Source of the DNA: Syntrophaceae bacterium
GTDB taxonomy: Bacteria; Desulfobacterota; Syntrophia; Syntrophales; PHBD01
Assembly (NCBI GenBank): GCA_013177825.1
Contig: JABLXX010000002.1
Span: forward strand, 124,001 to 188,000
DNA length: 64,000 bases
Reading direction: 5' to 3'
Position 1 is the stretch's first letter. Each line of letters starts with the position of its first letter. Below are positions 1 through 64,000 of this stretch, piece after piece. The notes below the pieces were generated by a model. The model had not been told where the DNA came from and searched no databases. It saw nothing but the letters and a program-made list of their open reading frames with translations. The translations under genes were made by a program, and so were the position numbers.

Positions 1-3000
1 GGCTTCGGGAACCTGATCGGCGTCGGCAACGTGAATCCCGACGTCGAGGCGGCCATCAAGGGCGGCTCCTACGTCCGCACGAGCGGCGCCGTGAACCTGA
101 GCGCCCTCGACGAATCCAGCATCATCACCGTCGGGCTCAGCATCGCCGCCTCCGGCGGTGTGGCCGTCAGCGGCGTCGTCGGGTACAACCGGATCGAGAA
201 CAGCCTGCTGGCGCAGGTCGCCGGCTCCACGGTCATCGCCGGGACGAGCCTGGCGCTGACCGCCCGGTCCGACGCCTACATCTTCAGCTTCGTCGGCGGC
301 GTATCCGGCTCCGGCATCGTGGCCGCGCAGTTGTCCGTGACGGTCAACGACATCGACAACGACGTCGAGGCCTCCATCGTCAACGCCGTTGTCGACACGG
401 TCGACACCCGCTCGACCGTGAACACCGGGCTGAGCGTGTCCCTCACGGCGCGGGATGCCTCCACCATCGACTCGATGGCGATCGGCCTCGCCGCGTCCGG
501 CATCGTGGGAGCCGGGGGAGCGCTGTCCAAGAACTTCATCGGCAACGCCGTCGCGACGTCCGTCACGTCGTCGGACGTCACGGCCGGCTTGAATGTCTAC
601 CTGACCTCGGAGACGATCGCCGTCATCCGCTCCTTCGCGGCGGGACTCGCCGGCGGCGGGGCCGGCGCCCTCCAGGCGTCGATCACCCTGAACGAGCTTA
701 GGAACTCCACCACCGCCGTCATTACCGGATCCACCGTGACGGCGGGCTACACGATCCAGGTCTCCGCGTCGGACAAGGCGCCCGCCTCGGTCCCGGACTA
801 CACGACGAGCATGCTGATCCCCACGGACGTGATCGCCGACATCCTGGATCTCGTGTCCGACACGGGGGTCTCCAAGACCGCGAACATCCTCTCCTTCGCC
901 GGCAGCATCGGCGGGGCGGGCCTGGCGGCGGGCAGCGCGGCGGCCTCGGACAACGACATCGAGAACACCATTGAGGCCAGGATCACGAACTCCACGGTGA
1001 CGTCCACCTACTCGGACGTGGTCGTCATGGCCGAGTCGAGCGCCAAGATCGTCTCCCTGGCGGCGGGCATCGGTGCAGCGGGAATCGCCGCCCTGAGCGC
1101 CTCCGTGACGACGAACGACATCGCCAACACGACCACCGCCGCCATCACCGGGACATCGACCGTCTCGGCGGGGGACGACGTGCATGTCGAGGCCACGAGC
1201 GGCGCCACGATCGACTCCGCGGCCATGACCCTCTCCGGCGCCCTTGTTGCGGCCCTCGGAGCGTCCGTGGTCACGAACACCGCCGGCAACACCACGAAGG
1301 CCTACGTGGACGGCACGTCGGCCGCCCAGAAGGCGAGGATCACGAAGGCCGACCAGGTCTCCATCAGCGCCTCCTCCACGACCGCCCTCAACGGCGTCAG
1401 CCTGGGGGCCAGCATCGGGATGGTGGCGGCGGGCGCCATGGTTTCCCGGTCCACCGTGGACGGAACCACCTGGGCCTACGTCGGGGACTACACGGAGATC
1501 GGCCAGCAGGCGGGCAGCAGCGTCGGCTCGCTCAGCATCGCCGCGACATCGACCGACTCCGCCATCACGAAGGCCTACGCCGTCTCGGCGGGCATCGGGG
1601 CCGGAACGGGCAACGACGCCAAGTCGACCATCACACCCGACACCAGGGCTTCCATCGGCAACACCTCCCTCCGCGTGACCGGGGCCGTGGACGTGGCCGC
1701 CCAGGCCAGCGTCAGCGCCTATGCCGAGACCTACGGCGTCAGCGCCGGAGCCCTGTCCGTGGGCGTGTCCCTGGCGGAGGCCACCGTGTCCCCCGAGGTC
1801 AAGGCCTACGTGGGAGGGAGCGGCTCGACCATCCGCGCCGGCAGCCTGTATGTTTCCGCGACGGAGACCTACCCCACGAGCGGCTATGCCGCCAAGACCT
1901 ACGCGACCGGCTCCTCCGGCGGCCTCATCGGGATCAACGCCACGGAGAGCACCGCCTCGAACACGGGAACCGTCTCGAGCTACGTGGCTGACGGAACCAC
2001 GCTGGTCGTTGCGGACTCCATCGCCATCCAGGCGACCGGCGACAGCAAGCAGTACGCCTCCTCCGACAGCAACACCTACGGCCTGATCGCCGCGGGCGGC
2101 AACGTGTCCGACGCCGTCTCGAACGTGACGACGAGCGCCTACCTGGGCAACGGCGTCACCGTCAGCTCCGGCACCGCCATCGGCGGCCTGACCGACGGCG
2201 GGACGTATTACGCGATCGTCGACAGCAAGCGGCCCTTCACGCCCGCGACGGCCATCAGCGACAGCTGGATCAACCTGGGCTCGGGCCACGGACTCCAGAC
2301 GGGCGACACGGTCGTCTACCGCACCGGCAGCTCGACAAACACCGCCGTCGGCGGGCTCACGGCGGGCCAGGAGTACTATGTCGAGGTCAGCACGAGCGAT
2401 CCGGCCCTGGTCCGGCTCTACACCCTGGTTGTGGATGTCGGGACCGGAAACCTCGTCAAGGGCACCCTCGTGACCCTCGACGCCTCCGTCGCCACCGGCA
2501 CCGGGCACCGCCTGGACATCGTCAACCCCAGGCTGATCAAGCTGGCGTCCTCCTTCTCGAACGCAACGGCGGACACGCCGGTGGCCATCGACCTCTCCGC
2601 GCCGGCCGTGGCGGGGTCCGAGAACACCGTCACGCCGGTCTCCAGCGCCGGCACGGCGACGGCCATCGCGTTCTCCCCGGAGACGGACCTCAACGCCACG
2701 AGGAACACGATCGACGTCGGCACGGACAGCGGCCTCTACTCGGGTAAGGCGGTGGTCTACAGCAAGGGGGCGGGCCCCACGCTGACCATCACGGCCACCG
2801 GCGATGACTACAACTTCGCGAAGTCCGAGGCCGGAAGCGGCGGCCTCGTGGCCGGCTCGGGCGCCGAATCGAACGTCACCGCCACGAGCTCCACCAGCGC
2901 GGCCGTCGCCGACGACACGAACACCGCCGACGCGGTCCGGACCACGCTGGACGTGTCGAGCCTGGCCATCCGGGCGCAGCACACCGCCCGCTTCGACAGC

Positions 3001-6000
3001 CAGACAAACACGATCCAGGCCTCCGCCGTCGGCTTCAGCGGCTCCTGGGCCACCAACGTCGTGACCTCCACGGTGGACGCCAAGATCGGCGACAACGCCC
3101 TGGTCACGACCCAGGACCTCACCATCGACGCGATCAATACGACGCGGAAGAACCTGCTGGGGGCCGACGAGTACAACGTCGAGGCGGGCTCCGGCGGCGT
3201 CCTGCAGGGCAATGCCGCGGAGAGCGAGACGGACATCGCCAACCGGACCTACGCCAGCGTGGGCGCCGGCGCCGACATCACGGTGACGGGGGACGTCTAC
3301 AACCCCGGTGATTTCCGCCTGACCACCTACAATGACGTCGAGGGGTACGACGACGTCCGGCTGGACTCCGGCGGCCTGATCGTCGGCTCCGGGGCGACCT
3401 CGGCGATCCGGGCCGACGTCAACGACGGCATCGTGACCATCGAGGACGGGGCCACCATCGACACGGTGGGCGAAGTCAACCTAGAGTCCCGGACCCGCGG
3501 CGTGCTGAAGGTGGAGCCCCAGGTCCACACCTACGGCCTCGCCTCGGCGGCCGTCATCGACGGCATGGCCCGCATCCACAGCAACAACCAGGTCTCCGTC
3601 GGCGCCAACGTCGACATCCTGGCCATGGGGGATATCAACCTCCTGGCGGGACGGGACCATTACGGCGTCCTGAATTACTTCTACGTGACGTCCCACGGGG
3701 ACGAGCTGAACGCGTCGGCCGTTCCCATCAGCGACCTCCAGTCCCACGGCGAGATCGTCCAGACCCTGGGCGTCTCCGTCGGCACGGGGTCGTCGCTGCG
3801 CACCGCCCGGGACGCGAATCTCCTCATGGATGAGACCGGCACCGCCCAGATCTGGGCGTACGGCAGCGGCAAGAACTGGATGACCGCCCTGGCCAGCGGC
3901 ATCGACGCCATGTGCGGCTCCGACGGCATCTCCGAGGAGATGAAGGGCGGAACGTCCACCCTCGAGGCCCACAGCACCGCCACCGTCAACGGCACCATCG
4001 AGGTCGGCATCATGAAGGACCTCGCGCTGGTCATCGGCCTGGACGGGACCGCATCGGTGCAGAACGGGATCACCTTCACCACGACCCAGGAATCGATGGT
4101 CTCGAACCTGGTGGAGGAGCTGAACCGCTGGTACGAGCTCCTGGCGGACTACTCCGGCGACCCGACCACGACCGCCGCCTACCAGGTGGAGATCAACCGC
4201 ATCCTGGCGGATCTCACGGCCATGGGCCTGACCGAGACGGTCACGGAGAACGGGAACACCTACACGGTCTACACCGGCTCCTACGTGGTGCCTTACATCA
4301 CCGTGGACGACATCTGGGCGCAGGCGGGCACCATCAACGTCTGGGCCGACAACTTCTACGGCAGCGGACAACTCCTCGCGGAAGGGGACATCACCGTTTC
4401 GATCACCAACAACAGCCCGTCCTTCCTGCGGATCAACCGGATCACGATTCCCGACACCATCGGCGGCGTCCGCTTCAACTCCCAGTCGGTCAGCTCCAAC
4501 GCGGCCATCGCCGACCTGAACGCGACAGGTTCGGCCTCGTCGTTTACGAGCATTCTCACCTCGACCACCGGGGCGGCACCGGTCATCAACATCACGAATA
4601 CCTTCGACGCGGGCGACCCGGTCTACTCCGGCACGGACTATGAAGACAGCCTGACCCCGGACGTCGAGCTGACGGGGGAAATCGACGCCATCCTGGCGAC
4701 GGTCACCATCAGGAGCGAGGGGAGCGTCGTCTCCACGGCCAGCATCGACGCCGGAACGCTGTACATCATCAGCGGCGTCGATTTCGTCCAGACCTACACC
4801 GATTCGCTCTACAGCGTCGCCAACCCGGGGACGGTCTGGACCGCGGTCTCGAACATCGCCCAGAACGCGAAGGTCGATACCACGGTGAACGGCCTCAGCA
4901 CCGGGACGGCCCTGGAACAGGCCGTCTACAGCGTCCTCCACCCGGATGCGAGCCAGGTCTCCAACATCATCGCGGCCAACAACGTCTACATCAGCGCCCG
5001 GTACCTCAACATCAACGGGGTGATCCAGAGCGGCATCGCCGAAAGGGCGGTGACGATCGCCGCAGCCGAGCAGGCCGCCATCGACGCGGCGGAGACCGCC
5101 TACTCGCAGTACCGCTCCGGCGCCCGGGCCGCCGCGGCCGCCACCGCCGCCACCGCCGGCCTGACGACGGAAGACTTCAAGTACTTCAAGCTGGCCAACA
5201 CCGGCACCGAGAACATCGACGTCTTCTGGAACGCCGAGCTCGACCGGCTGGAGCTGGAAGACGTGAAGATCCAGGGGGGCTACATCGAGCTCTTCGGCCA
5301 GATCCTCAGCACCGGCAGCGGGCAGATCAAGGTCCTGGACGGCTACGGCAAGATCACCGTCACCAACCAGACCTCCAACACCCTGGTGACGAACCTCCTC
5401 GACACGGGCCAGGGGGTGGAGGGGCTCATCCGGATCACCGACACGTCGCCGGACTACCTCATCGGCGGCCTGCCGCGGGTGACGGAGTACCGGTACGTAA
5501 GCGGTCAGGTCGTCAAGACCGTGTTCGCCCCGGGTGGCGTTTCGGTGGGCACGACGACGCAGGGCGCCGCCGGGACCAACGAGGTCCAGGTCATCGCCAT
5601 GGACGCGGCGGTGACCGGCGGGACCTTCACGCTGACCTTCAACGGCCAGACGACGGCCGCCCTCGCCTGGAACGCCACGGCGGCCCAGGTTCAGGCGGCG
5701 CTGTCCGCCCTGTCCACCATCGGCGCCGGCAACGTCTCGGTCAGCCTCAATGGGAGCGGCGACTGGGTCGTGACCTTCCAGAGCGCCCTGGGCGGCACCA
5801 ACGTCAACCCGATCCGGACCGACGGCAGCGCCCTGCTTGCCGGGGCCGCAGCGTCCACGGACGGGCGGACGGCCGTCTACACCCCCCAGGCGGGCATGCG
5901 GTACTACTGGGCCAACGGCCAGGACTACAGCATCCAGACCAGCACCACCTACGCCTCGTCGGACTGGCTGGGCATCGACTCCCTCGTGGCGGATCCCGAT

Positions 6001-9000
6001 AACATCGTCGAAGGCCCGACCCGGACCCAGGTCGGGCAGATCCGCCGGCTCGAGGACGGGACCTACGTGACCGACACGGACAGCGGCGACTACGGCTACG
6101 GCTACGACTATTCATACGACTACGTGCAGATCACGCAGAGCACGTCCACGTATACCTGGGCCGGCAACATCGTTACGGTCACCTCCGCGGATCCCCACCT
6201 GATGAGCACCGGCCAGAAGGTCCTCCTGGACTTCACCTCTGGAGACGCCGTCAACAAGGACGGGACCTTCACGGTGACCGTGATCGACGACTATTCGTAT
6301 CGGTTCCTCCTGTTTGGCGCCGGAACGGGGGGAGACGTCACCGTGACCCGGGTCCAGCGGAACACGTGGGAGGACTCCACCTGGTACGGGAAGACCACGT
6401 ACTACTGCAAGGAGACCCTCACGACGCCCTACAAGGACATTCACGTCCAGAGCGTCCGCGCCGACCGCGACATCGGCATCGCCTTCATCGGCTACGAGGC
6501 GGGGGACTCGAACATCCGCGTGACGGTCACCTCCGTGGGCAGCGTCCTGGTGAACGACTCGATCCAGAACCCGGAAGGGACGACGAGCCTCACCAGCAGC
6601 AGCGGGCAGCTCCGGCTCATCAACGACACGGCGGTCGTTGGCGGGCGGAACATCTCCCTGGGCGCATCCACCGGCATCGGGGCGGACCGGACCCTGCGGA
6701 CGAACCTGAACGACGGCTACACCGGGACCCTGAGCGCGGTGACAACGACCGGCGACATCGACATCCGGGAGATCTCGGGCGACCTGATTGTCGACCAGGT
6801 CACGACCTCCAAGACGACCACGACCACCACCAGCAACGTCACCCTGACCGCCCACGGCGACATCCTGGGGAAGGACGCCTCGAACCTGGTTCGGGGCCAG
6901 AAGGTGACGCTGACGGCCACTTACGGAGACATCGGCACCCTGGGAACGGGAGGAACGGCCGTCACTCCCGGCGCGGGCGCCCAGGCCCTCCGGATCGACA
7001 CGGGCGACGCGGACGACCACTCCTTGACGGCGACGGCGGTGGGCGATGTCAACATCACGGAGACCACCGGGACGCTGCACCTGAACAGCGTGGTGACGGA
7101 CGGGAGCGTCCGCATCACCGTGGAAAGCGGCGGACTGACGGACGCCAACTCCAACGAGGTCCGGGACGACCGCACGTGGGCGCAGCTCTTGGCCCTGTAC
7201 GAGCGGATGATGGCCACGGGCGACGCGGCGGACGAGAGCGTCGCCGCGACCATTGCCGCCTACGAGGCCCTCAAGACCCAGGAATACCAGACCTACTGGC
7301 GATACCGGAACTCCGTCGGCGGCAGCTACGACCCCTCGCAGACGATCGCCCTGTCGGATGCCGAAATCGACTGGTACACGGACTATTACACGGGCCAGGG
7401 GAAAACGGCCGGCGAGATCGCCATCGCCCTCCAGACCCTCGTGAACGCCCGGACCGCCTCGTACCACGTCCTCCACAGGACCTACGGCGACGTCTCGGCG
7501 ACCTATGATTCAAGCTGGTCCTATGATGTGGACGACGTCGCTCTCCATGATCGCGTCGGGTCCGCCGAGATCAGCGGCAGTGCCGTCGAGCTGACCAGCC
7601 ACGTCTTCACGACCGGCCAGGCGGTGGTCTACCACGCCGGGGGCGGCGCCATCGACGGGCTCGTCGACGGCACCATCTACTACGTCGTCGTGGATGCATC
7701 CAATGCGAGCGTGATCCGCCTCGCCGCGACCCTGGCCGACGCCGGCACGAACACGACGCTCGGCTTCACCTGGGTGAGCGGCGCCAGCCATTGGTTCTCC
7801 GACGGCGATGTCCTTTCGCAGCGGGCGAAGTGGAGCGAGGCCCAGCTGAAGAACTCCATCAGTGCCAGCATCCTGAGGCCGAAGACGGTCTCCGGCACGT
7901 CGTCGACCATCGAGGATCCGAACATTACCGGCTCCGAGGTCGCGCTGGTGGTGTCCGGGGAGATCGGCTCCGCCGATGTCACCATGGACATCACCCTGGC
8001 CGACATCAACGCCGGGCTCACAGAAGAGCAGAAGGTCGCCCTCGCCGCCGCGGAGAAGCAGGACGTCACGTTCTACGACACCGACGGGAACGTCATGGCG
8101 CCGGACGACGTGGGCAAGACGTTCGCCCGCCTCCACATCAACGTGAAGAACGACGTCGACTTCAAAACGGAGGGCCTGCTCACCGTCTCGGCGGGCACCG
8201 GCGCGAATCTCGGCTCCGAACAGACCGCCGACGTCCGGGTCGACCGGATCACGAGCACCGCCGGCGAGGTGCGCCTGAAAGTCCAGGGGAACATCGTCAA
8301 CGCCCGGACCGACGGCGGCTACAACGTGCGGAGTGACGGTGCGGTCCTGGAGGCCGAGGACGGCAGCATCGGAACATCCGCGAAGTCGTTCCTGATCGAC
8401 ATGATCGAGGCGGGCAGGACTGGTGCGCTCACCGCCCGTGCCAAGACCGACGTCTATCTCCGGGAGACCTCCGGCGACCTGTACGTGTCGTCGGTGTACG
8501 CGGGGACGTTCATCGACCTGCGATCCGAGCGGTCCCTGCTGGATGCCGATGCGGACGACGCGACGACCCGGACCTGGAACATCTACAGCCCTGATGCATA
8601 CCTCCTGGCGGGGGCGAGCGGCACCATCGGCGCTGACGGCAGTGCGCTGGAGACGGACCTCCAGGGTGGGGTGCTCAATGCCGACGCGGGCCAGAGCATC
8701 TACCTGTACGAGTCGGCCGGCAACCTGGTCGTCGGGGTGATCAAATCGGCCAGCGCCAACGTCAACCTGGGGGCCGCCCTGTCTATCCACGACAACGACG
8801 AGGGCGTGGAGGGAAACCCCTCACCCGACGTCATCGGCAACAGCATCATCCTGACGGCGGGGTTCGAAATCGGCGCTGCGAATGACTACCTGGACATCGA
8901 CACGGCCTTCTCCGGAGCCGGGACGCTCACCTCGACCAGCGAGTTCAATACCTTCCTTATCGAGATTTCGTCCAAGGCGACGCCCGGCGCGGGCGACGAA

Positions 9001-12000
9001 GACCTGAGCCTGTACTCCGTCGCGACCAACGCCGGGACAGCCTTCATCACCGCGCCCACCGGGAGCATCTACAACGGGCGGTCCGACGGCGGGTCGAACG
9101 TCGTCTCCGGTAAGACCTACCTCTTCGCCGGCCTGAACATCGGCGCAGAAGACAAGCGGATCATGACCCTCGTGGACAACATCGAGGGCCTGGCCACCTC
9201 GGGGAGCACCTGGATCACGAACACCTCGGACCTCACCGTGGGCGGAGTCGTCCCCGGAAGCGAGCAGGGATTCCTGGGCGGCGGCGCCGTCAACATCACC
9301 GCGAGCTGCACCATCGACGTGACGGAAGACGTGATCTCGGAGGCGGATTCCATTGTCCTGACCGCGACCGAGCGGGCGGCGGACGTCGACGACCTGATCG
9401 TCCGGGACGGCATCACCGTCTGGTCGAAAACGAGCTATGTGACGCTGCGTGCCGGCGACGACGTGACGCTGGAAGAGGGCAGCTTCGTCCTGGCGGCGGG
9501 CAAGGTCACCATCAGCGGCGACTACGGGAGCGCCGACGCGGCCGGCACGACCATCCGCCTCCTGGGCGTGGTCGGCGGCAGCGAGGTCGAGGTGAACGGG
9601 AACGCCGACGACGACACGATCATCCTCGAGCGGACCCACGACACCGTCGTCTACCCGAACGCCGGCGTGCAGGCGGCGGTGGAGGGCACCTACGGCAACG
9701 TGACCAACGTCTATGCCTACGCCGGGAACGACACGGTCACCCTCCGCTCCGTCGACGGCCAGACGAACGTCTACGGAGGCGACGGGGAGGACCTGCTCAC
9801 CGCCGACACGCTCAAGACGCTGACCAGCAGCAAGTACGCAACGCGCGACGCCCTGAACCTGGACGGCCAGGCCGGGACGGACCGCTACGTCGTCAACGCC
9901 TCCGGGACCGGCGACTACATCGTCAACGTCACCGACACCGGGGCCCCGGACGACGGCACGGACACGCTGACCGTCAACGGCACGGCGGACGACGACGACT
10001 TCCTCCTCCGGAAGACCTTCGTGGCGGTCCTCCATGGCTCCTATGACGGTGGGTACTCCGCCGACGTCGAGCGCATCAACTACGACACGAGCATCAACGG
10101 CCGGCTGATCGTTGCCGGCGGCATCGGCGCGGATTCGTTCTTCACCGACGACAACTCCGCCATCACCACCCTGGACGGCGGTGCCGGGGCCGACTATTTC
10201 CAGATTGGACAGCTCTTCGGCTCCCTGCGCGATGTGGCCGCCAACATCGCCGTGGGCGACGTCTTCGAGACCATCGAGACGACCATGGGCTTCCTCAGCC
10301 GGGGGATCAGCTACGCGACGACCGTCTACGGCGGCAGCGGCAACGACACGTTCTCGGTCTACAACAACATCGCCAAGCTCCGCCTGGAGGGCGGCGACGG
10401 GAACGACGAGTTCGTGGTCCGGGCCTTCATCATGCTGCATTCCTTCGACCCGGAGCAGCAGCTCACCGAGGTGGACGGCGGCATCGGCGACGACTACATC
10501 CAGTACAGCATCAAGTCGCCCATCAGCATCAACGGCGGAGCGGGCTACGACCGCGTAGTGGCCCTGGGCACCGAGGCGAACGACGTCTTCGTCGTCACCT
10601 CCTACGGGATCTTCGGCGCCGGCATCAACATCACCCTGGACGGCGTCGAGGAGGCCCTCGAGGTGGACGGGCTGGAGGGCGACGACACGATCTTCGTCCT
10701 CAGCACTGCGGCCAACATGGTGACGACGATCATCGGCGGACTCGGGAACGACACGGTCAACGTGGCGGGCGACGTGACGGGAACGGTCATCAGCGCCGAG
10801 CTGGAGGGGAGAAGCGGCGTCATCAACCACAGCGTCACGAGCGACGACCCCGCCTACGACGGGCTCCTCGTGGACGGCATCGCCCTCAACGTGGCCGACG
10901 CGGAAACGGGCGCGGTCGTCATCACGGAGAGCGGCGGCGGCACGGTGGTGGACGAGGATGTGGCGGGCTCCGTGGACACCTACACGATCTCCCTGGCGAC
11001 GGCGTCCCTCGATCCGGTTGAGGCGGGCGATGTGGCCTACATCACCGTCTCCGCGGCCAAGTCGGAGTCGGAAGAGGGCGCCCTCGGGGCGGACACGGTC
11101 CTCCTGTCCACCGACGGCGTCAACTACTACGACGCGCTGGTCCTGACCTTCGACATCACGAACTGGACGGACAGCCAGACGATCTGGGTGAAGGCTGTCT
11201 CCGACGCCGTCTCCGAGGGCGAGCGGAACGTCACCGTGAGCCACAGCGTCATCAGCAACCGCGCCGACCTGGACAAGGCCAGGATCAACGACGTGATGGT
11301 GAAGGTCCAGGACGACGACAAGGCGGGCCTCGTCATCGTCGAGAGCGGGAACAACACGCAGGCCCTGGAGGGAGCCACCGACACCTTCACCGTGCGGCTG
11401 ACACACGCGGTTGCCGCCGGCGAGACGGTCACGGTCGACCTGGCATACAATGCAGGGCAGCTCTCCCTCGACACGGCGACACTCACCTTCGACAGCACGA
11501 ACTGGAACATCGCACAGACGGTCACCGTGACGGCCGTGGACGACGCCACGGCGGAAAACACGCAGACCTCGGTGATCACCGCCACGGTGACGAGCACCGA
11601 TCCGGGATTCACCGTCAGCGAGAAGCCGACGGTCAACGTGACCGTCGTCGACAACGACTCCGCCGGCGCCCTGATCACCCAGACGGACGGCTCCACGCGC
11701 GTGGTCCAGGGCGACGCCACGGGCGACACCTACAGCATCGTCCTGACGAAGGCACCGGCCGCGGGCACAACCGTCACCGTGAAGATCCTCACGGACGGGC
11801 AGACGGTCGTCTCCAGCGCCGACGCCCGCTTCAATTCCACGGACGGAACGGTCACCTTCACAGAGGCGGACTGGAACGTCGCCGCGGTGATCACGGTCAA
11901 GGCCACGGACGGGGCACCCACGGAAAACAACTTCGAGATGTCCTTCCCGCTGATGTCCCACACCCTGAATCGGATCCAGGGCCCCCTCGTCGTCGAGGGC

Positions 12001-14931
12001 GGCGTCGGGCCCGAGGATCGCTCCGTGAAGCCGGGCGTGACCCTCCCCGGGGAACTGAACCCGGACCTTCCCGAGGTCGTGATCGACGTCGACGAGTCCA
12101 CCATGACGGACACGCTGAACGTGTACAACGACGCCAGCGTCTCCGACGACACGGGGGTGATGTCGACGCTTCAGCTGCACACCGATTACAGCGTGAAGGC
12201 AGATGGAACCGTGTCGGCGACCCTGATCGGCGGCCTCGGCATGGGGACGGACCTCGTCGTGAACAAGGGCACGGAGGCGGCCCCCGACCTGTTCACCTAC
12301 AAGGGTGGCATTGCCTATACGAACCTCGAAGTCGCCGAAGTGCTCCTCGGGACGGGGAGCGACACCTTCACGGTAACGGGCACGCGGGCCGGGACGGCCA
12401 CGGCCGTCCACGGCGGCGGCGGTGCCGACACCCTGATCGTCACGGGCGGCGGTGGGTCGGCCTCGCCCCTGGTCCTGTACGGCGACACCTCCGAGGACGG
12501 CAGCCGCTACACCTCGACGGGCGGCACCCCCTCCAGTTCCGGCATCCGGTTCGATACCCCCGGGGCCGATACGATCGATGCATCCGCCTCAAACGACGGC
12601 GTTGTGATCTACGGCGGTCCCGGCGACGACCTGATCAACGGCAGCCAGGGGAACGACCAGATCGCCGGCGGCCTGGGCGACGACACGATCGACGGGCAGG
12701 CCGGGAACGACATCATCTACGGCGATTCAGGGTTCAATACCACGCTGTCGAGCCGCACCCTCACGGTGCCGACGACGGAAACCCCGGGGACCGACACGAT
12801 CGAGGGCGGCGCCGGCAACGACATCATCTTCGGCGACCACGGGATCGTCACCCAGGCGGCCTCCGGGCTTCTGGGCACGGGCGGCGTCAACCGGATCGAG
12901 ACAACAAGCGAGGCGGCCGGCCTGGGCGACACGATCCACGGCGGCGACGGCGACGACCGTATCTTCGGCGGCCTCGGGGCCGACGCGATCGAGGGGAACG
13001 GCGGCAACGACACGATCTTCGGCGACCACGGGGTCATGGACTACGTCTCGCGCGATGCGGACAACACGACCGCCGACCTGGCCTACACGCGGAACACGGC
13101 GTCCGGCGGCATCGACACGATTTACGGAAACGCCGGCGACGACACGATTTTCGGCGGCGTCGAGGCCGACCTGCTCTACGGAGGCAACGGCTCGGGCGGT
13201 GCCTCCGTCGTCGGCAGCGACAAGGATACCGTCATCGGCGACTTCGGCCGGATCACCTTCGCCGCCGGTGTCGTCTCCGCCACGGAGACCATCGATCCCG
13301 GCCAGGGGGCCAACGACACGATCGAAGGGAATGCAGACAACGACATCCTCATGGGCGGTTTCGGGTCCGACATGATCGACACGGGCCTCGGGAACGACAT
13401 CGTCTTCGGAGACAACGCGCGGATCGACCACGGCACCGACGGCGCACCGAAGTTCCTGGCAACGACCGACACAGCGGCGAATCCGGCCTTCGGCGGCGCC
13501 GACACAATCACCGCCGGCGACGGGGACAACGCGATCCTGGGAGGCATGGGCGCGGACCGGATCACGGTCGGCTCCGGGCGGAGCATCATCTTCGGCGACA
13601 ACGGCACGATCCGTTACGTGGGTTCGGCGGGACATCTCGTACCGGTCCTTGCCATTTCCACACAGCCTGGAAGCGGCGGCGACGACACCATCGTCGCGGG
13701 GAACGGCAACAAGCACGTGATCGCGGGCTTCGGGGACGATATGGTCACAACCGCCGGCGGCGACGACATCCTCATCGGCGACAACGGCGAGATCCAGTAT
13801 GAGAGCGGCATTCCGTCCCTCGTCCGGTCCATCGATCCCACCAGCGGCGGCGATGACGAGATGAGGAGCGGGACCGGCAGCGACATCCTCATCGGCGGCA
13901 CCGCCAGCGACCACATGTACGGCGGGGATGACAACGACGTCCTGATCGGAGACGGGGGGCAGGTCACCCTGACCTCCGGCGAATGGCTCTACGTCGAGAC
14001 GATCGATCACCACAGCGGCGGCGGCGACGACTATCTCGACAGCGGCTCCGGAGAAGACATCATGTTCGGCGGCGAGATCAGCAACACCTTCGTCGGCACC
14101 CTGGGCCAGGACGTCATGGTCGGAACCTACGGCCGGGTCACCATCATGGCCGGCAAGGTGCAGTCCCTGGTCCGCCTCGACAGCATCGACCTGATCACCA
14201 ATACCATGACATCCCTCGAGGATGGCACGAACGCAGAGTCCGAATCGCTCTGGAGTGGTACCTCCCCGGGAATGGGCGGACAGTCCGGGTCCGGCGGGGA
14301 GGAGAACGGAATGGCGCCGGGGGGGACCGGAGGCACGAATTTCGGCTCCTTCTTCTCGACCGGATCGACACTGCCGGGTGTCTGGGTGGCGACGAGCTAC
14401 GGAACGGAGCTCATGAGGCTGGGCGACGCCGATCTCTTCCAGGATGGGGAGGGGCACAGCGACAGCTATGAGGTTTCGCAGGGCGGATCGTCCGGCGATT
14501 CCGGTTCGGGACAGGGAGCGAATGACCGGGGCTCGGATTCGGGAGCGGGACAGGGAGCTTCCGGTCAGCAGGGCGAGGGAGGCCAGACCTCCGGAGAAGG
14601 GACCTCCGGTGAAACGGGTGACGGGCAGCAGACGGGCGACGGCGCCGCCGGCGGACAGGGGGCGCAGGGCCAGGGCGGCGAAGGCGGCGGTCCGCAGGAA
14701 CCGGAGCCCGGCGACGAAGGCTCGGCGGCCGTGGACGACGGGACGGATCTCGACCGCACGGTCGACATGGGGGCCGGAGCGGCGATGGCGGGCCTCCTGG
14801 GCTGGAAGGTCATCTCCGGCGGGGACCTCGGAAAGAGTGGCGTCATCGACCGGCAGTCGTTCAAGGATCTCGCGGAGAAGCAGGAAAAGAAGCGCTTCAA
14901 GACATGGAAGAGCGCTGGATCCTGGAAATGA
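1..14931 (+). CDS. Giant repetitive surface/secreted adhesin-like protein, 5' end outside window
   Basis: The frame is open from base 1, so the true start and any N-terminal signal lie upstream; about 4,976 residues are visible. Residues are counted from the Met codon at 31. Residues 1-1150 are Ala/Gly/Ser/Thr-rich repeats of about 50-60 residues with a recurring N-D-I/N-T-x-A-x-I pattern, as in leukotoxin/filamentous-adhesin beta-solenoids. Two 'GQxVxY...GLxxGxxYYV' modules lie near 720-800 and 2515-2570. Helical inserts lie near 1670-1710 and 2380-2430, and a Tyr-rich patch near 2020-2031. GGxGxD-type calcium-binding repeats occur at about 3190-3580 and 4170-4706. Three Calx-beta-like repeats lie between, at 3624-3976. 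The C-terminus is a Gly/Ser/Gln linker, a short hydrophobic stretch and a basic tail ending in WK. I infer an exported, Ca2+-stabilised adhesin or matrix protein. No catalytic domain was recognised. Export and modification genes follow on the same strand. Confidence 0.85.
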   Translation, partial: GFGNLIGVGNVNPDVEAAIKGGSYVRTSGAVNLSALDESSIITVGLSIAASGGVAVSGVVGYNRIENSLLAQVAGSTVIAGTSLALTARSDAYIFSFVGGVSGSGIVAAQLSVTVNDIDNDVEASIVNAVVDTVDTRSTVNTGLSVSLTARDASTIDSMAIGLAASGIVGAGGALSKNFIGNAVATSVTSSDVTAGLNVYLTSETIAVIRSFAAGLAGGGAGALQASITLNELRNSTTAVITGSTVTAGYTIQVSASDKAPASVPDYTTSMLIPTDVIADILDLVSDTGVSKTANILSFAGSIGGAGLAAGSAAASDNDIENTIEARITNSTVTSTYSDVVVMAESSAKIVSLAAGIGAAGIAALSASVTTNDIANTTTAAITGTSTVSAGDDVHVEATSGATIDSAAMTLSGALVAALGASVVTNTAGNTTKAYVDGTSAAQKARITKADQVSISASSTTALNGVSLGASIGMVAAGAMVSRSTVDGTTWAYVGDYTEIGQQAGSSVGSLSIAATSTDSAITKAYAVSAGIGAGTGNDAKSTITPDTRASIGNTSLRVTGAVDVAAQASVSAYAETYGVSAGALSVGVSLAEATVSPEVKAYVGGSGSTIRAGSLYVSATETYPTSGYAAKTYATGSSGGLIGINATESTASNTGTVSSYVADGTTLVVADSIAIQATGDSKQYASSDSNTYGLIAAGGNVSDAVSNVTTSAYLGNGVTVSSGTAIGGLTDGGTYYAIVDSKRPFTPATAISDSWINLGSGHGLQTGDTVVYRTGSSTNTAVGGLTAGQEYYVEVSTSDPALVRLYTLVVDVGTGNLVKGTLVTLDASVATGTGHRLDIVNPRLIKLASSFSNATADTPVAIDLSAPAVAGSENTVTPVSSAGTATAIAFSPETDLNATRNTIDVGTDSGLYSGKAVVYSKGAGPTLTITATGDDYNFAKSEAGSGGLVAGSGAESNVTATSSTSAAVADDTNTADAVRTTLDVSSLAIRAQHTARFDSQTNTIQASAVGFSGSWATNVVTSTVDAKIGDNALVTTQDLTIDAINTTRKNLLGADEYNVEAGSGGVLQGNAAESETDIANRTYASVGAGADITVTGDVYNPGDFRLTTYNDVEGYDDVRLDSGGLIVGSGATSAIRADVNDGIVTIEDGATIDTVGEVNLESRTRGVLKVEPQVHTYGLASAAVIDGMARIHSNNQVSVGANVDILAMGDINLLAGRDHYGVLNYFYVTSHGDELNASAVPISDLQSHGEIVQTLGVSVGTGSSLRTARDANLLMDETGTAQIWAYGSGKNWMTALASGIDAMCGSDGISEEMKGGTSTLEAHSTATVNGTIEVGIMKDLALVIGLDGTASVQNGITFTTTQESMVSNLVEELNRWYELLADYSGDPTTTAAYQVEINRILADLTAMGLTETVTENGNTYTVYTGSYVVPYITVDDIWAQAGTINVWADNFYGSGQLLAEGDITVSITNNSPSFLRINRITIPDTIGGVRFNSQSVSSNAAIADLNATGSASSFTSILTSTTGAAPVINITNTFDAGDPVYSGTDYEDSLTPDVELTGEIDAILATVTIRSEGSVVSTASIDAGTLYIISGVDFVQTYTDSLYSVANPGTVWTAVSNIAQNAKVDTTVNGLSTGTALEQAVYSVLHPDASQVSNIIAANNVYISARYLNINGVIQSGIAERAVTIAAAEQAAIDAAETAYSQYRSGARAAAAATAATAGLTTEDFKYFKLANTGTENIDVFWNAELDRLELEDVKIQGGYIELFGQILSTGSGQIKVLDGYGKITVTNQTSNTLVTNLLDTGQGVEGLIRITDTSPDYLIGGLPRVTEYRYVSGQVVKTVFAPGGVSVGTTTQGAAGTNEVQVIAMDAAVTGGTFTLTFNGQTTAALAWNATAAQVQAALSALSTIGAGNVSVSLNGSGDWVVTFQSALGGTNVNPIRTDGSALLAGAAASTDGRTAVYTPQAGMRYYWANGQDYSIQTSTTYASSDWLGIDSLVADPDNIVEGPTRTQVGQIRRLEDGTYVTDTDSGDYGYGYDYSYDYVQITQSTSTYTWAGNIVTVTSADPHLMSTGQKVLLDFTSGDAVNKDGTFTVTVIDDYSYRFLLFGAGTGGDVTVTRVQRNTWEDSTWYGKTTYYCKETLTTPYKDIHVQSVRADRDIGIAFIGYEAGDSNIRVTVTSVGSVLVNDSIQNPEGTTSLTSSSGQLRLINDTAVVGGRNISLGASTGIGADRTLRTNLNDGYTGTLSAVTTTGDIDIREISGDLIVDQVTTSKTTTTTTSNVTLTAHGDILGKDASNLVRGQKVTLTATYGDIGTLGTGGTAVTPGAGAQALRIDTGDADDHSLTATAVGDVNITETTGTLHLNSVVTDGSVRITVESGGLTDANSNEVRDDRTWAQLLALYERMMATGDAADESVAATIAAYEALKTQEYQTYWRYRNSVGGSYDPSQTIALSDAEIDWYTDYYTGQGKTAGEIAIALQTLVNARTASYHVLHRTYGDVSATYDSSWSYDVDDVALHDRVGSAEISGSAVELTSHVFTTGQAVVYHAGGGAIDGLVDGTIYYVVVDASNASVIRLAATLADAGTNTTLGFTWVSGASHWFSDGDVLSQRAKWSEAQLKNSISASILRPKTVSGTSSTIEDPNITGSEVALVVSGEIGSADVTMDITLADINAGLTEEQKVALAAAEKQDVTFYDTDGNVMAPDDVGKTFARLHINVKNDVDFKTEGLLTVSAGTGANLGSEQTADVRVDRITSTAGEVRLKVQGNIVNARTDGGYNVRSDGAVLEAEDGSIGTSAKSFLIDMIEAGRTGALTARAKTDVYLRETSGDLYVSSVYAGTFIDLRSERSLLDADADDATTRTWNIYSPDAYLLAGASGTIGADGSALETDLQGGVLNADAGQSIYLYESAGNLVVGVIKSASANVNLGAALSIHDNDEGVEGNPSPDVIGNSIILTAGFEIGAANDYLDIDTAFSGAGTLTSTSEFNTFLIEISSKATPGAGDEDLSLYSVATNAGTAFITAPTGSIYNGRSDGGSNVVSGKTYLFAGLNIGAEDKRIMTLVDNIEGLATSGSTWITNTSDLTVGGVVPGSEQGFLGGGAVNITASCTIDVTEDVISEADSIVLTATERAADVDDLIVRDGITVWSKTSYVTLRAGDDVTLEEGSFVLAAGKVTISGDYGSADAAGTTIRLLGVVGGSEVEVNGNADDDTIILERTHDTVVYPNAGVQAAVEGTYGNVTNVYAYAGNDTVTLRSVDGQTNVYGGDGEDLLTADTLKTLTSSKYATRDALNLDGQAGTDRYVVNASGTGDYIVNVTDTGAPDDGTDTLTVNGTADDDDFLLRKTFVAVLHGSYDGGYSADVERINYDTSINGRLIVAGGIGADSFFTDDNSAITTLDGGAGADYFQIGQLFGSLRDVAANIAVGDVFETIETTMGFLSRGISYATTVYGGSGNDTFSVYNNIAKLRLEGGDGNDEFVVRAFIMLHSFDPEQQLTEVDGGIGDDYIQYSIKSPISINGGAGYDRVVALGTEANDVFVVTSYGIFGAGINITLDGVEEALEVDGLEGDDTIFVLSTAANMVTTIIGGLGNDTVNVAGDVTGTVISAELEGRSGVINHSVTSDDPAYDGLLVDGIALNVADAETGAVVITESGGGTVVDEDVAGSVDTYTISLATASLDPVEAGDVAYITVSAAKSESEEGALGADTVLLSTDGVNYYDALVLTFDITNWTDSQTIWVKAVSDAVSEGERNVTVSHSVISNRADLDKARINDVMVKVQDDDKAGLVIVESGNNTQALEGATDTFTVRLTHAVAAGETVTVDLAYNAGQLSLDTATLTFDSTNWNIAQTVTVTAVDDATAENTQTSVITATVTSTDPGFTVSEKPTVNVTVVDNDSAGALITQTDGSTRVVQGDATGDTYSIVLTKAPAAGTTVTVKILTDGQTVVSSADARFNSTDGTVTFTEADWNVAAVITVKATDGAPTENNFEMSFPLMSHTLNRIQGPLVVEGGVGPEDRSVKPGVTLPGELNPDLPEVVIDVDESTMTDTLNVYNDASVSDDTGVMSTLQLHTDYSVKADGTVSATLIGGLGMGTDLVVNKGTEAAPDLFTYKGGIAYTNLEVAEVLLGTGSDTFTVTGTRAGTATAVHGGGGADTLIVTGGGGSASPLVLYGDTSEDGSRYTSTGGTPSSSGIRFDTPGADTIDASASNDGVVIYGGPGDDLINGSQGNDQIAGGLGDDTIDGQAGNDIIYGDSGFNTTLSSRTLTVPTTETPGTDTIEGGAGNDIIFGDHGIVTQAASGLLGTGGVNRIETTSEAAGLGDTIHGGDGDDRIFGGLGADAIEGNGGNDTIFGDHGVMDYVSRDADNTTADLAYTRNTASGGIDTIYGNAGDDTIFGGVEADLLYGGNGSGGASVVGSDKDTVIGDFGRITFAAGVVSATETIDPGQGANDTIEGNADNDILMGGFGSDMIDTGLGNDIVFGDNARIDHGTDGAPKFLATTDTAANPAFGGADTITAGDGDNAILGGMGADRITVGSGRSIIFGDNGTIRYVGSAGHLVPVLAISTQPGSGGDDTIVAGNGNKHVIAGFGDDMVTTAGGDDILIGDNGEIQYESGIPSLVRSIDPTSGGDDEMRSGTGSDILIGGTASDHMYGGDDNDVLIGDGGQVTLTSGEWLYVETIDHHSGGGDDYLDSGSGEDIMFGGEISNTFVGTLGQDVMVGTYGRVTIMAGKVQSLVRLDSIDLITNTMTSLEDGTNAESESLWSGTSPGMGGQSGSGGEENGMAPGGTGGTNFGSFFSTGSTLPGVWVATSYGTELMRLGDADLFQDGEGHSDSYEVSQGGSSGDSGSGQGANDRGSDSGAGQGASGQQGEGGQTSGEGTSGETGDGQQTGDGAAGGQGAQGQGGEGGGPQEPEPGDEGSAAVDDGTDLDRTVDMGAGAAMAGLLGWKVISGGDLGKSGVIDRQSFKDLAEKQEKKRFKTWKSAGSWK

Positions 14932-14952
14932 CGGCCGGCTCCTGCGGCATCA

Positions 14953-14983
14953 AGCCCCGCCCGCAAGGCGGGGCTTGTTTTTC
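14953..14983 (+). terminator. Rho-independent terminator of the giant gene
   Basis: A perfect 10-bp stem (14953-14962 with 14968-14977) has a 5-base loop and is followed by a T5 tract at 14979-14983. It begins 21 bases after the giant gene's stop codon. It implies that the downstream export and maturation genes are mostly transcribed from their own promoter, or by limited read-through. Confidence 0.9.
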
Positions 14984-15024
14984 GATCCGGCAGACAGCCG
15001 GAGGCGCCCTGCCAGGGTGAACGG

Positions 15025-16134
15025 ATGGCGAACCTGAAGGCGGAACTCATTCACATTTTCCTCTCCCCGGCGGGGGAGTTCCATTTTCTCGTCCGGGGAA
15101 AGCTGCCGGAAGCGGCGGGGTTCGGCGGACATGACCGTCCGGCCGACAAGAGGATCATCCTGCCGCCCGCTGCCGCGAAACGGCTGGCTCTCGTCCTCGA
15201 AGCGGCCGTGGAGGATTACGAGGCGGAATTCGGGCTGGCACCCGAACCGGGCGCGGACCGCTCTCCGGGGGAGGAGCGGCGGCGGATCATCGACTCCGTT
15301 CAGGGGGAAAAGGCCCGCCGGCTCATCGACCGGATCGACGGGCTCGGCGTCCACTACGGGTTCGAGCAGTCTTTCAAGATGCTGCCGGGGACGCTCCTGG
15401 GCAACCGTTTCCTTGCCGGTTTTCACAGGGAGGCGGCGGGGCGCGGCCTCGAAGGGAAACTGGACGATCTCTGCAGGGCCGTCGGCATGCCGGAGTCCCA
15501 GCGGCTGGAATTCCTCCGGGGCCTCCCCGAGGCGAACATCGTGCTGTTCGGCTTCGAAGAAGGCGAAGACACGTCCCTCTACAAGGCCTACCTGGAATAT
15601 GGACCGGAGTTCCGGCGCGTGATCCGGGATTCCCCGGACGACCCGGGCTCTTTCGTGATCCACCGGGGCTTCAAGTGGGATGCCGGCGACAGCGCCCGCC
15701 ACACGACGGCCCGCTACCTGTGCCACCCCTCCTGGTCCGTGGAGACGATTCTCCGGCGGCTGTCGGAGTCCTTTTACGGCGGCGGCCGGAATCCGGTATA
15801 CGGGATTGTCAGGGGAATCGTGGAGACGGCCGCCCGGAGGATGAGGCCCGAAGAGCATCTCTACGTGGAGGTGGAGGAGGAGGGGAATCCCCGGGTATCC
15901 TTCGACCTCAACCTGTACCGGGCCAACCTGCTCCTGGGAGAGCTTTACCCGTTCCTGCTCATGATGTGCCGGCACCTGTCGATTGACGAGGAGACGTTCC
16001 ACCGTGTCTACGAACCGGCGAAGAAGCAGATCTTCGGGCATGTTTCCGGCGGAACCGATCGCCGGGGACGGGATTTCCTGACCGTCTACTACGGCGTGAA
16101 GGGAAGCTCCCGGCAGGGGCCCGGAGGACACTGA
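15025..16134 (+). CDS. DUF3467-like domain fused to a PatF/LynF-like (ABBA prenyltransferase-like) domain
   Basis: 369 residues, soluble. Residues 8-71 match the small DUF3467 protein encoded at 20251: both carry a 'R-I/V-I-L-x-P-x-A-A-K-R-L' core followed by an 'E-x-x-F-G' end. The remainder (about 95-365) resembles, from memory of the family, cyanobactin peptide prenyltransferases of the PatF/TruF/LynF type. The matching segments are an 'L-I-D-R-I-D-x-L-G-V' segment, an 'F-G-F-E' strand, 'SFDLNLYRANL' near 293, and a 'GHVSGGTDRRGRDF' segment near 337-350 followed by a TVYYG strand. The start ATG is preceded by AGGGTGAAC. It opens a three-gene run with the radical SAM gene 96 bases downstream. 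The prenyltransferase assignment is inference; a non-catalytic ABBA-like fold is possible. Confidence 0.55.
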   Translation: MANLKAELIHIFLSPAGEFHFLVRGKLPEAAGFGGHDRPADKRIILPPAAAKRLALVLEAAVEDYEAEFGLAPEPGADRSPGEERRRIIDSVQGEKARRLIDRIDGLGVHYGFEQSFKMLPGTLLGNRFLAGFHREAAGRGLEGKLDDLCRAVGMPESQRLEFLRGLPEANIVLFGFEEGEDTSLYKAYLEYGPEFRRVIRDSPDDPGSFVIHRGFKWDAGDSARHTTARYLCHPSWSVETILRRLSESFYGGGRNPVYGIVRGIVETAARRMRPEEHLYVEVEEEGNPRVSFDLNLYRANLLLGELYPFLLMMCRHLSIDEETFHRVYEPAKKQIFGHVSGGTDRRGRDFLTVYYGVKGSSRQGPGGH

Positions 16135-16230
16135 ACGGGAAAACAGAAGAAATGAGGCGCCGGCCCTCGGGACGGGGAGCCGGATCGCGGGGACGGAAAT
16201 ACCGTTCCCGGGAGGGGGAATCGGGGGATC

Positions 16231-17175
16231 GTGGAGCGCAAGGTTCCGGTCGGGCGTGTCGACCTGGCGAAGTACATCGTCGTCTCCGTCTGGTTCGGCT
16301 GCAACAATGCCTGCAACATCTGCATGCTCTCGGACATCCGCGGGACGCTGCCGCCCATCGGCTTCGACCGGTACCGGAAGATCATCCGCGACGTCGTCCG
16401 GGAAGAGCGCTTCGAGAACCTGATCCTCTCCGGCGCGGAAGTGACGACCTTCGACGATCTGGACCGGTACGTCCGCTTCGCCACATCCTTCGACTGGTTC
16501 CGGAAGATCCAGGTCCAGACGAACGGCCGGCGCCTCGCCGACCGGCGCTACCTGGACAACCTCGTCGCCTGCGGGGTGAACGAGTTCTTCGTCAGCGTCC
16601 ACGGACTCGAAGAAGTCCATGATGCGATCACCGGTGTGGCGGGATCGTTCCGGGAGACCCTGGCGGGACTCCGGAACCTGGGAGCCTACAGGGGCGTGAA
16701 CGTGATCACCAATACGGTCCTGAACCAGATCAATGTTCGCGAACTCCGGCCGCTGATGAATTTCCTGGCGGGCCTCCGGACCAGCGAGATCCACCTGTGG
16801 AACCTCTTCCCCATGGGAGAGACGGACCGGCAAGACCTCCTGGTGGGTCTCCCGGAGTTCCTGCGGATCCTGCCGGAGATCCTGGAGGAGGTCGGCCCGT
16901 CGGGCAAGCCGGTGGTCCTGAAGAGCTTTCCGGAGTGCCTCCCGGCGGGGCCGCCGGCCGTCTTCGACGACTGGTTTCCCGTGACGGTGCTGCCGAACCG
17001 GTTCTGGCAGGAATTCGGCCGAAGCGGCTTCGGGAGCTGTGTCCACCGGGAGAAATGCGGGGCCCGGGAATGCTGGGGGCTCTCCAACGCCTACCTGCGG
17101 AAATTCGGAGACGAGCGGGAACTCCTGTCGCCCTTCGGTGGGCGGTCCGCCGACCGGTCCCGGGGAGCGGATTGA
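16231..17175 (+). CDS. Radical SAM protein with C-terminal cysteines
   Basis: 314 residues, starting at GTG with a GGGGGATC Shine-Dalgarno-like stretch upstream. The radical SAM signature CNNACNIC places cluster cysteines at residues 24, 28 and 31. It is followed by a GAEVTT segment in the place of the usual GGEP SAM-binding loop. A cysteine group near residues 268-285 (S-C-V-H-R-E-K-C then E-C-W) could bind an auxiliary cluster, as in SPASM or Twitch enzymes. The substrate is unknown. Its position between two PatF-like genes, upstream of a PqqD-like-domain protein, suggests peptide or protein modification rather than cofactor synthesis. Nine bases separate its stop from the next start, so the two genes are probably cotranscribed. 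Confidence 0.75.
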   Translation: MERKVPVGRVDLAKYIVVSVWFGCNNACNICMLSDIRGTLPPIGFDRYRKIIRDVVREERFENLILSGAEVTTFDDLDRYVRFATSFDWFRKIQVQTNGRRLADRRYLDNLVACGVNEFFVSVHGLEEVHDAITGVAGSFRETLAGLRNLGAYRGVNVITNTVLNQINVRELRPLMNFLAGLRTSEIHLWNLFPMGETDRQDLLVGLPEFLRILPEILEEVGPSGKPVVLKSFPECLPAGPPAVFDDWFPVTVLPNRFWQEFGRSGFGSCVHREKCGARECWGLSNAYLRKFGDERELLSPFGGRSADRSRGAD

Positions 17176-17184
17176 GGAACGGCC

Positions 17185-18045
17185 ATGGAACGGCGCGAGA
17201 TCATGACAGCCGGGGATCCCTTCTTCAATTACTGCCTGTGGCAGTACGACCCGGCGGCCCCCTGGGAAGGCAAGATGCGGTCGGCGAACCTGCTGTTCCA
17301 CTCCTTCGAGCACGCCGGGGCCGACGGGCGGATGTTCGACCTGGTCGATCTTGTCCGGCAGGGTATCGGTCCCTCCATGAGCGTCTGGGGCGTGAAGCGG
17401 GCGGGGGAGAGGATCGGCTGGGAATACTATTTCTACGACTACCGGAGGCGGGAGCGGCAGCGGTCCGCGACGAGGGTCCTCCGGGCGATGGCGCCCCTGG
17501 TCCGGTCCACGGCGGCCCTCAACGAGGATCAGCACTATTTCATGTTTTCCCTCGACATCGACGATGCGCTGGTTTCGGGGGGCCGGGACCTGGACGAGAT
17601 CCACATGTACATCGGCAATCCGGGGAGCGCCGTCTCCTCCGGCATCTGCTATTCCGTCACCCCGTCGGGCTCCCGCCTGGAGAACTTCTATTTCTTCTTC
17701 GACGCGGCGCGGCACCGGCAGGACATCCTGGCCAAGATCGCCTGCTCCGCCCAGATCGATTCGACGGCCCTCGACCTCGATGCGATCTACCGGCCGGAGC
17801 TTCGGGACTGCCGGACCGTCTGCCTGGCGAACAAGCAGCGGAGCGACTGCATCTATTTTTCCGGCATCACCGTGGATCAGTTGATCTTTTTCATGAACTG
17901 GCTGGAGTATCCGCGGGGGCTCCGCTCCTTCGTGGAGGAGAACCGGGCGCAGCTCGACCACCTGCTGTACGACGTCGGGTTCGACTACCGGATGGAAGGC
18001 GGGCTGTTGAGGATCGAAAAGAGCGGGTACTACGGGATCTTCTAG
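17185..18045 (+). CDS. PatF/LynF-like protein (putative ABBA-fold prenyltransferase relative)
   Basis: 286 residues, no membrane segment. It starts at ATG after GAGGAAC. The protein is rich in aromatic beta-strand segments (for example GWEYYFYDY near 75 and YFMFSLDIDD near 118). It holds 'SRLENFYFFFD' at about 162-172, which resembles a C-terminal motif I remember from LynF/TruF-type peptide prenyltransferases. The order of strands and helices fits such an ABBA fold, but residue conservation elsewhere is weak, so the assignment is tentative. It is distinct in sequence from the PatF-like half of the protein encoded at 15025. Both probably act with the radical SAM enzyme between them. It is followed by a palindromic intergenic element rather than another coding gene. 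Confidence 0.45.
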   Translation: MERREIMTAGDPFFNYCLWQYDPAAPWEGKMRSANLLFHSFEHAGADGRMFDLVDLVRQGIGPSMSVWGVKRAGERIGWEYYFYDYRRRERQRSATRVLRAMAPLVRSTAALNEDQHYFMFSLDIDDALVSGGRDLDEIHMYIGNPGSAVSSGICYSVTPSGSRLENFYFFFDAARHRQDILAKIACSAQIDSTALDLDAIYRPELRDCRTVCLANKQRSDCIYFSGITVDQLIFFMNWLEYPRGLRSFVEENRAQLDHLLYDVGFDYRMEGGLLRIEKSGYYGIF

Positions 18046-18051
18046 AGTCAT

Positions 18052-18412
18052 GGCGCAGGGGGCTGCCACGGGGGCTCCCGCCGTCGCGGACTTTTTTTCC
18101 ACGATCCGTCATCGACGACCAGGAAGGCTGGAGGGATGGAAAAAAAGTCCTAATTGCTCCTCTGGGAACCCCCGGTCGCGCCCCCGCGAAGGTCGGTCGG
18201 GGAGGGGGGCTTCCCGGAGCGCGAATAGCGGCTTTTTCGGGGCACCCTGCCGTCGCAGCGCAGCGCCCGCAAAGTCATCTGTCTGAGCGCCGCCAGGCGC
18301 GAGTTATGACTTTGCAGCGGAGCGAGACGTTGCAGGGTCGAAAAAACGCTTCTGAGCGCGAGGGAAGTCTCACTCCCGTTCAGGTGCACGCCCCCGTGGC
18401 AGCCCCCGCGCC
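18052..18412. repeat. Palindromic element A with terminal inverted repeats
   Basis: The intergenic stretch 18046-18437 contains no gene but is highly structured. Its ends, 18052-18075 and 18390-18412, are inverted repeats of 23-24 bases differing by a single indel. Inside the left part, 18088-18101 pairs perfectly with 18137-18150 (14 bp). The right part is a nested palindrome: 18244-18250 pairs with 18332-18338, and 18269-18278 with 18306-18315. The left 130 bases are related, in inverted orientation, to the element at 34397-34523, with the stem sequence changed on both sides. No transposase is present, so it resembles a non-autonomous palindromic repeat or a structured RNA. Confidence 0.75.
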
Positions 18413-18437
18413 GAGAACGAGTGGACAACGGCTGCTT

Positions 18438-19058
18438 TTACCCGGCAGGATAACGGCTCCGGATCGCCTCGAGGGCCTGGCGGACCAGGGTGTCGAAATC
18501 GGCCCGGCCGTCGAGGACGACATCGGCGCGGAGGGGCACCCGCTCCCGCTGCATCTGAAGCATCCGGCTCACGATGCGGAGGTAGTTGTCGAGGTAGCCG
18601 CCGAGCCAGGCGATGAAGGCCCGGGCGTCGTGCTCTCCCCCCGTCATCGGGAAAAGAGTCGTGAATTCCCGGATCTTCCGGGCCAGAGCCACGTCGAGGG
18701 GCGTGTCGATCCAGAGCAGGAAGTCGATGAGGGGGGCCGTCGCCGCATGCTCCCGGCCCAGGGGCGTCTCCAGGACGATCCATTTTCCCGTCGCGATCGG
18801 GGTGCCGGTCCGGGGATCGGCCACAGCTTCGCCCCGTTTCAGCGCGGCCAGGGCCTCCGCCAGGCCGGGGACGTCCAGGTCGTCGATCCGTGCGCCGTCG
18901 TCGATCCAGCGCTCGATGTCGCCGGCGGATCCGCGGGTGGCCTGTTCGTAATGGTCGTAACTGATGAGGGATGCATCCCCCAGTCCGGATGCGATGGCCG
19001 TCGAGAGGGATGTCTTTCCTCCCCCGACGGGTGCAGCGATGGCAATGACGGGTATCAT
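18438..19058 (-). CDS. P-loop NTPase/kinase of the uridine-kinase-like type
   Basis: 206 residues. A Walker A motif (APVGGGKTS, residues 9-17) stands directly at the N-terminus. It is followed by an S-Y-D-H-Y segment in the place where uridine/pantothenate-kinase-like enzymes hold the catalytic Asp. A VLETPLGREH segment and a DFLLWIDTP strand act like Walker B. Small-molecule phosphorylation is likely but the substrate cannot be read. It is the only minus-strand gene in the first 31 kb and is divergent from the methyltransferase gene, with a gap of about 29 bases. It may not belong to the export locus. Confidence 0.6.
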   Translation of the reverse strand: MIPVIAIAAPVGGGKTSLSTAIASGLGDASLISYDHYEQATRGSAGDIERWIDDGARIDDLDVPGLAEALAALKRGEAVADPRTGTPIATGKWIVLETPLGREHAATAPLIDFLLWIDTPLDVALARKIREFTTLFPMTGGEHDARAFIAWLGGYLDNYLRIVSRMLQMQRERVPLRADVVLDGRADFDTLVRQALEAIRSRYPAG

Positions 19059-19087
19059 GCGGACTCCATGATGGAAACGGGGATTTG

Positions 19088-20134
19088 GTGAACAAAGTGA
19101 CGTTGCCCGGTTCGGACCGGGAGTTCGATTATCTCTGTGTGGACGATTTTCTGCCGGATATCCTGACTGCCCGGTGCCTTGGCACGGCCTTCGAGAGCGG
19201 CCTTGTCGATTATTTCCTGGAGCGCGGGACGGTCTCTTTCGAAGAGCTGGCGGACCGGTTCCGTGCGGACCGGCGGGGGATGGAGCTGCTTCTGGACCAG
19301 CTTATCGCCGGCCGGGTGGTTCTCCGCCGCAACGGAGAGTTCCTGTTGTCGGAGGCATTCCTCCACGCTTTGGCCTATCGGGATCTCCTGGAACTGAAGC
19401 TGGAGCTGGCAAACTTCTGCGCCTACGACGTCCTGAGTTATTTCCCCGACTTCGTCTTTCGCCCCCGGGAATTTGCGAAGAAATCGGATTTTTACGGGCT
19501 GTTCGCCTACGACCGGTGCAGCGAGCGGAGCGAGGAGGCCGTCCGGGTGGCCCGGCGGTGGATGCGGGTCACGACGGTGCTGACGAAATACGAGGCCCGG
19601 GCCTGCCTGAAGTACCACGATTTCGGAGGATGCCGGCGCATCCTGGACGTTGGCGGAAACAGCGGGGAATTCGTCCTCCGGATCTGCCGGAGCCATCCTG
19701 GCGTTGAGGCCGCGGTCTTCGATCTGCCGCTGGTCTGCGAGATCGGAGCCGCCCACCTGAGCGGAGAGCCGGAAGCATCGCGGATCTCCTTTGTGAAAGG
19801 CAACGCGCTGGTCGATGTCTGGCCGGGCGGTTTCGACCTGGTCAGCTTCAAGTCGATGCTCCACGACTGGCCGGACGAAGCGGCGAAAGAGCTGATGGCC
19901 CGGGCCGCCGGCGCCCTCGATCCGGGAGGGACGGTGCTCATCTTCGAGCGGGCCCCCCTGGAGCTTGACGGAAGGCCGCTCCCCTACTCCCTGGTTCCGT
20001 TTCTGCTCTTTCATCATAGTTACCGCCCGCCTCGTTTCTACGTGGACCATTTGCGGGCCCTTGGTTTCGGTAAGGTGGAGGTCCGGAAAATCGATCTGGA
20101 GATGCCCTTTTTTCTGGTGACGGGCACCCGGTGA
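19088..20134 (+). CDS. SAM-dependent O-methyltransferase (family 2 layout)
   Basis: 348 residues from the GTG at 19088; a TTG three bases earlier is also possible. A winged-helix-like N-terminal dimerisation region (about 20-95, with 'FEELADRF...' spacing) precedes a Rossmann methyltransferase domain. That domain has SAM motif I ILDVGGNSGEF near residues 187-197 and the acidic strand VEAAVFDLP. An LHDWPDEAAKE segment near 258 matches the 'LHDW' helix that supplies the catalytic base in plant and polyketide O-methyltransferases. It is therefore expected to methylate a hydroxyl group on an unknown substrate. It lies between the PatF/radical SAM genes and the export genes, so it may take part in tailoring. 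Confidence 0.7.
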   Translation: MNKVTLPGSDREFDYLCVDDFLPDILTARCLGTAFESGLVDYFLERGTVSFEELADRFRADRRGMELLLDQLIAGRVVLRRNGEFLLSEAFLHALAYRDLLELKLELANFCAYDVLSYFPDFVFRPREFAKKSDFYGLFAYDRCSERSEEAVRVARRWMRVTTVLTKYEARACLKYHDFGGCRRILDVGGNSGEFVLRICRSHPGVEAAVFDLPLVCEIGAAHLSGEPEASRISFVKGNALVDVWPGGFDLVSFKSMLHDWPDEAAKELMARAAGALDPGGTVLIFERAPLELDGRPLPYSLVPFLLFHHSYRPPRFYVDHLRALGFGKVEVRKIDLEMPFFLVTGTR

Positions 20135-20175
20135 CCGGGAGCGCGGAATCGTAGCCCGGCGGATCCACCGCCCTG

Positions 20176-20202
20176 TTGACAGGGCGTATGCAGTCATATA
20201 AG
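20176..20202 (+). promoter_or_regulatory. Candidate sigma70 promoter for the DUF3467 gene and export module
   Basis: TTGACA (20176-20181) and TATAAG (20197-20202) are separated by 15 bases, shorter than ideal. An A-rich island follows, which stands out in this GC-rich window, and leads into the strong ribosome binding site of the gene at 20251. The position fits initiation of the export module. Confidence 0.45.
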
Positions 20203-20250
20203 AAATTAAAAAAAAAGAGAATCCTGCAAATCAATTTCGAGGAGGAAAGC

Positions 20251-20595
20251 ATGGCAGCAAAAAACGAGAAAACCGTTCAGGCCTCCCTTCCGGGGGCCGA
20301 TGCGGATAATGTCAAGGCGACAATCCGCTGGGATGTCGCCAAGATGCAGACAACCTACGCCAACGTCTGCAACGTCTCCAGCACCCGCGAGGAGTTCACG
20401 CTCCTGTTCGGCATCAACAAGACCTGGAATCCCGAGCAGCGTGAGCTGACGGTGGACATCAGCGACCGCGTCATCCTGAATCCCTTCGCGGCCAAGCGCC
20501 TTTCGCTCCTGCTCCGGAACATCGTGCGCCAGCATGAGAGCCGCTTCGGTGAAATCCAGCTGGAAGCCGGCGACAAGCCGGAGGAGAACGCATAA
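20251..20595 (+). CDS. DUF3467 family protein
   Basis: 114 residues. The start is fixed by GAGGAGGAAAGC immediately before the ATG at 20251; the upstream extension is not supported. The protein has the DUF3467 layout: a 'TYANVCNVSSTREEF' segment, a long beta-strand region, then a 'RVILNPFAAKRLSLLL' helix and an 'ESRFGEI' end. The family is of unknown biochemical function and is usually encoded as a small stand-alone protein. The N-terminus of the protein encoded at 15025 carries the same domain, so two DUF3467 domains occur in this locus. They could be paired binding or adaptor modules. A strong ribosome binding site and a following terminator suggest higher expression than the neighbours. 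Confidence 0.75.
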   Translation: MAAKNEKTVQASLPGADADNVKATIRWDVAKMQTTYANVCNVSSTREEFTLLFGINKTWNPEQRELTVDISDRVILNPFAAKRLSLLLRNIVRQHESRFGEIQLEAGDKPEENA

Positions 20596-20626
20596 CCGGC
20601 GGAAACCGCCGACTGTCTCCCGGGGG

Positions 20627-20668
20627 GCCGCCCGCTCTCCGGGAGGCGGCTTGCCCGCCCCTTTTTTT
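20627..20668 (+). terminator. Probable terminator after the DUF3467 gene
   Basis: GCCGCC (20627-20632) pairs with GGCGGC (20645-20650), and a T7 tract lies at 20662-20668. The 11 bases between stem and T tract are more than usual, so termination may be partial. The rest of 20596-20875 shows no convincing gene. Confidence 0.45.
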
Positions 20669-20875
20669 ATACCATTCACCCGTCTCGTCCGAGTCTGCCA
20701 CGCCGGGCGGCTGCAAGCGACGTCCCGGTGCCGGCCGTTCATCGATGCCAGGTCGTCCCATGCGATTTCCGGGAAATGCCCGGTCCGTCCCCCGGATCCC
20801 TTTTCCCGGGAAGGAATGAACCATGAATGATTCGGTCACGACATTCCGTTCCGGGGGCGAAACAGGGAGCCGAGG

Positions 20876-22699
20876 ATGATGGAAAAACTCTGGATCGATC
20901 TCGAACATGCCGAAAGGTCCGACGATTTCGCCGCGGCCTGGCTGGCCATCCAGTCCTCCCTCATCCGGGGGTGCGTCCAGGCGGTCCTGGTGCTCCGGGA
21001 TCCCCTCCGGCAGAGCTTCGCACCCGTGGCCTCGTGGCCGGAGGGAAGCACAGGGGAGCCCCTGGCGGCCGTCCTGGAGCACACGATTACCGAGTCGGAA
21101 GGGATGCTCGTGGAGCTGTCCGAGATCGACGGCATTGCCGCGGACACGGTTCGGCACTACGGCCTGGCCTACCCGGTCATCATGGACGGCGAACTTTACG
21201 GCGCCGTGGCCGTGGAGGTGACCGCCCCTTCCGGAGAAGCGCTTCGTACCGCCATGGAGGATCTGCGCTGGGGGTCCGTCTGGCTCGAGAACCGGATCCG
21301 CCGGCTCCGGGGCGTGGAAGACACGAAAACCCTGAAGCGTATGAAGGCGGCGGTGGACATCCTGGCCGGGGTGCTGGCGGAGGAACGCTTCGACGGGGCG
21401 GCCAAGGCCTTCGTGACGGAAATCGCCAACCGCCTGGAATGCGACCGGGTAAGCCTGGGCCTGGTGAAGGGGAAGCACACTCAGGTGAAGGCGATCTCCC
21501 ATACGGCGATCGTCGGCCAGAAGATGAACCTGATGCAGTCGATCAGCGCCGCCATGGACGAGGCGGTCATGCATCGCGGCGAGATCCTGTACCCCGTTCC
21601 CCCGGATGCCGGGGCCCTGGTCGTTCGCGACCACGAGCAGATGGCCCAGCGGCACGGCACCCGGGCGATGATGACCCTGCCCCTTTACGGGCACGACAAG
21701 TACTATGCGGCGCTCACCCTGGAGCGGCAGGACGAGCGGCCCTTCTCCGCCGATGACGTCGCCTACGTCAAGAGTGTCGTCGCCCTGGCGGGACCCGTGC
21801 TGGAGAACAAGCACCGCCAGGACCGGCCCTTCGTGTTCGGCATGCTCGATGCCCTGAAGCGGCAGGCGGTCCGGCTGTTCGGCCCGGGCTATATCGTCCG
21901 GAAGGCCGCCGTCCTGGGCGTGATCGCCCTCGTCGTCTTTTTCAGCCTGGCCATGGACGAATACAGGCTCTCCGCGAATGCGGTCCTGGAGGGCTCCATC
22001 AGCCGCTCCCTCGTCTCGCCCATGGACGGGTACATCAAGACGGCGAGCGCTCGGGCGGGCGACGTCGTGAAGAAGGACACGGTCATCTGTCAGCTGGACG
22101 ACCGGGAACTGATGCTGGAGAGGATCAACCTCGCAAGCAAACGGGGGCAGTACGACCGGCAGTACAAGAAGGCCATGGCCGAGCACAACCGCGCCGAGGC
22201 GAACATCGTCAGCGCCCAGGCGGGACAGGTCCAGGCCGAGTTGAACCTCCTGGACAACAGGCTCCGGCAGATCGTCATCCGGGCCCCCTTCGACGGCGTC
22301 CTCCTCAGCGGCGACCTGAGCCAGAAGCAGGGCGCCGCGGTGAAGCGCGGCGAGGAGCTCTTCGTGATCGCGCCGCTGGACGCGTACCGGCTCATCCTCA
22401 AGGTAGACGAGCACGGTATCGCCGACGTGAAGGAGGGACAGCGGGGCGTCCTGGTCCTGTCCTCGCTTTCCCGGGAAAAATACCCCTTCACGGTGAAGAA
22501 GATCACGCCCCTCTCGACGGCGGAAGAGGGGAAGAACTATTTCCGCGTCGAGGCCATGCTGGACAACATGTCTCCCCGCCTGCGGCCGGGCATGGAGGGC
22601 ATCGGCAAGATCGAGGTCGACCGGAGGCTCATGATCTCCATCTGGACGAGGGGCCTGATCGACTGGTTCCGCCTCCGCCTGTGGTCGTGGCTGCCCTGA
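20876..22699 (+). CDS. GAF-domain HlyD-type membrane fusion protein
   Basis: 607 residues; ATGs at 20876 and 20879 are equally possible. Residues 1-150 look like a degenerate GAF-like region, and about 155-320 is a recognisable GAF domain. Both would be cytoplasmic. A single membrane segment at about 343-361 (AAVLGVIALVVFFSLA) leads to a periplasmic HlyD/biotinyl-lipoyl-like part (about 370-590). That part has 'SPMDGYIKTASARAGDVVKKD', a central helical hairpin and 'IRAPFDGVLLSGDLS'. A cytoplasmic GAF sensor on a membrane fusion protein is unusual and suggests export controlled by a small ligand. The gene is nine bases upstream of the M50-HlyD gene, and no ABC ATPase or RND pump is encoded beside it. 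Confidence 0.8.
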   Translation: MMEKLWIDLEHAERSDDFAAAWLAIQSSLIRGCVQAVLVLRDPLRQSFAPVASWPEGSTGEPLAAVLEHTITESEGMLVELSEIDGIAADTVRHYGLAYPVIMDGELYGAVAVEVTAPSGEALRTAMEDLRWGSVWLENRIRRLRGVEDTKTLKRMKAAVDILAGVLAEERFDGAAKAFVTEIANRLECDRVSLGLVKGKHTQVKAISHTAIVGQKMNLMQSISAAMDEAVMHRGEILYPVPPDAGALVVRDHEQMAQRHGTRAMMTLPLYGHDKYYAALTLERQDERPFSADDVAYVKSVVALAGPVLENKHRQDRPFVFGMLDALKRQAVRLFGPGYIVRKAAVLGVIALVVFFSLAMDEYRLSANAVLEGSISRSLVSPMDGYIKTASARAGDVVKKDTVICQLDDRELMLERINLASKRGQYDRQYKKAMAEHNRAEANIVSAQAGQVQAELNLLDNRLRQIVIRAPFDGVLLSGDLSQKQGAAVKRGEELFVIAPLDAYRLILKVDEHGIADVKEGQRGVLVLSSLSREKYPFTVKKITPLSTAEEGKNYFRVEAMLDNMSPRLRPGMEGIGKIEVDRRLMISIWTRGLIDWFRLRLWSWLP

Positions 22700-22708
22700 G
22701 GTACCGCC

Positions 22709-24853
22709 GTGGACAAAACCCTGTACAGCAGTTCCTGGTACCGCGTTGCGAATCTGAAGCCGCTCGTGAGGCGGCACGCGGAGATCCACCGGCATACCTA
22801 TCGCGGGAAGGTCTGGTACGTCCTCCAGGATCACTCCACGGGCCGCTTCCACCGGTTCACCGAGGAGTCCTATTTCCTGATCGGCCTCATGGACGGAAAG
22901 CGGACCATCCAGGAAATCTGGGAGGCCGCCTGCCTCAAGCTGGCGGACGACATGCCGACCCAGGACGAGGTGATCGGCCTGGTCTCCCAGCTCAACAAGG
23001 CCGATGTCCTGCAGTCGGACGCCGCTCCCGACGTGGAAAACCTGAACCGGCGAAGCCGGAAGGACCGGTCGTCCCGGTTCTGGAACACGGTGCGCTCGCC
23101 CCTGGCCATTCGCATCCCCCTTCTGGATCCGGACCGGTTTCTCGAAAAGACGAAGGGAATCGTCGGTCCGCTGTTCACGATGCCGGCCTTCCTGGTCTGG
23201 CTCATCGTCGTCATCACCGGGGCGGTCCTTGCCTCCGTGCACTGGAACGAACTCGTCTCCAACCTGGCCGACCGGGTCCTCGCCCTTGAAAACCTGTTCA
23301 TCTTCTGGCTGATCTATCCCATTGTCAAGGCGCTCCACGAATTCGGCCATGCCTGGGCGGTGAAGCACTGGGGCGGGGAGGTCCACGAGATGGGGATCAT
23401 CTTCCTCGTATTCATGCCCATTCCCTATGTCGATGCCTCGGCCACCTCCGCCTTCCGCGAAAAGAGAAGAAGGATCATCGTCGGCGCCGCCGGCATCATG
23501 GTCGAGCTCCTGATCGCCGCCCTGGCCATGATTCTCTGGGTGAACACGGGGCCCGGGGCCGTCCGGGCGGTGGCATACAACACGATGATCGTCGCCGGCG
23601 TCTCCACGATTCTCTTCAACGGCAACCCCCTCCTGCGGTTCGACGCCTACTACGTCCTGTCGGATTTCCTGGAGATCCCCAACCTGGGGTCGCGCTCCAA
23701 CCAGTACATCGGGTACCTGGCCCAGCGGTACGCGATCGGGAACGACGAGGCCGAGTTTGCCCTGGCCGACGCCGGGGAGGGGAGGTGGCTCGTCCTGTAC
23801 GGCGTGGCCTCGTTCTTCTACCGCATCTTCATCACGCTGCAGATCGCCCTCTTCATTGCGGGCCGGTTCTTCTTCATCGGCGTCGTGATCGCCATCTGGG
23901 CGGTCATCGGACTGATGGTCGTTCCGCTCTTCCGGATCGCCCGCAGCGTCATGAACAACCGGGCGCTGTACCGGCGGCGGGGCCGGATCCTCGGCCTGGG
24001 CGTCCTTTCCCTGGCGATCATCGGGGTCCTTGTCGGGGCCGTCCGCCTGCCTTCATACACCGTCGCCGAGGGGATCCTCTGGCCCGCGGAGCAGGCCCGG
24101 ATCCATGCCCGGGTGGACGGCGAGGTCAAGGAAGTCCTGGCGAAACCGGGCATCCGGCTGAAAAAGGGGGACCTCATCCTGCGGTGCGAGAATCCCGATC
24201 TCGTCTCCAGGGTGCAGGCCCTCGAGGCGGAGATGCGGAGCTTTGGAGCCCGCCAGCGGATGGCCTTCGTCCAGGACCGGACGACGGAGCGGATGGTCCA
24301 GGAAGAGCTGGCCCGCGTCGGGAAGGAACTGGCGGAGGCGAGAGAGCAGGTGGCGTCACTCGTCATCCGGAGCCCCATCGAGGGAGAGATCCTCATTCCC
24401 CGGTCCCAGGACCTGCCCGGGCGCTTCCTCAGGCGCGGGGAGGCCGTGGGTTACGTCGTCGATTATTCGGGCGTTGCGGTTCGTGTCGTCGTTCCCCAGT
24501 CGGAAGTGGACCGGATCCGGACGGACGTGCGTTCGGTCAAGGCGAGGCCGGCGGAAAACATTTCCCGGATCATCCCGTCGGAACTCGTTCGGGAAGTGCC
24601 GGCGGCGACGGGGGACCTGCCCAGTTTCGCCCTGTCCCTGAAGGGCGGCGGCGCCTTTGCCCTCGATCCGCGGGAGACGGAGCGGCCGCGGTCCTTCGAG
24701 AACCTCTTCCACTTCGAGGTGCGCCTGCAGGATGCAACGGGAACGCGGATCGGAGAGCGGATCTACGTGCGGTTCGAGCACACCCCGGAATCGCTTGCCC
24801 ACCGATGGTACAGGGAAATCAGGGGCATCTTCCTCAAGCGGTTCGAAGCCTGA
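22709..24853 (+). CDS. PqqD-like domain / M50 site-2 peptidase / HlyD fusion
   Basis: 714 residues, GTG start after GAGGT. Residues about 20-105 (RYHTYRGK-like strands, then 'FHRFTEESYFLIGLMDGKRTIQEI' in pieces) have the winged-helix PqqD layout that binds leader peptides in RiPP systems. Transmembrane segments follow, with the zinc motif HEFGH (H210, E211, H214) and the distal NPLLRFD motif (N306, D312) of site-2 metalloproteases, both intact. After a last membrane segment near 430, a HlyD-like periplasmic arm contains 'ARVDGEVKEVLAKPGIRLKKGD' (in two parts), a helical hairpin and 'IRSPIEGEILIP'. The family is known as putative peptide zinc metalloprotease proteins. I infer recognition or cleavage of exported clients coupled to an envelope conduit. 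Confidence 0.85.
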   Translation: MDKTLYSSSWYRVANLKPLVRRHAEIHRHTYRGKVWYVLQDHSTGRFHRFTEESYFLIGLMDGKRTIQEIWEAACLKLADDMPTQDEVIGLVSQLNKADVLQSDAAPDVENLNRRSRKDRSSRFWNTVRSPLAIRIPLLDPDRFLEKTKGIVGPLFTMPAFLVWLIVVITGAVLASVHWNELVSNLADRVLALENLFIFWLIYPIVKALHEFGHAWAVKHWGGEVHEMGIIFLVFMPIPYVDASATSAFREKRRRIIVGAAGIMVELLIAALAMILWVNTGPGAVRAVAYNTMIVAGVSTILFNGNPLLRFDAYYVLSDFLEIPNLGSRSNQYIGYLAQRYAIGNDEAEFALADAGEGRWLVLYGVASFFYRIFITLQIALFIAGRFFFIGVVIAIWAVIGLMVVPLFRIARSVMNNRALYRRRGRILGLGVLSLAIIGVLVGAVRLPSYTVAEGILWPAEQARIHARVDGEVKEVLAKPGIRLKKGDLILRCENPDLVSRVQALEAEMRSFGARQRMAFVQDRTTERMVQEELARVGKELAEAREQVASLVIRSPIEGEILIPRSQDLPGRFLRRGEAVGYVVDYSGVAVRVVVPQSEVDRIRTDVRSVKARPAENISRIIPSELVREVPAATGDLPSFALSLKGGGAFALDPRETERPRSFENLFHFEVRLQDATGTRIGERIYVRFEHTPESLAHRWYREIRGIFLKRFEA

Positions 24854-24916
24854 GGCAAAAACAGCGGACCGGCTTCACCGGGGATGCTGCGTTGCGGGAG
24901 AAGAAAACAATCCACC

Positions 24917-26923
24917 ATGGGCAGGGACGTCAAGGATTGGCCGGTTGCGGATTATTTTCATCGCCCCGAGCGCCGGGAACGGCGGCGGACGTTTCTCGAC
25001 CGCGCCGCCTGGGATCTGGCGGGCGTTTTCATCGGGCCGGCACGCGTTCGTTTCGGCGGCCTGAAGGGGATCGTGGAGCGGGCCGGCTGCCACGGGCAGG
25101 CCTTGCAGGACAGGACGGACGCGGAGCTCAAGGATCTGGCACGCTCCCTGAAGCCGCAGCTGAGGCGGGAGGGATTCCGGGACGACCTTGTCGCGGAGGC
25201 GTTTGCGCTGATCCGCGAGGTGGACTCCAGAATCCTGGGTATGCGACCCTTCGATTGCCAGCTGGTCGGCGGCTACGCTCTGCTGAAGGGATTTCTTGCC
25301 GAGATGGACACGGGAGAGGGCAAGACGCTCGTGGCGACGCTGCCAGCCGCGACGGTGGCCATGGCGGGTCTTCCGGTCCACGTGATCACGGTCAACGATT
25401 ATCTCACCGCCCGGGACGCGGAGCTGATGGGGGAGGTCTATCGTTTTCTCGGCCTCTCGGTGGGCTGTGTCATCCATGACAAGACGCCCGCCCAGAGGCG
25501 CCGTGCCTACGGGTGCGACATCGTCTACTGCACCAACAAGGAAGTCGTCTTCGATTACCTGCGGGACCGGATCGCCCTGGGAGACCGGGTGGACCCGTTC
25601 CGGCTGCACGCCGAGCATCTCTACGACGGTCAGGGGAAAAACAGCCGGCTCCTGCTCCGGGGCCTCCACTACGCCATCGTCGACGAGGCGGACAGCGTGC
25701 TGGTCGACGAGGCCCGGACGCCGCTCATCATCTCCAGGACAGAGACGTCGGAAGCGATGCAGACCACCCTGCGGCAGGCCCTCGAGATGGCCGGCAGCAT
25801 GGAGGAGGAGCGGGACTATCGCATCAACTACGAGGCGGACGACGGGATGCGGACCATCTCCATGACCGAGGCGGCGAGGGAGTCGATTCACCGGGCCGCC
25901 GATTCCATGGGGACCCTGTGGCGGAGCTCCGTCCGGCGGGAGGAGCTGGTCATGAAGGCCCTCACGGCGCTGCACCTGTACCGCCGCGACGAGCAGTACC
26001 TCGTCCGGGACGGCAAGGTGCAGATCATCGACGAATTCACGGGGCGGGTCATGCCGGACCGGTCCTGGGAAGGGGGGCTCCACCAGCTCATCGAGGCGAA
26101 GGAGGGGTGCGAGATCACCGGGCAGCGGGAGACGGTGGCGCGTATCAGCTACCAGCGATTCTTCCGGCGGTACCTCAAGATCTCCGGGATGTCCGGCACG
26201 GCGAAGGAGGTGCGGAGGGAGCTGTGGGCGGTGTACGGCCTGCCCTTCGTGCGCATCCCGACGAACCGGCCCGCCCGGAGACGCCTGGAACCCGACCGGA
26301 TCTTTGCCTCCCAGCAGCTGAAATGGCAATCCGTGGCGGACCGGATCGTGGAGCTGCACGCCGGGCAGCACCCTGTCCTCGTCGGGACGAGGACCGTCGC
26401 CGCCTCGGAGCACCTCAGCCGCCTGCTGACGGAGGCCGGCCTTCCCCACCAGGTTCTCAACGCCAAGCAGGACAAGGAAGAGGCCCGGATCATCGCCCAG
26501 GCCGGGGAACCCGGGCGCATCACCATCGCCACGAACATGGCGGGCCGGGGGACAGACATCATCCTGGCGCCGGGCGTAGCCGAGCGGGGCGGCCTGTACG
26601 TCATCATGACGGAGCGCCACGAAGCGGGCCGCATCGACCGGCAGCTGGCAGGGCGCTGCGGCCGGCAGGGCGACCCGGGGACCTGCGAGGCGTTTCTTTC
26701 GCTGGAGGACCCCCTGATCAGCGAGGGATCCCGCGGGATGATCGGCAGGCTGGGGGGATGGTTGAGGGAACGCGGATATGGTATAGGAGATTCCGTTGGG
26801 AAACTGGCGATCCGGCGGGCGCAGAAACGGGTGGAGAAGGCCCATGCCGGCGTCCGGAAGCGGCTCCTGAAATATGACGAAGAACGGGGGGACACCCTGT
26901 CGTTCTCCGGGAAAACGGAGTGA
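24917..26923 (+). CDS. SecA paralogue (SecA2-like preprotein translocase ATPase)
   Basis: About 668 residues from ATG 24917, chosen because GGGAGAAG lies upstream; an in-frame ATG at 24884 adds 11 residues. The SecA motor features are intact: Walker A DTGEGKT near residue 132, 'VDEADSVLVDEARTPLIIS' in the DEAD-box region, 'TNMAGRGTDI' and 'AGRCGRQGDPG' in motor domain 2. It is shorter than housekeeping SecA and lacks the C-terminal zinc-binding tail. The neighbouring genes are envelope fusion proteins, not core ribosomal or cell-division genes. I infer a dedicated accessory SecA pushing a specific client, probably the giant protein, through SecYEG or a special channel. The N-terminal segment before the motor (about 60 residues) is unusual. 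Confidence 0.88.
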   Translation: MGRDVKDWPVADYFHRPERRERRRTFLDRAAWDLAGVFIGPARVRFGGLKGIVERAGCHGQALQDRTDAELKDLARSLKPQLRREGFRDDLVAEAFALIREVDSRILGMRPFDCQLVGGYALLKGFLAEMDTGEGKTLVATLPAATVAMAGLPVHVITVNDYLTARDAELMGEVYRFLGLSVGCVIHDKTPAQRRRAYGCDIVYCTNKEVVFDYLRDRIALGDRVDPFRLHAEHLYDGQGKNSRLLLRGLHYAIVDEADSVLVDEARTPLIISRTETSEAMQTTLRQALEMAGSMEEERDYRINYEADDGMRTISMTEAARESIHRAADSMGTLWRSSVRREELVMKALTALHLYRRDEQYLVRDGKVQIIDEFTGRVMPDRSWEGGLHQLIEAKEGCEITGQRETVARISYQRFFRRYLKISGMSGTAKEVRRELWAVYGLPFVRIPTNRPARRRLEPDRIFASQQLKWQSVADRIVELHAGQHPVLVGTRTVAASEHLSRLLTEAGLPHQVLNAKQDKEEARIIAQAGEPGRITIATNMAGRGTDIILAPGVAERGGLYVIMTERHEAGRIDRQLAGRCGRQGDPGTCEAFLSLEDPLISEGSRGMIGRLGGWLRERGYGIGDSVGKLAIRRAQKRVEKAHAGVRKRLLKYDEERGDTLSFSGKTE

Positions 26924-26932
26924 AGGCGTCTT

Positions 26933-27673
26933 ATGCGATTCCTGTGCAGCTGGAAATGGATGGGGTTGATTCCGGCCACGGCACTGCTGGTTCTCTTTGC
27001 CGGTGCGGCGGGGGCGGCCGATCTGAGGTGCATTCTCGAACCGAGCGAGGACATTGCGGTCAGCAGCCAGGTGCCGGGCATCATCGAGGAATTTGCCGTC
27101 GAGCGGGGAGACCGCATCAAGAAGGGCCAGGTTCTCGTCCGGCTGAAGGCGGGGGTGGAGAAGGCGCAGGCGGACCTGGCCGAGCAGCGTTTCGAATTTG
27201 CGAAGCGGAAGCTCGATCGGAACAAGGACCTCTACCAGAAACAGCTCATCTCGATCCATGAAAAGGACGAGATGGAGACGGAGCTGCGCATCATGGAGCT
27301 GCAGTATCAGGAGGCGACGGAGAAGTACAAGCTGCGCACCATCCTCAGCCCCGTCGACGGCGTCGTGGTGAAGCGGACCCTCAGTCCCGGCGAGTACGTC
27401 GGCGAGGGGGCCATCATGACGATCGCCCGCGTGGATCCCATCAATGTGGAGATCATCGCCAATGCCGGGCTGTACGGGTCGATCCGGAAAGGGATGTCGG
27501 CGGAGGTGAGACCGGAGAAGCCCGCTGGCAGCGTTTATCGCGGCAAGGTGGTCGTCGTCGATCCCGTGATCGACGCCGCCAGCGGAACCTTCGGCATCCG
27601 CGTGGAGCTGCCCAATCCGAACCATGCGATTCCGGCGGGCCTGAACTGCCGCGTCCGCATATACGGCCGCTGA
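26933..27673 (+). CDS. Periplasmic HlyD/RND-type adaptor subunit
   Basis: 246 residues with a signal peptide: basic MRFLCSWK, a hydrophobic core and an AGA-A cleavage region near 25-28. The mature part has a first lipoyl half ('SSQVPGIIEEFAVERGD'), a helical hairpin (about 75-125, charged and heptad-like), a second lipoyl half ('ILSPVDGVVVKR') and a beta-barrel domain. This is the order of AcrA/HlyD-type membrane fusion proteins, but at the short end of the family. It starts nine bases after the SecA stop. It is the third HlyD-type arm in the cluster, so the locus may build a composite periplasmic conduit. A TolC-like outer membrane partner is not encoded in the window. Confidence 0.8.
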   Translation: MRFLCSWKWMGLIPATALLVLFAGAAGAADLRCILEPSEDIAVSSQVPGIIEEFAVERGDRIKKGQVLVRLKAGVEKAQADLAEQRFEFAKRKLDRNKDLYQKQLISIHEKDEMETELRIMELQYQEATEKYKLRTILSPVDGVVVKRTLSPGEYVGEGAIMTIARVDPINVEIIANAGLYGSIRKGMSAEVRPEKPAGSVYRGKVVVVDPVIDAASGTFGIRVELPNPNHAIPAGLNCRVRIYGR

Positions 27674-27674
27674 G

Positions 27675-27798
27675 ACGACCTCGCAAAAAGCCCGGATGCG
27701 GCGTTGCGCGGCACCCCTCGTCACTGCGGCGTACGGACAGAGTACGCCTCGCTCCTCGGGGCTTGCGCGCCTTGCCTGCGGGCTTTTTGCGAGGTCGT
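27675..27798. repeat. Palindromic element C (REP-like), full copy
   Basis: A perfect 20-bp inverted repeat (27675-27694 with 27779-27798) encloses a second hairpin (27728-27734 with 27742-27748) and partly paired flanks. It starts two bases after the HlyD stop codon. It could act as a transcript-end hairpin, although there is no long T tract. A partial second copy follows 100 bases downstream, so it is a dispersed repeat. Confidence 0.8.
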
Positions 27799-27892
27799 GT
27801 CCTGGTTGTCCTCGTGGGATCTACTCACGGCTCTGGACTTCGGGCGCCTTGCATCCGACCATTTTTGAACAGCCCGGAGACGTCCTGGGAAC

Positions 27893-27922
27893 AAGCCCGG
27901 ATGCCGCGTTGCGCGGCGCCCC
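27893..27922 (+). repeat. Partial copy of element C left end
   Basis: About 30 bases here match the left end of the full element (27888-27917 in element-relative order, starting AAGCCCGGATGC) with two mismatches. The right half is missing. It lies directly upstream of the start codon at 27935, so it forms part of that gene's leader. Confidence 0.6.
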
Positions 27923-27934
27923 CATGGGAAAATC

Positions 27935-28426
27935 ATGATCACCCGCATCATCTCCGGCGGCCAGACCGGTGCGGACCGGGCCGCCCTGGATTTCGCCATC
28001 CAGCGGGGCATCCCCCACGGGGGGTGGGTTCCCCGCGGGAGAAAGACCGAGGCCGGGCCGCTTCCGGAGCGGTACCGCCTGCAGGAGACGACATCGGGTA
28101 CCTACGCGGAGCGGACGGAGAAGAACGTCCTCCTGGCCGACGGGACCCTGATCATTTCCCGGGGAAGCCTGAAGGGCGGATCGCTCCTGACGGGGACGCT
28201 GGCGGAGCGGCACGGCCGTCCCTGGCTTCATGCGGATCTGAGCCGCTGGTCCGTGGAGGAGGCCGCCGGACGGATCCGGGGCTGGATCCGCGACCGGTCG
28301 ATCGGCGTCCTGAACATCGCCGGCCCCCGGGCCAGCCAGGACCCGGAGATCTACATGACGGTGCGGGAGGTCCTGGAGGCGGTTTTTGCCGGACCCGGAC
28401 AGGCAGCAGAGGGAGACAGGCCATGA
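27935..28426 (+). CDS. cpYpsA-type SLOG family protein (putative molybdenum carrier)
   Basis: 163 residues. The N-terminal 'ISGGQTGADRAALDFA' is the nucleotide-binding glycine loop of the circularly permuted YpsA/SLOG family, annotated in many genomes as putative molybdenum carrier protein. 'GGWVPRGRKTEAG' and 'LIISRGSLKGGS' fit further family strands, and the length is typical. The SLOG fold binds nucleotide-derived ligands, and the molybdenum role rests on limited evidence in the family. Its stop overlaps the start of the glycerate kinase gene (ATGA), indicating translational coupling. Confidence 0.75.
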   Translation: MITRIISGGQTGADRAALDFAIQRGIPHGGWVPRGRKTEAGPLPERYRLQETTSGTYAERTEKNVLLADGTLIISRGSLKGGSLLTGTLAERHGRPWLHADLSRWSVEEAAGRIRGWIRDRSIGVLNIAGPRASQDPEIYMTVREVLEAVFAGPGQAAEGDRP

Positions 28427-29724
28427 AGAACGATTCCCGCGATATTTTCCAGGCGGCCCTCCGGGCGGTCGATCCGTTCGAGTGCGTCCGCCGCCATGCC
28501 GGCCGGGTCGAGGCCCGTCTTCGGGCCGATCGTTGTGAACGGCTGGCGGTCCTGGCCTTCGGGAAGGCCGCCTGCGCCATGACGCGGGGTCTCCTGGAAA
28601 GTCTGCCCGCTTGTGACGCCCCGGGGATTGTCGTCACGAAATACGGCCATGTCTCCGGCACCGCTCTGCCGGAGCGAATTGCCGTGTTCGAGGCGGGGCA
28701 CCCCGTGCCGGATGAAAACGGTGTGTCGGCGACCGTTCGGGCCGTCGACCTTGTCCGCTCTGCCGGGGCGGACGCCCTGGTTGTCTGCCTCATCTCCGGC
28801 GGCGGCTCCGCCCTTCTGGCGGCGCCCCGCGAGGGGATCACCCTCGGGGAGAAGCAGGAGATGACCCGCCTTCTGCTCGAAGCCGGGGCGGACATCGTGG
28901 AGCTGAACACGGTGAGGAAGCATGTGTCCCGGGTGAAGGGGGGCCGTCTGGCGGAGGATGCCGCTCCCGCCGGCGTGATTTCCCTGATCCTCTCCGACGT
29001 CATCGGCGACCGGCTGGACTCCATCGCCTCCGGGCCGACCGCGCCGGACGAAACAACATACGGCGATGCCCTCCAGGTACTGGAGCGTTACCGTCTTACC
29101 GGGCGGGTTCCCGGCAGCGTTCTCCGGACGTTGGCGCGGGGGGCGCGGGGGGACATCCTCGAGACGCCGAAGCCGGGATCGCCTCTTTTCGGGAGGGTGG
29201 AAAACGTCATCGTCGGGAGCAACCGGCTGGCCCTGGAGGCCGTGCAGGAGAAGGCCCGGGAGATGGGGTACGAGGCGGTCGTCCTCACGTCGGAACTGCG
29301 GGGAGAGGCCCGGGACGCAGCCCGGTGGCTGGCGGGGAAGGCCCGGGAGGCCCGCTCCGGAAGGACCGGGGACGGCCGGCCCCTCTGCCTGATTTCCGGC
29401 GGGGAGACTACCGTGACGGTGACGGGGAGCGGCATCGGCGGGCGCAACACGGAGCTGGCCCTGGCCTTCGCCCTCGAGATCGAGGGGCTGGATGGGATCA
29501 CGCTCCTCTCCGCCGGAACCGACGGAACGGACGGCCCCACCGACGCGGCCGGGGCCTTTGCGGACGGGAATACCGCCATCGAGGCCGGACGGGCGGGTCT
29601 CGATCCGGGGGCCTTCCTCACGAACAACGACTCTTACACGTTCTTCAAAAAGGCCGGCGGACTCCTGGTGACGGGACCGACCGGCACCAACGTCATGGAC
29701 ATCCAGATCCTGCTTCTCCGCTAG
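28423..29724 (+). CDS. Glycerate 2-kinase (DUF4147/MOFRL type)
   Basis: 433 residues from the ATG at 28423, which overlaps the preceding stop as ATGA. The N-terminal DUF4147 domain includes 'VLAFGKAACAM', 'GHPVPDENG', and the glycine loop 'LISGGGSALLAAP' near residue 122. The C-terminal MOFRL domain includes 'SGGETTVTVTGSGIGGRN' and 'LSAGTDGTDGPTDAAGA'. The family transfers phosphate from ATP to glycerate, giving 2-phosphoglycerate, in serine-cycle, tartrate or glycerate catabolism. The length is normal and no key motif is missing. The following amidohydrolase is 20 bases downstream. Confidence 0.9.
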   Translation: MKNDSRDIFQAALRAVDPFECVRRHAGRVEARLRADRCERLAVLAFGKAACAMTRGLLESLPACDAPGIVVTKYGHVSGTALPERIAVFEAGHPVPDENGVSATVRAVDLVRSAGADALVVCLISGGGSALLAAPREGITLGEKQEMTRLLLEAGADIVELNTVRKHVSRVKGGRLAEDAAPAGVISLILSDVIGDRLDSIASGPTAPDETTYGDALQVLERYRLTGRVPGSVLRTLARGARGDILETPKPGSPLFGRVENVIVGSNRLALEAVQEKAREMGYEAVVLTSELRGEARDAARWLAGKAREARSGRTGDGRPLCLISGGETTVTVTGSGIGGRNTELALAFALEIEGLDGITLLSAGTDGTDGPTDAAGAFADGNTAIEAGRAGLDPGAFLTNNDSYTFFKKAGGLLVTGPTGTNVMDIQILLLR

Positions 29725-29744
29725 GAAAAGAAAGGGGGGCGGCC

Positions 29745-31304
29745 ATGCAGATCTTCGAGAACGGCGTCTTCATCTCCTGCGAGGACGCAAACCGCGTCTT
29801 TTCGACCCTCGTCGAGGACGGAGGGAAGATCCTCTTCACCGGAGATTCGGTCCCGGAACAGTTCCATGCCGCCCCGTCCCGGGTCGATCTCCGGGGAGCC
29901 TGCATCGTTCCCGCCTTCGGTGACACCCACCTCCACTTCGCGTCCTACGCCCTGTTCCAGGCGACCCTGGACGTCCGCGACGCCCGGAACTTCTCCGAGC
30001 TGGCCGCCGCCGTTCGCGACTACGGCGAGGCCAACCCGCGGGAAAAGGTCATCCTGGCCTTCGGCTCCTCCGCCCACACGGTGGAGGAGCGGCGGCTGCC
30101 GAACCGGAGGGAACTCGACGCCGTCACCTCCCGGCCGCTGATGATCGTGAAGTACGACGGCCATGCGGCCATGGCCAACTCGGCGCTCCTGGCGAAACTC
30201 CCCCCGGCCGTCGCCAGGCGGCCCGGCTTCGAGGGGGAGGACGGATGGCTCTTCCAGGAGGCCTTCTACGAGGGCGTGAACGCCATCACGAAGTCCGTCT
30301 CGCCGCTCCAGCTCTTCCGGAACCTCATCGGCGGGAACGACGCCCTCGCCGGGAAGGGAATCGGCTTCGCCCACACCTCCGAGGGCGTGGGGTTTCCCCT
30401 CGATCTCGACGTGGACCTGATGCGCCTGGCCGCCCGCGGGCTGCCGCTGGACTACACGATCTTCTTCCAGACACTGGAGGTCGGGAAGGCCCTCCGCCGG
30501 AAGCTTCCGCGGATCGGCGGCTGCTTCGCCACGGCCCTGGACGGCTGTTTCGGCTCCGAGGATGCGGCCCTCCGGGAGCCCTACGCAAACAACGAAGGCA
30601 ACTGCGGCGTCCTCTTCTATGAACAGGACCGGGTCGACGCCTTCGTCCGGGAGGCGAACCGGGCGGGCCTCCAGGTGGCCCTTCACGCCATCGGCGACGC
30701 CGCCGTGGAACAGGCCGTCCATGCCTTCGAGGCGGCCCTGGAGGACTTCCCGAGGACGGATCACCGCCACATCGTGATCCATGCGGACCTCATCCCGGAG
30801 CCGCTCCTGGACCGGGCCGCCCGTCTGGGCCTGTGCCTCGCCGTCCAGCCCGCCTTCCTGCACTGGGAGCAGGAGCCCATGGCGTATATCGAGCGCATCC
30901 TGGGGGACCGGGCGGAGCGGCTCATCCCCCTGAAGAGCATGCTCGACCGCGGCCTGACCGTGGCCGCCGGCTCCGACGCTCCCTGTACGCTGCCGGATCC
31001 CCTGGCGGGTATCCACGCCGCCTGCAACCATCCGAACCCGGCGGAGCGCATCTCCGTCCTCGACGCCCTGCGGATGCATACGAACTGGGCGGCCCGGCTG
31101 TCCTTCGACGAGAGGAAGCGGGGGACGCTGACGGAAGGGAATGTTGCGGATTTGGCGGTCCTCGACAAGAATCCGCTGGAGATGCCGGCGGAGAGGCTCC
31201 GGGACATCCGGGTGACGGGGCTGTACCTGAAGGGGAAGCCTTTTGAAAGGAAGATCCGGGGTCCCCTGGAGCTTCTCCTGGGGGCCCTCGGAGGGAAGGG
31301 CTGA
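29745..31304 (+). CDS. Metal-dependent amidohydrolase (YtcJ-like)
   Basis: 519 residues from ATG 29745, preceded by AAAGGGGGGCGG. The TIM-barrel metal ligands are visible: 'DTHLHFASY' (HxH), 'LHAIGDAAVEQAV', a histidine in 'RHIVIHADLI', and 'VAAGSDAPCTLPDP' with the late Asp. The C-terminal 'GTLTEGNVADLAVLDKNPLE' closes the small beta domain. Members of this group hydrolyse amide or formamide-type bonds of varied substrates, so specificity cannot be given. It overlaps no neighbour. Its stop and the stop of the convergent acyl-CoA dehydrogenase gene are one base apart. Confidence 0.85.
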   Translation: MQIFENGVFISCEDANRVFSTLVEDGGKILFTGDSVPEQFHAAPSRVDLRGACIVPAFGDTHLHFASYALFQATLDVRDARNFSELAAAVRDYGEANPREKVILAFGSSAHTVEERRLPNRRELDAVTSRPLMIVKYDGHAAMANSALLAKLPPAVARRPGFEGEDGWLFQEAFYEGVNAITKSVSPLQLFRNLIGGNDALAGKGIGFAHTSEGVGFPLDLDVDLMRLAARGLPLDYTIFFQTLEVGKALRRKLPRIGGCFATALDGCFGSEDAALREPYANNEGNCGVLFYEQDRVDAFVREANRAGLQVALHAIGDAAVEQAVHAFEAALEDFPRTDHRHIVIHADLIPEPLLDRAARLGLCLAVQPAFLHWEQEPMAYIERILGDRAERLIPLKSMLDRGLTVAAGSDAPCTLPDPLAGIHAACNHPNPAERISVLDALRMHTNWAARLSFDERKRGTLTEGNVADLAVLDKNPLEMPAERLRDIRVTGLYLKGKPFERKIRGPLELLLGALGGKG

Positions 31305-31305
31305 G

Positions 31306-33171
31306 TCAGCGGGCGAAGCCCCCGTCGGGGATGTCCAGCATGGACAGGTCCTCGCTCCGGATCGCCTTTGCCGCCGCGTCGACCTCCGGCAGGACATGCC
31401 TGATGAAATAGCGGGCCGCTGCGATCTTTCCGGCATAGAAAGCGGCCTCCGCATCGGCCTCCAGCCAGGCGGTTTTGGCCGCCGGGTCGGATGCGTTCAC
31501 ACCCGCCGCCGTGGCCAGTACCGACAGTTTCCCGTCCGCCACGCCGGCGCCCCAGAGCAGGAGCCAACCCAGGACCGCCTTCCCCATGAGCATCAGGAAC
31601 GGGTAGGCGTTGCCCACGGGGATCATGAACTTCCCCGCCCTGGCCGAGGAGGAGAAGAACATCGCCAGCTCCGCCAGCACATTCGCCGCCCCCTGGACGT
31701 CCGCTGCCAGGTCCCCGAGCGTTTCGTGGTTCCGGTATGCTCCGACGGTCTTTGACATCTCACCGAGGAGGCTCATGAAGTACAGGCCCTTTTTCATGCC
31801 GAGCTTCCGTCCCACCAGATCCAGCGCCTGGATGCCGTTGGTCCCCTCCCAGATGGATGCGATCTTGAGGTCCCGCATGAACTGCTCGACGGGGTACTCG
31901 GAGCAGAATCCGTAACCGCCGTAGACCTGGACCGCCGTCTCCGTGACCCGGAAGGCCGAGTCGGACGTGTAGGCCTTGCAGATCGGGGTCAGGACCTCGA
32001 TCATGCCGCGGGAGGTCTCCCGGGACGCCTCGTCGGGATCGGAGCGGACCCGGTCGGCCAGGAGGGCCGTGAAGTAGACCAGCATGCGGATCCCCTCCAC
32101 GTGGGCCTTCATCCACAGGAGCATGCGCCGCACATCGGCATGGCGGATGATGGGGACCCGGGGGGCGTCGGGATTTTTCATCTCCTCCAGGGAAGAGCCC
32201 TGGAGCCGTTCCCGGGCGTAGCGGACGGCATGGAGGTAGGCGATGGAGGAGACCGCCAGGGACTGGATGCCGACGCCGATGCGGGCCTCGTTCATGAGCT
32301 GGAACATGACCTTCATGCCCTGCCGTTCCTCGCCCAGGAGCTCCGCGTAGCAGTTCCCCTCGTCGCCGAAGGACAGGACGCAGGTGGCGCTGCCGTGGAG
32401 GCCCATCTTCTCCTCGATGGCGGTGACGGCGTAGTCGTTCCGCCGCCCCGGGGAGCCGTCGTCGTTCACCAGGAACTTGGGCACCAGGAAGATGGAGATG
32501 CCCGCCGTCCCGGGCGGGTCGCCCTCGATGCGGGCGAGCACCGGGTGGATGATGTTCTCCGTCAGGTCGTGGTCGCCGCTGGTGATGAACTGCTTGGTCC
32601 CCTGGATGCGGAAGGTCCCGTCGGGCTGCCGGAAGGCCTTCGTCTTGATGTTTCCAACGTCGCTGCCCGCGTCGGCCTCGGTGAGGCACATGGTGCCCCC
32701 CCAGATCCCGGCGTACATCTTGTCCATGTACCGCCGCTTCTGGTCTTCCGTCCCATAGACCTCGATCAGGTGGGCCGCCCCCTGGGTGAGGTAGGGATAG
32801 GAGACGAAGGCGTCGTTGTGGACGAACCACTCCTTGGCGGCCACCTCCATGATCAGCGGGAAGCCCTGGCCGCCCGCCTCGGGGGAGGCGATCATGCTGA
32901 TCCAGCCCCCGTCGCGGTAGAGCCGGTAGCAGCGGTGGAATCCCGGCGGCACGAAGACCCGTCCGTTCTCCAGGCGGCAGCCCACCCGGTCGCCCTCGCG
33001 GAGGGTCGGGAAAAGGATCTCGGTGGCGTATTTCTCCGCTTCCTTCAAGACCATGTCGAAGAGATCCCGGGAGAAGGCTCCGTAGCGCTCTGTCCGGAAA
33101 AGGGAATCGACGCCCAGCATCTCGTAGAGCACGAAGTGCTGGTCCCGTTCGTCCACGATCAGGCTTGCCAT
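31306..33171 (-). CDS. Acyl-CoA dehydrogenase, long FadE5/DmdC-like type
   Basis: 621 residues, longer than the 380-residue core family because of an extra C-terminal helical domain (about 475-600) typical of FadE5/DmdC-like enzymes. Core motifs are 'TMCLTEADAGSDVGNIKTKA' and 'TKQFITSGDHD' in the FAD/substrate region, 'VYGGYGFCSEYPVEQFMRD', and 'WEGTNGIQALDLVGRK' carrying the probable catalytic Glu. It would oxidise an acyl-CoA to the enoyl-CoA with electrons passed to ETF. It is the last gene of the minus-strand unit with the DapA-like aldolase, cupin and TAXI transporter. That suggests catabolism of an imported carboxylic acid, which I infer from context only. Confidence 0.9.
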   Translation of the reverse strand: MASLIVDERDQHFVLYEMLGVDSLFRTERYGAFSRDLFDMVLKEAEKYATEILFPTLREGDRVGCRLENGRVFVPPGFHRCYRLYRDGGWISMIASPEAGGQGFPLIMEVAAKEWFVHNDAFVSYPYLTQGAAHLIEVYGTEDQKRRYMDKMYAGIWGGTMCLTEADAGSDVGNIKTKAFRQPDGTFRIQGTKQFITSGDHDLTENIIHPVLARIEGDPPGTAGISIFLVPKFLVNDDGSPGRRNDYAVTAIEEKMGLHGSATCVLSFGDEGNCYAELLGEERQGMKVMFQLMNEARIGVGIQSLAVSSIAYLHAVRYARERLQGSSLEEMKNPDAPRVPIIRHADVRRMLLWMKAHVEGIRMLVYFTALLADRVRSDPDEASRETSRGMIEVLTPICKAYTSDSAFRVTETAVQVYGGYGFCSEYPVEQFMRDLKIASIWEGTNGIQALDLVGRKLGMKKGLYFMSLLGEMSKTVGAYRNHETLGDLAADVQGAANVLAELAMFFSSSARAGKFMIPVGNAYPFLMLMGKAVLGWLLLWGAGVADGKLSVLATAAGVNASDPAAKTAWLEADAEAAFYAGKIAAARYFIRHVLPEVDAAAKAIRSEDLSMLDIPDGGFAR

Positions 33172-33234
33172 GCCGCTATTCTCCTTTCACGATGAGGGGA
33201 CGGATTTCCAGTATATCCCTTTTTCGTTATCCAG

Positions 33235-34290
33235 TCATGCCAGGTAGCCCTTCACGGGCAGCAGGGCATGGCGCCGGAGGACCTTCCGGGTCGCCGCCAG
33301 GATGTCTCCAGGGATGCGCTCCTTCGAATGAAGCATGGGGCCCCGGTCGACGTCCGCCGCGGGCCCGAAGGCCAGGAAGTGGTCCATGGCCTTGTTGGCG
33401 TTCGTGAAGGCGTTCCCCCAGCGAAGCACCTTCACAATGGTGAAGACCTCGTTGATCGTCTCCGTCAGGCGCCGGGAAAGCGCCACGGCGGTCCTTTCGT
33501 CGTCCGTTTCCATGCCCTTTACAACCTCGCTCAATTCCCGGGCGAAGCAGTTGGCCGTGCTGAGGAGGAAGCCGTCGTAGAGGCCGTCGGCCTCCCGGAG
33601 CCACCGGGCATAGTCCCCCTCGGCGCCCCGGACGAGGAAGACCCCGCCCTTGTCGACATCGGAGGCGGCGATCCGGTCCCCGCCGCTGGAGTCCTTGAAA
33701 AAGACGATGCGGGGGTATTTTGCCACCAGGCGGGCGAAGGTCTCCGGCGCCACCTCGCTTTCCGTCACCTGGGGGAGTTGGTACAGGGCCGTCGGGAGCC
33801 CCCGGTCGAGGATCGCCGACAGGCCCACCTCGATGTCCGCCTGTGTGAGAGTATTGCCGGCAGGCGGGCAGACGGTGAACCCGGCGACGCCGAGCTTGCC
33901 CCAGGCCCTGGCCGTTTTCTCCTCCCCGGCCTTGCCTTTCGGGATGCCCGTGATCTCCAGCAGTCCCGTGAGGGTCCTCTGCACATCCTCGGTTTTGCCC
34001 CTCAGCACGCCGATGAGCAGGCGCGCGCCGCGCCGGCGGGCCTGGGCCAGGGCGAACTCCGTCACCCGGAGCGTCTCCTCTTCGTCCAGTTCCCAGCCGT
34101 CCCCCGTCGAGCCGGGGACCAGGTACCCCGCGATCCAGGGAGAGATGGCGTCCAGATGGGCCTCCATGCGGTCGAAGTCGATGGCACCGTCCGGGCCGTA
34201 GTGGGTGAGAAGGGGGCACCACAGGCGGGGGATCCCGCCGGGGAAGAGGCCCCGCATCCAGGCCTGACGTGTTTCCAGAACGGTTTTCAT
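33235..34290 (-). CDS. DapA/N-acetylneuraminate lyase-family aldolase
   Basis: 351 residues from the ATG at 34290, chosen because GAGGA lies seven bases before it; an ATG 15 bases upstream overlaps that ribosome binding site. A TIM-barrel lyase. 'GYLVPGSTGDGWEL' corresponds to the GxxGE keto-acid binding loop, 'TALYQLPQVT' to the catalytic Tyr segment, and 'IVFFKDSSGGD' holds the Schiff-base Lys near residue 198. It is longer than typical DapA (about 290 residues). Its linkage to a transporter and an acyl-CoA dehydrogenase points to a catabolic 2-keto-acid aldolase rather than lysine synthesis. Substrate unknown. Confidence 0.8.
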   Translation of the reverse strand: MKTVLETRQAWMRGLFPGGIPRLWCPLLTHYGPDGAIDFDRMEAHLDAISPWIAGYLVPGSTGDGWELDEEETLRVTEFALAQARRRGARLLIGVLRGKTEDVQRTLTGLLEITGIPKGKAGEEKTARAWGKLGVAGFTVCPPAGNTLTQADIEVGLSAILDRGLPTALYQLPQVTESEVAPETFARLVAKYPRIVFFKDSSGGDRIAASDVDKGGVFLVRGAEGDYARWLREADGLYDGFLLSTANCFARELSEVVKGMETDDERTAVALSRRLTETINEVFTIVKVLRWGNAFTNANKAMDHFLAFGPAADVDRGPMLHSKERIPGDILAATRKVLRRHALLPVKGYLA

Positions 34291-34396
34291 CCGTTGTCCT
34301 CTCATAAAAGCGGGTAGAGATAGATATTGTAATAGAGGATGGGTTTCAAATCCGTCCCCATACAGTCAGGCAACCCTTTTTCCGAAGTTCGAGGGC

Positions 34397-34523
34397 GCGC
34401 GGCAGGGGGTTTCCAGAGGAGCAATTAGGAAGCTTTTCCATCCCTGCAGCATTCCATCCCGGATATGGCTTCCCGCGGAAAAGCTTCCGCGACGGCGGAA
34501 GCCCCCGTGACAGCGCCCGCGCC
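34397..34523. repeat. Palindromic element B, related to element A
   Basis: This lies in the 289-base gap between the DapA-like gene and the cupin gene, which holds no gene. Positions 34428-34439 pair perfectly with 34477-34488 (12 bp). Read on the minus strand, the order and sequence match the left half of element A: a 'CACGGGGGCT-CCGCCGTCGCGG' lead, the stem, a 'GGGATGGAA' second arm, then 'TAATTGCTCCTCTGG'. The paired stem bases differ between the two copies while still pairing. Confidence 0.7.
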
Positions 34524-34594
34524 CCGAAAAACAGGCAAACACAGAGGCAAGAGCCCCTGGAGAGGGAACGGTTTGATATCCCTTCCTTCTGCGG

Positions 34595-34945
34595 CTATTC
34601 GTACTCCTTCGGCACCGCGCAGATCATGACGAGCGGCTTGTCCGCAGAGGGGTTCCGGTAGCGGTGTTTCTCTCCGGGAAGGACGAGGACGAAGTCGCCC
34701 TTCTTCACGGGCCGCTCCTCGCCGCTCTCCAGGACGACGGCCCCCTCTCCCTCGATGAAGTAGTTCATGTGCTCGAAGGGGTGGGTGTGAAAGGGCGTAT
34801 GCCCGCCGGGCAGGATGGTGAAGACCCGGAACGAGAACGCCGGAACCCCGTCGGCCTTTCCGAGGGGGACCTGCTTCCAGACGTCCTTGACCCCCTCCAT
34901 CGCCATGGGGCTCTTCTCCAACTGGTCGAGACGCGTAATCTTCAT
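34595..34945 (-). CDS. Single-domain cupin protein
   Basis: 116 residues with an AGGAGG ribosome binding site seven bases before the ATG. The beta-barrel has cupin motif 1 'HTHPFEHMNYFIEGEG' (metal-type His/His/Glu or His spacing) and motif 2 'VLPGEKHRYRN'. Such small cupins bind a metal and act as isomerases, dioxygenases or ligand sensors; the reaction cannot be told. It is 49 bases downstream of the TRAP permease gene and probably in the same transcript, so it may act on the imported acid. Confidence 0.8.
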   Translation of the reverse strand: MKITRLDQLEKSPMAMEGVKDVWKQVPLGKADGVPAFSFRVFTILPGGHTPFHTHPFEHMNYFIEGEGAVVLESGEERPVKKGDFVLVLPGEKHRYRNPSADKPLVMICAVPKEYE

Positions 34946-34994
34946 GGTCCGCCTCCTGTAATTATTGAAGATTCAAAAAGTTTGCTGCGCCGGT

Positions 34995-37013
34995 TCATTC
35001 ACCGGCGACTGTTTGACCCGGACGTTCGCTTTCTGCCACCGGGTTTCCCATGATCCCGGAACCGCCTTTCTTCTTTCGCAGGAATTGGGAGAGAAAAGCC
35101 AGCGCAAAGAAGGCCAGCCCGGCCAGATCGGTCATCCACCCGGGCTTGATGAGGAGCAGCGCCGCCGCCATCAGGGCGACCGTTTCGTACCCGGTTGTCC
35201 GGATGAGCAGGCACCGCTGCACCGAGGCGGCCAGGCAGACGATTCCGAACATGGCGGTGCAGACCGCGAGGAGGATGCGGGGCCAGTCGCCGATCATCAG
35301 GAGCTCCGGGGCGTAGACGAACATGAACGGGATGATGAAGCCCGCAATGCCGAGCTGGAAAGCCGTGAGCCCCGTCTTCCAGGGATCGGACCGGGCGATC
35401 CCCGCGCCGGCGTAGGCTGCCAGTGCGACCGGCGGCGTGATATCGGCCCTTGTGCCGAAATAGAGGATGAACAGGTGGGCCGCGATGGGCAGCACGCCCA
35501 TGTTGACGAGCGCCGGTGCCACCAGCGACGTGATGATGATGTACTGGGCCGTCGTCGGCACGCCCATGCCCAGGAAGAGGCAGGCGATCATCGTGAAGGG
35601 CAGGGCGAGGAACAGGTAGCCTTGGGAGGCGTCGATGACGAGGGACGAGAACTTGAGCCCCAGTCCGGTCATGGTGATGCTGCCGATGATGATGCCCGCC
35701 GCGGCGCAGGCGGCGGCGACCTGGACGGAGCCCACGGCCCCGTCGCGCAGCGCCTCCAGGATGCCGAGCCCGAAGGCCTTCAGGGACTCCTTCCGGACGA
35801 CGGCCATGAAGAACGAGGTCAGGACCGTCACGGCGATGGCCCAGAAAACGGCCCGCTCGGGGGAGTAGTCCTCCATGAGGAAGAAGATGAGGGCGCCGAT
35901 GGAAAACAGATGGTGCCAACCCCGGGCGAATGTATCGCGGATGACGGGAAGCTCGGATTTTTCAAGACCCCGGAGGCCGAGGGAGACCGCCCGGAAGTGG
36001 ACCTGCATGAACGTGGCGAAGAAGGCGAGGGCGGCGGGGATGAAGGCGGCGACGCAGACCTTGAAATAGGGGATCGTCAGGAACTCGGCCATGATGAAGG
36101 CCGCCGCGCCCATGACGGGCGGCATGATCTGTCCCATCGTGGAGGCCGAGGCCTCGACGCCCGCCGCGAAGTGGGCGGGGTACCCTGTCCGCTTCATCAG
36201 GGGGATCGTGAAGGAGCCCGTGGTCACCGTATTGGCCACGGAGCTTCCCGAGATCATCCCGAAAAACGTGCTGGAAACAACCGCCGCCTTGGCGGGGCCA
36301 CCTCTCGTCCATCCCGTGAGGGCGAAGGCGATGTCGGTGAAGAACTCGCCCGCTCCCGTCTTGCGCAGCAGGGTTCCGTAGAGGATGAAGAGGAGGATGA
36401 AGTTGGCCGAAACCCCGAGGGGCACCCCGAAGATCCCGTCCGTGGAGAGGGCAAGGTAGGTCGAGAGGCGCTTGATGCTGTATCCCTTGTGGGAGATGAA
36501 ATCGGGCAGCCAGGGGCCCAGCAGGGCGTAGAGGATGAAAAACACGGCGATCAGCGTGACGGCCAGTCCCGTGGAACGCCGGGCGGCCTCCAGGACGATC
36601 AGGACCATCAGGCTCCCCATGACCACGTCCAGGGTCTCGTAGGTGCCGGCCCGGTTCATGATGGGCGTCGAGTAGAGGAAGAGCCAGATGCAGATGGCCG
36701 CCGAGGCAACCAGGAAGACCCCGTCGAAGATCGACATGCGGTGCCAGGGCGAACGCTTTTTCGAGAGGGGATACAGGGCGAAGACCAGGACGGACATGAA
36801 GAACCAGTGGAGCGCCCGGTGGTCCAAGGCAAAGAAGGGGTGGGCGTAGGCGTAGTAGAGGTGGTAGAGACTGGCCGCGACGGCGAAGACGGCAAGCAGG
36901 ACCTTCGCGGTGCCCCGGTACGAGCGCACCCGCTCGTATTTCTCGAGGATTTCCCGGCCGCGCTGCTTTTCTTCCTCGAATTCCCGCTGGAGAGTCTTTT
37001 CGATTTCCGGCAT
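34995..37013 (-). CDS. TRAP transporter permease, fused small and large subunits (TAXI type)
   Basis: 672 residues, strongly hydrophobic, about 17-18 predicted membrane spans. After a charged N-terminal helix (1-33) come the DctQ-like four-span part (to about 180) and the DctM-like part. The latter includes 'GMISGSSVANTVTTGSFTIPLMK', split here as two strands (the family's substrate-path loop), and 'TAQYIIITSLVAPAL'. Fused DctQM permeases work with TAXI binding proteins, and this one lies with a TAXI binding protein and a DUF1850 gene. It would import an organic acid using an ion gradient. The start is six bases after the DUF1850 stop. No truncation. Confidence 0.9.
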   Translation of the reverse strand: MPEIEKTLQREFEEEKQRGREILEKYERVRSYRGTAKVLLAVFAVAASLYHLYYAYAHPFFALDHRALHWFFMSVLVFALYPLSKKRSPWHRMSIFDGVFLVASAAICIWLFLYSTPIMNRAGTYETLDVVMGSLMVLIVLEAARRSTGLAVTLIAVFFILYALLGPWLPDFISHKGYSIKRLSTYLALSTDGIFGVPLGVSANFILLFILYGTLLRKTGAGEFFTDIAFALTGWTRGGPAKAAVVSSTFFGMISGSSVANTVTTGSFTIPLMKRTGYPAHFAAGVEASASTMGQIMPPVMGAAAFIMAEFLTIPYFKVCVAAFIPAALAFFATFMQVHFRAVSLGLRGLEKSELPVIRDTFARGWHHLFSIGALIFFLMEDYSPERAVFWAIAVTVLTSFFMAVVRKESLKAFGLGILEALRDGAVGSVQVAAACAAAGIIIGSITMTGLGLKFSSLVIDASQGYLFLALPFTMIACLFLGMGVPTTAQYIIITSLVAPALVNMGVLPIAAHLFILYFGTRADITPPVALAAYAGAGIARSDPWKTGLTAFQLGIAGFIIPFMFVYAPELLMIGDWPRILLAVCTAMFGIVCLAASVQRCLLIRTTGYETVALMAAALLLIKPGWMTDLAGLAFFALAFLSQFLRKKKGGSGIMGNPVAESERPGQTVAGE

Positions 37014-37019
37014 GCGATC

Positions 37020-37490
37020 TCACGTCCCGCGTCGGGCGATCCGGATCCGGAGCAGGCATCCGCCCGGCGCGAGCTCGGCCAGGACGATCCTGTCGCCGCC
37101 CGCCAGGATCTCCTGGCGGGAGACGCGGCCGACCCGGAGCAGGAGCTCCTGCAGGCGCCGGTTCACCGTGACGCGCGTCCGGTCTCCCGTGAAGGATATG
37201 ACGGCCCGGGGATGCGATTCCAGCCCCGCGCCGTACCACTCGTACTGCTCCTCCAGGAGGACGAAGCCCCCGTCCTCCTGGACCCGGAAAAGGTCCAGGA
37301 CAGGCGTTCCATCGGAGGAGTGGGTGTATTTCAACTGAAAGACATCCCCCGGCCTGACGGGTATCTCCCGGAGTATGCCGCCTTCCGGATGGCGAAGGAT
37401 CTGGAGGAAAAGCGAATCCGCACCCGCCTCCGTCCAGGAGGAAAGCAGCATCAGAACTGCCCCCAGGAGCCATGTCGTTATCTGCTTCAT
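37020..37490 (-). CDS. DUF1850 family protein
   Basis: 156 residues from ATG 37490, with an N-terminal hydrophobic signal-like segment ending near 'SWTEAGADS'. The mature part carries the DUF1850 pattern 'FQLKYTHSSDGTPVLDLFRV' and 'QYEWYGAGLESHP', usually found between TAXI binding protein and fused TRAP permease genes. The function is unknown; a periplasmic accessory role in TRAP transport is inferred from conserved synteny. No Shine-Dalgarno sequence is visible before the start, because the upstream bases form the U tract of the preceding terminator. Translation therefore probably relies on leader context or coupling. Confidence 0.8.
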   Translation of the reverse strand: MKQITTWLLGAVLMLLSSWTEAGADSLFLQILRHPEGGILREIPVRPGDVFQLKYTHSSDGTPVLDLFRVQEDGGFVLLEEQYEWYGAGLESHPRAVISFTGDRTRVTVNRRLQELLLRVGRVSRQEILAGGDRIVLAELAPGGCLLRIRIARRGT

Positions 37491-37495
37491 TGGAG

Positions 37496-37528
37496 GAAAA
37501 AAGCCCGGCCGGCGTGATTCCGGCCGGG
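37496..37528 (-). terminator. Terminator/attenuator between the TAXI binding protein and DUF1850 genes
   Basis: On the minus strand a perfect 9-bp stem (37520-37528 with 37504-37512) is followed by CTTTTTT. It lies between the binding-protein gene and the downstream permease genes. Partial termination here would keep the binding protein in excess over the permease. Confidence 0.85.
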
Positions 37529-37537
37529 TGAGGGATC

Positions 37538-38506
37538 TTACTTGAGGGCTTTGACTTCCCGGAAGTACCGGATTGCGCCCGGATGCAGCGGGATCGGGCT
37601 GTTGACGGCGTTTGCCGGCGTCAGCTGCGCGGCGACCGGGTGGATGTTGACAAGGGCGAATTTGCCTGTCTTGACGTTGCTGAAGATGGCCTTGGTGATC
37701 TTGTAGGCCACGTCGTCGGACATCTTTTGGTTGGCCACCAGGACGTTGGAGTCGCCGAGGCACAGGACCTCTTTATCCTGTCCGGGATAGGTTTTTGCCG
37801 GGATGGGGATCTTGATGTAGTAGGGATATTTCTTGACGATCCGGTCGGCCATGGACCGATCGACGGGGATCAGCACGATATCCCGGGAGGAGGCCAGGTC
37901 CAGGACCGCGGCGCCCGGGTAGGCGAAGTTGAAGAACACGGCGTCCACGACCCCGTCCTTCAGGGCCTGGACGGATTCGTTCTGCGAGAGGTTGGCGATG
38001 GTGATGTCCTTGTTGAGCTTGAATCCGTGCTCCTCGAGGATGATCTTCGCCATGTTGGCGCAGCCGCTGCCGGGGACGTCGATGGAGACCTTCTTTCCCT
38101 TCAGGTCTTTGATGGACCGGATTCCGGACTGCTTCGTCGTCACAATGTGCTCCGGCGCCGGGTACATCTGGAAAAGGGCCACGAGAGGGTACTTCTGCTT
38201 GAAGGGATCCTTGCCGAGGGTGGCGTTGTAGGCGATGCTGCCCATCACCATGCCCATGTCCGATTCGCCGCCGCCGACGAGACGAGTGTTCTCGACGGAG
38301 GCGCCCGTGGATTCCGAGGCACAGCGGAACCCGTCCACGGTCTTTTCGATGATGACGGCCATGCCGCCGCCGAGGGGATAGTAGGCGCCGCCGGGGCTTC
38401 CCGACGAAAGGGTGAGGAAGGTTTTTTTCTGTGCCAGGGCGTCGCCGCCGGGGACCAGCGCCAGGACCAGCATGAAGGCCGCGATACACAGGAAAGCTCT
38501 CTTCAT
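37538..38506 (-). CDS. TAXI family TRAP transporter solute-binding protein
   Basis: 322 residues from the ATG at 38506, fixed by AAGGAGGTGG just upstream; the longer reading frame is not supported. The signal peptide is MKRAFLC... with cleavage near 'DALA-QKK'. 'TLSSGSPGGAYYPLGGGMA' is the TAXI N-terminal motif, and 'KGKKVSIDVPGSGCANMAKI' a second conserved loop. It delivers a carboxylic acid or amino acid (ligand unknown) to the fused permease. A terminator follows directly, allowing higher expression than the permease. It is divergent from the thioredoxin-like gene at 38709. Confidence 0.92.
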   Translation of the reverse strand: MKRAFLCIAAFMLVLALVPGGDALAQKKTFLTLSSGSPGGAYYPLGGGMAVIIEKTVDGFRCASESTGASVENTRLVGGGESDMGMVMGSIAYNATLGKDPFKQKYPLVALFQMYPAPEHIVTTKQSGIRSIKDLKGKKVSIDVPGSGCANMAKIILEEHGFKLNKDITIANLSQNESVQALKDGVVDAVFFNFAYPGAAVLDLASSRDIVLIPVDRSMADRIVKKYPYYIKIPIPAKTYPGQDKEVLCLGDSNVLVANQKMSDDVAYKITKAIFSNVKTGKFALVNIHPVAAQLTPANAVNSPIPLHPGAIRYFREVKALK

Positions 38507-38708
38507 GATTCCACCTCCTTCGATTTTTATGCGTTTTTCAATATCGTTTGTATTCAAATATGTCGAGCCTTTTCCGGTCCCGGAGGCATTCTAAGGATCG
38601 GGGCATGGCGGATGGCTTCGGCAGGGCATGGTGCCGTACACAGCTTTTGCCTTCCCCGCCGCCGCCGCCCCGTGCTATATAGACGCATCCTGAACGGGAG
38701 GTCGGACA

Positions 38709-39290
38709 ATGAAGAGACGGTATGCATGGAAGGCCGCCATGATGTTGCTGTGCGCGGTGCTCGTTTCCGGGTGGAGCGGCGTCTCCCTTGCCCAGCCGCC
38801 GGTCGGGGGGACCCTGCCCGAATTCACGCTGTCCGCACCGAAGGACGGCGGCGAGAAAAGCTACCTGGGCCTGTCCTGGCTCAACCGGTCGTTCCGGATT
38901 CCCGAGCTGAAGGCCCAGGTCGTGATCGTCGAGATTTTCAGCATGTACTGCCCCTATTGCCAGGCGGAGGCGCCCAAGGTGAATCAGCTCTACGGGATGA
39001 TCGAGGGCAACCCGGTCCTGAAGGGAAAGATCAAGATTCTCGGCATCGGGGTCGGCAATTCACCCTACGAAGTAGGCGTCTTCAAAAAGAAGTACAACAT
39101 TCCCTTTCCCCTCTTCCCCGACGGGGACTTCCGGATCCACAAGCTCATGGGTGAGGTGCGGACTCCCTACTTCATCGGGGTGAAGATCGGTTCCGACGGC
39201 TCCCATTCGGTCTTTTACTCGAAACTGGGGGCTTTTGACAGCGCCGATTCTTTCCTTAAATCCGTGATCCGGCTGTCGGGACTCCAGTAG
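38709..39290 (+). CDS. Periplasmic TlpA/thioredoxin-like protein
   Basis: 193 residues with a signal peptide (MKRRYAWK..., cleavage near 'VSLAQ'). The thioredoxin fold shows a 'VVIVEIFSMYCPYCQAEAPK' strand-helix with the redox pair C81-P-Y-C84, and a cis-Pro loop 'VRTPYFIGV'. Family members reduce or transfer disulfides in the periplasm. It is followed after 12 bases by a peroxiredoxin-like gene, so the pair may form one reducing/peroxidase unit. The start has GGGAGG upstream. Confidence 0.8.
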   Translation: MKRRYAWKAAMMLLCAVLVSGWSGVSLAQPPVGGTLPEFTLSAPKDGGEKSYLGLSWLNRSFRIPELKAQVVIVEIFSMYCPYCQAEAPKVNQLYGMIEGNPVLKGKIKILGIGVGNSPYEVGVFKKKYNIPFPLFPDGDFRIHKLMGEVRTPYFIGVKIGSDGSHSVFYSKLGAFDSADSFLKSVIRLSGLQ

Positions 39291-39302
39291 GAGGTGAACG
39301 CC

Positions 39303-39905
39303 ATGCTGCAAAGAAAAACCGTCTGGATCTGGGTTGCCGCAGCCTTCGTGCTGCTTTTCTCCGCCCGGGAGGCGCCTGCACTGTCGGAGGCCTACAAGGG
39401 CAACATCTACAACCCCGGGATTCTCAAGCCCACCGACAGCAGGCTCAAGGTGAGCGTCGGCCGGGCGGCCCCGGATTTCACGCTGCCGTCGGTCGGAGGC
39501 GAACGGGTGACCCTCGGCTCCTATCGGGGAAAGAAGAACGTGGTCCTTTCCTTCGTTCCCGCCGCCTGGACCCCCGTGTGCTCCGACCAGTGGCCGGGGT
39601 ACAACATCGTGAAGGATCTTTTCGACGGGCATGACGCGGTTCTCCTGGGCATCACCGTGGACAACATTCCCACCCTTTTCTCCTGGACGAACCAGATGGG
39701 GAAGCTGTGGTTCCCGGTCCTGTCGGACTTCTGGCCCCACGGGGCCGTGGCGGAACGCTACGGCGTCCTCCGCACCGATGGAACCACCGAGCGGGCCCTG
39801 TTTGTCATCGACAAACAGGGCGTCATCCGGTACATCGACGTCCATGACATCAACCAGAGGCCGTCCCTGGAGGCGCTGGTGACGGAGCTGGAGAAACTTC
39901 GCTGA
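39303..39905 (+). CDS. Exported peroxiredoxin-like (AhpC/TSA, redoxin) protein
   Basis: 200 residues from ATG 39303, with AGGAGGTGA upstream; the ATG nine bases earlier overlaps that site. A signal peptide or anchor (MLQRKTVWIWVAAAFVLLF) is followed by a spacer. The redoxin fold is 'APDFTLPSVGGERVTLGSY', then 'AAWTPVCSDQWPGY' with the peroxidatic-type Cys93 in a TPVC context. There is no clear resolving Cys nearby, so it may be 1-Cys or use the neighbouring CPYC protein as partner. It probably acts in the periplasm on peroxides. Confidence 0.78.
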   Translation: MLQRKTVWIWVAAAFVLLFSAREAPALSEAYKGNIYNPGILKPTDSRLKVSVGRAAPDFTLPSVGGERVTLGSYRGKKNVVLSFVPAAWTPVCSDQWPGYNIVKDLFDGHDAVLLGITVDNIPTLFSWTNQMGKLWFPVLSDFWPHGAVAERYGVLRTDGTTERALFVIDKQGVIRYIDVHDINQRPSLEALVTELEKLR

Positions 39906-39965
39906 AGTCCGGCCATGATGTGCGGCGAAGCGGGCGTTTTGTCCGCCGGCGCCGGGGAGGATCTT

Positions 39966-40070
39966 ATGGGGGGCGAAAAGGTGACCCGCCGGCAGAAGGA
40001 CGTCTCGCGGCTGCTGCGGGAAAAGAAGAAGGTCCAGCGCGACAAGATTACGAAGACAAAGAAGAAGTAG
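39966..40070 (+). CDS. Small highly basic protein of 34 residues
   Basis: ATG 39966 is preceded by GGGGAGGA at good spacing. The product starts MGGEKVTRRQKDVSRLLREK and continues with Lys-rich sequence to KTKKK. It is predicted helical, with no membrane segment. It stops six bases before the DUF4301 start, so the two are probably cotranscribed. Function unknown; nucleic-acid or ribosome binding would fit the charge. A chance ORF is possible, but the ribosome binding site and coupling argue for a real gene. Confidence 0.5.
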   Translation: MGGEKVTRRQKDVSRLLREKKKVQRDKITKTKKK

Positions 40071-40076
40071 AATATC

Positions 40077-41609
40077 ATGACGCATGCATCCTGGTCGGAG
40101 GCGGACCTGCGCCAGATGGCAGAGTCCGGTCTCTCCGTGGAGAAGATGGAAGAACAGCTGGCCCGGTTCCGAACGGGCACGTCGCCGCTTCGGCTGGACA
40201 GACCCTGCACCGCGGGAGACGGGATCCTCGTCCTTCCTCCCCAGGAGCGGGAACGGTGCGAGCGGGCTTTCGAAGAACCGGTCTGTGCGGGGCGCGTGAT
40301 GAAGTTCGTTCCCGCCTCCGGGGCTGCGAGCCGCATGTTCCGGGACTGGCACCGGGCCTGTTCGGAGAGGGGATTTGCGGGAGAAGGGGAAGATGCGTCC
40401 TTTCTGGAATCGCTGCATGACTACGCCTTTTACGACGATCTCAAGTCCCGGGTCGCCGCCCGGGGCTGCTCGCTGGACGAATGGCGCGCCGGGGGGCAAT
40501 GCCCGGAGATCCTCGACGTCATCCTCAAGCCGGAGGGGCTTGGTTACGGCTCCCTCCCCAAGGCCCTCCTGAAATTCCACGATTACCCCGAGGGAAGCCG
40601 CACGGCCCTGGAGGAACACCTGGCGGAGGCCGCCCTTTATGTCCGGGACGCCGCGTCCGTCTGCCGTATCCACTTCACCGTCTCGCCGGAGCACCGGACC
40701 CTCGTTGAAGATCACCTGAAAGAGGCCGTCGCCGCCTGCGAGCGCCGGTTCGGAGTCGGCCTGCAGGTGGGCCTGTCGGTTCAGGATCCCTCCACGGACA
40801 CCATCGCCGTGGATCCGGAGAACCGGCCGTTCCGGGGAGACGACGGGCGCCTCGTATTCCGTCCCGGGGGCCACGGATCCTTGCTGAAGAACCTGGACTC
40901 CCTCGACGCAGACATCGTTATCCTGAAGAATATCGACAATGTGGTGCCCGATCGCCTCAAGGAGCCCACGGTCCGGTGGAAAAAGATCCTGGGCGGGTTT
41001 CTGGCGGACCTCGAGCGGGATCTGCACCGCCTTCTCCGCCGCATCGAGGAAGGCGCCCTGGGGCCCGCGGAGATGGAAGGCATGGTCCGCTTCTGCCGGG
41101 AGCGGCTCCATGCGCCGATGCCTCCGGAAGTGGCGGCAGCCCCGCCGGAGATTACGGAGGCGTGGCTGTTTGCGCGGATGAACCGCCCGCTTCGGGTCTG
41201 CGGCATGGTGAGGAATGAGGGCGAGCCGGGCGGGGGTCCCTTCTGGGTGTCCGGCGCAGGCGGTGCCCCGTCCCTGCAGATCGTCGAGGAATTCCAGGTG
41301 GATCGCTCGGACGCCGGACAGCGGGCCGTCTGGGAAGCCGCCACTCACTTCAATCCGGTGGATCTGGCGCTGACTTTACGCGATTTCCGGGGGGAGCGGT
41401 TCGAACTGAACCGGTTTGTGGATTCCGCAGCCGTATCCATCACGCGGAAGTCGGAGAAGGGAAGGGACCTGAAAGCCCTGGAGCTGCCCGGGCTCTGGAA
41501 CGGTGCCATGGCCTTCTGGAACACGATCTTCGTGGAAGTCCCCCTGGAGACCTTCAATCCCGTCAAGGTCGTGGAGGATCTCCTCCGGCCCCAGCACCGC
41601 CGAACCTGA
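40077..41609 (+). CDS. DUF4301 family protein
   Basis: 510 residues, soluble. 'VMKFVPASGAASRMFRDW' near residue 75 is the hallmark of DUF4301, and 'ILKNIDNVVPDRLKEP' is a second conserved block. The glycine/serine loop recalls nucleotide-sugar or phosphate-binding folds, but the family has no settled function. The length fits the family. The C-terminal 130 residues ('RVCGMVRNEGEPGGGPFWV...') are also typical. It may be cotranscribed with the small basic gene upstream; downstream is a 253-base gap in which no convincing gene was seen. Confidence 0.75.
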   Translation: MTHASWSEADLRQMAESGLSVEKMEEQLARFRTGTSPLRLDRPCTAGDGILVLPPQERERCERAFEEPVCAGRVMKFVPASGAASRMFRDWHRACSERGFAGEGEDASFLESLHDYAFYDDLKSRVAARGCSLDEWRAGGQCPEILDVILKPEGLGYGSLPKALLKFHDYPEGSRTALEEHLAEAALYVRDAASVCRIHFTVSPEHRTLVEDHLKEAVAACERRFGVGLQVGLSVQDPSTDTIAVDPENRPFRGDDGRLVFRPGGHGSLLKNLDSLDADIVILKNIDNVVPDRLKEPTVRWKKILGGFLADLERDLHRLLRRIEEGALGPAEMEGMVRFCRERLHAPMPPEVAAAPPEITEAWLFARMNRPLRVCGMVRNEGEPGGGPFWVSGAGGAPSLQIVEEFQVDRSDAGQRAVWEAATHFNPVDLALTLRDFRGERFELNRFVDSAAVSITRKSEKGRDLKALELPGLWNGAMAFWNTIFVEVPLETFNPVKVVEDLLRPQHRRT

Positions 41610-41862
41610 ACGTTTTTTCACTTGATATTCATCGGTTTGTTTGCCATGTTTTCGCCGTTTTGGGGGGGAAGCCGGCGGTCCGCGCGGAGGATGGTCAGGA
41701 AACGCGATGTGGAGCCGGCGCCGCCCGGCAGCATCTCATCGCATGCGATATCCATGGAAATGAACGGATTCATGAAACGGAAGGGCAGTGGAAGACGAAA
41801 TTTGCCGGGTCCCGGATGGCCGTCACGGTCGGCTTCCAGGTATTGAAAAGTAAGGAGGCATG

Positions 41863-42927
41863 ATGGCCGAACAGGCAGGCGGGCGGATCCGGGTAGGGAT
41901 TGTCATGGGGGGACTCTCCTCCGAGAAGGAGGTGTCCCTGGAGAGCGGGCGCAACATCTTCAGCAAGATCGACCGGAAAAAATACGACCCCACGGCGATC
42001 TTCATGGACGGCGAGGCCCGTTTCTGGGAGATCCCGGTCAAGCTGATCATGCGCAACAGTACGAAGGACATCGAGGAGGACCTAGCCGGGGAGGCGTCCC
42101 TCATTCCATATGAGACACTCCGGGAGCGCTTTGACGTCCTGTGCATCGGCCTTCACGGAAAATACGGGGAGGACGGGTGCCTCCAAGGACTTCTGGAACT
42201 GCTCCAGGTGCCGTACACGGGATCGGGTGTCCTGGCCTCCGCCCTGGGCATGGACAAGGGCGTCTGCCGGAGGCTTCTTGCGGCCGGCGGGATCGATGTC
42301 CCGCAAACCGTTGCCGTGACCGCGGCCCGCTGGGCGGCGGATTCCGAGGCGGTCATGAAAGAAATCGGCGAAACCGCTGGTTTCCCCTGCGTCGTCAAGC
42401 CCACCCGGGAAGGGTGCAGCACGGCCGTCAAGAAAGTGGTCTCGGCGGCAGGGATCCCGGACGCTCTCGCGGACGCCTTCACGTGGGACAACACGGCCCT
42501 GGTGGAGGAATTCCTTTCCGGCATCGAGGTCACCTGCGGCGTACTGGGGTCGGAAGCGCCCGAGGCGCTCGTTCCGTCCGAGACGATCCCCACGACGGAG
42601 ATCCTCTCCCTGGAGGACAAGTTCCTGTATGGCCAGGGAGAGAACAAGACGCCCGCCCGGGTTCCCGACGATGTGCTCCAGCGGATCCGGGAGACGGCGG
42701 TCAGGGCCTTTCAGGTCCTGGACCTGAAGGGGTATGCCCGGATCGACATGTTCGTCCGTCCCGACGGCCGGGTGGCCGTCCTGGAACCCAACACCCTTCC
42801 GGGGATGACGCCTTCCACGGTTCTGTTCCACCAGGCGGCGGCGGCCGGAATCACCCAGGCCGGCGTCATCGACCGGATCATCCAGTCCGCCCTGCAGGAT
42901 CACGCGGCCAAGCGAGGGCCCCTGTGA
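41863..42927 (+). CDS. ddl: D-alanine--D-alanine ligase
   Basis: 354 residues, with AAGGAGG spaced for the ATG at 41863; the ATG at 41860 is too close. The N-terminal 'VGIVMGGLSSEKEVSLESGRN' (in parts), the lid/ATP-grasp region 'PCVVKPTREGCSTAVKKV' and the metal site 'RIDMFVRPDGRVAVLEPNTLPGMTP' (in parts) are all family hallmarks. It joins two D-Ala molecules for peptidoglycan precursors. It is translationally coupled to mlaE, whose ATG follows the stop directly, linking cell wall and lipid transport genes in one operon. Confidence 0.92.
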   Translation: MAEQAGGRIRVGIVMGGLSSEKEVSLESGRNIFSKIDRKKYDPTAIFMDGEARFWEIPVKLIMRNSTKDIEEDLAGEASLIPYETLRERFDVLCIGLHGKYGEDGCLQGLLELLQVPYTGSGVLASALGMDKGVCRRLLAAGGIDVPQTVAVTAARWAADSEAVMKEIGETAGFPCVVKPTREGCSTAVKKVVSAAGIPDALADAFTWDNTALVEEFLSGIEVTCGVLGSEAPEALVPSETIPTTEILSLEDKFLYGQGENKTPARVPDDVLQRIRETAVRAFQVLDLKGYARIDMFVRPDGRVAVLEPNTLPGMTPSTVLFHQAAAAGITQAGVIDRIIQSALQDHAAKRGPL

Positions 42928-43707
42928 ATGAACGGCCCGACCGCCACCGTTGAGCGCATCGGCCGGATCGTCCTGGAGAACGTCGAGGAACTGGGGAGGA
43001 TCCTCCTCCTTTTCCTGTCGGCCCTGTCCTGGATGGTCCGCCCTCCCCTGAAGCCGCGCCACATCCTCAAGCAGATGGAATTCGTGGGTGTCAAGTCCAT
43101 CTTCGTGGTGGTCCTGACGGGAACCTTCACGGGGATGGTCATGGCGCTCCAGGGATATCACGGATTCAGGATGTTTGCCGCGGAGAGCCTCGTCGGATCC
43201 ACCGTGGCCCTCGGGATGACCCGCGAACTGGGACCGGTGCTGACGTCCCTCATGGTCACCGCCCGGGCCGGCTCCGCCATGGCGGCCGAGCTGGGCACCA
43301 TGCGCGTCACGGAGCAGATCGACGCCCTGGCGGTCATGGCCGTCAATCCGGTGAAGCACCTAGTCGTACCCCGGCTCGTCGCCGGGGTCCTGATGGTTCC
43401 GCTCCTCACCGTCGTATCGGATTTCATGGGCATTCTCGGGGGATACTTCGTCGGGGTCCACATCCTGAACATCAACTCCGGCGCCTTCATGAAAAATATC
43501 TTCAAGTACGTAACCTTGGGTGATATCTACAACGGCCTGGTGAAAGCCGCGTGTTTCGGCCTACTGATGTCCCTCATCGGCTGTTACAAGGGTTTCAACA
43601 CCCGGGGCGGCGCCGAAGGGGTAGGCCGGGCCACGACGGAAGCCGTGGTCCTGGCGTCCATTTCGATCCTGGTGAGCGACTACATCCTGACGGCGATCAT
43701 GTTCTGA
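42928..43707 (+). CDS. mlaE: MlaE-type ABC transporter permease
   Basis: 259 residues with about five membrane spans. Characteristic segments are 'GMTRELGPVLTSLMVTARAG' and 'AELGTMRVTEQIDALAVMA', the coupling helix region that contacts the MlaF ATPase. It forms the inner membrane permease that moves phospholipid between the inner membrane and MCE proteins. The start immediately follows the ddl stop and the stop is one base from mlaF, so the genes form one operon. Confidence 0.92.
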   Translation: MNGPTATVERIGRIVLENVEELGRILLLFLSALSWMVRPPLKPRHILKQMEFVGVKSIFVVVLTGTFTGMVMALQGYHGFRMFAAESLVGSTVALGMTRELGPVLTSLMVTARAGSAMAAELGTMRVTEQIDALAVMAVNPVKHLVVPRLVAGVLMVPLLTVVSDFMGILGGYFVGVHILNINSGAFMKNIFKYVTLGDIYNGLVKAACFGLLMSLIGCYKGFNTRGGAEGVGRATTEAVVLASISILVSDYILTAIMF

Positions 43708-43708
43708 A

Positions 43709-44455
43709 ATGATACAACTGGTTGATATTCATAAGTCCTTCGGAAAACAGAAGGTTCTCGACGGCCTGAACCTCACCGTCGAGGAGGGGAAGACGACCGT
43801 CATCATCGGCCGCAGCGGGGGTGGCAAGAGCGTCCTCCTGAAGCACATCATCGGCCTAATCCGCCCGGACCGGGGGCAGGTGCTTGTCGACGGGGAAGAC
43901 ATCACCATCCTGAACGACAAGGACCTCAACGAGGTCCGCAAGAAGTTCGGCATGCTCTTCCAGGAAGCGGCCCTCTTCGATTCCATGAACGTGGCGGAGA
44001 ACGTGGCCTTTCCCCTCCGCGAGCACACAAAGATGTCCAACGGGGAAATCATGGACGTCGTTCGCGACCGGCTGGGCGCGGTGGGGCTGTCCGGGGTGGA
44101 GGAGAAGATGCCCTCGGAGCTGAGCGGCGGCATGAGGAAGCGCGTGGGGCTGGCCCGGGCGCTGGCGATGCGGCCGCAGATCATCCTCTTCGACGAGCCC
44201 ACGACGGGACTGGACCCCGTCATGACGGAGGCCATCAACCAGCTCATTGTCGAGACCCAGCGGGCCTTCAATCTGACCTGCGTGGTCATCAGCCACGATA
44301 TCCAGTCGGTCTTCGAGATCGGCCACCGCGTCGCCATGCTTTATGAAGGCCGGATCATCGAATTCGGGACACCGGAGGAAGTCCGGGCGTCCCGCAACCC
44401 CGTGATGGTCCAGTTCCTCACGGGAAGCACGGAAGGGCCCATTCAGATCCTGTAA
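43709..44455 (+). CDS. mlaF: MlaF-type ABC transporter ATP-binding protein
   Basis: 248 residues with a complete ABC ATPase: Walker A 'GRSGGGKSV' near 37, Q-loop 'FQEAALFDSM', signature 'ELSGGMRKRVGLARAL', Walker B 'IILFDEPTTGLDP' and the switch His in 'VVISHDIQS'. It powers the MlaE permease. No ribosome binding site of note stands between mlaE and mlaF; translation is probably coupled. The start 'MIQLVDIHKSFGKQKV' is typical of the family. Confidence 0.93.
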   Translation: MIQLVDIHKSFGKQKVLDGLNLTVEEGKTTVIIGRSGGGKSVLLKHIIGLIRPDRGQVLVDGEDITILNDKDLNEVRKKFGMLFQEAALFDSMNVAENVAFPLREHTKMSNGEIMDVVRDRLGAVGLSGVEEKMPSELSGGMRKRVGLARALAMRPQIILFDEPTTGLDPVMTEAINQLIVETQRAFNLTCVVISHDIQSVFEIGHRVAMLYEGRIIEFGTPEEVRASRNPVMVQFLTGSTEGPIQIL

Positions 44456-44493
44456 AGGAGCGCCGGGCGGACCGCCGCGCGCGGGAGGTTTGC

Positions 44494-45975
44494 ATGACAT
44501 CCATCAGCACGGAAGCAAAAGTGGGGCTTTTCGTCCTCGCGGGCATCATCATCCTGGCCTTCATGTCCTTCCAGGTCTCCCAGCCGGGATTCGGACTGAA
44601 GCGGGGCTATACGATCAAGGTGGTCTTCGAGAACGCGGCGGGCCTTGACAAGGACGCCTCCATCCAGGTGGCCGGCGTCGAGGTGGGACGGGTCGAGTCC
44701 ATCGCCCTCGAGGAAGGGAAAGCCCTCATCACCCTGCGAATCAAGTCGGACGTGAAGCTTCCCAAGGATGTGACGGCCTCCATCCGGACCCATGGACTCC
44801 TGGGGGATAAATACGTCGAGCTTTCCGCCGGGACCAAGGGAAACGGCAATCTTGAAGAGGGAGAGCAGATCGCCTACGTGGAGCGCCAGGCCGACGTGGA
44901 CAAGCTGATCCATCAGATCTCCGGGATCTCCGAGGATATACGGGGCGTTACGACGACCCTGAACAAGGTCCTGGGCGGCAAGGCGGGCGAGGAAGCCGTG
45001 GGGGACATCGTCGGCAGCATCCGGCAGCTGGCCGTTAATCTCAACGCCGTCGTGAAGAACAATGAGCGGACCCTTCACGCCATGCTGGAAAACGGCCGCA
45101 TGCTGAGCGAAAACCTCAACAAGGTGGTGACCCAGAACGATCAGAAAATCGCCCAGGTGGTGGAGAACCTCCAGAGCGCCTCCAAGGAGATGGAGAAGAC
45201 CTTTGCGTCCCTGAGCGAGGTTACCGAGGGGATCAAGAAAGGGGAGGGGACCGTCGGGAAGCTCCTGAAAGACGATGAAATGGCGGACCGGCTCAACAAG
45301 ACCGTGGCCTCCCTGCAGGACGTCTCGGACAAGCTCAGCCAGGGGAAAGGCACCCTGGGAAAACTCATCAACGAGGATGAGACCGTGACCAACCTGAACA
45401 CGGGCCTCACCGGCATCAACCGCTACCTGGCCAAGCAGGAGCAGTACCGGACCCACCTGGGCTACCGGGGCGAATACCTTTTCGAGAGCAACAACTGGAA
45501 GAGTTACGTGGACCTCCGGATCCAGCCCCGGGAGGATTATTTTTACATCCTGGGACTCGTGGCCGATCCGCGGGGCCGGAAATACATCCGGGATTACACG
45601 GTTAACGGCGTCACAAGCCGGGTGGAGGAATGGGACAAGAACGGACTCCTGTTCAACGCCCAGGTGGCCAAGCGTTACCGGGACGTCGTCCTCCGGGGCG
45701 GCATCTTCGAATCCACCGGCGGGGCGGGTCTTGACTACCTGGCCTTCAACGACCGCCTCAAGCTGACCTTCGAGGCCTTCGACTTCACCGACGACAACCG
45801 TCGAGCCCACCTGAAAGGGTACGGCGAGTGGCGCCTCCTCAAGTACCTTTACCTGACCGCCGGCTGGGACGATTTCATCAATTCGGACAACCGTTCCCCC
45901 TTCGTGGGATTTTCGATCCGTTTCGAGGACGACGACCTGAAGTACCTGATGACCTCGGCGCCGATTCCGAAATAA
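44494..45975 (+). CDS. mlaD: MlaD-like MCE protein with C-terminal beta-barrel-like domain
   Basis: 493 residues, much longer than E. coli MlaD (about 180). An N-terminal membrane anchor at 9-27 and one MCE domain at 38-116 ('AAGLDKDASIQVAGVEVGRV', 'HGLLGDKYVEL') are followed by a long helical/coiled-coil region of about 125-310. From about 315 to 488 the sequence alternates aromatic and polar residues in strand-sized units, such as 'GYRGEYLFESNNWKSYVDLRI' (in parts) and 'FVGFSIRF'. This is the pattern of an outer membrane beta-barrel. This layout matches the MlaD described in Veillonella parvula as a transenvelope bridge. Substrate: phospholipids, by family. No mlaC or mlaB gene is adjacent. 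Confidence 0.85.
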   Translation: MTSISTEAKVGLFVLAGIIILAFMSFQVSQPGFGLKRGYTIKVVFENAAGLDKDASIQVAGVEVGRVESIALEEGKALITLRIKSDVKLPKDVTASIRTHGLLGDKYVELSAGTKGNGNLEEGEQIAYVERQADVDKLIHQISGISEDIRGVTTTLNKVLGGKAGEEAVGDIVGSIRQLAVNLNAVVKNNERTLHAMLENGRMLSENLNKVVTQNDQKIAQVVENLQSASKEMEKTFASLSEVTEGIKKGEGTVGKLLKDDEMADRLNKTVASLQDVSDKLSQGKGTLGKLINEDETVTNLNTGLTGINRYLAKQEQYRTHLGYRGEYLFESNNWKSYVDLRIQPREDYFYILGLVADPRGRKYIRDYTVNGVTSRVEEWDKNGLLFNAQVAKRYRDVVLRGGIFESTGGAGLDYLAFNDRLKLTFEAFDFTDDNRRAHLKGYGEWRLLKYLYLTAGWDDFINSDNRSPFVGFSIRFEDDDLKYLMTSAPIPK

Positions 45976-46115
45976 GGGACGGCGATGCGGACGGAAGGGT
46001 ACAGCCCTTCCATGGGGCGGGCAGGCAACGCCGGACCGTCGTCCGCGCTCTCGAAGTTGCTGAAAGAAAAGATCTTTAGCAGTGCTCAAAGACGGGATGG
46101 AATGCATCAAACCGC

Positions 46116-46143
46116 TTGACACGGATGGGGAAAGCACTATATT
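46116..46143 (+). promoter_or_regulatory. Near-consensus sigma70 promoter for the HExxH gene
   Basis: TTGACA (46116-46121), a 16-base spacer and TATATT (46138-46143). Transcription would begin near 46150, which excludes the upstream Met at 46082 and supports the ATG at 46187 as the start. Confidence 0.75.
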
Positions 46144-46186
46144 ACGACCGGCTTTACAACCCTCGTCCGTATACGGGGTGACGCTT

Positions 46187-46720
46187 ATGGGTCGGTTCTT
46201 CACTCCCTCACAGGTTCAGGTCGCCGACGGCGCCTTCACCCAGGCGGAAAGCCTGGTGGGTCGTCACTTCCGGCTGACCGCGGAGGACATGAAGGTCCAC
46301 CGGTACGATGTGAAAACCCTGGCTTTTCTCGAAAGCCACGAGGTGCGGGACGAGGCCTTCGCCCATCTGTGCAAGTATCAGGTCGGGCGGGAAAAGGAAG
46401 GCGCCGGGCAAGCGGCGGGGATGCACTTCTACCGGGTGTGCCTCCAGGACCACCGGATTCTCGACGCCGTGGAGAGGGGTACCTCTTTCATCCGGCTAAA
46501 CCCCCTTCTCCTATACATCGCCGCCCACGAACTGGTGCATATCATCCGTTTCGATCGGGGGGAAATCGCCTTTGACGCCCCGGAGACGGACAAAGAGAAG
46601 GAAGAGGAAAAGGTCCATGGAATCACCCGGACCATCCTCCAGGGCCTGCGGCAACCGGAAGTTGGGATCGTGGCCGAATGTTTTGACAGCCGGTACCGGC
46701 TGGGAGACTGGGTGAATTAA
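46187..46720 (+). CDS. Putative zinc-binding HExxH protein of unknown family
   Basis: 177 residues from ATG 46187, chosen because the near-consensus promoter lies between it and an in-frame upstream ATG. Residues 111-122 contain 'AAHELVHIIRF' with H114, E115 and H118, a gluzincin-like motif; the Glu in 'VAECFDSRYRLGDW' near the C-terminus could be a third ligand. There is no signal peptide or membrane segment, so it would be cytosolic. A charged insert (DAPETDKEKEEEKV) follows the motif. I cannot place it in a named family. It precedes the FmdB gene by 23 bases and may be cotranscribed with it. Confidence 0.7.
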   Translation: MGRFFTPSQVQVADGAFTQAESLVGRHFRLTAEDMKVHRYDVKTLAFLESHEVRDEAFAHLCKYQVGREKEGAGQAAGMHFYRVCLQDHRILDAVERGTSFIRLNPLLLYIAAHELVHIIRFDRGEIAFDAPETDKEKEEEKVHGITRTILQGLRQPEVGIVAECFDSRYRLGDWVN

Positions 46721-46743
46721 GATTTGGATGGAGGTTTGAGGAG

Positions 46744-47037
46744 ATGCCGATTTACGAATACAAATGCAGGAAATGCGGAAAGGTGTTCGAGCTGTTCCAG
46801 CGGATTTCCGACGCCCCTGCGAAGTCTTGCCAATTCTGCAAGGGTCCGGTGAACAAGCTCATGTCCCAGACGACCTTTCACCTGAAGGGGTCGGGCTGGT
46901 ACGTGACGGACTACGGCGGAAAGAAAGCCCCCAAGACCGAGTCGGCCGAGGCCGCAGAATCCGCTGCGTCTTCGTCTTCGGAGACGACCTCCACCAGTGA
47001 GTCTGCAAAAACCGAATCTTCCTCCTCCGACGCATAA
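46744..47037 (+). CDS. FmdB family zinc ribbon protein
   Basis: 97 residues, with GGAGGTTTGAGG upstream. The N-terminal 'MPIYEYKCRKCGKVFELFQ' and a second pair 'KSCQFCKG' form the four-cysteine zinc ribbon of FmdB regulators. 'NKLMSQTTFHLKGSGWYVTDY' (in parts) is the usual conserved end. The final 35 residues are a Ser/Glu/Thr low-complexity tail. The family was first proposed to regulate formamidase, but it occurs widely and its role is uncertain. Confidence 0.85.
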   Translation: MPIYEYKCRKCGKVFELFQRISDAPAKSCQFCKGPVNKLMSQTTFHLKGSGWYVTDYGGKKAPKTESAEAAESAASSSSETTSTSESAKTESSSSDA

Positions 47038-47052
47038 TTACGATAAAAAGAA

Positions 47053-47123
47053 GGACAGATTCAGTCTGTCCCTCCTGAAACGGCGCAGAAAAGGGGACCG
47101 ATTGCAAATCCGTCCCCTTTTCT
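47053..47123. repeat. Pair of REP-like hairpins (GGGGAC type), likely terminator
   Basis: Two perfect hairpins are visible: 47053-47059 with 47065-47071, and 47087-47098 with 47112-47123 (12 bp, AGAAAAGGGGAC type). This purine/pyrimidine palindrome with a 'CCCCTTTT' 3' end resembles dispersed repeats common in deltaproteobacteria. The second one ends in T-rich sequence and may terminate the FmdB transcript in either direction. Confidence 0.7.
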
Positions 47124-47175
47124 ATTGCCGGGAGTTCAAACGCAAATCTGTTCCAGTTCCTTTTAACGCGACATC

Positions 47176-47775
47176 ATGAATGCCCCCAAGCCTGCAACTC
47201 TGTCCGCCCGCTCCCTGGAGATGATAGCGGCCACACCCGATCTTCTTGCCGCCGAGGGTGAATCCCCAGAACGCCTTGCATCCCTGTTGAAAGCCCGGGT
47301 CGAACCGGGGTGGCCGCCGGGCGAATACGATCGGGACGCCCGGGAGTATTTCCGGGAACGCCTGGAGGAAGGCGGAGCGGGAGCCGCCGGATGGTACGTC
47401 TGGTATGCGCTTCAGCGGGGAGAAACCGGCGGGCCCGCGGTTCTGGTGGGTGCCGGCGGATACTTCGGACCTCCGGGCGACGACGGTTCCGTCGAGATTG
47501 GCTTTTCCGTCATGCCCGCCTGGCGGGAACTGGGTTATGCAACGGAAATGGCCGGGATGCTCGTCGGCCATGCATTTGCCGACGGGAGGGTGCAAAAGGT
47601 CGTCGCACACGCCTCGCCGGGCAACCCGACATCTTGCCGGGTGCTTGAAAAATGCGGGTTTTCGCTTGTTTCCAGGGACGAAACGTCCGGCAACAATCGT
47701 TTTGAAGTGCTTATACCACCCGGATCCGGCCCGGATTCTCAGCAGTCACTTCGCCGACAATGGAGGCGGCCGTGA
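47176..47775 (+). CDS. GNAT family N-acetyltransferase
   Basis: 199 residues. The acetyl-CoA binding region shows 'IGFSVMPAWRELGYATEMAG' (Q/RxxGxG/A-like) and 'AHASPGNPTSCRVLEKCGFS', the usual strand/helix order of RimJ/RimL-like GNATs. The acceptor is unknown. The start is preceded by no clear ribosome binding site. The last 65 bases overlap the 3' end of selD on the other strand, so the C-terminal residues (after 'FEVLIPP') are probably just extension. Confidence 0.75.
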   Translation: MNAPKPATLSARSLEMIAATPDLLAAEGESPERLASLLKARVEPGWPPGEYDRDAREYFRERLEEGGAGAAGWYVWYALQRGETGGPAVLVGAGGYFGPPGDDGSVEIGFSVMPAWRELGYATEMAGMLVGHAFADGRVQKVVAHASPGNPTSCRVLEKCGFSLVSRDETSGNNRFEVLIPPGSGPDSQQSLRRQWRRP

Positions 47776-48760
47776 CGCCGGCGGCCCGGATCCGGCGGAG
47801 CAGACCATCCGCCTCCCCGGCCGCAACGGATACGAACAGTCCGCCTGAGCTCTGCGGGTCGTAGAGGATGTCCGCCAGCCATTCCGGGCAGGTGGCCTCG
47901 ACGGACGCCATTCCCTTCCGGAATGCCCTGTTCCGGTGGAGCCCCGCCGGGAGGATCCCCGTCTCGGCCAGGTCGCGGACGCCTTTGAAAAAGGGGACAT
48001 CCGACGAACGGATCAGGATTCCCTCTTTCGTTCCCTCAATCATCTCGCAGGCATGACCCAGCAACCCGAAACCCGTGATATCCGTGCAGGCATGGACTCC
48101 AGGGGTTTTCTCGATTTCCGCCGCCGCTGCGGCGTTCAGGGCGGCCATGGAGCGGATCGCCTCCTCCTCCAGTTCCGGACTCGCCATCTGAGCCTTGATG
48201 GCCGTTCCGGCAATGCCGGTTCCCAGGGGCTTCGTCAGGATCAGCCGGTCTCCCGGCCGGGCGCCGCGGTTCAGGAGCACCCGGTCGGGATGGACGACCC
48301 CGAGGACGGACAGGCCGTACTTCGGCTCGTCGTCCTCGACGCTGTGGCCGCCCACGAGGAGAACGCCCGCCTCCCGCATCTTGTCCAGTCCGCCCCGGAG
48401 AATCTCCCGCAGGATCGTATTGTCCAGCTTGCCCACGGGGAAGCAGACGATGTTCAGGGCCGTCAGGGGCCGCCCCCCCATGGCATAGACGTCGCTCAGT
48501 GCGTTGGCCGCGGCGATCTGCCCGAAGGTGTAGGGATCGTCGACGATGGGTGTGAAGAAGTCCACCGTCTGGATGACCGCCAGGTCCTCCCGGAGTTGAT
48601 ACACCCCTGCGTCCTCGCCGTGCTCCATGCCCACGATCAGGCTGGGATGAGAGGCGAGAGGAAGATCCTTCAGGACTTCATGCAGGTCGCCCGGACCGAT
48701 CTTGCAGGCTCAACCGGCCCCGCGGACCGTTTCGGTCAGGCGGACTTTCTCCTCGGTCAT
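47711..48760 (-). CDS. selD: Selenide, water dikinase, selenocysteine-containing (in-frame TGA)
   Basis: 349 residues if the TGA at 48710-48712 is read as selenocysteine at residue 17; an ORF caller that stops at TGA misses the first 42 residues. Around it the product reads G-A-G-U-A-C-K-I-G-P, the catalytic position that is Cys or Sec in SelD. Further on, the Gly- and Asp-rich ATP site 'QTVDFFTPIVDDPYTFG', 'SDVYAMGGRPLTALN' and 'GHSVEDDEPKYG' are typical. SelD makes selenophosphate from selenide and ATP, for Sec-tRNA and selenouridine. ATG 48760 is preceded by GGAGAGA. It follows the cysteine desulfurase gene by 27 bases. Overlap with the GNAT gene is 65 bases. Confidence 0.93.
48681..48706 (-). 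promoter_or_regulatory. Putative bacterial SECIS hairpin in selD
   Basis: Just downstream of the TGA, on the minus strand, TGCA...TGCA flank an internal GGTC/CGGGC/GACC stem-loop. The apical loop begins about 16 bases after the TGA. Spacing and size fit the element that SelB reads immediately after UGA in bacteria. Confidence 0.6.
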
Positions 48761-48787
48761 TCTTCTCTCCAAAAGCAGGGTTAAGGA

Positions 48788-49972
48788 TTATTTGTTACAG
48801 CCGGCCAGTTCTTGAAGGGCCTCCAGGGCTGCCGTCACGTCGTCCGCGGTGTTGAAGAAGCCGAAGGCGAAGCGGACGGCACCGACGGGGAAGGTCCCCA
48901 GGGTCCGGTGCGCCGCCGGGGCGCAGTGAAGGCCGGGGCGGGTCAGGATGCCGAACCGCTCGTCCAGGGCCAGGGCCGCCTCCGCCGGTGACAGATCTTT
49001 CACGTTCAGTGCGACGACAGGGATGCGCAGCGCTGCTGCCAGGGGGCCGTAAACGGTGATTCCGGGGATGGAGCGGATTCCGTCGAGAAAGGCCCCCGTC
49101 AGGATTTCCTCGTGCCGGCGGATCGTTTCCAAGCCCTGCTCCAGGAGGAATCCCGTCCCCGCTGCTAGGCCCGCCAGGCCCACGGTATTGGGCGTTCCCG
49201 ACTCGAACTTGTCGGGCAGAAAATCGGGCTGCTCCTCGTGCTCCGAGCGGCTGCCGGTGCCGCCCCGGAGGAGGGGGTGGAGACGTCTTTCGAGGCCCGC
49301 CCCGATACAGATGCCGCCGGTTCCCTGGGGGCCGAACATGGATTTGTGGCCCGTGAAGGCCAGGAGGTCGATGCCCGCCTCCTCTACCGATAGAGGCATG
49401 GCGCCGGCGGTCTGGGCGGCATCGATGCCCAGGACGACGCCGCGCTCCCGGGTGATCCGCCCGATTTCTGCAATGGGCAGAATGGCACCCGCCACGTTGG
49501 AGGCATGGGTCAGGAAAACGGCCTTGGTGTTCTTCCGGAGGGCCGCAGCTACATCCGCCGGGTCGAGTTCGCCCCGGGGCGAGCAGCGGACGGCTGTGAT
49601 CTCCACGCCGTTCTCCTCCAGGAACCGGAGGGGCCTCATGACCGAATTGTGCTCGATGGAGGACGTGACGACGTGGTCTCCCGGGGAAAGAAGTCCCAGA
49701 ATGGCCAGGTTCAGGGCTTCCGTAGCGTTTTTCGTGAAGACGACCCGCATGGGATCGGAAACCCCGAGGAGGCGGGCCGTGTTCTCCCGGGCCTCCAGGA
49801 TGATCCGCGCCGCGGCGACGGAGCGCCGGTGGGCCGAGCGGCCCGGGCTTCCGCCGATCTCGCGGCTGAACCGGTCCATGGCCCGATAGACTGCCTCCGG
49901 CTTGGGCCAGGAAGTGGCGGCGTTGTCGAGGTAATGGATGGTTGCGCGTTCGAAGTCCAAGACGTTTCTCAA
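48788..49972 (-). CDS. Cysteine desulfurase family protein (selD-associated class)
   Basis: 394 residues, aminotransferase class V fold. 'HYLDNAATSWPKPEAV' at the N-terminus, the PLP Lys in 'FTGHKSMFGPQGTGG', and a C-terminal active-site Cys loop 'GLHCAPAAH' are present. The TTG at 49972 or at 49960 is the likely start; no ATG is available in frame. It is cotranscribed with selD, as in genomes where this desulfurase class sits beside selD. It probably liberates sulfur or selenium from cysteine or selenocysteine; selenium delivery to SelD is inference from context. Confidence 0.82.
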   Translation of the reverse strand: MRNVLDFERATIHYLDNAATSWPKPEAVYRAMDRFSREIGGSPGRSAHRRSVAAARIILEARENTARLLGVSDPMRVVFTKNATEALNLAILGLLSPGDHVVTSSIEHNSVMRPLRFLEENGVEITAVRCSPRGELDPADVAAALRKNTKAVFLTHASNVAGAILPIAEIGRITRERGVVLGIDAAQTAGAMPLSVEEAGIDLLAFTGHKSMFGPQGTGGICIGAGLERRLHPLLRGGTGSRSEHEEQPDFLPDKFESGTPNTVGLAGLAAGTGFLLEQGLETIRRHEEILTGAFLDGIRSIPGITVYGPLAAALRIPVVALNVKDLSPAEAALALDERFGILTRPGLHCAPAAHRTLGTFPVGAVRFAFGFFNTADDVTAALEALQELAGCNK

Positions 49973-50227
49973 TCCTCATTTTTCCCGAAAGAGCCCGTGG
50001 TCGGCCTCCCGGCGGGCATTTCCGCCGGTTCCGCTATCTTACGGAAAGGACCTCGATTTGCAAGATAATTCCATTGGACGGGACGGGCCGTTGTGGTATG
50101 GGGACCGCGGTGGACCGCCATTCGGGACCGGCAGGTTCCGGGACGGCGCGGTCACCGCACGAAAGACGGTTGTCGTTGCGCCGATTGGTTCATGCTCCGC
50201 GGCTTCCCGAGGGTATGAGAGGTTGTC

Positions 50228-51160
50228 ATGATTTCCAGCCATCGACTCCCCCTGCGGGATGTCCTCGAATTCGCCGGATTCTTCGCCGGCCGCCTCCTTC
50301 TTCGCCGGAAGGCCCCTCTCCTGGCGAGCTTCAAGATCACCTGGCGTTGCAACCTGGCCTGCAGGGGCTGCCCCTTCCACCGGCGGGCGAAGCGGCCCGG
50401 CAGTTCCATGGACTGGGATACGGTCCGCCGCTCCCTCGATACGCTGGCGGAGATGGGCACCCGGATCGTCGTCTTCGAGGGGGGAGAGCCCTTCCTCTGG
50501 GAAGACCACGGGCGGACCCTGGACGATGCCGTCGGGTATGCGAAAGGCCTCTTCACCCGGGTCGCCGTGACGACCAACGGGACCTTTCCCCTCCGGGGGC
50601 CGGCGGATATCCTCTGGGTGAGCCTGGACGGCCGGAAGGAAATGCAGGACCGGCTCCGGAGCGGCTCCTTCGACCGGGTCCTCTCGAACCTGCGGGAGAC
50701 CCGGCACTCCCGGGTCCTCGTCCATGTAACCGTCCACAGGGAGAACCGGCGGGAGTTGGAGCCGCTGATGGCGATCCTCCGGGAGATCCCCACGGTCCGA
50801 GGCGTAACACTTCAGTTCTTTTACCCCTACGGCCAGGGGGAGGCGCCCCTGTCCATGACCCGGGCGGAGCGGCGGGAGACCGTCGAGGAGATCATCGCCC
50901 TGAAAAAACGGGGTTTTCCCGTCCTCAACGATGCCGGCCGCCTCCGCGCCATGGCGGAGGGTTCCTGGAACTGCCATGACGACATCCTGGTCAACGTGGA
51001 CCCCGACGGTGCCATCAACCAGGGATGTTACGTGAAGAGCCGCGGCGAGGTCCGCTGCGGCGACTGCGGATTCACGCCCGTGGCGGAGGCCTCGGGTGCG
51101 CTGGACCTGCTCCCCGGATCCCTTCGGGCGGGCTGGTCCGTCTTTCTATCCCGGACGTAA
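50228..51160 (+). CDS. Radical SAM protein with SPASM-like C-terminal cysteines
   Basis: 310 residues, with GAGAGG before the start. The signature is CNLACRGC (C41, C45, C48), then 'FEGGEPFLWEDHG' (SAM-binding GGEP) and 'VTTNGT'. The C-terminal 'WNCHDDILVNVDPDGAINQGC' and 'VRCGDCGF' supply further cysteines for an auxiliary cluster. The N-terminus (about 1-30) is amphipathic and could associate with the membrane. The substrate is unknown; it is upstream of a probable selenoprotein and divergent from the selenium genes, so a selenium-related role is possible. Confidence 0.82.
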   Translation: MISSHRLPLRDVLEFAGFFAGRLLLRRKAPLLASFKITWRCNLACRGCPFHRRAKRPGSSMDWDTVRRSLDTLAEMGTRIVVFEGGEPFLWEDHGRTLDDAVGYAKGLFTRVAVTTNGTFPLRGPADILWVSLDGRKEMQDRLRSGSFDRVLSNLRETRHSRVLVHVTVHRENRRELEPLMAILREIPTVRGVTLQFFYPYGQGEAPLSMTRAERRETVEEIIALKKRGFPVLNDAGRLRAMAEGSWNCHDDILVNVDPDGAINQGCYVKSRGEVRCGDCGFTPVAEASGALDLLPGSLRAGWSVFLSRT

Positions 51161-51222
51161 AGGTTCCCCGAAATCAAATTGCCCAACCGGCTGTCCCGGA
51201 CCTGTTCCCGTGGGGAAAGCGG

Positions 51223-51251
51223 TTGCCCGGGGAGCAGGGGATGCATATATT
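51223..51251 (+). promoter_or_regulatory. Candidate promoter for the small selenoprotein gene
   Basis: TTGCCC (51223-51228), a 17-base spacer and TATATT (51246-51251). The leader to the start codon would be about 70 bases. The -35 is only a 4/6 match. Confidence 0.5.
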
Positions 51252-51326
51252 CTTCCTGCGGCGCAAATGTCCCTTCGGCGAGAGGCTCGAAGAAATCCTC
51301 AATCCCGGCGCCGCTGGGAGGAAACG

Positions 51327-51494
51327 ATGAATGATTTCTGGATTGTCCTGCTTGTGATCGGCCTGTGGTTCTTTCTTCAGGCCTACCTGCTGCCCAAGTT
51401 GGGAGTCAATACGTGAATGCGTCCCGCCTGCAAGGGTGCAGGCAGGGATGAAGGATCGGCCGCGGAGAAGGACCCTCCGTCCCGATCCGGCTGA
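51327..51494 (+). CDS. Probable small single-span membrane selenoprotein (TGA read as Sec)
   Basis: ATG 51327 follows GGGAGGAAACG. The first 29 codons give an almost pure membrane helix ending in PKLGVNT, then TGA at 51414-51416. If the TGA is decoded as Sec, the frame continues as U-M-R-P-A-C-K-G and ends at a second TGA, 55 residues in all, with a U-x4-C pair. Evidence for read-through is a 10-bp hairpin starting five bases after the TGA (51422-51448), a terminator 13 bases after the second stop, and a Sec-containing SelD in the same window. Similar short 'LPxLGVxT-(U/C)-M' proteins are, to my memory, present in Geobacter relatives. The overlapping carboxypeptidase on the minus strand argues for caution. 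Confidence 0.55.
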
Positions 51495-52378
51495 ATGTCT
51501 TCCCCGACGGCGGCCTGCTTCCGGCCGCCGTTGGCTTTTTCGAAGCCCACGTCCAGCAGCCGTTCCGTCTCGCTCACCCGGAGTTTCGGTGTCCGGGCTC
51601 CCAGGACCACTGCCATCACCCGCACATTGTCTCGCTTCGCCGTGGCGATGATATTGTAGCCCGAGGCACACACGAATCCCGTCTTGATGCCGTCCGCCCC
51701 GGGGTAATGGGCCAGGAGCCGGTTCCGGTTGCGCTGGGTCTTGTTGTGGTAGCTGTATTCCCGCATGGAATGGATGGTCAGGCATTCGGGAAAGCGGTTC
51801 AGGTAGGCGCGGGAGAGCGTCATCATGTCCCGGGCCGTCGTGAGCTGCCCTTTTGCAGGAAGGCCGTGCGGATTCATGAAGCGGGTCCGGGTCATGCCCA
51901 GCTCCCGGGCCTTCCCGTTCATCCGGGCCACGAAGTCCGCAGCGCTGCCCGCACCCAGGTGCTCCGCCACGGCCTGGGCTGCGTCGTTGGCCGAGGCCAC
52001 GGAGATTCCCTTGATCAGCTCGATCAGGGGAACCTTTTCCCCCTTTTCGAGGAACATGGTAGTGCCCTTCGTGGCATAGGCCTTTCCGCTGACGGTCACC
52101 AGATCGGCCGGGCGAACCCTGCCCTGCTGAATATCCTCGAACGTCAGATAGAGGGTCATGATTTTCGTCAGCGACGCCGGGGGAATCATCTGGTCGGGGT
52201 TCTCGGCAAAAAGCGTGGCGCCGGTGTTGTAGTCCACGACGACGGCCGACTTGAGAATCGGCGCCGGCGGCCCGGGCTTTGCCTTGACCCGCGCTTTCTT
52301 CGCCTTGGCCATGGCGGCCGGTGGGATGAGTAGAAGCAGGAGGATGATGACAACGGCAATGATTCTTCGATATGGCAT
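51383..52378 (-). CDS. D-alanyl-D-alanine carboxypeptidase (PBP5/6-like)
   Basis: 331 residues from ATG 52378, with GGGGAAAC upstream; the longer reading frame to 52756 lacks support. A signal peptide or anchor (MPYRRIIAVVIILLLLLIPP) is followed by an S11-type domain with S-x-x-K in 'PASLTKIM', S-x-N in 'VASANDAAQ', and K-T-G in 'GADGIKTGF'. It trims D-Ala from peptidoglycan. The last 60 residues after 'LLDVGFEKANGG' have no family character and are antisense to the plus-strand terminator and selenoprotein gene; they may be a chance extension. It is one of two genes of D-Ala metabolism in the window. Confidence 0.88.
   Translation of the reverse strand: MPYRRIIAVVIILLLLLIPPAAMAKAKKARVKAKPGPPAPILKSAVVVDYNTGATLFAENPDQMIPPASLTKIMTLYLTFEDIQQGRVRPADLVTVSGKAYATKGTTMFLEKGEKVPLIELIKGISVASANDAAQAVAEHLGAGSAADFVARMNGKARELGMTRTRFMNPHGLPAKGQLTTARDMMTLSRAYLNRFPECLTIHSMREYSYHNKTQRNRNRLLAHYPGADGIKTGFVCASGYNIIATAKRDNVRVMAVVLGARTPKLRVSETERLLDVGFEKANGGRKQAAVGEDIQPDRDGGSFSAADPSSLPAPLQAGRIHVLTPNLGSR
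51422..51448 (+). promoter_or_regulatory. Putative bacterial SECIS hairpin downstream of TGA 51414
   Basis: TCCC-GCCTGC pairs with GCAGGC-A-GGGA: 10 base pairs with one bulged A and a six-base AAGGGT loop. The loop lies 15 bases after the TGA, the distance expected for a SelB-dependent element. Confidence 0.55.
51507..51540 (+). terminator. Plus-strand terminator inside the carboxypeptidase tail
   Basis: ACGGCGGCC (51507-51515) pairs perfectly with GGCCGCCGT (51523-51531), followed by TGGCTTTTT with T5 at 51536-51540. It would end the small selenoprotein transcript. The same bases lie antisense within the non-conserved tail of the minus-strand carboxypeptidase. Confidence 0.65.
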
Positions 52379-52530
52379 GGGCTGTTTCCCCTTGCGTTTG
52401 AATGATTCATGGGCCGCCAGGGGGCGGCTGCGTGGAAACATACGGGATTGGGTGGCGCAACGCAAGTGAAAATCGGGCTCCGGAGAGGTCCCCGGGCGCC
52501 GGACTCTGGAACATGAAGGTTCCGGGCGTC

Positions 52531-53883
52531 TTATCCGAAGCGCTCCAGGTAGGGTCCCATGTCGAACTTCCGCTTGAGACCCGCGGCGTTCATGTAGCGG
52601 ACCTTCCCGAAAATCGGACGTTCTCCCCAGGGCCGGTCGTGCTTCCCGAAGCACCAGGCCACGCCGGCGAAGCCGTTGGGATCCCGGCCGTCCAGTTCCC
52701 AGCGGTTGTTCAGGACCAGGGCCGTCCGGAAGGCCTCCGAGGGCGACACGCTCCATTCGAGGATCTTTTTCCCCCAGTACATCCGCATGTAGTTGTGCAT
52801 CTTCCCCGTTCGGACCATCTCCCGCTGGGCCGCATTCCAGAAGGGATCGTGGGTGTGTCCCTCCTCCAGATCCCGGAGACCGTAAAGGTATTCCCGCCGG
52901 TCCCGGGCATGCTCCTCCAGGGTCCGCCGGGCCCAGGCCGGAACGGCCCCTTCATAGGCGTCGTAGGCCGGGTTGTAGTGGACGAAATTCAGGGCCAGCT
53001 CCCGCCGGACGATCAGTTCCTCCAGGAAGGACTCCTTCGCCGCCGGGTTCCCGTGCCGGGAGGCCCGGACGGCCAGGGCGACCTCCAGGGGCGAGAGGTG
53101 GCCGAAGTGCAGGTACGGGCTCAGGTCCGAGACGGCGTTGGAGCCGGGGACGTTCCGGTCCGTATGGTAGCGGTCCAGGGCGTGGGCGAGGAATCGCTCC
53201 AGGCGCCTCCGGCCCTCGCTGGAGCCCCCCCGCAAGGAATCGATGGGCGGCACGCTCCGGTTCAGAGGAAGGGCACGCAGGATGGCCTCCGGGTCCTCCA
53301 GGGAGAGGCCGGGCAGCCGAAGCCCCAGAGAGTCGCGCTTTGCCGGTGTTTCTTCCAGGGGATGCAGAAAGTCCGGGAGAAGGGCCCGGATCTTCGGCCG
53401 CAGCGTGGCGGCCGAAAACTCCTCCTTCGCCGAGGCCGACTCGACGGGAACGATCGCATCCGATTCCACCTGGAGGAGCGGGCAGGGGGCCTCCCGGGCG
53501 ACGGCCTCCCGCCAGGCCTTCTGGATATGCAGGTAGCCTCGGTCCGTTACGGCCAAGGCGGCGTCCCCGCATAGCTCCAGGGCGCCCCTCTCCGGAGAGA
53601 CGGCCCGGACGACCAGGGCGATGCCTCTTTTCCCCAGGTCATTCTGAACTTCCCGCAGTCCCTCCAGGAGAAAGCGGTAATGCCGCAGGTTCGCCTCGGG
53701 GAAGTCCGGCGTGAGGCCGAAGAAGACCACGACGGGAAGGTCCAACCCGTTCGCCTCCCGGAGGGCGAACTCCAGGGCGTGGTTCCAGGATGCCCGCTGG
53801 GACGCCTGCATCCAGTAGAGGACCCAGCGGCCCTTCCCGGGGGACTTGCGGTTCAGGGGTGTGATGCGCTCGGGGTGAATCAT
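52531..53883 (-). CDS. phr: Deoxyribodipyrimidine photolyase, class II
   Basis: 450 residues. The N-terminal 'GRWVLYWMQASQRASWNHAL' is the class II signature. The C-terminal FAD domain has 'VRRELALNFVHYNPAYD' and 'MRMYWGKKILEW', and ends with 'GPYLERFG'. It repairs cyclobutane pyrimidine dimers using light. A possible ribosome binding site AGGAGAG lies ten bases before the ATG. The gene is divergent from the ridA promoter. Such genes occur in various anaerobes, and no accessory gene is visible. Confidence 0.92.
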   Translation of the reverse strand: MIHPERITPLNRKSPGKGRWVLYWMQASQRASWNHALEFALREANGLDLPVVVFFGLTPDFPEANLRHYRFLLEGLREVQNDLGKRGIALVVRAVSPERGALELCGDAALAVTDRGYLHIQKAWREAVAREAPCPLLQVESDAIVPVESASAKEEFSAATLRPKIRALLPDFLHPLEETPAKRDSLGLRLPGLSLEDPEAILRALPLNRSVPPIDSLRGGSSEGRRRLERFLAHALDRYHTDRNVPGSNAVSDLSPYLHFGHLSPLEVALAVRASRHGNPAAKESFLEELIVRRELALNFVHYNPAYDAYEGAVPAWARRTLEEHARDRREYLYGLRDLEEGHTHDPFWNAAQREMVRTGKMHNYMRMYWGKKILEWSVSPSEAFRTALVLNNRWELDGRDPNGFAGVAWCFGKHDRPWGERPIFGKVRYMNAAGLKRKFDMGPYLERFG

Positions 53884-53965
53884 GGAGTTCGACTCTCCTG
53901 GGCCATGATAGACGGGATTGTCATGTCCGGTCCCCGAAATGTCAACAGGAAAGGAGGCTTACGCC

Positions 53966-53994
53966 TTGACACGCCCCGGCGTGTTTCCTATAGT
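53966..53994 (+). promoter_or_regulatory. Strong sigma70 promoter of the ridA-thrC unit, with palindrome in the spacer
   Basis: TTGACA (53966-53971), a 17-base spacer and TATAGT (53989-53994). Within it ACGCCCCGGCGT (53971-53982) is a perfect 5-2-5 palindrome that could be an operator. The leader to ridA is about 45 bases. Confidence 0.8.
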
Positions 53995-54043
53995 GGCGAC
54001 GCGCCGCCGGAAGCGGCCGATTCCGGGACGAACGGAGGATCTC

Positions 54044-54427
54044 ATGACTGTCAAAGACATCATCGCCACGGATGCGGCGCCCAAGGCCATCGGCACCTAC
54101 TCCCAGGCTGTCCGGGCGGGGGAATTCGTGTTCCTCTCCGGCCAGATCGGCCTCGATCCGGCAACCATGGCGCTGGAAGAGGGGATCGAGAAGCAGATCC
54201 ACCGGGTCTTCTCCAATCTGAAGGCCGTGGCGGAGGCCGCCGGACTGTCTCTGGACGACGCGGTGAAGCTGACCATCTTTCTGACGGACCTGGGGCACTT
54301 TCCCCGGGTGAACGAGATCATGGCACAGTATTTCGAGGAACCTTATCCCGCCCGGGCCACTGTGGGCGTCGCGGCTTTGCCGAGGCAGGCCCTGGTGGAA
54401 GTGGAGGCAATCCTGGCGGGAAAGTGA
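54044..54427 (+). CDS. ridA: RidA family enamine/imine deaminase
   Basis: 127 residues from ATG 54044, with CGGAGGATCTC upstream. '[19 protein letters not shown]' and '[14 protein letters not shown]' (the intersubunit cleft) with '[12 protein letters not shown]', carrying the conserved Arg, are the family hallmarks. It hydrolyses the reactive enamines made by PLP enzymes such as threonine dehydratase. It lies eight bases upstream of threonine synthase, a fitting partner for PLP-derived by-products. Confidence 0.92.
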
Positions 54428-54435
54428 GGGAGCAC

Positions 54436-55827
54436 ATGGCGGAGCGGATTCTTTACTACAGCACGAACCGGACCCTGGAACGGGCAGCGGGTATCGTCCC
54501 CTTTCGGGACCGGGTTTCCTTCCGGGAGGCCCTTCTGCAGGGGCAGGCCCCCGACGAGGGGCTCTTCATGCCCGACCGGATCCCGGCCCTGAAGCCGGAG
54601 GAGATCCGGGCCCTGAAGGGCAGACCCTATACCGAAGCCGCCCTGCTCGTGGGCCGGGCTTTTCTCCAGGGCGAGATCGGGATGGACGCCCTCCGTCGCA
54701 TCGTCGAGGACGCCTACGACTACGATGTCCCCCTGGAGCCGGTGACGGGCCGCAAGTACGTGATGCGCCTCGACCGGGGACCCACCGCCTCCTTCAAGGA
54801 CTTCGCCGCCCGCATGATGGCCCGCCTCATGAGCCATTTCCGGGATGCCGGCAGCCGCCTGAACATCCTGGTGGCCACCTCGGGCGACACGGGCAGCGCC
54901 GTGGGAGACGCCTACCGCGGCGTTCCGGGGATCGCGGTGACGATCCTCTATCCCCGGGGCGAGGTGAGCGGCCGCCAGAAGAAGCAGCTCGACACCATCG
55001 GCCGGAACGTCCAGGCCGTCTCGGTGGAGGGCAAGTTCGACGACTGCCAGGACCTGGTGAAGCAGGCCTTCGCCGACCCGTCGCTGGCGGGGTTGAACCT
55101 GACCTCGGCCAATTCCATCAACTTCGGCCGCATCCTGCCGCAGATCGTTTATTACGTGTATGCCTACGCCCAGCTGGCGGAGCCGGGGGAGGAGATCGTC
55201 TTTTCCGTCCCCTCGGGCAATTTCGGCGACGCCCTGGGGTGCGAGTACGCCCGCCGGATGGGCCTGCCCGTCCACACCCTGATCATGCCCACCAACGAGA
55301 ACGACGAGTTCCCCCGCTTCCTCGAGACCGGTATCTACGCGAAAATCTCCCCCTCCCGGGCCTGCCTCTCCAATGCCATGAACGTGGGACACCCGAGCAA
55401 CCTGGCGCGCTTCTTCGACCTCTACGGCGGAACCGTGGACCGGAGCGGACGCGTCTGGAAGCGGCCCGACCGGGAGGAGATGCAGCGGCGGATCTTCTCC
55501 GTCTCTGTCTCCGACGACGAGACCCGCCGGACGATCCGCCGGGTCTACGACGCCTGCGGGGTCATTCTGGAGCCCCATGGCGCCGTCGGCTGGAAAGGCC
55601 TGGAGACCTGGCTGGAACGTCAAGGCGACTTCCCCCTTTGCGTCTCCCTGGAAACGGCCCATCCGGCCAAGTTTCCCGAGGAGGTCCAGGCGGTCCTGGG
55701 CATCGACCCGGAGCTGCCCCCCAGCATGCGGGACCTGGACGGCCGGAAGGGGGAGCCTCATGAACTTTCCGGAGATTACGGAGACTTCAGCAAATATCTG
55801 AAGGAACGCCTGCGGGGAGAGGACTGA
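54436..55827 (+). CDS. thrC: Threonine synthase
   Basis: 463 residues from ATG 54436, preceded by GAGGGAGC. The N-terminal 'YYSTNRTLERAAGIVPFRDRVSF' (in parts) and the PLP Lys in 'GPTASFKDFAARMMARL' are typical of the long bacterial type. 'ATSGDTGSAV' binds the PLP phosphate, and 'SANSINFGRILPQ' and 'SVPSGNFGDALGC' are also conserved. It converts O-phosphohomoserine to threonine. Cotranscribed with ridA. Confidence 0.92.
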   Translation: MAERILYYSTNRTLERAAGIVPFRDRVSFREALLQGQAPDEGLFMPDRIPALKPEEIRALKGRPYTEAALLVGRAFLQGEIGMDALRRIVEDAYDYDVPLEPVTGRKYVMRLDRGPTASFKDFAARMMARLMSHFRDAGSRLNILVATSGDTGSAVGDAYRGVPGIAVTILYPRGEVSGRQKKQLDTIGRNVQAVSVEGKFDDCQDLVKQAFADPSLAGLNLTSANSINFGRILPQIVYYVYAYAQLAEPGEEIVFSVPSGNFGDALGCEYARRMGLPVHTLIMPTNENDEFPRFLETGIYAKISPSRACLSNAMNVGHPSNLARFFDLYGGTVDRSGRVWKRPDREEMQRRIFSVSVSDDETRRTIRRVYDACGVILEPHGAVGWKGLETWLERQGDFPLCVSLETAHPAKFPEEVQAVLGIDPELPPSMRDLDGRKGEPHELSGDYGDFSKYLKERLRGED

Positions 55828-55881
55828 CAAAGGTCCCGTCCCGACACCTCTGACGGAATAAGGAATACAAGAGGGAGGCCC

Positions 55882-57474
55882 ATGGATCAGCCCGATCAGA
55901 AACTGGTGCAGCTCGAGCGCAAGCTGTTCGACTTGTCGAGCCTGCTGCAGGCGGGGAAGGCCTTTGACAACCTGCTGGGTGTGCGCGAGCTGTACAGCGT
56001 GTTCACCAGCATCGTCGGGGAGCGCTTCGGACTGGAGACCTATGCCCTGTTCATCGTGAACGACGACGGGAGCCGGTTTGAGCTGGTTCAGGGCATCGGC
56101 CTGTCGGAGGAGCTCCCGGCGGATTTTTCGTTTCCGGCCGATGAAGGACTGCTGTGGCAGGCAATCCTGCAGGGCCGTCCCTTTGCCACCGTCGACAGCC
56201 TGGGGGAGCCCCGTTTCGCGATTCCCTTCGACAAGCACCGGCTGTCGGGGCTCATGAGCCGGTATTTCATTCCCCTGGTGCACCGCGGGCGGGTCGTCGG
56301 GCTCCTGAGCATCGGCCCGCAGAAAAATACCAGGTCCTACATGGACGACGATCTGGAATTTCTGCACATCCTGGCCGAGCAGGCGGCCGTCAGCATCATT
56401 ACGGCCAAGCTTTACGAGAAGAACGAGGCAGACATGGTCGAGTTGAACAAGACGGTCAAGAACCTGTCCATCCTGTACAACATCGGCCGTGCCATGAACC
56501 ACATCGGCGACCTGAAGAATCTGCTGAAGTTCATCCTGCAGCAGGCCATAGAGACCACCGAGGCCCAGAAAGGGTCGCTGATGCTCTTTGATCAGCAGAC
56601 GAGGCGCCTGGTAGTCCATGTCGTGAACGGCCTCCCGGACAAGAAAACGGAGGAAGCCATCAATACCGGCCTGATGAGCTGCCGGACCTTCGCCGTCGGT
56701 GAGGGCATCGCCGGCAAGGTGTTCGAGAAGAAGGAAGCGATTATCGTCAATGCGGCGGAGAAGGACGATCGATACCTTGAAAACCGGGAATCCAACGTCG
56801 AATCGATCCTGTGCATCCCGCTGGTGGTGGCCGACGAGGCCATTGGAGTCATCAACATCACGAACAAAAAGAGCAGCGAGGGGATCTTCACCTCGGAGGA
56901 CCTGGAACTGCTCGATGCGCTCGGCAACCAGGCGGCCGTGGCGATCAACAACACGTCCCTGTACGAAATGGCCATCACCGATGAGCTGACCGGACTGTAT
57001 ATCCGGCGTTATTTCAACGTAAAGCTGGAATCGGAATTCCGGCGTGCCAGGCGCTACGGACACCGGCTTACGCTGGCCATGTGCGACCTGGATCACTTTA
57101 AAAGGGTGAACGACTCGTTCGGCCACCAGATGGGAGACACGGTCCTGCAGGCCGTGGCGGGTCTCTTCAAGATGCATGCCCGAGAAAGCGACATCCCGGC
57201 CCGGTTCGGCGGGGAGGAGTTCGCCGTTATCTTGCCGGAGACCGCCGGGGAAGGCGGTACGGTCTTCGGGGAGAGAATCCGCAACGCCGTGGCGGGGAAG
57301 AAGATAGAGGGGTTCCCGCATCAGATCACCATCAGCATCGGCCTGGCGACCTTTCCGGACGACGCCGATTCGATTCAGACCCTGATCCGCGCCGCGGACT
57401 CCGCCCTGTATGATGCCAAGGAGCGCGGGCGAAACCAGGTCCAGCGTTTCCAGGCGGCCGTCTCCGCGGGGTGA
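55882..57474 (+). CDS. Diguanylate cyclase with two GAF domains
   Basis: 530 residues, GAGGGAGG before the ATG. Two GAF domains lie at about 30-180 and 195-345, joined by a short coil. The GGDEF domain is at about 355-525. Its active site 'RFGGEEFAVILPET' (near 443) has the A-site intact. The I-site RESD stands five residues earlier, so product inhibition by c-di-GMP is expected. No membrane segment is visible; the GAF domains are the likely input. An HD-GYP protein that would degrade c-di-GMP is encoded 4 kb downstream on the other strand. Confidence 0.9.
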   Translation: MDQPDQKLVQLERKLFDLSSLLQAGKAFDNLLGVRELYSVFTSIVGERFGLETYALFIVNDDGSRFELVQGIGLSEELPADFSFPADEGLLWQAILQGRPFATVDSLGEPRFAIPFDKHRLSGLMSRYFIPLVHRGRVVGLLSIGPQKNTRSYMDDDLEFLHILAEQAAVSIITAKLYEKNEADMVELNKTVKNLSILYNIGRAMNHIGDLKNLLKFILQQAIETTEAQKGSLMLFDQQTRRLVVHVVNGLPDKKTEEAINTGLMSCRTFAVGEGIAGKVFEKKEAIIVNAAEKDDRYLENRESNVESILCIPLVVADEAIGVINITNKKSSEGIFTSEDLELLDALGNQAAVAINNTSLYEMAITDELTGLYIRRYFNVKLESEFRRARRYGHRLTLAMCDLDHFKRVNDSFGHQMGDTVLQAVAGLFKMHARESDIPARFGGEEFAVILPETAGEGGTVFGERIRNAVAGKKIEGFPHQITISIGLATFPDDADSIQTLIRAADSALYDAKERGRNQVQRFQAAVSAG

Positions 57475-57520
57475 CCGGCTGCGGATCACTCCCTCCCGGA
57501 GGGGTGAGAAAGGGGCGAAT

Positions 57521-60265
57521 TCAGTCCAGCACCCCCCGGATTTTTCTGGAGAGTTGCTCGAGATAAAAGGGCTTCTGGAGGAATCCGTTGCAGCCGCGGT
57601 CCATTATGTCCTGGGCCTGGCCGTTGATGCTGTAACCGCTGGAAAGAATGATCCTGATTTCGGGATTGATCTCCCGGAGGAGGTCGAACGTCTCCCCTCC
57701 AGAGAGTCCCGGCATGATCATGTCCATGATCACCAGGTCGATTTCGTCTTTTTTTGCCTTGTAAGTGGCGATCGCCTCCCGGCCGTTCCCGGCCACATAA
57801 ACCCGGTATCCCAGGGAAATCAGAAGATCACGGGTCACCTCGGCCACCGTCCGCTCGTCTTCGACCAAGAGAATCGTCTCCGTACCCCTTCTCGTGACCG
57901 TTTCGATTTCTTTCTTATCCAGGGCAACCGGCTTATCCGTTGCCGGCAGGTGGATGATGAACGTCGATCCTTGACCGGGCTCGCTTTCCACGCGGATGGT
58001 GCCGCTGTGCCCCTTGATGATTCCATAGACCATCGCCAGTCCCAAACCGGTCCCTCTTCCCATGGACTTGGTGGTGAAGAAGGGATCGAAGATTCGCTCC
58101 ATGGTTTTCCGGTCCATCCCGGTACCCGTGTCGGTGACCTGAATCTTCACATATCTGCCGGGTTGAGCGGCACAGGAGATCGTCCGTTCTTCGTCCGGGA
58201 AAACATTCTCCGTTTCCAGGAAGATCTCGCCGCCTCCGGGCATGGCCTGCCAGGCGTTCACATAGAGATTCATGAGCACCTGCTCCATCTGCCCCCGGTC
58301 CACTTCCACGTTCCAGAGGTCTGCCGCGAATTTGCGGTGGATGGAGATTTCCTTTTTCGTTCTGCCGAACATGGAGGAGGTCCTGGTGAGGATATCGTTC
58401 ATGTCGGAAGGCTTCACCTCGTATCGCCCCCCCCTGGCAAGCCCGAGGAGCTGCCCGGTCAGATCTGTGCCGCTTTTTACCTGCTCCTCGATCCGTTTGA
58501 GCCTGTCATAATGGGGGTGGGAAGGCTCCAGATCCAGCAGCGTCAGGGACGCATACCCCTGAATGCCCATGAGCAGGTTGTTGAAGTCGTGGGCAATTCC
58601 ACCTGCCAGGGTGCCGATGGCCTCCATCTTCTGGGCCTGGTTGAGCTTCTTTTCCATATCCCGCAGTTCGGTGATGTCTTTCATCATGCCCAGAAAACCG
58701 TTGATGCGGTCTTCCGAATCGCGGATGATGGCGCTGTTCATGATGAAGGTTCGTTCCGCTCCATCGCTGGCCAGCATCACACCGATGTGATTGCTGAAGA
58801 CTTCGCCGTCATCCCGGATGCCTTTGAACAGTTCCCGGAATGTTCTTTTTTCTTCCTCCTTGGCGAATTCCGTGAAGTAACGTCCCGGCAGCTCGTCTTC
58901 TCCATGGCCCAGGATGCGTTGCCAGGAGGGATTCGCGTACGTGACGGTCCCCGACAGATCCAGCGTGTAGATGATATCCGGGGCGTTTTCGCACAGGGCG
59001 CGAAAGCGTTTTTCGCTTTCCATCAGGTCTTTTTCCGCCCGTTTGCGGTCAGTGATGTCGAACATGGATCCCATGATCGTCGGCTTGCTCGTCAGATCAA
59101 TGGTCGCGGCGGACAGCTCGATCCACTTCACGTCCCCGCTCTTGACGATGATTTTGAACTCGTACCTTTCCGGCGGTTCCGTCCCTCCCTGACGCCGGGT
59201 CCCTCTGCCCTTAACCAGTTCTCGGAAATCCGGATGGATGAAGTCCCAGAAGGGGATGCCGGCGAGTTCTGGCAGGGTGTAACCGGTGATGGCCTCGAAG
59301 GCCGGATTGACATAGATGAACATGTTATCCTGAATGAGATAGATGCCCGCCGAGGTGCTTTCCATCAGAGCCCGGTATTTGCCTTCGCTTTCTTTCAGCG
59401 CCTTTTCCGCCCGTTTGAGGCCCGATATGTCGAGAAGCGAGGCAATGGTTTTGGTCGTGCCCGGGATCAGATCCGCGTTGAGGGCGATATCCCGGATGCG
59501 GCCTTCTTTATCGACGAAACGGAATTCGTAATATCTGGAGGCGGAATTGGCTGTCTCCCGGCGCAGCCGATGCTGCTCCAGCATTCTTTCGATATCTTCC
59601 GGTGCAGTAAATTCCGTCCAATGCCGTTTCCCCTCGATCTCCTCTTTCGAATAGCCGGACAGTTTCTCGAATTCGGTGTTGGCCAGGCTGATGGTGGTGT
59701 CTTCCTCCACAACGATGATCGCCGTCCCGGTATTTTCGAAAACCGTCCGATACCAGGCTTCCGATTGTTTCAGCGCTTCCTCCGCCTTCTTGCGCTCCGT
59801 GACGTCCGTCAGCAGGTATAGCGTCGCCGTTTTGCCTTTCTCCCGCATCAGCAGGGTTGCCGACAGGGAGACCCAGATCGATCGGCCACCTGTCCCGACG
59901 ATCCGGAACTCGTAGGAGTCGGGGACATGCTCTCCCCCGATGCGTTTCCTGTAGTTTGCCACGATGAGTTCCCGATCCGCGGGCCAGACGAAATCAGGGA
60001 AGGGGAGCCCTTCCAGCTCCTCCACCGGAACCCCCAGCAGATCCGACATCTTTCTGTTGGCGAAGGCAAAACAGCCGTTCTGTAGGATGAAAACCGCCTC
60101 GCTGGCCCGGTCGAACGTATTTCGGTATTTCTGAAACAGTTCAATACGAAACTCCTGCGCTGTTTTCCCGGCCGAAGGCGCCTCCTCGTTGACGGCCGTT
60201 GCCTGCTGGCACGGATCCTTGATTTTGCCGATGGTTTGTCGTCCGTTTGTCATTTCCCCACCCAT
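57521..60265 (-). CDS. Hybrid sensor histidine kinase with four PAS domains and a C-terminal receiver
   Basis: 914 residues; the start may be at 60265 or 60253. Four PAS/PAC repeats (about 30-150, 155-280, 285-405, 410-530) precede the dimerisation His in '[20 protein letters not shown]'. An HATPase follows, with the G1 box '[20 protein letters not shown]' and '[14 protein letters not shown]'. A receiver domain with '[14 protein letters not shown]' and phospho-Asp in '[10 protein letters not shown]' ends the protein. No membrane segments, so it is a cytoplasmic sensor. No partner regulator gene is directly adjacent. A plausible terminator for an upstream transcript lies just before it. Confidence 0.92.
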
Positions 60266-60640
60266 ACCCCTTGCTCAATCTGTTCAGAATCGCGATGCAA
60301 ATGAAAACCCCGCCATCGGGAGGGCGGGGTCGTTGTGTATGTCGTTCAGATCCATGAGAAGAAATACCAATCCGGTTGCTTTCGGGTGCGCATGCTGGAC
60401 CAGATGAGCCGATATGTCAAGGGGCAGAATAGGGGCACAATATTAGTCGGTTGCATGTCAGTCATGCAGGGTGCAGCTCGAAAACATTCATGTCTGCCTG
60501 CCTTGTACTGTTGGCCGGAAATCCGGGCGAGGGATTATCATGATGTGCAAAGGCAGGATCGTTTCTGAAGGTGAGGGATGGAGGGAAGGCGGTTGGTTCA
60601 CCATGACGGATGTGACCGAGCCTTTGGTGTTCCGACGTCT
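60266..60640. other. Gene-poor stretch between kinase gene and decayed fragments
   Basis: Apart from the minus-strand terminator at 60304-60329, no gene, promoter of note or convincing repeat was seen. The small reading frames here have no ribosome binding sites or recognisable products. Confidence 0.5.
60304..60329 (-). terminator. Minus-strand terminator downstream of the decayed gene fragments
   Basis: CCCCGCC and GGCGGGG (60308-60314, 60323-60329) form a 7-bp stem on the minus strand, followed by TTTT. It probably served the transcript of the genes whose remnants lie at 60640-61282. The short T tract gives moderate strength. Confidence 0.6.
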
Positions 60641-60888
60641 CACGAAATTCCCCGGCATCCGGGGCCACTCATAATGCTGCGCCCTCCTGTCTCCGGAATG
60701 ATCTGGATCTGAGTTCCGATGCGCTCCTTCAGTGCTGTCTCATGGGATATGACACCGATGAGTTTTCCGTCCTGCTGCAGTCCCGCCAGTGTCTCAAGTG
60801 CCGTTTCGAGGGCATCTTCGTCCAGAGTGCCGAATCCTTCGTCGAGAAAGAGCGAATCTACAGGTACGTTCAGGGCCGTACAGGGCAT
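60640..60888 (-). pseudogene. SbcC C-terminal fragment
   Basis: About 75 codons keep the end of an SbcC/Rad50-type exonuclease ATPase: Walker B 'DSLFLDEGFGTLDED', then 'LAGLQQDGKLIGVISHETAL' (in parts) with the switch His, and a C-terminal 'GGRSIMSGPGC'. Everything N-terminal (Walker A, coiled coil) is absent, and a Met codon with no ribosome binding site opens the frame. Its 5' end lies inside the Fic-like fragment at 60794-61282 in a different frame. It is a relic, not an active gene. Confidence 0.85.
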
Positions 60889-61282
60889 CGTTCTTCTCCA
60901 GGAACCACGGGAACAGGGCCGCGCCGATCCGCTTGTTGCCGTCCAAGAAGGGGTGATCCTTGATCAGGAAGTAAAGAAGACTGGCGGCCTTCTCTTCAAT
61001 GCCGGGATAGACTTCCCTGCCGTCGAAGGTCTGCATGACGGCGCCGAGAGCGCCTTTGAGGCTGTTGTCTTTCTCCCGGCCGAAGAGGTTGCAAAATTCA
61101 ATCTCCCGCTCGACGGAGCGCCGCCCCTCTTCTTGAACTGTTGCATAAAATGCAACGATTGAGTTCCGCTCCAGTTTCACGTCCACGCGGACGCCCTCAG
61201 GAGATTCATAGATCGCGACGGCCTGCCTGTAATCCACCGGGGGCTCGCGCAGGATGTTCGGCCCGGGTTTCCTTTGTTTCAT
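60794..61282 (-). pseudogene. RhuM/Fic-type protein fragment, internally deleted and 3'-truncated
   Basis: 162 codons. The N-terminal part ('VDYRQAVAIYESPEGVRVDVKLERN' in pieces, 'SVEREIEFCN') looks like a RhuM-type virulence/phage-associated domain. The part after 'LFGREKDNSLKGAL' is a Fic domain with an intact core HPFLDGNKRIG. The middle RhuM segment appears missing at the 'EFCN|LFG' join. After 'FLEKNDALYG' the frame enters SbcC-derived sequence and becomes unrelated. AMPylation by a product this damaged is doubtful. Probably a toxin-like relic. Confidence 0.75.
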
Positions 61283-61317
61283 GTCGATTCCACGTTAAGA
61301 TTGTTTCGCATCACAGG

Positions 61318-61419
61318 TCACCGTTCCATCGGTTCCGCTTCCTGTCCCAGGGCTCTCTGCACGGTCTGGACGAGGTCGCTGAGTGAGACGGGCTTCATCA
61401 GGAAATCCCGGCAGCGCAT
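61318..61419 (-). pseudogene. Response-regulator receiver C-terminal fragment
   Basis: A 33-codon reading frame (M-R-C-R-D-F-L-M-K-P-V-S-L-S-D-L-V-Q and on) holds the conserved receiver end: the 'F-L-x-K-P' Lys/Pro and the last helix. The frame is closed upstream by a stop. It resembles the end of the hybrid kinase at 57521 in type, but is not a close copy. It is a remnant of a lost or recombined kinase or regulator gene. Confidence 0.65.
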
Positions 61420-61450
61420 TTTCAGTTCCCAAGGAAGTGAAGGGCTCCTC

Positions 61451-62533
61451 TTACGCGTACCCCATTTCGTTTCCGATCCGGTCGAACTCCTCTTCCAGTG
61501 TCAGGAAGGCGGTCACCACGACGGGGTCGAACTGAACGCCGCTGCCCTTTTCGATGAATCCGCAGGCCTGATCGCGGGTGCAAGGCCCCTTGTAGCAGCG
61601 GCAGGATCGGAGGGCGTCGTAAACGTCCGCAACGGCCATGATGCGTGCCGCCAGGGGGATCTCCTCTCCCTGGAGCCCGTCGGGATAACCTTTCCCGTCC
61701 CAGCGCTCGTGGTGGCTCCGCGCGATGGAGATGCCCATGTTGATGAACGTGTTTTTGGGGTACACGTCGCGGACCGCCTCCATGGTCGTGGCGCCCACAA
61801 CGGCGTGCTGCTTCATGATGTCGAACTCCTCTTCGGTCAGCTCGCCTGATTTCAGCAGGACCCGGTCGGGGCTGGCAACTTTGCCGATGTCGTGCAGCGG
61901 GCTGGCGTTGAAGATATTGTGGATAAAGGCACTGTCGATCACGCGGTTGTACGGTTCCTCTCCGCCGAGTTTCTCCGCCAGCATCCGGCAGAAGATCTGG
62001 ACCCGCTCCAGGTGCTTTCCCGTTTCTTTGTCTCTCGATTCTGACAGCTTGGAGAGGGCGAAGATCGTCGAAACCTGCGAGGCGGAGATTTCCTGAACCT
62101 GCTCTTCCACGAGGTCTTCCAGGTTGGCCTGGTAACGCCGCAGCTTGAGGTGGGTCTCCACCCGCGCCTCGACCTCTTCAAACTGGAACGGCTTGGTCAC
62201 GTAATCAACGCCGCCGCTGCCGAAGGCCTTTACCTTGTCCAGCGTTTCCGTAAGGGCACTGATGAAGATGACGGGGATGTCGCGGAACCGCACGTCCTGC
62301 TTCAGCCTTCGGCAGACCTCGAAACCGTCCATCTCCGGCATGGTGATGTCGAGGAGGATCAGGTCGGGCTTCTCGTGCTCCACGGCCTTGATGGCCAGTT
62401 TCCCGCTGGGCACGGGTCGCACACGATGCCCCTTTTCCTTGAGCATGCCGGTGAGGAGGGTGAGGTTGGCGGGCACGTCGTCCACGACAAGGATATTGGC
62501 CTGGGCCGGATCCGTTTTGTAATCGTTTTTCAT
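61451..62533 (-). CDS. HD-GYP response regulator (c-di-GMP phosphodiesterase)
   Basis: 360 residues. An N-terminal receiver ('NILVVDDVPANLTLL', phospho-Asp in 'LILLDITMPEMDG', 'DYVTKPFQFEEV') is joined by a coil to an HD-GYP domain: 'SPLHDIGKVA', 'MKQHAVVGA', 'HHERWDGKGYPDGL', all intact. Such proteins hydrolyse c-di-GMP under control of the receiver. The start is three bases from the stop of the hybrid kinase gene, so that kinase is the likely partner. It is followed by the receiver, Fic and SbcC fragments. Confidence 0.93.
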   Translation of the reverse strand: MKNDYKTDPAQANILVVDDVPANLTLLTGMLKEKGHRVRPVPSGKLAIKAVEHEKPDLILLDITMPEMDGFEVCRRLKQDVRFRDIPVIFISALTETLDKVKAFGSGGVDYVTKPFQFEEVEARVETHLKLRRYQANLEDLVEEQVQEISASQVSTIFALSKLSESRDKETGKHLERVQIFCRMLAEKLGGEEPYNRVIDSAFIHNIFNASPLHDIGKVASPDRVLLKSGELTEEEFDIMKQHAVVGATTMEAVRDVYPKNTFINMGISIARSHHERWDGKGYPDGLQGEEIPLAARIMAVADVYDALRSCRCYKGPCTRDQACGFIEKGSGVQFDPVVVTAFLTLEEEFDRIGNEMGYA

Positions 62534-62536
62534 ACA

Positions 62537-64000
62537 TTATGCTCCGGTGGAAAAAAGCTCAATCATTGCTTCATATTCGTAACGGGCGGCCATTTGCTGC
62601 ATCCGCTGTGTGAAATCCGGATGTTCCGCCGCCATTCGTCCGACCAGTTCGTTCAAGAGGTCCATGTCGGCACTCTCCACGGCATCCCGCATCCGGGAGA
62701 CCAACTCCGGGGCAAGGGCGGCGATGATCCGGCGCATCTTCTCGGAATCGCCCGCTTCGCGCGGTGTTGATTCAAGAGCGCCCGTCTCATCGTACAGATA
62801 CTCCACCCCGATGAGCCGGCGGATGTTTTCGAACAGTTCCTCTTCCTTGAACGGTTTCGACAGGTACCCGTCGGCCCCGGCGGCGAAGATCCGCTGCCGG
62901 TCTTCCTCGAAGGCGCTGGCCGTGACGGCGATGATCGCCGTATCCTTCAGTTCCGGCGACGCCTTGATGATGCGCGTGGCCTCATAGCCGTCCATGACGG
63001 GCATGGTCATGTCCATGAGGACCACCCGGGGCTTCCACTCCCGGATCGCCCGCAGGGCGTCCTCCCCGTTGACCGCCTCCCGCGTGGTGAATCCGACGGG
63101 GCCGAGCAGCCGGGAAAGCAGCCGGCGGTTCGTGTCCCTGTCGTCCGCCACGAGAACGCGGAACTCGCCCTGGCCGGGCTTTAGGCGAAGGACGCGCCGC
63201 TTCGCTTCCTTCGGCTTCACCTGTTCCTCTGCTCCTTCCCGGACGGGAATCTCGAAGTGGAAGGTCGTTCCCTTGCCGACGGCGCTGGTCACCGCGATGG
63301 TTCCCCCCATGACCTGGACGAATCCCCGGCTCAAGGCCAGTCCCAGTCCGGTTCCGCCGCTCTTGACCCCGGCCCGGGTCTGCTCGAAGGCTTGGAAGAG
63401 AAGGCTCGTTTCCTCCTCGGTCATGCCGGGCCCCGTATCCTCCACCTCGAAGCGGAGATTCACCGTGCCTTCCTTTCCGGTCCGGGCGGCGATGCGCAGG
63501 GCGATGCCGCCCTCCTCGGTGAATTTCACCGCGTTCCCCAGGAGGTTGATGAGGATCTGGCGGAGTTTCCCTTCGTCCGTGACCGCCCAGCGGGGGACGG
63601 GTCCTACCTCCTCCAGCAGGAAGCTCAGTTTTTTTGAGTCTGTCCGGATGCGGAACATCCGCTCGATGTCCCGGAGGAAGGCCTGCAGGTCGAAGGTGTT
63701 CGGCGTGAAGGTCGCGCGCCCGGCCTCGATCTTGGACATTTCCAGGATGTCGTTGATGAGCGCAAGCAGGTGCTCGCCGCTGCGGTTGATGATGTCGAGG
63801 TGCTCCCTCGACTGCGGCGAGAGGTCCGGGTCCCGATCCATGAGCTGGGCGAAGCCGATGATGGCGTTCATGGGCGTCCGGATCTCGTGGGACATGTTCG
63901 CCAGGAAGGCGCTCTTGGAGCGGTTGGCCGCGTCGGCCGCATCCTTGGCCTCTTTCAGGATGGTAATGTCCCGGACGGTTCCGCGGAAGCCGACAATCGC
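62537..64000 (-). CDS. Hybrid sensor histidine kinase, 5' end outside window
   Basis: The frame is open to the window edge, so about 487 residues are seen. Order: end of a PAS/PAC domain ('[20 protein letters not shown]'), a HisKA with '[19 protein letters not shown]', an HATPase ('[20 protein letters not shown]' in parts, '[11 protein letters not shown]'), then a receiver with '[14 protein letters not shown]' and '[13 protein letters not shown]'. The final 110 residues are helical and may be a degenerate Hpt, but I see no clear Hpt His motif. It is cotranscribed with the HD-GYP regulator and likely controls c-di-GMP level. Confidence 0.9.

Follow-up and report, generated by a model that had tools for sequence, protein, structure and literature searches.

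A candidate export-and-modification locus for a giant LEPR-XLL exoprotein encodes two predicted ABBA-fold proteins, one fused to DUF3467

Accessory Sec (SecA2/SecY2) systems export glycosylated serine-rich repeat adhesins, and the indole prenyltransferases of the DMATS type carry a catalytic Glu and a K-x-Y/R-x-Y diphosphate-binding pattern. A 2026 review divides protein and peptide prenyltransferases into eukaryotic, cyanobactin-type ABBA, and trans-IDS-like classes, the bacterial ones acting on peptides; the short form of the ABBA barrel is that of the cyanobactin enzymes, in which the pocket is left open to peptides (PMC13290415). The open-licence literature searched contained no export route for giant proteins of the kind considered here, no dedicated exporter or prenyl-type modification of LEPR-XLL proteins, and no description of the system reported below (DUF3467, LEPR-XLL, DUF4347, ABBA plus radical SAM, PqqD/SecA/RTX/HlyD).

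The window (the whole 64,000-nucleotide stretch of DNA analysed) contains, between the gene of a giant protein and a series of export-type genes, a cassette in which genes for a radical SAM enzyme and a methyltransferase accompany those for two predicted ABBA-fold proteins. The features are as follows.

1 to 14931, forward strand: C-terminal 4,976 residues of the giant protein (LEPR-XLL, DUF4347, RTX repeats; tail GWK...VIDRQSFKDLAEKQEKKRFKTW)
15025 to 16134, forward strand: P0001, 369 residues, DUF3467 (about residues 5-70) plus predicted ABBA barrel (residues 76-361), putative prenyltransferase
16231 to 17175, forward strand: predicted radical SAM enzyme, 314 residues, GTG start, invariant CX3CX2C
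17185 to 18045, forward strand: P0003, second predicted ABBA-barrel protein, 286 residues, better conserved than any other cassette member
18438 to 19058, reverse strand: P-loop kinase, uridine kinase-like (PRK08233), recurrent in the cassettes
19085 to 20134, forward strand: SAM methyltransferase (PF00891)
20251 to 20595, forward strand: stand-alone DUF3467 protein, a core part of the exporter (the listed ORF begins at TTG 20176)
20876 to 22699, forward strand: GAF domains plus HlyD-type adaptor (Pfam/NCBIfam)
22709 to 24853, forward strand: PqqD-like domain, M50 intramembrane metalloprotease, and HlyD adaptor
24884 to 26923, forward strand: second SecA, C-terminally short, 679 residues
26933 to 27673, forward strand: HlyD-type periplasmic adaptor

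The ORFs at 15025-16134, 16231-17175, and 17185-18045 are real genes, since the first and third products share 92 to 94% protein identity with those of a sister MAG (L013) at a dN/dS of 0.18 to 0.22, and the order of the three is kept in more than 10 other loci. Long antisense ORFs (e.g., 14950-18102, reverse strand) were taken as artefacts of high GC, the conservation sitting in the forward frame. The middle gene had been described in the original prediction as a radical SAM gene flanked by the other two, and this was borne out by a PF04055 match (1e-16) and by a CX3CX2C motif (C24/C28/C31) invariant in 18 homologues. Four further Cys residues (C236, C270, C276, and C281) are invariant in its family, and the product, by sequence a radical SAM enzyme, resembles HxsC4 (3.9e-25).

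The giant protein comprises 10,790 residues (open frame, 10,794 aa) and starts at G000:C2:106559, 17 kb upstream of the window. Its N-terminus (residues 29-49) matches the LEPR-XLL motif, NF012209, with 33.2 bits versus a curated cut-off of 17, which places it by sequence among the LEPR-XLL proteins; a basic N-terminal stretch and DUF4347 are further points of likeness, and RTX repeats are also present. The 17185 family was found in 33 other genomes (Proteobacteria, Planctomycetota, and Rokubacteria), mostly beside LEPR-type giants: a giant directly adjoins the cassette in 15 loci, and LEPR-type giants lie nearby in 4 further loci. For the window genome and for G153, G303, G310, and G314, the adjacent giant could be followed back to a start with LEPR-XLL. 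A LEPR-XLL match (E <= 0.01) was present in 22 of the 33 genomes with the 17185 family versus 12 of 297 in the phylum, although in Planctomycetota the co-occurrence is weaker evidence because LEPR-XLL is common there. Recurrence of the set beside giants in several phyla points to what would be an undescribed system decorating and exporting giant surface proteins.

The 15025 product has an N-terminal DUF3467 domain and, in its predicted structure (pLDDT 85), a C-terminal ABBA barrel. Solved structures matched by the model include 6zs0 (8.5e-8) and PagF (4.3e-7), and the closest solved folds were those of CymD, bacterial DMATS, and PagF/PatF, with a VIA Z of up to 17.6 (CymD; rmsd 3.6, 263 aligned, residues 82-361). 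According to the model the product is thus an ABBA-fold protein and a putative prenyltransferase. Residues E114, S116, R128, K187, Y189, K217, Y231, R290, Y298, and Y355 are invariant in its family, and by sequence this set resembles the Glu and K-x-Y/R-x-Y pattern of the DMATS enzymes. DUF3467 (PF11950) scored 23.7 bits versus the Pfam cut-off of 25 in the window's own protein (residues 41-70) and was matched by 14 of 26 family members at E <= 1 (best, 1.5e-14); these matches assign the domain to the family and, together with the model, agree with the predicted fusion of DUF3467 to a domain of PatF/LynF-like fold.

The 17185 product was likewise predicted to form an ABBA barrel (pLDDT 94.3), with Foldseek matches to FamD1 (1e-7), LimF (1.7e-6), and KgpF (2.5e-6) and a VIA Z of 13.3 (rmsd 4.2, 246 aligned); the best 50 fold matches listed were all ABBA enzymes. 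Its prenyl activity is uncertain, because it lacks the basic residues with which DMATS enzymes bind diphosphate: the invariant barrel-strand residues are largely aromatic and acidic (Y82, Y84, D124, N167, D263, and D267), and the basic ones are few (K71 and K217). This composition, and the absence of any similarity to the 15025 family detectable by profile comparison, would suit an explanation in which one or both barrels are not prenyltransferases, P0003 being perhaps a pseudo-enzyme, a binder of another ligand, a scaffold, or a peptide-binding partner. We consider this improbable, given that the family is very strongly conserved over phyla (41 to 65% identity) and that all the fold neighbours listed are prenyltransferases.

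Both products had been proposed to be PatF/LynF-like. Their fold was: absence of an ABBA barrel had been named beforehand as the refuting observation, and the barrel was predicted in each. Family membership was not, as neither protein matched the LynF/TruF/PatF HMM (TIGR04445), and the TIGR04445/NCBIfam scan gave no match for P0001, P0003, 31 members of the 17185 family, or these genes in their own genome. At the profile level, the 15025 family matched only 9vtd (E 0.11) and 9vte (E 1.3) in the PDB at E <= 10, both LynF/TruF/PatF structures and both insignificant, while the 17185 family had no PDB match. By the HMM scans, the two products are predicted ABBA-fold proteins outside the cyanobactin family. 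They resemble the F-family enzymes (LynF/TruF/PatF; LimF, KgpF, and PagF) in having a barrel of some 285 to 300 residues, shorter than that of fungal DMATS, and in the E-x-S...R motif of the 15025 family, whose E114/S116/R128 align with the E-S-S...R of LynF-family structures in the PDB profile search. They differ in the DUF3467 fusion of the 15025 product and in their setting, which has a giant exoprotein instead of a precursor: none of the neighbouring genes identified by Pfam/NCBIfam encodes a PatA/PatG protease, a PatE-like precursor, or a heterocyclase. The indole prenyltransferases (CymD, 5-/6-DMATS, FgaPT2, and AmbP/FamD1) gave the best fold matches (Foldseek E of about 1e-7; Z 17.6 for the 15025 and 13.3 for the 17185 product), but their identity to the window proteins is only about 7 to 17%, and the context here is a giant-protein exporter, not an alkaloid cluster.

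Downstream of the cassette, the order is DUF3467, GAF-HlyD, PqqD-M50-HlyD, second SecA, and HlyD; the other SecA of the genome lies at G000:C3:262843. This exporter was found in LEPR-XLL genomes only, all 7 of 7 falling within the 12 of 297 genomes of the phylum that have the motif (P = 2e-11). Neither the LEPR-XLL identity of the giant nor the role of the SecA/HlyD/M50 genes as an exporter tied to such giants had been recognized in the original prediction. The arrangement recalls the accessory Sec systems: beside a giant adhesin-like gene lie genes for a second SecA, a candidate chaperone, and enzymes that would modify the product in the cytosol. However, the SecA scored 509 bits against TIGR03714 (cut-off 930) and stayed below every SecA2 cut-off, no SecY2, Asp, or glycosyltransferase genes were seen among the cluster genes scanned (Pfam/NCBIfam), the enzymes are of the ABBA, radical SAM, and methyltransferase types, and HlyD and PqqD-M50 proteins are added. 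By sequence, then, the locus does not classify as an accessory Sec (SecA2) system. Two genomes, G252 and G208, combine the giant with the exporter but have no ABBA gene at all; the ABBA/radical SAM/methyltransferase set is thus an add-on.

The PqqD-like domain that had been predicted downstream is present in the 22709 product; its PF05402 match (0.012) is weak alone, but over its N-terminal half the protein scores 1.7e-45 against the model of the daptide intramembrane metalloprotease. This likeness, that of the radical SAM enzyme to HxsC4, and the LynF-like fold of the ABBA proteins would all fit a RiPP pathway in which a short precursor is prenylated by an ABBA enzyme, its leader bound by PqqD, cut by M50, and exported by HlyD. 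We regard such a pathway as very unlikely: conserved small ORFs were absent from the loci, with matches only between near-identical relatives, in line with the original prediction, in which no precursor peptide had been found, and the PqqD-M50 protein accompanies giants even where the ABBA, radical SAM, and methyltransferase genes are missing and therefore belongs to the giant's exporter.

The PF00891 methyltransferase was present in 28 of the studied loci, and the Planctomycetaceae loci have flavin halogenase (Trp_halogenase) and WelO5-like halogenase genes. The substrates of this methyltransferase family and of these halogenases are mostly small molecules. On another reading, a free amino acid such as Trp would be turned into a prenylated aromatic metabolite by the ABBA and radical SAM enzymes together with the methyltransferase and kinase (and, in Planctomycetaceae, the halogenases), and the giant would be a surface partner, a carrier, or a mere frequent neighbour. 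Besides the methyltransferase and halogenases, this reading can claim the free-Trp enzymes (CymD, PriB, and 5-/6-DMATS) among the fold neighbours of the 15025 product, the hapalindole enzymes FamD1/AmbP among those of the 17185 product, and the high conservation of P0003, which suits a small invariant substrate. We nevertheless judge it unlikely, as no scaffold-forming enzyme was seen in the loci, and it leaves unexplained both the fusion of ABBA to an exporter domain and the position right behind the giant gene across phyla.

We put at about one half the probability that this locus serves specifically to export and modify the LEPR-XLL giant exoprotein. The best reading by analogy is a cytosolic modification cassette for the giant, comparable to accessory Sec with glycosylation but probably with prenyl-type chemistry; the ABBA domains of about 285 residues, which match the peptide-accepting short form, may be counted in its favour. 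The giant would be made in the cytosol and handed to the second SecA by DUF3467 acting as its chaperone or adaptor, and the M50 and HlyD proteins would finish its processing and passage. Searched against solved structures up to E 10, the DUF3467 profile gave no match and hence no structural support for a SecB-like chaperone, so the chaperone role is proposed from context only. DUF3467 is common to the exporter and the ABBA fusion, and in a subset of lineages the fusion may bring the 15025 enzyme to the giant, there to prenylate an aromatic side chain, most likely Trp on account of its fold neighbours. Making or tailoring this group would fall to the second ABBA protein together with the radical SAM enzyme, methyltransferase, and kinase, either ahead of export or while it proceeds, and the surface protein would end up carrying a lipid-like moiety or a hydrophobic one of another kind. 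The full sequence of events is put forward tentatively, at somewhat below even odds: DUF3467 would recruit the prenyltransferase, an aromatic side chain of a surface protein 8,000 to 15,000 residues long would receive the prenyl group, and the radical SAM enzyme and methyltransferase would carry out further tailoring ahead of dedicated export. If true, ABBA-type prenylation would act on a giant protein instead of a peptide or metabolite, the conserved giant-linked cassette extending it to very large proteins in several phyla; the LEPR-XLL motif and DUF3467 would gain a first functional setting, and a testable exporter would be defined for proteins that rank among the largest in bacteria.

Two substrates had been suggested, the giant and the DUF3467 protein. 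The genomic evidence is consistent with the giant; the DUF3467 protein was rejected, as exporters lacking an ABBA gene (L051 and L054) retain it. Comparison of the C-terminal tails and of the N-terminal LEPR region identified no modification site in the giant; in the latter region, no aromatic residue was confined to loci with ABBA genes. The C-terminal Trp was likewise rejected as an ABBA-specific target, since the type-1 tail that contains it is equally conserved in the ABBA-less G252 and G208. The other tail form, type 2, with the pattern W..(D/E)F..(8-14)..P....I(K/Q/R)I, was seen only beside ABBA-positive cassettes, in a sample of few loci that offered no ABBA-negative counterpart.

The radical SAM enzyme was encoded between the two outer proteins as the original prediction had it, with all three ORFs on the plus strand.

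15025-16134, plus strand, P0001, DUF3467 followed by a predicted ABBA barrel
16231-17175, plus strand, radical SAM enzyme, 314 aa (PF04055, 1e-16)
17185-18045, plus strand, P0003, predicted ABBA barrel
20251-20595, free DUF3467 protein (83 bits)
24884-26923, second SecA, without most of the C-terminal part

Since the outer proteins are 92-94% identical to those of a sister MAG (locus L013) and dN/dS against it is 0.18-0.22 for all three genes, the three are genuine genes that evolve under purifying selection. The nearest curated model to the radical SAM protein was HxsC4 (3.9e-25). Its CX3CX2C motif is invariant over 18 homologues, as are C236, C270, C276, and C281, which suggests an auxiliary iron-sulphur cluster.

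We found P0003 relatives at 33 loci (39-92% identity) in Delta-, Beta-, Gamma-, and Alphaproteobacteria, Rokubacteria, Methylomirabilota, and Planctomycetota. The P0003 model, built from an alignment of 31 sequences (mean pLDDT 94.3), had 45 Foldseek matches in the PDB at E <= 0.001, to aromatic or peptide prenyltransferases such as FamD1 (1.0e-7), AmbP3 (2.3e-7), LimF (1.7e-6), and KgpF (2.5e-6), and VIA-align gave Z scores of 13.3 to a fungal enzyme and 9.7 to PatF. The P0001 model (26-sequence family alignment, pLDDT 85) matched CymD (Z 17.6), 5-DMATS (17.0), KgpF (15.8), and PatF (15.6) over residues 76-361, and 5-DMATS (8.5e-8) and PagF (4.3e-7) in Foldseek. Both proteins are thus ABBA barrels by structure prediction, and the proposed likeness to PatF/LynF stood as regards the fold. 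Family membership did not: neither TIGR04445 nor any other prenyltransferase model matched P0001, P0003, or 31 P0003 homologues, so that the two, as modelled, have the fold in common with the LynF family, yet are not members of it. The P0001 and P0003 families did not match each other, and there were no cyanobactin genes near the cassette (ABBA, radical SAM, and methyltransferase genes).

DMATS active sites contain a catalytic Glu and K-x-Y and R-x-Y pairs, to which we liken residues of the P0001 family. The family profile, searched against PDB sequences at E <= 10, found only 9vtd (0.11) and 9vte (1.3), both annotated LynF/TruF/PatF, with insignificant E-values; invariant E114, S116, and R128 align with E-S-S...R of these matches, which are weak alone and consistent with the predicted structure. 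The P0001 family probably has its catalytic layout, too, in common with the LynF family. In P0003, basic invariant residues are few, and its donor binding is therefore putative; that the barrels are inactive or act differently seems quite unlikely.

The DUF3467 fusion was borne out by the family, PF11950 matching 14 of the 26 P0001 homologues (best, 1.5e-14) and the window protein scoring 23.7 bits, just under the cut-off of 25; the Planctomycetaceae homologues are without this domain. Two homologues of 678-681 aa (L009:5484-7517 and L019:6801-8843) have one DUF3467 and then two tandem ABBA-type domains. No structural relative of DUF3467 was found.

The ORF at the left of the window starts 17.4 kb farther upstream and encodes a giant of 10,790 aa (N-terminus MWRLKNRKKG...PYQFEALEPRLLLSAD) with a LEPR-XLL motif (33.2 bits to NF012209, against a cut-off of 17), behind which come DUF4347 (4e-48) and RTX repeats. 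Open frames of cassette-adjacent giants measure 15,080 (G153), 14,979 (G310/L026), 12,340 (G303/L019), 10,794 (window), and 8,012 aa (G314/L030). The C-terminal tails of the giants fall into two types. The first, GW...(V/I)(I/L)D(R/K)..F..L......(K/R)F.KW, is found whether or not a genome has ABBA genes and is therefore probably an export signal; type 2, W..(D/E)F(L/V)...P....I(K/Q/R)I, has so far occurred in ABBA-positive loci only. No ABBA-specific aromatic residue was seen in the N-terminal LEPR region.

Downstream of the cassette lie genes for DUF3467, GAF-HlyD, PqqD-M50-HlyD, a 679-aa SecA, and HlyD. The PqqD-like domain noticed earlier belongs to the PqqD-M50-HlyD protein, which matches a daptide protease model (1.7e-45). 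Since a canonical-length SecA is encoded elsewhere in the genome, the cluster SecA is a second one; relatives (50-54% identity) accompany LEPR-XLL giants in four genomes (G252, G153, G203, and G088). LEPR-XLL occurs in 12 of 297 genomes of the phylum and the PqqD-M50-HlyD protein (E <= 1e-60) in 7, all among those 12 (chance 2e-11, uncorrected for relatedness); the exporter thus goes with LEPR-XLL giants. From gene identity and position, we infer that it exports them.

The ABBA set is an add-on to giant and exporter. The order in G252 and G208 is giant, DUF3467, GAF-HlyD, PqqD-M50, SecA, HlyD. Genes for ABBA, radical SAM, and methyltransferase proteins are missing there, and the P0001 profile matches the DUF3467 part only. 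G203 has a giant, two DUF3467 genes, the exporter, and a P0001-type protein, but no P0003. The usual neighbours of P0003 are a P0001-type protein, a radical SAM enzyme, and a methyltransferase, directly behind the giant. A giant adjoins the cassette in 15 loci, including the window, and a LEPR-like one (LEPR, LEQR, LEHR) lies within a few kb in 4 more; many remaining loci end at contig ends. LEPR-XLL was found in 22 of the 33 P0003 genomes at E <= 0.01 (25 at E <= 0.1), a figure fairly compared with 12/297 for Proteobacteria only, because Planctomycetota often have many LEPR proteins.

The giant and the DUF3467 protein had both been proposed as substrates. DUF3467 persists in loci without the ABBA set, so it is an unlikely substrate; a role as adaptor or chaperone fits it better. 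The giant is favoured, mainly because DUF3467 is fused to an ABBA barrel: held by DUF3467, it would be modified by the ABBA, radical SAM, and methyltransferase enzymes and then exported, a reading to which we give a probability of about 0.5. The same fusion speaks against a small-molecule pathway, which we consider unlikely, if a serious contender: the methyltransferase is of a type typical of small-molecule chemistry, and Planctomycetaceae additionally encode two flavin halogenases, a WelO5-like halogenase, and two B12-radical SAM proteins. A RiPP pathway acting on a precursor of its own is distinctly improbable: small ORFs at cassette loci are conserved only between near-identical pairs, so that, as first reported, no dedicated precursor was found. 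In accessory Sec systems, neighbour-encoded enzymes modify a giant adhesin in the cytosol, and a second SecA exports it. Modification of the giant by enzymes of adjoining genes before export would be alike here, with ABBA, radical SAM, and methyltransferase enzymes instead of glycosyltransferases.

The folds and enzyme classes of the cassette are already known. Protein and peptide prenyltransferases are divided, in a 2026 review, into eukaryotic, cyanobactin-type, and trans-IDS-like enzymes, with peptides as the substrates of the bacterial ones (PMC13290415), and no description of the cassette, exporter, and giant together was found in the open literature searched; we therefore count the arrangement, not its components, as new.

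Six loci (L037, L039-L042, and L044; e.g., L040:1-10852) hold a Planctomycetaceae cassette version around divergent ABBA proteins. Its genes, not all present in each locus, encode flavoenzymes of the Trp_halogenase family (two in L039-L041), a 2OG halogenase resembling WelO5 (PF22814; L040, 2.8e-80), two B12-binding radical SAM proteins, a SAM methyltransferase, a kinase, and a methyltransferase; in L039 and L040, the next gene is for a LEPR/LEQR giant. Additional radical SAM proteins adjoin the cassette at L008:17253-19900 and L035:5227-9096: one of 513-518 aa, radical SAM/SPASM-like in its N-terminal part and similar-looking in its second half, and one or two MiaB/RimO-like methylthiotransferase relatives. 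Just ahead of the C-terminal tail, the giants of L009, L019, L029, and L030 have a matrixin-like protease motif (HExGHxxG), which suggests self-processing. The L019 contig (G303, C10) encodes two LEPR-XLL giants, at 12279 and 32294 (5,897- and 12,340-aa frames), with nearly identical N-terminal signals, and the giant gene at L028:3-7915 is split near its 3' end into two overlapping frames, by a frameshift or an assembly error.
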